A stretch of DNA of 28,853 nucleotides, taken from IMG/VR virus record IMGVR_UViG_3300020421_000099, positions 1 through 28,853 of that record; one strand, 5' to 3'. Each line of letters opens with the position of its first letter. Within the stretch, counting starts at the first letter, position 1. This stretch comes from a virus. A program made the position numbers and the translations under genes. The notes beneath the pieces were generated by a model. The model saw only the letters and a list, made by a program, of their open reading frames with translations. It did not search any database and had not been told where the DNA came from. Below are positions 1 to 28,853 of this stretch, piece after piece.

Positions 1-470
1 ACACAATCTGCCATTTCCTTCCAAACTGCTTCTGCACGTCCTTCAGCAACTAGCTGATATGCAGCAAGAGCAGCAGGGTCTTCTGATGCTTCATACTTCT
101 CAAGAAGTGATGCACCTTTTGCCTGTGGCTTGTCAGCTTCAGCAGCAAAAGCAGCAGCAACATCTAATGGGCCACCAGTGATGTGCTCGATAACTTCCTT
201 AACCATACGGAAGTGCTTTGCTTCGTCTAAAGCTTGCTTACTTAGTAGTTCTAAGTCTTTTACGTCTGTAGAAGGATCTGCGGATGCAACTTGACCAGCG
301 ATAGCATACATGTTCTGAGCTTCGTTGACCATACGTCCACGGAAGTGCTCGACTAGATACTCATCACTTGGGCTAGAAGCGAAGAAACGACGAACGTTTG
401 AGCGTGATGCTGCAAACAACTCACTGTTTCCTTCCTTGATCTTCTTGACGAAATCTGTTCCAGAAAGCAT
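1..470 (-). CDS. Ferritin-like di-iron protein, 3' end cut off by window edge
   Basis: The gene starts with ATG at 470 and stays open for 156 codons to the window edge, so its stop is not visible. The protein is helical and rich in Ala, Glu and Lys. It shows the layout of a ferritin-like four-helix bundle: a first helix with an NEAQ motif (about residues 53-56), a second with DEAKH, an ExxH signature (about 86-90), and a third with a Glu-rich segment ending in EGRAEAVWKEM. These Glu and His residues are the usual di-iron ligands; the last helix would lie beyond the window. A GGA lies about 8 bases before the ATG, and a CTAAATA late motif lies about 24 bases upstream, so expression is probably late. 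The exact family is not recognised. Iron storage, oxygenase or rubrerythrin-type peroxidase activity are all possible. The fold is fairly likely; the function is open. Confidence 0.75.
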   Translation of the reverse strand, partial: MLSGTDFVKKIKEGNSELFAASRSNVRRFFASSPSDEYLVEHFRGRMVNEAQNMYAIAGQVASADPSTDVKDLELLSKQALDEAKHFRMVKEVIEHITGGPLDVAAAFAAEADKPQAKGASLLEKYEASEDPAALAAYQLVAEGRAEAVWKEMADC

Positions 471-492
471 TTTAAATTTCCTATCTACAGTT

Positions 493-993
493 TTATTTAG
501 TAAAGATGAAAAAATATCTAAGATGTCCCTGCTTAGTATACTCGGTTTCAATACATTTTATATTATAATTGAATTTCTCAGCAACATTATGAATCTTATC
601 TATTGACCATGGATACCATTCAATGTCTCCATAGTCTGCCCAGTCATGTGGTATACCAGGATTCACTCTGAAGATTGCTTCTTTCCTCCATAAGACATGA
701 AGTTTCTCTAGTTGATAATCAACATCTCCAAAGTTTATAGAACCTAGACATAAAGCTATTTCAAATGGTGTTGAGATATACTCTTCAACTGATACCTTTA
801 TATCAGCAGCATCATTATAGGGATCTATTCCAATAAGATTTTTTATCTTTCCTTTGAATCTATTGTACCCACACCCAACATCTAAGACACTAGAAGGCTC
901 TTGAGCATTAACATAATCGACCAACTGATAGCCAGAATGCTCAAGAGATTCAAAATTTTGATCTTTCCAAATCCCACTAAAGTAGGACTGCAT
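493..993 (-). CDS. Class I SAM-dependent methyltransferase-like protein
   Basis: This 166-residue protein carries the glycine-rich SAM-binding motif I, VLDVGCG, at residues 36-42. It is followed by GIDP at 55-58, where the acidic residue at the end of strand beta2 normally binds the ribose of SAM. A weaker motif IV-like stretch (ALCLGSINFGD, about 80-90) follows. It is shorter than typical class I enzymes (about 200-250 residues), so it is a minimal Rossmann fold with little substrate-recognition sequence. The substrate cannot be read from the sequence. The ATG overlaps the stop of the preceding 62-residue gene (TAATG), suggesting translational coupling. The gene sits downstream of tail-fibre-like genes, so virion-protein or glycan methylation is conceivable, but this is inference from position. 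Confidence 0.8.
   Translation of the reverse strand: MQSYFSGIWKDQNFESLEHSGYQLVDYVNAQEPSSVLDVGCGYNRFKGKIKNLIGIDPYNDAADIKVSVEEYISTPFEIALCLGSINFGDVDYQLEKLHVLWRKEAIFRVNPGIPHDWADYGDIEWYPWSIDKIHNVAEKFNYNIKCIETEYTKQGHLRYFFIFTK
494..500 (-). promoter_or_regulatory. T4-like late promoter motif (CTAAATA)
   Basis: On the minus strand this reads CTAAATAAAA, close to the T4 late promoter box TATAAATA with C at the first position. It lies 24 bases before the ATG of the ferritin-like gene and overlaps the TAA stop of the methyltransferase gene. Its use is inferred from motif and position only. Confidence 0.6.
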
Positions 994-1181
994 TATTCAG
1001 GTTGACTTTCTGCAGGTGGTTCTTCTACCTGACCACCATCTACTTTTGGTGGATTAGTAAATGCTTCTAATTGCTTTGTTAATGAAATAATTTTCGCTTC
1101 AAATGCTATATTCTGTGTAAGAAGACCGTTGATCTTACTCTGATAAACTTGTAATAAGGCATTTACTTCTTCAGCGTTCAT
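993..1181 (-). CDS. Small coiled-coil protein of unknown function
   Basis: The 62-residue product has an N-terminal helical segment (about 1-40) with heptad-like Leu, Ile and Val spacing. A Pro/Glu-rich acidic tail (about 43-62) follows, containing PPKVDGG and EEPPAE. It has no signal peptide or membrane segment. The gene begins 29 bases after the stop of the tail-fibre-like gene and ends in a TAATG overlap with the methyltransferase, so it is probably cotranscribed with both. The size and shape suggest a small assembly or adaptor protein. The function is not recognised. Confidence 0.7.
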   Translation of the reverse strand: MNAEEVNALLQVYQSKINGLLTQNIAFEAKIISLTKQLEAFTNPPKVDGGQVEEPPAESQPE

Positions 1182-1210
1182 GACAATGTTTCTAAACTAT
1201 CTTATATATG

Positions 1211-2179
1211 CTAGAACGATCCACCGTCTATGGTTATATTTTCGAGTGAACGGGTAGTTCCCGAACATGAAATTACTTGTGTTGCACCTGCACAGTCATT
1301 CAGGTATAGAGATCCAATCTCTAAAGCACCCCATGCACTGACTGTTAGAACACTAGAACTTTCAGATACTTCAGATCCAATAGCAATTCTACCTGTTGAG
1401 TCATCCCAGAATACAGCAGCTTTCTTAGCAGTACCACTGAAGTAATTCATTATAAGACCAACGTCCTTGTTGGTATCACTAGTCAATGCAGAACCATCTA
1501 CAACCTGTAGTTCAAGAAGAACGTCTTCTACAGTTGTATTGACAGTATTGATCTGGGTAACAGAACCACTGATAGTTAGATTACCACCAACAGATAGGTT
1601 ACCTGTAGTATTCTGGTTACCAGTAACAGTTAGTTGTGATCCATCAAAAGCAAGGTTTGCATTATCTTCTAATTCTCCACCAGTACCAGCAAGTACAACT
1701 CTACCTGAAGTAAGATCACTTACTTTAGCAGATGCCATGGTTGTAATACCAGTGACAATAGCATTTGTTGATTTTAGAAATGTAACTGTACCTACACCTG
1801 CTACATTTACAGATGATGCTGCCTGACCTGGTGCTGTATCGAATGAAAGATTACCAGAACCATCACTCTTTATAAATCCACCATTGATAGCAGCCGCTGG
1901 CATTACATAGTCTTGATCACTACCCAATGTTGCAGGTGCTTTTATTGTTATTGCATTTGCTCCATTATCTCTTGCTTCTACAAGTTTTACTCCAGACGCT
2001 GCTGTAGCACTACCTTCTTCCCAAAATCTTCCTGAACCTATAAACTTATTATTACTTGTCGTAGAGTCTATACCAACATATAAATCAAATTTATCTGAGG
2101 TAAAACCTGGTTCTCCAGCTTGTAACCCAGGCAGACTAGCAAGGTTACCTCTTTTAAATTGTAAGACTGGATTCGCCAT
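1211..2179 (-). CDS. Tail-fibre-like virion protein with Mtd-like N-terminus
   Basis: This 322-residue protein opens with LQFKRGN, a short spacer and LPGLQAGEPGFTSD (about 6-29). This is the L-x-x-(K/R)-R-G ... L-x-x-GE-x-G pattern of the N-terminal attachment domain shared by the Bordetella phage tropism determinant Mtd and many marine phage fibre proteins. A Gly/Ala/Thr/Ser-rich fibrous region follows. It includes a GNLSVGGNLTISGSVTQINT segment (about 190-210) typical of trimeric beta-helical fibre shafts. A more globular C-terminal part then ends in DGGSF. A CTAAATA late motif and an AAGGA ribosome site precede the ATG. The likely role is a virion appendage involved in host contact or baseplate decoration. 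Whether it binds the receptor is unknown. Confidence 0.8.
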   Translation of the reverse strand: MANPVLQFKRGNLASLPGLQAGEPGFTSDKFDLYVGIDSTTSNNKFIGSGRFWEEGSATAASGVKLVEARDNGANAITIKAPATLGSDQDYVMPAAAINGGFIKSDGSGNLSFDTAPGQAASSVNVAGVGTVTFLKSTNAIVTGITTMASAKVSDLTSGRVVLAGTGGELEDNANLAFDGSQLTVTGNQNTTGNLSVGGNLTISGSVTQINTVNTTVEDVLLELQVVDGSALTSDTNKDVGLIMNYFSGTAKKAAVFWDDSTGRIAIGSEVSESSSVLTVSAWGALEIGSLYLNDCAGATQVISCSGTTRSLENITIDGGSF

Positions 2180-2201
2180 TTTTTAAAACTTTCCTTCTTA
2201 G

Positions 2202-2208
2202 TATTTAG
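2202..2208 (-). promoter_or_regulatory. T4-like late promoter motif (CTAAATA)
   Basis: The minus strand reads CTAAATACTAAGAAGGA, which places a late-type box 23 bases before the ATG of the tail-fibre-like gene, with an AAGGA ribosome site between. It lies just after the stop codon of the 145-residue gene. Assignment is by motif and position. Confidence 0.6.
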
Positions 2209-2211
2209 ATT

Positions 2212-2649
2212 TTATGCCCAAGTGCCGCCATCAAGGTCAATTTTATTATCTAAGGCAGTGTCAAGTTCAGTAACTAAATTGTTTATTACTGAAGTACTAA
2301 AACCTGTTGGACCCGATACAGACCCCGCTGCTGAATCTACAATAGCGTCAGGACTTATAAAGACAAAATTATCAGCACTGGCATCATAGGTTAGAACAAA
2401 ATGAGTTCCGATACCTGCTCCGAGAGATGTTGAGATAACATCGCTAATTTCTCTTAGATTTGCCACTTCGTCTATTCCTAATCCAGGGGTGAATATGCTT
2501 TTTACTTCGTTTTCTATTACGAAGTAATCAGGAGATAATGTAACATTTACATCATCATCGTCAACAGAAAGAGTAGTAAACTTTACAGATGGTTGACCAT
2601 CTAAATTAGAATCTGCTCCTGATGAAGATAGACTAACGAGATCAGCCAT
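2212..2649 (-). CDS. Small tail-associated protein, conserved-type, function unknown
   Basis: The 145-residue acidic product is rich in Asp, Ser, Val and Thr, lacks Cys, and has no signal peptide or membrane segment. An Asp run (SVDDDDVNV, about 28-36) and a Ser/Gly/Ala-rich middle are typical of phage beta-structured appendage proteins. The last segment (about 122-145) is helical and ends in KIDLDGGTWA, very like the DGGSF end of the next gene. That suggests a shared terminal docking or trimerisation feature. The ATG lies one base after the stop of the preceding gene (TGATATG), so the pair is likely coupled. I call it a virion or tail-fibre accessory protein from context only. Confidence 0.7.
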   Translation of the reverse strand: MADLVSLSSSGADSNLDGQPSVKFTTLSVDDDDVNVTLSPDYFVIENEVKSIFTPGLGIDEVANLREISDVISTSLGAGIGTHFVLTYDASADNFVFISPDAIVDSAAGSVSGPTGFSTSVINNLVTELDTALDNKIDLDGGTWA

Positions 2650-2650
2650 A

Positions 2651-2992
2651 TCATACTGCTAACGAAGAATTTACTAGTGCTTGACCAGCAAAAATTTTGG
2701 TCTTTGAACCATTATTTAAGTTGGTGATAATAACATCATACTCGTATCTACCAGCAGTAATGATACCAGTCTGTGTGTCAGTCAATGATATTGTTAGGTT
2801 TCCTTGAGTTGCATCATTACCATAAGTAGCAGCAAATCCAACATAACCAGAAGCCTCCGCATGTTTTCTCATTTTTGCTGAGAAACTATAAGGAGTTAAA
2901 TTCAAAACTGAGGAATCTTTTTTCTTTACAGTGAATGTAGAAGAAAAATCTGTTCCCTTTTCAATTTGTATATTTACTGATGGTACTGCCAT
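2651..2992 (-). CDS. BppU-like N-terminal-domain tail protein
   Basis: The 113-residue protein contains an IEKGTDFSSTFTVKKKDSS stretch, then LTPYSFSAKMRKHAE (about 10-46). This matches the 'G-x-(D/T)-F-x-x-x-(F/V) ... DLTGYt-x-x-a-x-(I/M)-R' pattern of small beta-sandwich domains found at the N-terminus of BppU-type upper baseplate proteins and many marine phage tail proteins. The second half alternates beta strands and ends in AGQALVNSSLAV. Here the domain stands alone rather than being fused to a fibre, so it could be an adaptor. An AGG lies 6 bases before the ATG, and an ATAAATA late motif lies 22 bases upstream. Assignment rests on pattern recognition of a weakly conserved fold. Confidence 0.7.
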   Translation of the reverse strand: MAVPSVNIQIEKGTDFSSTFTVKKKDSSVLNLTPYSFSAKMRKHAEASGYVGFAATYGNDATQGNLTISLTDTQTGIITAGRYEYDVIITNLNNGSKTKIFAGQALVNSSLAV

Positions 2993-3012
2993 GTAAACCT
3001 AGTTCAGTATTT

Positions 3013-3222
3013 CTATTTATTTTGTTTAAGTATTAACTGTTTCAAAATCTCAATTTCACTCTTCAATTCATCTAATTCATACTTTTGTTTCAAGCGAGAA
3101 TCTCTATCGTTCATATAACGATCATACTCTCGTTTGTCTGTATTCACTATCGCAGTCGTCTTCAGATCCCTCTCTAAGGATCTGAAGTTCTCTACTTTTG
3201 CTCTCTTTGATCGGGAATGCAT
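3013..3222 (-). CDS. Small coiled-coil phage protein (conserved T4-like type)
   Basis: The 69-residue product starts with a basic segment (HSRSKRAKV), followed by FRSLERD and a central TTAIVNTDKREYDRYM. It ends in a charged helix (about 45-69) with heptad-like Leu and Ile residues. The 'basic N-terminus, LxRD, AIxNTD, Y, coiled coil' layout is one I recognise from small proteins of T4-like marine phages that have no assigned role. The ATG at 3222 is the first in frame after a TAG, with only a weak GGA upstream. Its first 101 bases overlap, in another frame, a 48-residue reading frame that is TAATG-coupled to the giant gene upstream. A virion assembly role is inferred from context. Confidence 0.72.
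   Translation of the reverse strand: MHSRSKRAKVENFRSLERDLKTTAIVNTDKREYDRYMNDRDSRLKQKYELDELKSEIEILKQLILKQNK
3014..3020 (-). promoter_or_regulatory. T4-like late promoter motif (ATAAATA)
   Basis: The minus strand reads AAAATAAATAGAAATAC, a near-consensus T4 late box about 22 bases before the ATG of the 113-residue gene. The box overlaps the TAG stop of the 69-residue coiled-coil gene. Confidence 0.6.
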
Positions 3223-3268
3223 CGTCTAAAGTTCCATCGAGTACTTCGGCTAATAACCACCAAGCCAT
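3122..3268 (-). CDS. Possible 48-residue protein overlapping the coiled-coil gene
   Basis: This short frame opens with an ATG that overlaps the TAA stop of the 2360-residue gene as TAATG, the same junction used by at least four other gene pairs here. The product begins MAWWLLAEVLDGTLDDAF, then becomes charged and ends with RQTRV. The Trp pair and hydrophobic start followed by an acidic tail look unlike random frame noise, but are not diagnostic. Two thirds of it lies over the start of the 69-residue gene in a different frame, so at least part of its composition is dictated by that gene. It could be a real small protein. It could also be a leader whose translation carries ribosomes to the ATG at 3222, which otherwise has a weak ribosome site. 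Confidence 0.45.
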   Translation of the reverse strand: MAWWLLAEVLDGTLDDAFPIKESKSRELQILREGSEDDCDSEYRQTRV

Positions 3269-6200
3269 TATGCTACTGCTATTGCCCTGAAGTCTAGCAG
3301 TTCAGGATCTTGTGCCTGGTTAGTTGAAGAAATATCAATCTTTATTTGGAATCCAGTAAACTGTGGTAGGTCATCAACACCAAATTCATATTCAACGAAT
3401 TGATCTTCTAGACTTGCATTAATCTTTCTATCAGATCTACCACTATTATTCTTCTCATTGATAACATCACCTGATGCATCTAGGTTATCATAACCTGGGA
3501 ATAATGAGAATACCTTATCTATCTCATCACTATCAGCTCTATAGAGTCTATAAAGAACTCTGATGTCTGCTGATGGTGGTCTAAATGCAGCAAATAATAC
3601 TTTCAAAGCAGTTGAAGGAGTTTCTAACCTAATAACCTTAGTTAGATATATGTTATCATGTGGATCATCTAAAGTATTTGCTCTTCTATCAGTAATGAAA
3701 TCGGCAATAGGAGAATTAACTCTTGCAGACTCTGTAATAACAGAACTCCTGAATACATCAACAACAGGTGATACGTTAGTATTGAGAGTTGACAACTGCA
3801 ATTCTATAGTGAATGACTTACCACCAGGAAGTGCAGTCATCTTAGATGTCTCATTATCATAAGAACAAACCATCTGAGGTTTCAAGAATCGTGTTTTTCC
3901 AGCAAGTGAAATACTTTGGAATCCCTTGTCAACAAATGAAGTTTCATTTCCACCAATACTTGTAGCAGAAGTAGTTCTTACTGAAGCATTGATATTGGTT
4001 TTTTCTGGAATTTGATGAGTGATATTTGGAATAATTGTCTCAAACTGAATATTCTTAGTTCCTCTACCTCTATTTCCACCACCATGCTTATCCTTATTGA
4101 AGGATGCACTACCAGTAAGTTCAACATGATACGAATCCAATGTCACCTTATCAACAATTGTATTACCAACATTGACCAAACTATGAGATGTATTGATCTT
4201 TCTTAGTGATACACCAGATAACTCATACTTCTGTATAGGAGTATCTATCTCATAACTTCTAGCAATAGTAGAATCTTGAGATCTTGTTATACCAGAAAGG
4301 TTATTTGTTCCGACTGTAGTGTACTTGATTACCTCCTCACCAATTAGAGCATATCCAGGATTACTGTTGTTTACTTGAGCACCTTCAAACCAGTTGAATC
4401 CTGTACTACTTGCAACACTTACAGTGCTAGTAAGACTTGCAGCATAACCAACGGTTAGTTTTGTAGGTACAGAATCTCCACTAAGACCTGTCAATGATAC
4501 AGTATTGTTAGCAGCATGGAGTCCATGATTAGGATGAGTAACCTTGAAATGCTTACCATCATATTGATCTGAATTTACAGTAACAGTAGCAGGTGTGATG
4601 TTAGCAAGAGTTACACCATATCCTAATGTAGAATTATAATACTGTATTAGATTTGTGGTATTGAAGTTAGTTTCACTACAACTAGTAAGTACCAATGCAT
4701 TAGTACCAGTAGTAACACCAACTGTTAGAACTAAATCTTTTCCAAGTCCTTTCGTACCAAGTGCAGCAGTGATAGTATCACCTACCTGATATCCTTGACC
4801 TGTCTGAACACCCTTGACAGTTGCTCCAGTTATAGCACCTGACGATACTGTAACGACACCAACAGCACCAGATCCTTTACCAGTTACACTAGTAAAGCTT
4901 ACTGTACTATAAGTAGCATCTTCATATCCACTACCAGCATTGGTTACGGATAATGTATTAGCAGCAGTACCAAGGTGTGCTAATTTCTCAGCAACAATAC
5001 CATCAGCACCAGCATTTGAAACTTGTTGGATCTTAGATCCAATATGTACAACAGCACCAGAAGCACCAACAACAGATGAAGTTAGACCTACAGTTACTCT
5101 CTTACCAAATGTTTCTATTGGATTTTCAGGTAACTTATTCCTTGTTCCCCACTCACTAAGTTGTGGATTATACATCCTCAAAGTACCAGGATCACTAACG
5201 AATTCTGCCTTATATGCAGTATACTTCATGTCCTCAAGTTGTGAGGCAGTCCATGTAGACTTTGTTTGACCTTTGAATAAAGATCCAACAGCAGGTTGTT
5301 GAGAAACAATAACTTGCCCTAATTCAGATAAGTTAGCAGTTGCTATCTCAGTTTCACCCATCTGAGATATCCAAAGTTGATAATCAGATGTATTAGAGTC
5401 TAGTACAAATGCATACTCACCTGTGGGTAAGTAAACTGGTGAATCAAAAGTAAACTTGGTTGGTACTGTAGCATCCGTAGATGTAAAGACCTGATCTGGG
5501 TTCAAGGTAACTTTACCATTCCTAGCAACACTCTGAGAAGGATATCCATTTACTACCTCTACAACAGCTAAGTCAATAGGAATAGTATTAGATTTATTCA
5601 TGAAGTAAACTTCAATAGAAGTTAGGAAGATACCAGGATCCTCATCAACAAAGAAACTTTGTGCTAATGGATCACCATGATCATCATCATTATTCCTTGG
5701 TTGAGGACGAGGTGTATTTGTAATATTGGTTATATTATTTGTAATATTGGTTATATTGAATACTTGTGGTGGTGGGAATACTGGAAGTGTCCTTTCTAAG
5801 GTTAGTTCAGTAATCTCTTCACCTTCAGAGAAATGATCCGCAGCAGCACGAGAGTAGTTCAATCCAGGAATAGTATCCTGTGGTCTTATACTAGAAAGAC
5901 GTGCAGTGTTAGTACCATTGTTGAATGAATCACCTGGGATATAGTAAGATCCAATAACAGCACCTAAATCATCTGTAATCAACCTAAGATCACTAATTAC
6001 TGCCTCAGCACCACTTTCTTCACCAACCAGTCTCATTCCAACACTTGCAAATCCAAAGAAGTTTGCATCTGATTTTTGATTCAATGATGCAGTATCAATG
6101 TTAAGAACAGTTGTTGTTTCTGAATATGCTGAAGATAAACCAACATTAGGTGAATATGGGTTATTGGTAAATGTTATAGTAGGAGTATTATAAGGACCAT

Positions 6201-9200
6201 CCTTGTGGTTAGGTGATGCTAATCTAAATCTTAGATCAGAACCTTGACTCACATTCTGTGTCGATACTGATAATCCTCTTACTGTCTCACCAGTTCTGAA
6301 TGCACCTTGAATAGGTGTAACTTCTAATAGTTTAGGTATAGTGTAAATATTATTTTCTATCATATCTGTACCAGCAAACCAGTTATAATGGTTTGTTCCT
6401 GGTTTTAGTTTTGTACCTACAAACTGAATATTCTGTTCCCTCATATTGGGGATAGGATCAGTTGTAATAATAATATCGTTATTGAATCCTATTCCATCAT
6501 CTTCTGTTTGGAAGACTCTTTCTGTGAAGACATCAGACTCAGGATTCAAAGTTAGATTACCTCTCCAACTTCTGAAAGCATATGGGTTTACACTTTCAAC
6601 CCTAGTAGCAAAGGGTTGTTGGAAATCCTCAACTTCACTATAATCTAGAGTTACAAGGTCACCAGTTTTCTTGATATTTGTTGATCCTAAATCAGTAGCA
6701 AATCTTGGGTCTACAGTTAAATCTGGAGTACCATTTGTACCTACAATAGAATCAGATCCAACTAATAAATCAATACTATCAACATATCTTCTAGAAATTA
6801 ATTTACCATCACTAAGATCATACTTCAAGAATGGTACAGACTTATCTGCAACATCAAAAGTATCGAATGGATCTACAACAAAACCATTCTTGAATCTATC
6901 AAGACCTGTAGTTGAATCGGTAATAACTAAACTTTCAGTCTTAGATTCTAACAATGAAAGTGAAGTAGTTTCTTCTAGATTCTCAATGCGATCTTCTAGT
7001 CTACCAATATCCTTCATCGTATAACGCTTATTAGCACGGAAGGTAATTGTTACATCCTTCTTAGGATTGTAAACATATGGTTTATACTCAATCTTAGCAA
7101 TCTCAAAAGATTCACCAAGTGTTTCAGGTTCTACTGGTCTAACAGCAGGAACACCTTTTTGGAATGACCATGTAGAATCTTTATTCAAGAATAACCTATC
7201 AATTCTTCCAAGATAGTGTTTATAATCAAACTGAATATTCTCATCAGATACTAATACAGTAGCAGATTGACCAGCAGCACTAAAGTCTCTTGAATCGAAT
7301 TCGAAAGGTGATCTACTACCAGAATAAGGAGCAACTCTAGGTCTTAGGTCAATAACATCTGTATTCCTAACATTATCGAGAGCAGGAACAGTATCATAAT
7401 TAGCTTTATCGTAACTATTGACTGTTAGTATGTCACCAGAATCTTCTGAATTTATTGTATAATAATCATAGTAAACCTTTAATCTTCCTTGTGGTTCTGG
7501 GAAATTTTGTTTTCTAACCAAACGACCAAAGTCATAATACTCTTCTCTCTGCCCAGAATCTAAAATAAAGTTATTTCTTATATTTGGATCACCAGAATCT
7601 ACGTTAGATAGAACTGCTCTAACTCCACTTTCTTCGAAAGTTACCTCTTCATTATCTGAGAAAAGATTACTATTCTTGAAAAGAACATCAATCTTAGTTG
7701 TACCACTTCTAGCAAGAACTAAAGCAGCTGCACCAGAACTTTGACCAACACCAACCTCACCTAATATAATATCACTGTTATTGCCATTAGGACCATTGAA
7801 AGATCCAAGAGTAAGTGATGGAACAGATGGTTCAGCATTACCTGAAGATTCAAATACAGCAGTAACTCCTACCACATCAGGAACATTAAGAGAAATTTCT
7901 CTATCCTGAACACGTCTACCATACACATCACTAGGTGTAAGACCGTCTGATATAGAAGTACTTACACCAGAATATGAACGATTAGATCCAGTTATATTAA
8001 GAATTGCTTGTCTTACAAGAGTCTTTTGTTTAGACTTAACCTTAGCTTTCTGCTGTGTACTATGTACAACTACGTTATTTGATTGTGATGCAGTAAGACC
8101 TGAAATAGTAACTCCCTTACCACCACTAGTCAAAACAACCTGATCAGAAGTTAGTGTTTCAACAGCACCAGTTGTATATACAACTGTATATCTCTCTTCA
8201 TCGAATGGAGCATAGACATAATCAGTTCCTGTCAAAGATGGAAGATCCATTTGACCTGAACCATCAGTACTTTGTCCAGTACTTTCTACTCTAACCTGCA
8301 TTATAGAATCAGTTAGATCAATAGATTCTATATTTGTATCAGGTAATTCTGCATATAGGAATCCATTGTTAGATGATCTTATCTTAGATGAAAGAATCTT
8401 TAAATCACTAACAGTTGTAGTTGAAGATGGTAATGCCTTATGACATACGTTAGAAATAGTGGCTGGAGCAGCAACTAGAGTTATATTATTATTTGCAGCA
8501 CTAACAGCACTTACTTTGTTGTAAGTAACATCTGTTACACCACCACGCTTATATGCAACTATATCCCCAATCTTGAAACTTTTTACCCATCCAGCTCTAC
8601 CACTAGTAACAACACCACCACTGGTTATACTGAATGAACGTCCACTAAATTCTTTCTTAGTTTCTAAAACTACGTCTGCAGCAAATGTTCTACTAGCAGC
8701 AGTAGATCTAACTGCCTTTACATCACTGAGATCATACTCAGTAACAGCAGTAATTACTCTACCATCTTCAGTACCATTAATGATAATTTGCTCATCAACT
8801 ATAAACTGACCAGATACCTGGTTTAGGGTTATTCCTGTTGAGCTTGATACTGCAGATCTTAGATAACCTCTAGCACCACTTCTGCTACCTTCAATAACAG
8901 CAGGTAATGCAATAGTATGTGCTTGATTGACAGTCAACTGAGTGTCTGTCTGAATGTCCATAAGGAACAATTCCCATACACTAGAAGCATCTACATACCC
9001 TGCATTCTGTAACTTATAATCATATACCCTTGCACGACCTATAGAAGACCCTGAGGCAGTCGATTTAGTACTACCTAGTCTTTCACTACGTAAGTCAACA
9101 TAGTCCGATGTAGCAGCAGAAAGCTTGATCTGAGCAGCATTTAGGACATTATTCAACCTTATTTTATTACCTGCTTGGAAAGGAACTACTGAACTTTCTA

Positions 9201-10350
9201 CTAATTCAGTTGTTCTTGGTTTATCAACATCTAAGAATGTAGATCCATATACTTCCGTCTCATAACCTTTTACATATGCTTTACCTGGACCAACCCTAAT
9301 ATTCATTAGGTCTTTAGATGGTTCATTACCATCATCAGTTATAGATCCTGGATAGAAAGTTCCAAATACAGAATGCCTATCATTCAAACATTCCTTTGAT
9401 TCTAAATCAAACTTTCTAACATAATAATTTCCACTTTCATCAAATGTCCTTCTAGCAAATTCTTTAGCAATCTCACTATAAACTGTCTTATCAGCAACTC
9501 TAGTTACTTCTCCTTCTTTAGCTCTAAGAAGTTCAATAAAACTCTCATCTTGAAAATCATCTATTTCTTTCTTTGTAAGAGTAAAGCTAATCTTTAGTCT
9601 GTCAGCACCAGGAGCAGTATAGTTAGAGAATCCAGCAGCATTATCATATAATGTATCATCATCAACTGCAGTTACAATGTCTTCTTTAATGAAGAATCCA
9701 ACTCTATATGATGGTCTATTACTATATTGATCTAGTATTAATGTTTCTTGACTTACCTCAACAAATGCACCACGAGCAAACCATACACCTTTAGTAACAG
9801 TAAATGCAGAACCAAGTGCAGTTGCATTGGATTTTATAGCAGTAGCAAAATCACTACCATCAGTAATGGTAGTAGTACCGTATGTGAAATTTGATAATGT
9901 AGTAAGATTTTCTCCATCTAGGAATTGTTCTGAAGCATAATCATCAGAACTCTTTTCATACTTGACATAAAGAGTAGTATGATTTGTAATAGATGTAGAA
10001 GATGAGAGAACCTTTACAACTTTAGCTGTGATACCAGATGTCTTACCCTTAATATTGAGACCAACAAGCTTATCATAGTACAATTCTACGGGAACACCAA
10101 AAAACGTAGATTCTACTTTGACAGCAGTATATTGTGAATCATATTGGAAAACACCAGGGATAACTACTGATCCCTCTTTGAACATATGTTTACCAAACTT
10201 CTCTATCTGTCCTTGTAGGATAGATTGAAGGGTTGTTAGTTCCCGTGCTTGTACGGGAGTGCCAGGTTTGAAAAGAACTTTATTAAAGTTCTTAGACGAT
10301 TCAAAATCATCAAAATATGGGCTGACATTTAAATTGGTGTTCTGTGGCAT
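3268..10350 (-). CDS. Giant virion structural protein with DUF4815-type N-terminus
   Basis: The 2360-residue protein starts with SPYFDDFESSKNF, then VLFKPGTPVQARELTTLQ and HMFKEGSVVIPG (about 10-66). This is the highly conserved start of DUF4815 proteins of T4-like cyanophages. A long beta-rich region follows, then an Asn/Thr/Ile repeat (NITNITNNITNITNT, about 1532-1546). Next come a Pro/Asp-rich linker and a conserved DPLAQSFFVDEDPGIFLTS segment (about 1560-1578). The C-terminal part ends in a compact domain with an AFRPPSADIRVLYRLYRAD stretch. Glycine-tyrosine beta repeats (SGYEDATYS, GQGYQVGDT) lie around 1790-1840. No signal peptide or enzyme motif is visible. Position after gp8 suggests a peripheral baseplate or fibre-network protein, perhaps replacing T4 gp9-gp10. 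It starts 4 bases after the gp8-like stop. Confidence 0.85.
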   Translation of the reverse strand: MPQNTNLNVSPYFDDFESSKNFNKVLFKPGTPVQARELTTLQSILQGQIEKFGKHMFKEGSVVIPGVFQYDSQYTAVKVESTFFGVPVELYYDKLVGLNIKGKTSGITAKVVKVLSSSTSITNHTTLYVKYEKSSDDYASEQFLDGENLTTLSNFTYGTTTITDGSDFATAIKSNATALGSAFTVTKGVWFARGAFVEVSQETLILDQYSNRPSYRVGFFIKEDIVTAVDDDTLYDNAAGFSNYTAPGADRLKISFTLTKKEIDDFQDESFIELLRAKEGEVTRVADKTVYSEIAKEFARRTFDESGNYYVRKFDLESKECLNDRHSVFGTFYPGSITDDGNEPSKDLMNIRVGPGKAYVKGYETEVYGSTFLDVDKPRTTELVESSVVPFQAGNKIRLNNVLNAAQIKLSAATSDYVDLRSERLGSTKSTASGSSIGRARVYDYKLQNAGYVDASSVWELFLMDIQTDTQLTVNQAHTIALPAVIEGSRSGARGYLRSAVSSSTGITLNQVSGQFIVDEQIIINGTEDGRVITAVTEYDLSDVKAVRSTAASRTFAADVVLETKKEFSGRSFSITSGGVVTSGRAGWVKSFKIGDIVAYKRGGVTDVTYNKVSAVSAANNNITLVAAPATISNVCHKALPSSTTTVSDLKILSSKIRSSNNGFLYAELPDTNIESIDLTDSIMQVRVESTGQSTDGSGQMDLPSLTGTDYVYAPFDEERYTVVYTTGAVETLTSDQVVLTSGGKGVTISGLTASQSNNVVVHSTQQKAKVKSKQKTLVRQAILNITGSNRSYSGVSTSISDGLTPSDVYGRRVQDREISLNVPDVVGVTAVFESSGNAEPSVPSLTLGSFNGPNGNNSDIILGEVGVGQSSGAAALVLARSGTTKIDVLFKNSNLFSDNEEVTFEESGVRAVLSNVDSGDPNIRNNFILDSGQREEYYDFGRLVRKQNFPEPQGRLKVYYDYYTINSEDSGDILTVNSYDKANYDTVPALDNVRNTDVIDLRPRVAPYSGSRSPFEFDSRDFSAAGQSATVLVSDENIQFDYKHYLGRIDRLFLNKDSTWSFQKGVPAVRPVEPETLGESFEIAKIEYKPYVYNPKKDVTITFRANKRYTMKDIGRLEDRIENLEETTSLSLLESKTESLVITDSTTGLDRFKNGFVVDPFDTFDVADKSVPFLKYDLSDGKLISRRYVDSIDLLVGSDSIVGTNGTPDLTVDPRFATDLGSTNIKKTGDLVTLDYSEVEDFQQPFATRVESVNPYAFRSWRGNLTLNPESDVFTERVFQTEDDGIGFNNDIIITTDPIPNMREQNIQFVGTKLKPGTNHYNWFAGTDMIENNIYTIPKLLEVTPIQGAFRTGETVRGLSVSTQNVSQGSDLRFRLASPNHKDGPYNTPTITFTNNPYSPNVGLSSAYSETTTVLNIDTASLNQKSDANFFGFASVGMRLVGEESGAEAVISDLRLITDDLGAVIGSYYIPGDSFNNGTNTARLSSIRPQDTIPGLNYSRAAADHFSEGEEITELTLERTLPVFPPPQVFNITNITNNITNITNTPRPQPRNNDDDHGDPLAQSFFVDEDPGIFLTSIEVYFMNKSNTIPIDLAVVEVVNGYPSQSVARNGKVTLNPDQVFTSTDATVPTKFTFDSPVYLPTGEYAFVLDSNTSDYQLWISQMGETEIATANLSELGQVIVSQQPAVGSLFKGQTKSTWTASQLEDMKYTAYKAEFVSDPGTLRMYNPQLSEWGTRNKLPENPIETFGKRVTVGLTSSVVGASGAVVHIGSKIQQVSNAGADGIVAEKLAHLGTAANTLSVTNAGSGYEDATYSTVSFTSVTGKGSGAVGVVTVSSGAITGATVKGVQTGQGYQVGDTITAALGTKGLGKDLVLTVGVTTGTNALVLTSCSETNFNTTNLIQYYNSTLGYGVTLANITPATVTVNSDQYDGKHFKVTHPNHGLHAANNTVSLTGLSGDSVPTKLTVGYAASLTSTVSVASSTGFNWFEGAQVNNSNPGYALIGEEVIKYTTVGTNNLSGITRSQDSTIARSYEIDTPIQKYELSGVSLRKINTSHSLVNVGNTIVDKVTLDSYHVELTGSASFNKDKHGGGNRGRGTKNIQFETIIPNITHQIPEKTNINASVRTTSATSIGGNETSFVDKGFQSISLAGKTRFLKPQMVCSYDNETSKMTALPGGKSFTIELQLSTLNTNVSPVVDVFRSSVITESARVNSPIADFITDRRANTLDDPHDNIYLTKVIRLETPSTALKVLFAAFRPPSADIRVLYRLYRADSDEIDKVFSLFPGYDNLDASGDVINEKNNSGRSDRKINASLEDQFVEYEFGVDDLPQFTGFQIKIDISSTNQAQDPELLDFRAIAVA
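5716..5757. repeat. Perfect 2 x 21-base tandem repeat encoding Asn-Ile-Thr units
   Basis: Two identical 21-base units (5716-5736 and 5737-5757, in phase with codons) lie inside the 2360-residue gene. On the minus strand they encode the NITNITN repetition that precedes the Pro-rich linker. In-frame perfect identity suggests recent duplication or slippage, so this is a possible length-variable linker. Confidence 0.9.
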
Positions 10351-10354
10351 CAGA

Positions 10355-11893
10355 TTAGAACTCTAGGATGATTTTGATATCTTCTCGTTGATTTGTTGCC
10401 CTTGTAACTTCTGGTCTTTGATCAACATAAATTATGTTTCCAGAATATTTTTTGATCTCAGGGTTGGCAAGACCACTGTTATAAGTTTGACCGAAATAAT
10501 ATGTTCTAGCATTTACCGTAGTAGAAACTCCAGTAAAATTAGTATCAAGTGCTAAGGTTTCAGTTCCAGAAGTAGTCGTAACTATTATGTTAGTATTACC
10601 ACCTGTACCTGGTGCAGCAGTAAATTTATTTAGTTTGTAACCATAGACAGGTTTTGTGCCAGTAGAGTTATCAGTAGCAAGACTTCTATCTTGCCAATAC
10701 TGCAACGTTTTAGTTGTTGCATCGTATCCAATAATCTTACCAACAGCAGTTGATCCAACACCAACTGTTTGAATAACATTTGCATCAGTAGAAACAACTA
10801 AACTAGTAGTTGCTGCACCTGTCAAACGTAATCCATAAACACCAGAAGCAGATGCTCCTGTTAGTAAATTTGTACTACCATGTACTTGGGGATTTTCAAT
10901 AATTCCTATACGAGCAAACTGGTTTCCTGTGGGGAAATCTGGGTTTGTTACGTCACTATTTTCAATCCTGGAATATACAAGAACCTTATTAGCACCAAGT
11001 TCTCTGTATATGTCAGAACCATGTCCACCTGGAGGAGGAACAATAACCGAGAATGAAGCACCAGCACCTGTTACAACAGAGTCTAGATCTAAAGTACCAA
11101 ACGAATATCCAGATCCACCATTCGTTACCTGTACTGTAGAAGGTTTACCATTGATAAAGGTGACAGATGCCAGTCCGTCTATTCCATCCCCTCTGATAGG
11201 TACGGCATTTTTAGTTCCGTTGAATTGATATGATGCACTAGTAACATCTTCGATGACAATAGTTTCAATCTTGCCATCTACTGCTGCATTTCGTACATCT
11301 GCCACATCAGTATTGGTTGCCCAATTAGCAGGTACGGGTACATAATCAGCACTATCAAACTTGATAATGTCACTAGGTTTTATAGTATAAAGATACTTCC
11401 AAACATACCCATCACTTTCCAATCTAGGTTGTAGATCAGTATGTGTTGGTTCCTCTAGAGAAATAACACCTGCACCTGAATTAGATGGTGCTGCTCCATT
11501 GTAAATGCACTCATAAACTCGGAAGTCTGAGTTCATTACATAGAAGTTTGTGTTATAAAGACTAGTGGCACTAGTTTGTGGACTCAATTTATTGATACTA
11601 TAATCAGGACGATACATTTCATATATCGTTCCTGTTGTCCAAGTAATCTTTCTAATTACTCTTAAAACATCATTAGATGTAATTTTTTTCGCAGATATAA
11701 GAGTATCATAAAAATTATCATGCTCATCGAAATTATCGATGGGTGATGGTGTATTAGTGTTCCAGTCTGATGCAATGTCTGTTGCATTTGGGAGACCAAT
11801 AAACACGTAATAGCTATTATCACTCGTCGAAATTCCGCTTACGAAATTCGTCGCATTCAATACTCTGATCTGATCGGTGATGACCGCTGGCAT
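10355..11893 (-). CDS. 8: Baseplate wedge subunit gp8-like
   Basis: This protein resembles T4 gp8, the dimeric wedge protein of the outer baseplate. Supporting features in the N-terminal third are SYYVFIGLP (about 27-35), the AKKITSNDVLRVIRKITWTTG region (about 68-88), FYVMNSDFRVYECIYN (about 117-132) and ESDGYVWKYLYTIKPSD (about 158-174). These correspond to the conserved 'YVFIGRP ... NDV ... WTSGTVYD ... YVMN ... VYKC ... DGYRWKYMYTI' landmarks of the family. At 512 residues it is much longer than T4 gp8 (334). The extra C-terminal half contains a Gly-Tyr beta repeat (TNGGSGYSFGTLD, about 258-270) like those in the neighbouring giants. It lies after gp25, gp6 and the gp7-like gene, matching T4 wedge order. 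An ATAAATA late motif precedes it. Confidence 0.9.
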   Translation of the reverse strand: MPAVITDQIRVLNATNFVSGISTSDNSYYVFIGLPNATDIASDWNTNTPSPIDNFDEHDNFYDTLISAKKITSNDVLRVIRKITWTTGTIYEMYRPDYSINKLSPQTSATSLYNTNFYVMNSDFRVYECIYNGAAPSNSGAGVISLEEPTHTDLQPRLESDGYVWKYLYTIKPSDIIKFDSADYVPVPANWATNTDVADVRNAAVDGKIETIVIEDVTSASYQFNGTKNAVPIRGDGIDGLASVTFINGKPSTVQVTNGGSGYSFGTLDLDSVVTGAGASFSVIVPPPGGHGSDIYRELGANKVLVYSRIENSDVTNPDFPTGNQFARIGIIENPQVHGSTNLLTGASASGVYGLRLTGAATTSLVVSTDANVIQTVGVGSTAVGKIIGYDATTKTLQYWQDRSLATDNSTGTKPVYGYKLNKFTAAPGTGGNTNIIVTTTSGTETLALDTNFTGVSTTVNARTYYFGQTYNSGLANPEIKKYSGNIIYVDQRPEVTRATNQREDIKIILEF

Positions 11894-11912
11894 TATTTTG
11901 AAACTTTTTGTT

Positions 11913-11919
11913 TATTTAT
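11913..11919 (-). promoter_or_regulatory. T4-like late promoter motif (ATAAATA)
   Basis: The minus strand reads ACACATAAATAAAC, a near-consensus T4 late box 20 bases before the gp8-like ATG. It overlaps the TAA stop of the 1048-residue gene, so the gp8 to giant-protein segment probably has its own late start in addition to readthrough. Confidence 0.6.
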
Positions 11920-14900
11920 GTGTAATCTAGAGATAGTTTAGTTGTTCTTTGAATTTCGGGCGCAGTTGTTAGTCCAGTTAGACCATTAAGTGTGTTAGCA
12001 GTATATGCTAAACCAACAACTCTACCAGCAGCTAAAGTAAATTTAGCCCAACTATAAGAACCATAATAATTACCTGTACCAGAACTAAGTCCAGTAAAGT
12101 TGCATCCATGTCCTGATACAATCTCAGTAGATACCCTGATCGTTTGACCAGAACCTACTCTTGCAATATCACTTACTTGGAATACTCCATCAAGAGCAAC
12201 AGTAGTCATACCAACAGTAGATGATCCATTGAAGGACCGTGCTGTTACACCACTACCAACATTAGATCTGCTAACCACAAAGTAGTCACCAGTTCCAATA
12301 CCAGTTTCCGTATATCCACCGTAAGCATTATCTCTCAATACAGAAGTTGATGGAATTGAAAATTCAAACTGTATTCCTTTTGCAGTTGATCCAATACCTA
12401 CAATAATACCATCATCACCATCCATTGATAATTCTTCTAGTTGCTTATATGGATTAGTAAATCCTGTTGTACCAAATCCAGTATTGTTTTTATTACTATC
12501 CACTATCCTAATTCCAAACTCAGTAATGTTTGGATCTTCAGTTTTTGTGAAAGCAATTACTCCAGACTGAGCATATATGGATGTGGAAGTCGTTCCTACA
12601 CCAGCAATAATATTTGTAGCAGGGAAAACTTGTCCAGCATATAAACCTCTTGCCTTACTTACTTTTACTCCATCAACAAATTTATCATCCTTCTGTTTAG
12701 TCCAAGTAACAGGTCTCTTTGGATCTTTAGCAGCAGTAATACCTTGACCTTTATAGAAAGTGGTTTGTAAGGTATCTCTAGAAACTACTTCTCTAATAGT
12801 CCTTGGATCTTGAGTAAGAATAGCTCTATTTTTAGGTGAAGTAAAGATAGTAACAGTGTCACCTTTGGTTATTGTCTCTACTGCTGAAGCAGTCTCAATA
12901 TCAGCATCAGTTCCTCTATAGAAAAGAATCTGACAAGTAGTACCTTGTGCTGGTGGTTCAGTGAATTTTATTTGTGTTCCACCAGTAAACTCATATGCAA
13001 CTCCTGGTTTTTGTAGAACCTCATTCAAAAATACTAATAATATCTGATCTAACTCTATTACACTTCCAGTAATTTTTTCAATACTTAGATCCTTATTATT
13101 CTCTTGTATAGTAAATTGAGTTTTACTACCGTTGAACTCACCAGAAAAATCATCTAAAATTTGGAATTTACCTAATACCCATCCAGCGAACTTATCATCC
13201 ATGGTATCGGTAATTGTAAATTCTGCAGGAACAAAATTAGTACCAGCACCGAAGGAAGTCGGTATTCCTGCAATAGTCATCTTCTCACCAATAGTATATC
13301 CATAACCAGTCTTGGTTAGAACAGGAGCAGAAATACTACCAGCAGCAGATACTTGAACAGATACAGAAGCACCTATTCCAGTTCCAGAACTAGTAAGTGC
13401 TAGATCATCATATGCATATGGAGCATCTAATCTCAACAATGGAGGATTGGTCCATGTATATCCTACACCAGGACTATCCATCCAAACTGTTTTTAGATGT
13501 CCATCCTGTATAGAGAAAGTACCACCAGCACTTGTAGTATGACTACCACCATCCACATGTACCTTGAATACAGTACCAGCACCTCTATAACCACTACCAG
13601 TAAATCCTATAGCAGCACTAATAGTTCCAAATCCTGAAACTACAGCAGTACCAATTCCAGCTTGTAATTTTTGATATCCAAATCCTTGACTATTACCAAT
13701 CGATACAATAATACCCTTCCTAGGAAGTCTATTAGCAGTTACGTCAGAAGTACTATATGTTTCTGTTTGTCCTGCAATATCATTTCCAGTGAATACTATT
13801 GAAGTTATTCCTACAGTTTCATCATATTCATAATCAGTGTCTGGTTTTTGGAATTGATTATTAATTAGTATGATACCATAATCAGTTCCAATACCTGTTA
13901 TATTAGTACCATTATTGGTAGTCATAGTAAAGGTTTTTGCAATACCAGTGAATCCTCCAGAAAGATCATCTAACACATAGTTACCACTATAGTCAGACCT
14001 CATAAAGGATCTACCTTGGAAAGTACTACCATCAACAACATCTGCTACAAGTAATTTGTGTGTACCAATACCTGCACTGGTCATTGTAATCGCAAGACCA
14101 ACTGCAGCATTACCTCTATCAGAAGCAAGAGAGAATGTATTATTAGCATTCTTTATAATAAAATAATCACTATTAGCAACTAAAGGTGCTGGTGGTACAA
14201 GAGATCTTATTTTTACTTTTGTTCCATTATCAAAGACATCAGTAAGAGCAGTAAAAGTATTATCAGCTACATTAACTGCACTTGAAGTTATTCCAATAGT
14301 TTGCCTAGTTCCACCAAAAGGTACGTCTTGAAAATGTATTTGATCTTTTTCAATTCGATAATCACCTTTAAGTAAAGTTATTGCTGCATTACCTAAATGA
14401 GGTTGTTCATAAGTACCTAACCATGCCCTGTCAACCAAGACATTATTAGTAATTGTACCGAATCCAATTACTTGGATTCTCATAACTTCATCATCAATTT
14501 GCACTAGATCATAATGTTTGAATCCTGTTGTATCATGAAAAAGAACTTCACGATTCAAGACAGTTTTTCCAGTAGTCGTAGCAGTACCAGTTTTTGTTAT
14601 GATTGGTGACTGCAGAACACTATCAATTGAAATAATACATCTACTATCTAATTTTTTACATTTGAAACTATGTGTTGTTCCAACACCAACAGTAGTCAAA
14701 CCAATTGGGTTATTTGCTATTGCATGTGCTCTAGTAGCAGCAAGTTTGAATCTATTTTCATCAACTTTGATCACAAATACAGATGAAGGTAAAATAGTAT
14801 CATTACCTATTCCAATACTTTCATGATCTATACCAATACCTCTAACATTACCAGCATGACTATATTCAATTTCTTCTCCAGCAATAAAAAAATGATTTTT

Positions 14901-15062
14901 TATTACAAACGTATCAGCACCTATTAAAACATTGGTACTAGATCCACCATCAAACTCATGAAAAAATATAGGATCTCCCTTATGAGTCAGGTTAAATGAC
15001 TTCTGAAAACTTTCACTTTCAGTATTGAAAATTTTATTAACTGATCCTAACTGAAATGCCAT
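11916..15062 (-). CDS. Large virion structural protein (beta-module mosaic)
   Basis: The 1048-residue product has no enzyme motif, signal peptide or membrane segment. It is built from recognisable repeated modules. Two copies of a 70-85 residue 'V-x-GD/GE ... Y-x-x ... YF-x-I/V-x-N-x-F-x-L ... GIGTH' bead lie at about 50-134 and 268-338. Two copies of an 'LDDxSGxFxG ... FT ... QKPxxxYE ... FT' domain lie at about 364-431 and 635-717. Gly-Tyr strands (PGVGYTWTNPP, KTGYGYTIGEK) lie near 531-593. The QKPG-x-x-YEF-type domain is common in marine phage appendage proteins. The ATG overlaps the stop of the gp7-like giant (TAATG), so the two are probably made together and assembled in the same wedge substructure. 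A homologue name cannot be given with confidence. Confidence 0.82.
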   Translation of the reverse strand: MAFQLGSVNKIFNTESESFQKSFNLTHKGDPIFFHEFDGGSSTNVLIGADTFVIKNHFFIAGEEIEYSHAGNVRGIGIDHESIGIGNDTILPSSVFVIKVDENRFKLAATRAHAIANNPIGLTTVGVGTTHSFKCKKLDSRCIISIDSVLQSPIITKTGTATTTGKTVLNREVLFHDTTGFKHYDLVQIDDEVMRIQVIGFGTITNNVLVDRAWLGTYEQPHLGNAAITLLKGDYRIEKDQIHFQDVPFGGTRQTIGITSSAVNVADNTFTALTDVFDNGTKVKIRSLVPPAPLVANSDYFIIKNANNTFSLASDRGNAAVGLAITMTSAGIGTHKLLVADVVDGSTFQGRSFMRSDYSGNYVLDDLSGGFTGIAKTFTMTTNNGTNITGIGTDYGIILINNQFQKPDTDYEYDETVGITSIVFTGNDIAGQTETYSTSDVTANRLPRKGIIVSIGNSQGFGYQKLQAGIGTAVVSGFGTISAAIGFTGSGYRGAGTVFKVHVDGGSHTTSAGGTFSIQDGHLKTVWMDSPGVGYTWTNPPLLRLDAPYAYDDLALTSSGTGIGASVSVQVSAAGSISAPVLTKTGYGYTIGEKMTIAGIPTSFGAGTNFVPAEFTITDTMDDKFAGWVLGKFQILDDFSGEFNGSKTQFTIQENNKDLSIEKITGSVIELDQILLVFLNEVLQKPGVAYEFTGGTQIKFTEPPAQGTTCQILFYRGTDADIETASAVETITKGDTVTIFTSPKNRAILTQDPRTIREVVSRDTLQTTFYKGQGITAAKDPKRPVTWTKQKDDKFVDGVKVSKARGLYAGQVFPATNIIAGVGTTSTSIYAQSGVIAFTKTEDPNITEFGIRIVDSNKNNTGFGTTGFTNPYKQLEELSMDGDDGIIVGIGSTAKGIQFEFSIPSTSVLRDNAYGGYTETGIGTGDYFVVSRSNVGSGVTARSFNGSSTVGMTTVALDGVFQVSDIARVGSGQTIRVSTEIVSGHGCNFTGLSSGTGNYYGSYSWAKFTLAAGRVVGLAYTANTLNGLTGLTTAPEIQRTTKLSLDYT

Positions 15063-18000
15063 TAGAGTGTAAAGGTTATGTTACTTGAAACAACATCTGG
15101 TTTATCGATCTTCATCTCAGAAACTCTAACAATATAAGCTTTATTAGCTAGAGGAGTAAATCTCAACTGAGTATTACCACCGATAACATATATATCCGTC
15201 GCTCGCATATCTCGTTTTTGATCGGTAGCGGTTGACAGGTTATTATATCTGTTCCAGTTAGAATTTCCACCATAGGAATTAGATCCAACTACGAACGTTG
15301 ACCAAGTACTATCTGTGGTGTTTTGTATCTCAATTCTATATTTGCATGTAGAATAGTTACTGTAATTCTTTTGAGATATAATATTAGTACTAGGAGAACC
15401 AGTAGCAGTAATAGTAGTGTATGTATTACTCAAAGCAGTATCACCAATTTCATAGTTACCAGTAATTCCTGTACCAGTAACTGTCTGAGCAACACCAACA
15501 TTACGAGCAAGTGTAGAAATAGTAACTGCAACACCAACAGGAGGAGTATGCTTCAATTTCAAGGTATTACTTGCCATATCAAGAGCTAATGCACCAACAT
15601 CAGTAGTACCTAGCATGTTACCGTAAGCAGTAAAGATAACGTTATTAGCTCCATCTGCTAACCAAGTAAATTCATCAATTTCTCTTTGTCCACCACTCTT
15701 TCTTGCTGCAACCAATATAGTACCAGACTTATACTTAGTAGCATCAATCGAAATTACATCCTGCTGTACTAATGAACCATTCACCGCTAATGCTTTAGTT
15801 TCACCAACATACTGTTGGAAACCAAATGAAGTAGTTGCTACTCCTACAGCATTACTAATAATTTCCTTATGGAAGGTTATATCGTAAGCATAAGCTGAGT
15901 TAGCTGGTACAAACATTACACTTGCAAGTTGACCATTTGTACTAGTTGTAAATTCACCAAGATCATCATAATCAGACAATTCTGAATATGTGTTCAAATA
16001 AGCATCAGTTCCATCATGGAATACAACAAATTCTGAATACTGAGTAGCATTGAAAGATACTCCCAAAGCAACATCAAGACTTACCTGTGCGTAATATTTG
16101 ATTGCGGTGATACCACTACCATCAGGACCACCTGTCAACATATCAAATGTATCAAGTTCAACAGATCTAATAAGATCTGGATCAGAATAGAATTGAGGAC
16201 TTATATCATCAATTTCTAATACTCTATTAGTTTTACATATAAGAGCATCACCAAACCTTCCTGAGGTAAATGTGATCTCATCACTAATAGTTTCTTCTAG
16301 GTTAGTATTCTCAGTTACAATATCATATTGATGTCTATCGAATAAAGAAGCTTCAGCATCAAGTAATATAACACCACCAGCACCAGATGATATTCCAGCA
16401 ACTTGTGGTGCTGTTGATGGTGTTGAGTTTATTATTAGATCAGAATGCTTCTTGAATCCAGCAATATGTGCTACTGAATCAACTGGTTCACTCCAAGATG
16501 CTATACCAACTGTACTCTTGAGAGCATAAGCAAAGTTCTGATAATAATCATTATCCTGAACTCTTTGATAGAAATCACTTAGTTTACCAGTATCTCTTTC
16601 CCATCCAAATGGTTTTTCGAAAGAACTATCTAATTCAAAGTGTCCAGTATATTCTTGAGAAGAATCTATTGTACCACCAGCAGTAGAATATGCTCCCTTT
16701 ACAGTATCTCCCGTATTGAAACCTACTAAACTATCAATACGTAAAACGTTACGTGTCTTACCAATACCTTTGACTACTTCTGCTACACCTCCACTAGAAC
16801 TAGTTACTGGTTCTCCATTTAGGAATTCACTTTCAACTAACGATACTTTGAACTTAGCAAGATCCTTATCATTAGTTACTGTTCCATATTTGGCATAGTC
16901 ATGCATACCAGGATCTTTATCTACAACATAAGTTACTGTTGCTTGGTTTATATTTCCATAAGCGGTTGTTACTCCAGTTAGAGTAAATGGTTTATATCCA
17001 TAATCTGCAGAGTTATATCCATTACCTGTCTGAACCCCTACGTTCTCTACAAATACTTTATCACCAACTGTAAATGGGAAAGGAACTGCTGTTGTAAATC
17101 CAGTCTGAGGTGTTTGTAATCTAAGAGTTACAGTTTTGGATCCAGAAGCATATAATGCACTAATAATACCAACACCATTAGTATTATCTACAGCATGTAT
17201 TTCAACGTCACCACTACTTAAATTACCACCACCAGAAATAATCTTTACACCAGTAACAGAACCACCAGTCATTTGAGATTCAAATTGTGGTCCCTGATTT
17301 ACTGAATCAGTTTTACTATTATAAACTACGAAATTTGGTGGAGTTAGATAATTTCTTCCTGTTGAAGTAATAGCAACTGAACCAATAGAGAAATTATCTT
17401 TTAGGAATAAAACTTGAGGGACTGCTGCTTGAGGTTGTAATGTACCATCTGAAGGATAGTCATAACCAGCATCAATCGTGGTTACTTTATCAATAGCACC
17501 AATATCACTACCAAATGCCTTTAAGGTTGCAGAAGATCCTGTAGTAGAAGCAACAGAAACTTCAGGGGTATCGATATATTGAACACCACCACTCTGCAAT
17601 TCAATAGAACTAATAGGTCCAATAATATTCTTAGAATCAGTTGTATAACGGATTAGTGACTCACTACTATATCCAACTACCTCAGGAAAATCAAATAAAT
17701 TGAAGTCAAAAGTAGTAGATGTTATGCTACTAATAGTATGCTTACCAGTAAACTTACTTACATTTACAAATATCTTAGAGTAATCTACAATATCAGTATT
17801 TACTTCAATTACTTTAGTATTCTGTAATGGTAAGAATTTATAGTAAAGTACTTCTGGAACTTGCTCTGTAAAATGAATTTTAGTTAGAGATCCTGCATTT
17901 CCAGGTATTCCAAAATTCTGTACTTCTATAGTAGAAACACCAGACCCTACAAATGGTTTATTATATTTGTTATCTAAGAAAAATTCTAACCTAGTATTCA

Positions 18001-21000
18001 AAAGTGAAACACTAGAAGTATCAACACTTAGAGTATCACCTTTAATTAGAGAAATAGGAGGATTGACAGAAGATCCAATACTTACAAATCTATTACCAGG
18101 ATCATATGCTGCAGTAACAGAACTAGTAGCAGATGATACTATAGTCAGATCTATGACATCCTTTGGTCTTAGAGTATGAGGTTGAGCAGTAGTTGCAGTA
18201 ACTTTATGAACTTTTGCACTAGCAGTTATTACGTCACGATTTGTCTTTAAGGAATGAGTATTACCAATAGCAACATTATTGGTATCAAACATAACTCTCT
18301 GCAAATCAGATCCAATACCAGATTGAGTGGTTACAATACCAACTAAACTATTATCAATTACTTGAACATATAATTCTGGTGGCAATGGACGTTTGAATCC
18401 AACATTCACCCTCTTCATTGCATCAGTCTGATACGTTAGGGATGTACCTGCTCCAGGACTATAGAGAACTTTATCTCCAGTAGTGAATGGGTGATCTGGA
18501 ATGTATATTGATCTAGTTGGAATAAACTTATCCTTTATTTCGTTGCCATGGAATGCTACTATTTGATTACCGCCTCTAGCAGCAACACTAACAGTACTAC
18601 CAATACCAACACCAAATGTCAGACCAACTCCAACAGACTTCTCAGCATTGAAATAATATGCCTCATCTGTAGGTGTACTTAGATCAAAACTAGATGGTGC
18701 AGTATAAGTAAACTCCTTTTCCAATCTAGTGATTTTAGTTCCAAATGTATGAGCAGCACCAGTAGTACCGTTCTGTGCTCTCAACATTTCTAATCTATTA
18801 TTCTTGACATCAAAATTGAGAATTTTTAGTTGTTCACTATCAATTAGAACGATATCATCCACACTAAACTTATAATCGGATGTAACGTATTCAGGTAACC
18901 AATCAGTAATATAAACACTAGTAGTCATACCAGAAGTGGTTACAGGACGCATTGCCACCCCAAGATTGGTGCTAACTTCTCTTACAGCTATCGTTACAAG
19001 ACCACCAAGTGAATCATGAGTATTTGTAGATATACCAACTATCTGTATACTTGCACCATCAGGAATAGAATGAGGATATGTTGCTATACCTATTACCGTG
19101 TTTTTCTCATATGAAAGAACAACATTTGGCCAAGTAGTAATTGTAGTTGTAAGTGTATTGATTCCTGGTCCTTCTATGCGACTAACTTTACCAATAGCAC
19201 CAAAACCATCAGTTTCTCTATTATCAAAAACTAACTTGTCGCCAACATTATAATCTTGACCACTAATAATAATATCAACACTTTCTACAGATCCACTCTT
19301 AGTATTAGAAAGTTTAGCATTTTTACCAGTATTCTTATTTGAGTTACTTATAAATTCATATTCTGGTATGTTATGCGGTTTTGTATTCCTAACTAAATTC
19401 AATTTGACAGGATCTAAATCCTGATCATTATCAAATCCAATATTGAATTCGTTGATTCTGGAATGATAAGTATCACCAATAATATATGGGAATATTGGTC
19501 TTCTAACTCCGTTAAATGGATCAGTTGGGTTATTTACGGGAACTGGATCAACAGTAGTGTGATACGCATATACACCATTTGGAAACTCAGGAGTTGCAGC
19601 ATATCTACCATTATGCTCATCTAAGTCACCAACACCCTCAACATAAGTATAATCTTCACAGAAAAATCCTGCAGGATACTTAGAAATATTAGGACCATCT
19701 ACTCTTTGACTAGCTAATTTTATATAACTAGACTCCATATATTTGAATCCTCCATCCACAATACCATAAGGACCGTATATTGGGTTACCATCATACGCCC
19801 ATCCAACAATAGGAGAATGATCTTGACCAACATCACCTAACCAATCTCTCAGTAACCTTGGAATGTAGTAATTGATATATGGATTACCTAAATCAGAATC
19901 TCTTGCAGTTTCATAGAATCCATCATCCTCATTGACATCACCATACCTAGCATACCTATCAACTTGGTTTACTGTCCAAGTTTTTATATTACTTGAGAAG
20001 ATTGCATCAGTACCAGGTGTTTTTGCTGTAGCAGTTGTCTGTTCTTGAGTATATCCAATACCTTTATCAATAATATCAATCCTAATTATTGTTCCGTCAT
20101 ATACAACTGCCTTTGCTTTAGCCCCTACACCATCACCATCAATAATAACATCAGGTGTACTCCAGAATTCTGTTCCACCATGTTTGACAATTATTTGATC
20201 TATTTGACCATTTACAATAAACGGTTGTATAAATGCATTCTTACCAATAACTGTATCAATAACAGGTTTAAAGTTATCGTTGATAACAGTAGATCCCCAT
20301 TCACTACCATTTTCACTAACATGAATAGATTTTACTTGTCCTCTTATAATAGGGGTAGCAGTAGCATTAGAAGTACTAATACCCTGTCTACCACTTATAT
20401 CAATTGATATTGGAGGATCTTGGAATATATGTACCCCTAATCCAGAATTAGTAAGATCAATATAAGTGGCAAGAGTTTTTGAAGAAGATATTCTAAACTG
20501 ATCATCAGTAATCTTATCAACATAATACTCTGTATTAGCAGTCAAACCACCAATAACACTACCAGTAGTCGAATACTTAATAATATCACCATGATCAAAA
20601 CCATGTTGATTGATGTTTATAACACTAGTAAATGTATTCACACCTACAGTTGGTGTCTTGATTTCTCTATTCTTGAATAATCCTGAATCTTCTATAGCAA
20701 TTTTATCTACAATATTTCTTCTAGCAGTGGTTTTGAACCTTTGCAATCCACCACCATTAGTAGTTAAATCAATAGTACCAATACCAGATAACGCTTTTGT
20801 CCTAGATTCTGAGATATGAATCTGAAAATCATCTAGTTTTACGACATAGTATGGTGCGGTATCTACCAAATTACCTGGCGTTATACCAATACCTATGGTT
20901 GTACTATCATTAGAATCGTATATAATCTCCTCACCATTCTTGAAACCATGCGGTTCTGAGAAAACAAACCTGTCTGTTGCTGTATTAACTACCGAACCAG

Positions 21001-23347
21001 TAGAAGTTGAATCAAACTCAACCGACTGATGGTCGGTCTTCATATTCGCTTTTAGTATAGCAGTCGTATTATTACCGCCTATTATTTTTACAGTAGGTGT
21101 TTCTTCGTAGTCTATACCACGAGTATTAACAAGAACTTCAGTAAGACTACCTTGAACTTGCGCTATAACCGAAGCACCAGCCCCAGTATGACCATCTTGA
21201 TTGACAGCAATACGTGGTGGGTTGATTACATCATAATCATAACCCTCATTAAGAACTTCAACAGATTCTAAAGGTCCATAGTAAACTATGTCGGTTGATT
21301 TATAAGAATAAGCCTCAACACCATTAGCAAATAACCCAACACCACCTTGAACAGTTTTATCATGTTCTGAAGCAAATTCAGGTTCTTCGAACTTTCTAAG
21401 TAACTTTTGTGGTCCTAATGATGTCCCAGAGACTATTGAGGGGGTCAGGAAGTGGGTAGAAGTACCTGATATATCAGATCCACTGAATGCAGTAAGGAAT
21501 TGCCCTCTACGGACGTTTTCAGCAGTATATGCAAGTTTTACAGAATTATCATTAACTTTCTTGATGTAATATGGTTGACCTTCATTTAAATTTGTTAGTG
21601 TGCCTATTCCTGAAGATGTATATACTATTAGATCACCATCATGTAAATTATGATCAATAATTGATATTTCTACAGTAGTCGTAGTTATACCTGAATTAGT
21701 AAACTCACGAATCCTTTTTTGCGGATCAATATTCCAATGTGGGAAACTATTAGACGCAACATATAAAGTATTATCGTCAGAATACGTATTTTGAACATCT
21801 GCAGTATATCCATCTACACTAACTTTTAATTTTCTGCGTATAGAATACTTTGTATCTGGATCTAATGTAGGGGTGTTTATAGTAAGACGCTTTGGAAGAG
21901 TACTATAAACGAAAGTAACTTTACCATCGAATATAACTCCATCTGGATCTATTACCTCAATTTCATCACCGACATATAGTTGATGTTCTGCTGATAGATC
22001 AACATTATAGTTAAATTGACTGACAAGTCCAAATCCATCAATTGCATATGTAGCAGCAGTATTATAGATCCAAGTAGACCATTTTAGATCATCTTTTGGT
22101 TTACCCAGTGTCTTTACATCAATATCAGATTCTCTCTGCTGATTCAATCCAGTTCCAACAAACTTACTAAGAACACCCAGTACATTGAAAATAACCAGTT
22201 TAGTTATATCACCATCTTCATAAGAATATGCTGGTATACCTGATGTAACAGTAGATCCAATACCACATGGAGAAGTAAGTGTTGTTATTCCAGTAAACTG
22301 TGTGAGATTCTTTCCAGTATAATCTATTGTTCCATCTTCAAAATCGAAAGTTCCTGAAGTATCAAAACCAACAGTAGAATCAACATTTAGAATTGTCGCA
22401 CCTATAGGAGAACTTTTTGTAATAAATGTCTTACCTGCTTGCTTAAACTTACCAATAGTAGTACCTTTAGAGATAGAAATCTTATAAAAATCCCTATCTC
22501 CTATGACAGCACGTTCAACATCGTAAATAGAACCACTTGATTCAATAGGAGTTGTTTGCTGAATTAAACTTTGTCCAGTTATTTTTAATGGATTACCTAG
22601 TAATAATTCGCATACTAATACATCGTTTACAACATAATCCGCATCAGATGGTCTTACAAGGAATTTGGATGGTTGAACCATCTCAACAGTCTCACCATAT
22701 AATGCTCCAAATAATATTTTGAACGCTTCTTCAGTACCTTTAGACTTATAGAAGTCTTTTGCTTGTCTTATAAAATTAGATTGATTTAGATCTTCATCAA
22801 GATTTCTTTCCGCAAAACCATGTAATACTTGTTTCTTGAGTTTCTTTCTAAACTCAGTTAGAAAAACATTAGATAAATTGGTAACTCTGGCATCCACAGC
22901 ATGAGTACCAATACCAGTAGAAGTAAAAGTAAGATATTCTGGCGAGTTGGTTTTAGCATTGTTTTCGATGCCGCTAAATCCACGGACACATCCAGTAAAG
23001 GTATTTGTAGTTATACCAGTATAAGTGATAATCTCATCATTTACCTTCAACAAACCCCATTGATTAGGCCAACCTTTAGTTGAATCAACATGAATTGTAT
23101 CTGAAATACCAGTTGCATATTGAGATATTGATGTGAATCCAATCAGATTCTCATCATTGAGAAAATCTAGTCCTTTATAATCAACTAAATTATCCGCAAT
23201 ATCAATTGCACCTCCCTGATATTCTTGGGAAATATAGTATTGTTTTAGAAACTCACCAAATAGAGGGTTCTCGGTATCAATGGATTCAGGTACTTGGCTC
23301 TGAATAACCTCATTGATCTTAACTCTGGTAAAAGATGTTGTTATCAT
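15062..23347 (-). CDS. 7: Giant gp7-like baseplate wedge protein with YHYH domain
   Basis: This is the largest gene (2761 residues). Residues about 25-245 resemble the C-terminal region of T4 gp7: a PLFGEFLKQYY segment, then LTEFRKKLKKQVL, then DFYKSKGTEEAFKILFGALY, GETVEM and a tail with LLLGNPLKI. T4 gp7 has the comparable 'FYSTKGIEASYKFLFKVLYNEEVEIEI ... LLGRL' order from memory. Downstream are three copies of an HGFxxGDxxxY...YYV bead (about 556-636, 793-872, 906-976), several Gly-Tyr beta repeats, and a YHYH domain at about 1145-1295 (VGWAYDGNPIYGPYG, DLDEHNGRYA, GVYAYHTT). The C-terminal ~400 residues look like fibre or lectin-type beta domains. Joined to gp6 and to the next gene by TAATG overlaps, it should occupy the gp7 position in the wedge. 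The gp7 name fits the N-terminus only. Confidence 0.85.
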   Translation of the reverse strand: MITTSFTRVKINEVIQSQVPESIDTENPLFGEFLKQYYISQEYQGGAIDIADNLVDYKGLDFLNDENLIGFTSISQYATGISDTIHVDSTKGWPNQWGLLKVNDEIITYTGITTNTFTGCVRGFSGIENNAKTNSPEYLTFTSTGIGTHAVDARVTNLSNVFLTEFRKKLKKQVLHGFAERNLDEDLNQSNFIRQAKDFYKSKGTEEAFKILFGALYGETVEMVQPSKFLVRPSDADYVVNDVLVCELLLGNPLKITGQSLIQQTTPIESSGSIYDVERAVIGDRDFYKISISKGTTIGKFKQAGKTFITKSSPIGATILNVDSTVGFDTSGTFDFEDGTIDYTGKNLTQFTGITTLTSPCGIGSTVTSGIPAYSYEDGDITKLVIFNVLGVLSKFVGTGLNQQRESDIDVKTLGKPKDDLKWSTWIYNTAATYAIDGFGLVSQFNYNVDLSAEHQLYVGDEIEVIDPDGVIFDGKVTFVYSTLPKRLTINTPTLDPDTKYSIRRKLKVSVDGYTADVQNTYSDDNTLYVASNSFPHWNIDPQKRIREFTNSGITTTTVEISIIDHNLHDGDLIVYTSSGIGTLTNLNEGQPYYIKKVNDNSVKLAYTAENVRRGQFLTAFSGSDISGTSTHFLTPSIVSGTSLGPQKLLRKFEEPEFASEHDKTVQGGVGLFANGVEAYSYKSTDIVYYGPLESVEVLNEGYDYDVINPPRIAVNQDGHTGAGASVIAQVQGSLTEVLVNTRGIDYEETPTVKIIGGNNTTAILKANMKTDHQSVEFDSTSTGSVVNTATDRFVFSEPHGFKNGEEIIYDSNDSTTIGIGITPGNLVDTAPYYVVKLDDFQIHISESRTKALSGIGTIDLTTNGGGLQRFKTTARRNIVDKIAIEDSGLFKNREIKTPTVGVNTFTSVININQHGFDHGDIIKYSTTGSVIGGLTANTEYYVDKITDDQFRISSSKTLATYIDLTNSGLGVHIFQDPPISIDISGRQGISTSNATATPIIRGQVKSIHVSENGSEWGSTVINDNFKPVIDTVIGKNAFIQPFIVNGQIDQIIVKHGGTEFWSTPDVIIDGDGVGAKAKAVVYDGTIIRIDIIDKGIGYTQEQTTATAKTPGTDAIFSSNIKTWTVNQVDRYARYGDVNEDDGFYETARDSDLGNPYINYYIPRLLRDWLGDVGQDHSPIVGWAYDGNPIYGPYGIVDGGFKYMESSYIKLASQRVDGPNISKYPAGFFCEDYTYVEGVGDLDEHNGRYAATPEFPNGVYAYHTTVDPVPVNNPTDPFNGVRRPIFPYIIGDTYHSRINEFNIGFDNDQDLDPVKLNLVRNTKPHNIPEYEFISNSNKNTGKNAKLSNTKSGSVESVDIIISGQDYNVGDKLVFDNRETDGFGAIGKVSRIEGPGINTLTTTITTWPNVVLSYEKNTVIGIATYPHSIPDGASIQIVGISTNTHDSLGGLVTIAVREVSTNLGVAMRPVTTSGMTTSVYITDWLPEYVTSDYKFSVDDIVLIDSEQLKILNFDVKNNRLEMLRAQNGTTGAAHTFGTKITRLEKEFTYTAPSSFDLSTPTDEAYYFNAEKSVGVGLTFGVGIGSTVSVAARGGNQIVAFHGNEIKDKFIPTRSIYIPDHPFTTGDKVLYSPGAGTSLTYQTDAMKRVNVGFKRPLPPELYVQVIDNSLVGIVTTQSGIGSDLQRVMFDTNNVAIGNTHSLKTNRDVITASAKVHKVTATTAQPHTLRPKDVIDLTIVSSATSSVTAAYDPGNRFVSIGSSVNPPISLIKGDTLSVDTSSVSLLNTRLEFFLDNKYNKPFVGSGVSTIEVQNFGIPGNAGSLTKIHFTEQVPEVLYYKFLPLQNTKVIEVNTDIVDYSKIFVNVSKFTGKHTISSITSTTFDFNLFDFPEVVGYSSESLIRYTTDSKNIIGPISSIELQSGGVQYIDTPEVSVASTTGSSATLKAFGSDIGAIDKVTTIDAGYDYPSDGTLQPQAAVPQVLFLKDNFSIGSVAITSTGRNYLTPPNFVVYNSKTDSVNQGPQFESQMTGGSVTGVKIISGGGNLSSGDVEIHAVDNTNGVGIISALYASGSKTVTLRLQTPQTGFTTAVPFPFTVGDKVFVENVGVQTGNGYNSADYGYKPFTLTGVTTAYGNINQATVTYVVDKDPGMHDYAKYGTVTNDKDLAKFKVSLVESEFLNGEPVTSSSGGVAEVVKGIGKTRNVLRIDSLVGFNTGDTVKGAYSTAGGTIDSSQEYTGHFELDSSFEKPFGWERDTGKLSDFYQRVQDNDYYQNFAYALKSTVGIASWSEPVDSVAHIAGFKKHSDLIINSTPSTAPQVAGISSGAGGVILLDAEASLFDRHQYDIVTENTNLEETISDEITFTSGRFGDALICKTNRVLEIDDISPQFYSDPDLIRSVELDTFDMLTGGPDGSGITAIKYYAQVSLDVALGVSFNATQYSEFVVFHDGTDAYLNTYSELSDYDDLGEFTTSTNGQLASVMFVPANSAYAYDITFHKEIISNAVGVATTSFGFQQYVGETKALAVNGSLVQQDVISIDATKYKSGTILVAARKSGGQREIDEFTWLADGANNVIFTAYGNMLGTTDVGALALDMASNTLKLKHTPPVGVAVTISTLARNVGVAQTVTGTGITGNYEIGDTALSNTYTTITATGSPSTNIISQKNYSNYSTCKYRIEIQNTTDSTWSTFVVGSNSYGGNSNWNRYNNLSTATDQKRDMRATDIYVIGGNTQLRFTPLANKAYIVRVSEMKIDKPDVVSSNITFTL

Positions 23348-25227
23348 TATCGGGTCTTCTTACCGTTTTGGTAGCTAGATTTAGGATCATATCTTGTGCC
23401 AGAAGTATTAGCACCAGATGAAATAGAGTCTTCTCTCATAGAGAAACTACTTTTTGACACATCAAACTGTAAATACAATTCCTTACGTGCTAAAACATCG
23501 TTTGATTCTGGAATTGCTTGTATTTCAATGATATTATCTGATAACGAAGTAGACGTTATATTGACAGTATCTATAATGATTTCACCCTTCTTATAATCAA
23601 CACTACCAAATGAATCAGAAACAACAGTTATTTCAGTATCGGAAGTGACTTTGAATAAGAAAAGAGTTCCTCTATTAGTTCCTGCAATAGACCTATCTGA
23701 GAAATAAACAGTACCATTAACACCAGATACAGTAAATCCAGTAGATTTGATATTATAATTATTTTGACTACGATAGAAAGTATTATCAAAACACAGTTCA
23801 TACTGAGCAAACTGGTTTAGAAGTGCCTTCAAATCCCTCCTTATTCTTACAGTAGTGATATTTGATGTTATTGAGGTATTTACATTATCAATAAGTGATA
23901 ATATCTTACTATACTTGAACCTACCACCAAACTTGTTTAGTTCAGTACCAGACGCAAAAGAGGTAAGAGAGGAGATTATATCACTCTTCAAGTTCTCCTT
24001 ACTACCTATAAAACTTGGGTTATAGTAAATGCAACTATCAATCTCAACATACAAGAACTTCAAATCAATCAATTGCGGAACAATTCCTGCAACAGAGTAA
24101 CTTTTTAGAGATTTTAGTATTTGCTTCTTAGTAAACTCTGATAAGAATGATCCATTCTTAGGTTTAGCAGCAACAAAAACTCTACCATACTTCGGTGGAT
24201 TTAACTCCTCACCACCAAATGCACTTATAGATTCTATATTTGGATAAACTGATGGTACAATTGCTTCATAATCTGACGCTGTTACCGCCCTATACTGTGC
24301 GGAATACATCCTTGGAGCATAATAACGAAGACTTCTAACAGACTCTATCTCATCACCATCTGCAGATGGGAAGTTAGGTGTTAGTATAGAGAAGAAACCA
24401 GATAAAGATGCTCCATCCTGATCCTCTAATGTTCCAGAAAAACTAAGTTGATTTACACCATTACCACCTTTACCTTCTGTTTTTATATAAGAAACATCTA
24501 TAACATTACCATTAGTAAGTTTCCTACCAAATATACCATCACCAAATAATAACTCATACTTCTCATCAGTAGTTTCTTGTATGAGATAAATGTTAGATGT
24601 TGAAGTTACACCAACAATATTATCAACTAATTTGTATTCGGTAGTTGTTGTACTACCCTCATTGTCTCTAATATACACTCTTAGAGTAGATGTGTCTATA
24701 CTATCATTCGGAAGAATAAAACGCTGATTTGGTTGAGAATCATTCTTAATATATTCGGTTTCTAAAAATTGTCCTTGAAATATTTCAACAGTACCTGCAG
24801 AATAACCATTGATAGCAGTACCAGTAACCTTTTCGGGTATAGAGAAAATATAGTTTACGTTAGATACTGAACCATTAGCAATAACACCTGGTTGGAAACT
24901 AATAGTAGTAGCTGATGTACTAAGACCTGTTATGTTATATGTTGCTGTTGTTCTTGCTGCTCTTTTTGACCTAGGAACATATCCAATATTACGTGCAAGG
25001 GATACAACGTTCTCTCTTAAAGTAGCAGAGTCAATGAATGTCTCATTGACCACCATATTAGTGTTATATGCAGTAAGATATGAATTATACGCTAATAAAT
25101 TGATAATAACAGATAGGTTAGAACCCTCAAAGTCCATATCTGAGAAATTTGAGTTTTCTCGTAGATAGTCCTTTATAGAGGCTTTTATATCCTCAAAATT
25201 TAGGTTTGTAAACTGTTGTAGTGCCAT
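23347..25227 (-). CDS. 6: Baseplate wedge subunit gp6
   Basis: This 626-residue protein is close to the 660 residues of T4 gp6, the dimeric wedge scaffold that forms the inner baseplate ring. The N-terminus has the family landmarks: NFEDIKASIKDYL, then FSDMDFEGSNLS, LLAYNSYLTAYNTNM, NETFIDSATLRENVVSLAR and IGYVPRSKRAA (about 10-90). The middle contains the Baseplate-J-like region, with LRYYAPRMYSAQYRAVTASDYEAIV (about 304-328) and AVTASDYEA at its core. It partners with gp25, gp7, gp53 and gp8 in T4. The ATG overlaps the gp25 stop (TAATG), with an AGG ribosome site 6 bases before it. No anomaly is seen in length or motifs. Confidence 0.93.
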   Translation of the reverse strand: MALQQFTNLNFEDIKASIKDYLRENSNFSDMDFEGSNLSVIINLLAYNSYLTAYNTNMVVNETFIDSATLRENVVSLARNIGYVPRSKRAARTTATYNITGLSTSATTISFQPGVIANGSVSNVNYIFSIPEKVTGTAINGYSAGTVEIFQGQFLETEYIKNDSQPNQRFILPNDSIDTSTLRVYIRDNEGSTTTTEYKLVDNIVGVTSTSNIYLIQETTDEKYELLFGDGIFGRKLTNGNVIDVSYIKTEGKGGNGVNQLSFSGTLEDQDGASLSGFFSILTPNFPSADGDEIESVRSLRYYAPRMYSAQYRAVTASDYEAIVPSVYPNIESISAFGGEELNPPKYGRVFVAAKPKNGSFLSEFTKKQILKSLKSYSVAGIVPQLIDLKFLYVEIDSCIYYNPSFIGSKENLKSDIISSLTSFASGTELNKFGGRFKYSKILSLIDNVNTSITSNITTVRIRRDLKALLNQFAQYELCFDNTFYRSQNNYNIKSTGFTVSGVNGTVYFSDRSIAGTNRGTLFLFKVTSDTEITVVSDSFGSVDYKKGEIIIDTVNITSTSLSDNIIEIQAIPESNDVLARKELYLQFDVSKSSFSMREDSISSGANTSGTRYDPKSSYQNGKKTR

Positions 25228-25631
25228 TATAACCTAGTTGGTTCTAAAACGAAATTGATTGTTTGTTGGGGTGCATCCAAGCCTACTATGCGATATTTAA
25301 TAGTAACGTCTAAACAATTGTTATCAGGTTCAACGATCAGATCAACGCCATCCAACTGAACTCTAGGTTCAAAGTTAGATAATACGACTTCAACTTCTGT
25401 TCTTATTGGATCAATATAAGTTGAATCAGCCAATTCAAACAATGACTCGGTAATTCTAGTACCTACAAGGGGATTGAAAACAGTCTCTCCGAGATGTGTC
25501 CTCACCAAATTTTGCACAGAACGTTTTATCGCATCCTCATTTTTCAAAACAAGTACATCATTTGTGATGGGATGCTTCTTAAAAGACAATGAAATGTCTT
25601 TAAAACCCTGAGAAAACCGTTGTTGTGGCAC
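25227..25631 (-). CDS. 25: Baseplate wedge subunit gp25 (GPW/gp25 family)
   Basis: The 134-residue length matches T4 gp25 (132). The protein has the GPW/gp25 signature: FKDISLSFKKHP near the start, an AIKRSVQNLVRTHLGETVFNP segment (about 34-54), GTRITESLFE (about 57-66) and an EVVLSNFEPRV region (about 82-92). It resembles tail-lysozyme-related baseplate proteins but lacks enzymatic activity, and initiates sheath assembly at the inner baseplate. The start is GTG at 25631, with an AAGG 12 bases upstream. An ATG start would cut into the conserved N-terminus. It is the first gene of the late baseplate operon, placed right after the terminator and two CTAAATA motifs. Confidence 0.93.
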   Translation of the reverse strand: MPQQRFSQGFKDISLSFKKHPITNDVLVLKNEDAIKRSVQNLVRTHLGETVFNPLVGTRITESLFELADSTYIDPIRTEVEVVLSNFEPRVQLDGVDLIVEPDNNCLDVTIKYRIVGLDAPQQTINFVLEPTRL

Positions 25632-25651
25632 TAGTTTTTATAACCTTCGTA

Positions 25652-25668
25652 TATTTAGTTCTATTTAG
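25652..25668 (-). promoter_or_regulatory. Tandem T4-like late promoter motifs (two CTAAATA)
   Basis: The minus strand reads CTAAATAGAACTAAATATA: two copies of CTAAATA (25662-25668 and 25652-25658) exactly 10 bases apart, on the same face of the helix. They lie between a terminator and the GTG of gp25, about 21 and 31 bases upstream, as expected for the late promoter of the baseplate operon. Confidence 0.7.
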
Positions 25669-25671
25669 AGA

Positions 25672-25704
25672 CAAAAAAAGACCTCCTCTACTGAGAAGGT
25701 CTTT
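25672..25704 (-). terminator. Factor-independent transcription terminator
   Basis: On the minus strand AAAGACCTTCTC and GAGGAGGTCTTT pair across a short AGTA loop, with one G-T wobble, and are followed by a run of seven T. It lies 25 bases after the stop of the 57-residue gene and before the late promoters of gp25. It would end the accessory transcript and isolate it from the late baseplate operon. On the plus strand there is no matching gene to terminate. Confidence 0.88.
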
Positions 25705-25728
25705 ATTGGATGCTCCGTAGCCTGATAT

Positions 25729-25902
25729 TCAGTCGGAATCCTCTTCTTCGTGGCCAAGATATCGGACTTCTACCTCGTCAGGGTGTGGAAATCCAGAGTT
25801 GTAAAACTCTGCAGCTAATTCTTGAGTGATGTCAAGCATTTCGTCTTCTTCTATAGAAGAGAATTCCTTTACGCCCTGTACGTATATATCATATAATTCC
25901 AT
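25729..25902 (-). CDS. Small acidic phage protein of unknown function
   Basis: The 57-residue product (MELYDIYVQGVKEF at the start) is strongly acidic. It has an SIEEDEMLDITQELAAEFYNSG helix (about 16-37) and a FPHPDEVEVRYLG segment, then an EEEDSD tail. The layout 'short beta hairpin with V-x-G-V, acidic helix with LAxEFY, G-x-P-x-P' matches a small conserved protein I recognise from T4-like cyanophages without an assigned role. It lies 26 bases after the glycosyltransferase-like gene, shares its promoter, and sits just before the terminator. A regulator or host-factor-binding role is possible but unsupported. Confidence 0.75.
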   Translation of the reverse strand: MELYDIYVQGVKEFSSIEEDEMLDITQELAAEFYNSGFPHPDEVEVRYLGHEEEDSD

Positions 25903-25928
25903 GGGCTGTAATCAATCTTTACAGGTAT

Positions 25929-26684
25929 CTATATAATTCTTGTCTTCTCATGACCTACACGACACTTAGGATCACACCATATTTCGAATCCTGCTTTGAT
26001 AGCATCAAGACAGAATGAAACATCTTCTCCACACATATCCTGTACTTCTCCTGATTCAAACACCTGCATTTGAGGAGCAAACCAAGGATACTTCATTTCC
26101 TCATGCTCAAATACACCTTTCTTGATAAGTAACCATCCGAATCCAGCATAATCAACAGTAAATGGTTTACGACGCTTTTGAATGCCGTCTACCATCTCAT
26201 GATTCATAACCCCACCATTCTCTTTGAAATCATTCTCTTCCAACCAGTGAGCAACTGATGTTGTTTGACCGTCTTCTGTAGCATACCAACCGCCAGCAAT
26301 ATCCTTGTCCATCGATAACACACGATAAAACGACTCGTTGTTAAACACGATGTCGCTATCGATCCATAATTGATAGTCATATTGAAGTTTTCCGTCCCAT
26401 GGTAATTGATCTGGTCCACGTAATACATTAGCACCTAAGCACTTACAACGTGCAAAGTTTACCATTGATGAATAATCTTGAGATATCTGTATACTCGCTC
26501 CGTTCTGTACCAATTCAAAACAGAGTGAGACAAAGTTTTTCAGGAAAATATATGATACTCCTCTACCTGGTAAACAAAAGACTATACTCTTTCCTTTGAG
26601 TTTTTCTTTTGCTGCCTCCAAGTCAAAGTCATCTTTATTTTCAACTGTTGGTGGCTGTGTTACCACCTTAAATCCTTTAGCCAT
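25929..26684 (-). CDS. Glycosyltransferase-like protein, GT-A fold
   Basis: The 251-residue protein shows GT-A landmarks: an N-terminal strand SIVFCLPGRG (about 33-42), the nucleotide-sugar and metal-binding WIDSDIVF with DSD at 109-111, an acceptor-side DYAGFGWLLIKKG (about 178-190), and a catalytic-region GEDVSFCLDAIKAG (about 219-232) where ED is typical. A conserved CRVGHEK (about 241-247) follows. It resembles GT2-type or phage-encoded sugar transferases acting on glycans or on DNA bases, but sugar and acceptor cannot be read. It lies next to SGNH and carbamoyltransferase genes, fitting a glycan-modifying cassette. A sigma70-like promoter lies 27 bases upstream, so it is probably transcribed early or middle by host polymerase rather than with the late genes. 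Confidence 0.82.
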   Translation of the reverse strand: MAKGFKVVTQPPTVENKDDFDLEAAKEKLKGKSIVFCLPGRGVSYIFLKNFVSLCFELVQNGASIQISQDYSSMVNFARCKCLGANVLRGPDQLPWDGKLQYDYQLWIDSDIVFNNESFYRVLSMDKDIAGGWYATEDGQTTSVAHWLEENDFKENGGVMNHEMVDGIQKRRKPFTVDYAGFGWLLIKKGVFEHEEMKYPWFAPQMQVFESGEVQDMCGEDVSFCLDAIKAGFEIWCDPKCRVGHEKTRII

Positions 26685-26710
26685 ACTATAATGGGTTGCA
26701 ATCCAACAAT

Positions 26711-26739
26711 ATTATAACAGATTATATATGATCTATCAA
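26711..26739 (-). promoter_or_regulatory. Sigma70-like promoter (TTGATA-17-TATAAT)
   Basis: On the minus strand TTGATA (26739-26734) is followed, after exactly 17 bases, by a perfect TATAAT (26716-26711). The -35 element lies within the last codons of the SGNH gene and the -10 element just after its stop. Transcription would start about 20 bases before the ATG of the glycosyltransferase-like gene and run to the terminator at 25672-25704. Confidence 0.72.
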
Positions 26740-27414
26740 GTCAATAACTTTATCAGCAATCAATTGATGACCTTTTACTGTAGGATGACCACCCCTTTTT
26801 CCATGTGAATAATTCGACCAAAACCTAGAATCTTGAATATCTCCTAAAAGATTATAATGTAGACAGAAAGGATGTATACCATCACATAATGATCTCCAAT
26901 ATCCTATATTATTATGATCTCCAAAACCATTTATCCTATGATAACGTTTTTCTGGTCTTTGTAATAAAATATCATAATGATCTGCTACCAAAGAAACATA
27001 TTTTATACCTCTACTTTTACAATAACTATCAAATAAAAATACATTCTTCCAAAAATTCTCACAACCTACTATATCATTATAGACTGATATGTAATATCTG
27101 TTGATCTTTGTTTTATCAACTCCTGTAGGATACTGAACACACCAGTTTTCAATCTGTCCTCGACTAGTGAAGTATTCTAACCTTGATATAACAGTAAACT
27201 GTATAACAACAACATCAGGTTTATTATGTTCAAGATATTTTATTGTCTTCCTTACAATAGCATCATTACTATACCCACATTCACCTATATTCAAATGATT
27301 ACACTCATAATGATCTGATACAAGTTTACTAAATCTCTGATTGAATCTATCCCCTAGTTCATCACCAAAAGTATAAGAACATCCACTAAAAAACAATGAC
27401 TTCATATTTTTCAT
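26722..27414 (-). CDS. SGNH-hydrolase-like protein
   Basis: The 230-residue protein opens with FFSGCSYTFGDELG (about 8-21), a block I form in which Ser13 would be the nucleophile. It has NIGECGYSND (about 42-51) as block II, a QFTVISRLEY stretch (about 72-81), and HPTVKGH (210-216) as block V, where His210 would be the catalytic base and the upstream charged residue is replaced by Gly. This suits an SGNH/GDSL esterase or O-acetyl-group hydrolase acting on polysaccharide. The 'GCSxTxG' subtype occurs widely in marine phages and bacterial polysaccharide loci. ATG at 27414 or 27405 is possible; the first overlaps the carbamoyltransferase end by 29 bases. No signal peptide is seen, so it acts in the cytoplasm or is released on lysis. 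Confidence 0.78.
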   Translation of the reverse strand: MKNMKSLFFSGCSYTFGDELGDRFNQRFSKLVSDHYECNHLNIGECGYSNDAIVRKTIKYLEHNKPDVVVIQFTVISRLEYFTSRGQIENWCVQYPTGVDKTKINRYYISVYNDIVGCENFWKNVFLFDSYCKSRGIKYVSLVADHYDILLQRPEKRYHRINGFGDHNNIGYWRSLCDGIHPFCLHYNLLGDIQDSRFWSNYSHGKRGGHPTVKGHQLIADKVIDLIDHI

Positions 27415-28774
27415 GAAATAATTTCACATCATCTTTGCTATTTACCATTGGTTTACCTCTAACATTCAATGAGGTATTCAATAACACAGGACAACCAGTA
27501 CGTTCGTACCATGCCTCTAGAATCGGTCTTAGGATGCTTTCAGAGGTTTCTGGTACTGTTTGTACTCTTGCTGACCCATCAACGTGTAGACAGGCAGGTA
27601 TATCGTCTGGACGAGTACATTGATAAGTATAAGACATATACCTAGAATGGTCAGGCATATCAAACCACTCGTGGCAATGCTCTTCGAGAATAGAAGGAGC
27701 AAATGGTCTGAACTTCTCCCTTTTTTTGATCGTATTGACGAGATCTTTTGTGGAAATTTCTCTTGGATCCGCCAAAAGACTTCTATTACCAAGAGCACGA
27801 GGGCCAAACTCTGCACGACCATTTGCGACACCAACGACCTTATTTTCGAGTAAGCTCGTAACCACTTCTTTCGGATCAATCTTACCATTGATGTTATGCC
27901 CCAAATACGGAGAAAATTGTACTTTCTTACCATATGCTAATAAAGCAGCTCCTAATGCACCACCAGCGTCACCTGGATTAGGCATAATCCAAATATTGTT
28001 ATCGCTAAAGCGATCCTGTAATTTAGAGTTTACCACACAGTTTAGTGCAACACCACCCCCATAACAGATATTATTACTATATGATGACGCTATTTTGAAG
28101 ATATCAACCAATTCTTTCTCTAATATAACTTCTGCACTCTTTGCAATATCACATGGGTCACCTTCAAGTCCACGTATACCTTTATGATTATTCCTATAAA
28201 GTAGTCGCTGTAACTCCTTGGTATGACTGGGTTTTCCGTAGGCTGCCATTCCCATGAAGATATATTCTTCATCTAACGGTCTTAAACCTGCCCATTTAGT
28301 CAACGCAGAATACCAAAGACCAATAGACTTAGGATACCGTCTAGACCACACTTTCTTATAAACTGCCTTATCATCTTCCATTTTAGCAACCCAAATGGAA
28401 GAACAATCCCATTCACCAATACTATCTACAACTACACATGCTGATTCATCAAATACTGATGTTTGGAATGCTGCAGCAGCATGTGACTTATGATGAGGAA
28501 AATAAACAGTAGGTTGCATTGAAAGATATCGTTCACTCCACCCTGCCTTCTGTCCAGCGTATATTTGTCTCGTTTTCTTCAATAACGGATTTTCATAGAA
28601 TGCAACAACATCATCTTTGAGATTCAACCCTCTTGCAATCATTGATGCATTAAGATCCAAGTACTTATCATGCTTCTTCTTAGAGTAACGTTCTGAATGA
28701 CTAGCATATAGGATACTACCATTATTGACTACTGCAACAGCAGCGTCATGAAACCCTTCGCTAAACCCTATCAT
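27386..28774 (-). CDS. Carbamoyltransferase, NodU/CmcH family
   Basis: The protein resembles NodU/CmcH/TobZ O-carbamoyltransferases, which transfer carbamoyl from carbamoyl phosphate, via carbamoyl-adenylate, to a sugar hydroxyl. The N-terminal Kae1-like ASKHA domain begins IGFSEGFHDAAVAVV, with the metal-binding HHKSH (94-98), GGGVALNCVVNSK (239-251) and PGDAGGALGAA (267-277). The C-terminal domain has GRAEFGPRALGNRS (319-332), KREKFRPFAPSILEE (351-365) and LNTSLNVRGKP (432-442). At 462 residues it is about 100 shorter than typical NodU or TobZ. Its ATG overlaps the preceding stop as ATGA, and its end overlaps the SGNH gene, so the cluster is tightly packed. The substrate is probably a surface glycan of host or virion, from context. 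Confidence 0.93.
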   Translation of the reverse strand: MIGFSEGFHDAAVAVVNNGSILYASHSERYSKKKHDKYLDLNASMIARGLNLKDDVVAFYENPLLKKTRQIYAGQKAGWSERYLSMQPTVYFPHHKSHAAAAFQTSVFDESACVVVDSIGEWDCSSIWVAKMEDDKAVYKKVWSRRYPKSIGLWYSALTKWAGLRPLDEEYIFMGMAAYGKPSHTKELQRLLYRNNHKGIRGLEGDPCDIAKSAEVILEKELVDIFKIASSYSNNICYGGGVALNCVVNSKLQDRFSDNNIWIMPNPGDAGGALGAALLAYGKKVQFSPYLGHNINGKIDPKEVVTSLLENKVVGVANGRAEFGPRALGNRSLLADPREISTKDLVNTIKKREKFRPFAPSILEEHCHEWFDMPDHSRYMSYTYQCTRPDDIPACLHVDGSARVQTVPETSESILRPILEAWYERTGCPVLLNTSLNVRGKPMVNSKDDVKLFHEKYEVIVF

Positions 28775-28853
28775 ATAGGTTTACCCCAAGAACTCGGCAA
28801 AGATCCAAACTCGTCTTTCCATTGCAGGTAGACTGGATCCAATTGTTCTCTAG
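28771..28853 (-). CDS. 3' end of an unidentified upstream gene
   Basis: Reading from the window edge on the minus strand, 26 codons lead to a TGA that overlaps the carbamoyltransferase ATG as ATGA. The visible tail contains LDPVYLQWKDEFG and then LPSSWGKPI. The composition looks like a genuine protein end rather than noise, and the ATGA junction is typical of coupled phage genes. Another open frame runs across the same bases but lacks such a junction. Too little is visible to assign a function. Confidence 0.6.
   Translation of the reverse strand, partial: REQLDPVYLQWKDEFGSLPSSWGKPI

Follow-up and report, generated by a model that had tools for sequence, protein, structure and literature searches.

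Genes and transcription signals at the locus

The stretch of DNA analyzed here (the window) is the entire IMG/VR record IMGVR_UViG_3300020421_000099 (28,853 bp), the minus strand of which holds a T4-like baseplate region with gp25, gp6, a 2,761-aa gp7-like protein, and gp8. On the upstream side of gp25, the same strand carries p57, a glycosyltransferase (GT) gene, an SGNH-like hydrolase gene, a carbamoyltransferase (CT) gene, and the end of a sulfotransferase-like gene (Table 1). Elsewhere in the window, a 2,360-aa DUF4815 protein (phrog_358; positions 3268 to 10350) is probably a large virion protein, and a small ORF at the far end of the tail region (positions 493 to 993), for which Pfam gave no match at an E-value of 0.01, is 38% like a methyltransferase on an island contig of AG-345-D19.

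Table 1. Features on the gp25 side of the window and the evidence for each
Feature	Position	Strand	Evidence
gp6, baseplate wedge protein	23347..25227	-	Pfam Gp6-like; phrog_219 E=5e-196
gp25, baseplate wedge protein	25227..25631	-	Pfam GPW_gp25 E=4e-13; phrog_261
Late-promoter-like motif TCTAAATA upstream of gp25	25662..25669	-	Motif counts across loci
Intrinsic terminator between p57 and gp25	25677..25704	-	12-bp stem with T run
p57, small conserved ORF, 57 aa	25729..25902	-	phrog_3252 E=1.3e-9
GT, probably of GT-A type; core gene of T4-like cyanophages	25929..26684	-	phrog_1574 (T4-GC 102) E=7.7e-117
Sigma-70-type GT promoter, TTGATA-17-TATAAT, TG before -10	26711..26739	-	11/12 consensus matches
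SGNH/GDSL-like hydrolase, 230 aa	26722..27414	-	Weak DUF6071; AF2 fold; invariant S13, H210, H216
CT, NodU/CmcH/TobZ type, short form, 462 aa	27386..28774	-	Pfam PF02543 + PF16861; phrog_1601
Sulfotransferase-like gene, C-terminal end	28771..28853	-	Frame continued in contig L009; PDB profile family match

The CT has both domains of the NodU/CmcH/TobZ O-carbamoyltransferases, Carbam_trans_N (E = 1.1e-37) and Carbam_trans_C (E = 1.5e-53), over the curated Pfam cut-offs, and matches phrog_1601 with an E-value of 7e-95; by Pfam and PHROG, its identity as a carbamoyltransferase, given in the initial annotation, is certain. Alignment to its PDB relatives NovN and GdmN (TobZ being a third) revealed the motifs HHxxHA, D117, D269, GRxEFGPRALGxRS, and NTSxN, and nearly all of these core residues are invariant among 20 diverse relatives. 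The CT thus shares both Pfam domains and the conserved motifs with TobZ, NovN (PDB 9s2t), and GdmN, but is shorter by about 100 residues and has Val at the position of TobZ Trp 408. A scan of sequenced bacteria returned only relatives with 27 to 33% identity, mostly from SAR11, which argues against direct acquisition from a sequenced bacterium. The genes around these distant SAR11 relatives encode sugar dehydratases, GT4/GT2 enzymes, and a WcaJ-type sugar transferase, a setting that matches O-antigen or capsule-type clusters.

The SGNH-like ORF overlaps the 3′ end of the CT gene by 29 bp. Its sequence is weakly matched (DUF6071 at 20.3 bits against a Pfam cut-off of 27), and a plain-sequence PDB search returned nothing. 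An alpha/beta SGNH fold is supported by its AF2 model (pLDDT 89.7), the top PDB matches of which, by Foldseek, are GDSL/TesA/acetyl-xylan esterases; there were 63 PDB matches with an E-value of ≤0.001, and those listed are mostly GDSL-type esterases with a TM score of about 0.5. The block I Ser (S13) and block V His (H210) are invariant in 43 sequences, and H216 is likewise invariant among relatives. The canonical block III Asn (GxND) is missing from these proteins, where the block reads IQFT, and the Asp three residues before the catalytic His of block V is not kept, position −3 being variable. For these reasons, we refer to the proteins as SGNH-like rather than as canonical SGNH hydrolases.

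The gene directly upstream of the CT, missed by the initial annotation, is sulfotransferase-like; it shares 4 bp (ATGA) with the start of the CT gene, and its remainder lies beyond the window end. Contig L009, 100% identical over 5,932 bp, reaches 82 bp past the window and continues this frame. A profile of the island sulfotransferase-like proteins matched the PDB sulfotransferase 3rnl (E = 1.1e-7) and 3-O-sulfotransferases (E of about 0.01 to 0.05). Among 165 distinct full-length proteins that keep open frames, 144 have the PAPS 3′ phosphate motif (Arg and Ser, 8 apart), and the usual Lys/Arg of the 5′ phosphosulfate loop is absent from the 165 checked, the position being occupied by W (94), F (20), Y (6), H (4), or S (4), with no loop match in 37; hence the name sulfotransferase-like. 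Since this Lys/Arg, like the block III Asn and the block V Asp of SGNH enzymes, is not kept, catalysis by both kinds of protein may be non-canonical. Neither array has a convincing PHROG family match.

The GT gene occurs in 105 phage records, mostly of Synechococcus and Prochlorococcus phages and cyanophages, and lies directly upstream of gp25 in those inspected. Its DSD motif (D109-S-D111) is invariant among relatives. A plain-sequence PDB search with GT returned nothing, and its low-confidence model (pLDDT 60) has GT-A-type enzymes, including GlfT2, LH3, and COLGALT1, as its top 50 Foldseek matches. The GT promoter spans the 3′ end of the SGNH-like gene, being mostly inside it, and the 37-bp gap that separates the two genes; comparable sigma-70-type sites precede GT in most relatives, whether island-bearing or island-free. 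A late-like CTATATAA/CTAAATAA element is often found in the spacer of this promoter (window 26711-26739; L009-L189), whether or not the phage carries the island, and its embedding in several relatives points to a double promoter, early and late, like that described in S-PM2 (PMC2984593). Downstream, p57 follows GT in most relatives, and a hairpin with a T run follows p57 in 60 of 72 island loci versus 3 of 38 non-island loci. In 68 of 78 loci, CTAAATA lies no more than 120 nt from gp25 (expected, 0.016 per 120 nt); the S-PM2 late motif is NATAAATA (PMC2984593). In L134, GT and the baseplate genes are in opposite orientation.

Since GT has its own promoter and is followed by a terminator before gp25, it belongs neither to a CT-SGNH cassette nor clearly to a transcript shared with the baseplate genes. 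Rather, it stands apart as an older gene of the T4-like cyanophage core and neighbors the variable cassette from outside. The initial annotation had placed three enzymes with overlapping ends within positions 26722 to 28774, as one cassette next to the baseplate genes. The enzymes are real, but the boundaries were wrongly drawn: GT falls outside this range, the overlap holds for CT and SGNH-like but gives way to a gap and a promoter before GT, and the nearness to gp25 is true by position, with the terminator parting GT and p57 from it. A single operon of the three genes with GT and gp25 was likewise rejected, given these signals and the many phages that carry GT without CT or SGNH-like genes.

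Composition, order, and turnover of the island

An IMG/VR scan with the CT returned 255 relatives, of which the best 80 (66 to 100% identity) were kept. In all 79 of these loci that include GT, CT lies upstream of it on the same strand, bearing in mind that the loci were retrieved by CT itself. Between CT and GT, there was nothing in 17 loci, at least one SGNH-like gene in about 58, and a radical SAM gene in a few; the last replaces or joins SGNH in a sub-lineage (L077, L079, L080, and L085-L088). In L168, a CT-like gene is located after p57.

The 6 kb upstream of CT, analyzed in 31 loci, contain as many as 6 sulfotransferase-like genes (median, 3) and as many as 7 SGNH-like genes, with the island genes occupying both strands; every locus has at least one of the two kinds (0 of 31 with neither). 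A separate scan that started from the sulfotransferase-like gene retrieved the same island in most loci, along with a few island loci that lack CT (L226, L244, L248, L249, L258, and L267). Thus, CT and the island are not scattered independently among relatives, and the co-occurrence suspected in the initial annotation stands for a different set of genes: as the sequences indicate, those truly varying together are CT, SGNH-like, and sulfotransferase genes, with GT excluded, and the true partners of CT lie upstream, cut off by the window end. Host contamination was rejected, since dozens of independent contigs carry the island genes in one piece with gp25-gp6-gp7. Among the island loci inspected, none showed a polymerase, flippase, or ligase. 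Amidinotransferase-like genes occur in or near the island at L001 (MH319727) 2585-3904, L021:3571-6275, and G001:C1:132563-135370, as tandem pairs in two of these.

When the scan was started from GT, relatives fell into island-bearing and island-free groups among the matches listed. On a gp6 tree, a single change parts 60 island loci from 14 non-island loci (SH-aLRT 100), so that this set, a sample of the listed GT matches and of island loci retrieved with window proteins rather than a census, needs a single gain of the island.

Pairwise comparison of loci revealed that CT has about the same identity as the 3.5-kb GT-baseplate backbone, whereas the 4 kb upstream of CT are exchanged rapidly. 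Specifically, the median alignable fraction of these 4 kb was 0.99 at 90 to 95% backbone identity, 0.57 at 85 to 90%, and 0.39 at 80 to 85%. In one pair (L028 and L039) with a 97.0% identical backbone, they align over 52%, at 71.5% identity. CT is therefore a long-term resident next to a fluid island.

Relation to known systems

The interval between gp46 and gp25 is a known hot-spot of variation with small genes in T4-like cyanophages (Sullivan et al. 2010, PMC3037559). Judged from the gp25 side, the present island appears to occupy this hot-spot, directly upstream of the core GT; the genes described there are small and mostly hypothetical, whereas here they encode tailoring enzymes. The hypervariable "host recognition cluster" of pelagimyophages and cyanomyophages (PMC7029224) and the LPS clusters of P-SSM2 and S-SSM7 (PMC3037559) are likewise variable sets of glycan-active genes in T4-like marine phages, proposed to alter the host surface and prevent coinfection. 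They sit elsewhere, at VrlC-gp14 or close to hli03/phoH and not upstream of gp25, and differ in containing glycosyltransferases and sugar synthesis genes, with no CT-anchored sulfotransferase/SGNH arrays reported in the text searched. Hypervariable islands for surface modification are a known idea for marine T4-like phages (PMC7029224, PMC2984593, PMC3037559), and what is new here is the gene content and its location, in a lineage for which no cultured member was found. We found no paper describing this island in the open-access literature that was searched.

The island genes were found in no cultured phage of the annotated collection, in which AG-345-D19 is the sole match to the sulfotransferase-like and SGNH-like proteins. 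The contigs of this closest named relative (MH319727 and MH319728) carry a CT with 66% identity, SGNH-like genes before CT, a radical SAM gene after it, and sulfotransferase, amidinotransferase, and methyltransferase genes, with GT-gp25-gp6 on another contig; the contig ends stop the CT island from being linked to GT. The lineage is common in IMG/VR, with 255 CT relatives in one scan, and, as far as this search reached, absent from cultured phages bar this one single-particle genome. A host cannot be taken from the supposed "single cell" AG-345-D19, because plate AG-345 was a sort of extracellular particles (PMC6122165). The window itself carries no psbA-type host marker, but psbA-family genes are present in two long relatives, and the hosts of these uncultured, island-bearing ocean viruses are therefore probably photosynthetic cyanobacteria. 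The long relatives also encode NAD-sugar epimerases and a CTP_transf_3 cytidylyltransferase, which means that phage-encoded sugar metabolism exists. In one of the regions concerned (G002:C1:43542-46932; L110), downstream of fibre-like genes, the opposite strand carries CTP_transf_3, a weak SIS-domain protein, and two ORFs.

Proposed function of the island

We suggest, with a probability of roughly 0.45, that CT and SGNH-like form the stable, baseplate-proximal end of a lineage-specific hypervariable island for glycan tailoring, the target of which is probably the host envelope. The activity, substrate, and role of the enzymes are those that we infer from the chemistry of their families. CT would spend carbamoyl phosphate and ATP, by way of a carbamoyl-adenylate, to carbamoylate a sugar hydroxyl; the sulfotransferases would carry sulfate from PAPS to other hydroxyls; and the SGNH-like proteins would take off or move acyl groups. 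PAPS would have to be host-derived, and supply by the phage was rejected, since no APS kinase was found in seven relatives. Combined, the enzymes would alter the chemistry of a surface glycan, most likely the envelope polysaccharide of the infected cyanobacterium, and thereby the receptors met by competing phages and by progeny. The view of the initial annotation that these genes decorate polysaccharides is thus supported in part: the families, the upstream island, and the SAR11 clusters support hydroxyl decoration, but not by one cassette with GT.

We prefer the host envelope as the acceptor because of the SAR11 contexts and the precedents in the literature. Surface modification of marine cyanobacteria by phages has been proposed since P-SSM2, with no function proven in the literature searched. 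If, during infection, the envelope of Prochlorococcus or Synechococcus is indeed sulfated or carbamoylated by the island enzymes, the idea of coinfection avoidance becomes directly testable, and a fast, phage-side source of surface variation would be indicated. More tentatively, the fixed CT anchor and swappable sulfotransferase-like and SGNH-like paralogues could amount to a combinatorial "glycan code," in which close relatives write differing carbamoyl, sulfate, and acyl patterns on the same surface glycan; were this doubtful extension true, it would imply phage-driven serotype diversity in ocean cyanobacteria.

The place beside the baseplate suits a virion target equally well. Here, GT would glycosylate a protein of the baseplate or fibres, and CT, the sulfotransferases, and SGNH-like would modify the attached sugar, leading to altered adsorption or shielding of the particle. 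Position and the core GT favor such an acceptor: the placement beside gp25-gp6-gp7 is constant, GT adjoins gp25 in the inspected members of its 105 phage records, its model resembles the protein glycosyltransferases LH3 and COLGALT1, among others, and in P-SSM2, GT is flanked by a 2OG-Fe(II) oxygenase and a phytanoyl-CoA-dioxygenase-like gene. However, the resemblance comes from a weak model that is similar to many unrelated GT-A enzymes, and the early-type promoter of GT and the terminator shielding it from gp25 argue against simple late co-expression with gp25. A collagen-like acceptor was dropped, as the window's large structural ORFs contain no collagen-like G-X-Y run of at least six. Overall, we regard a virion glycoprotein as a possible but rather doubtful target.

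A small molecule or peptide, tailored by sulfation, carbamoylation, amidination, and radical SAM chemistry, is an improbable substrate in place of a glycan. The CT family does include the antibiotic-tailoring enzymes TobZ, NovN, and GdmN, and amidinotransferase-like and radical SAM genes stand beside the same set in some relatives, but the loci examined revealed no scaffold-making enzyme or peptide precursor, those SAR11 CT relatives that were inspected lie in surface-glycan clusters, and the quick turnover better suits surface interactions.

There is also only a slim chance that the island has no selected function and is carried as passenger DNA that fills up a headful genome at a recombination hot-spot, even though this hot-spot is known for variable small genes and "stuffer DNA" has been proposed for cyanophage LPS genes (PMC3037559). 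CT is retained in each of the 79 CT-retrieved loci with GT, and CT or other island genes recur throughout the island clade in the GT-based sample, among the matches listed. Moreover, the catalytic motifs are invariant in the 20 diverse CT copies, the identity of which matches that of the baseplate genes, and the 165 sulfotransferase-like proteins are still open.

Finally, 5-carbamoyloxymethylcytosine is the product of another phage-encoded CT from this superfamily (PMC8670742), but action of the window CT on phage DNA was rejected as very improbable: PF00303 (thymidylate synthase/dCMP hydroxymethylase) is absent from seven long relatives (the largest 192 kb; the window is a fragment), two of the three diagnostic residues (G329 and R331 of V316, G329, and R331, at TobZ 408, 421, and 423) are in the ordinary state when a 6-residue tag in the PDB chain is assumed and the DNA-type states are taken from the published sequence (PMC8670742), cyanomyoviruses are without modified bases in the literature (PMC2984593), and the sulfotransferases and esterases would be left unexplained.

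A second, distant carbamoyltransferase is spread over several ORFs at G001:C1:140703-143078 and G002:C1:5948-7406, as broken genes or assembly frameshifts.
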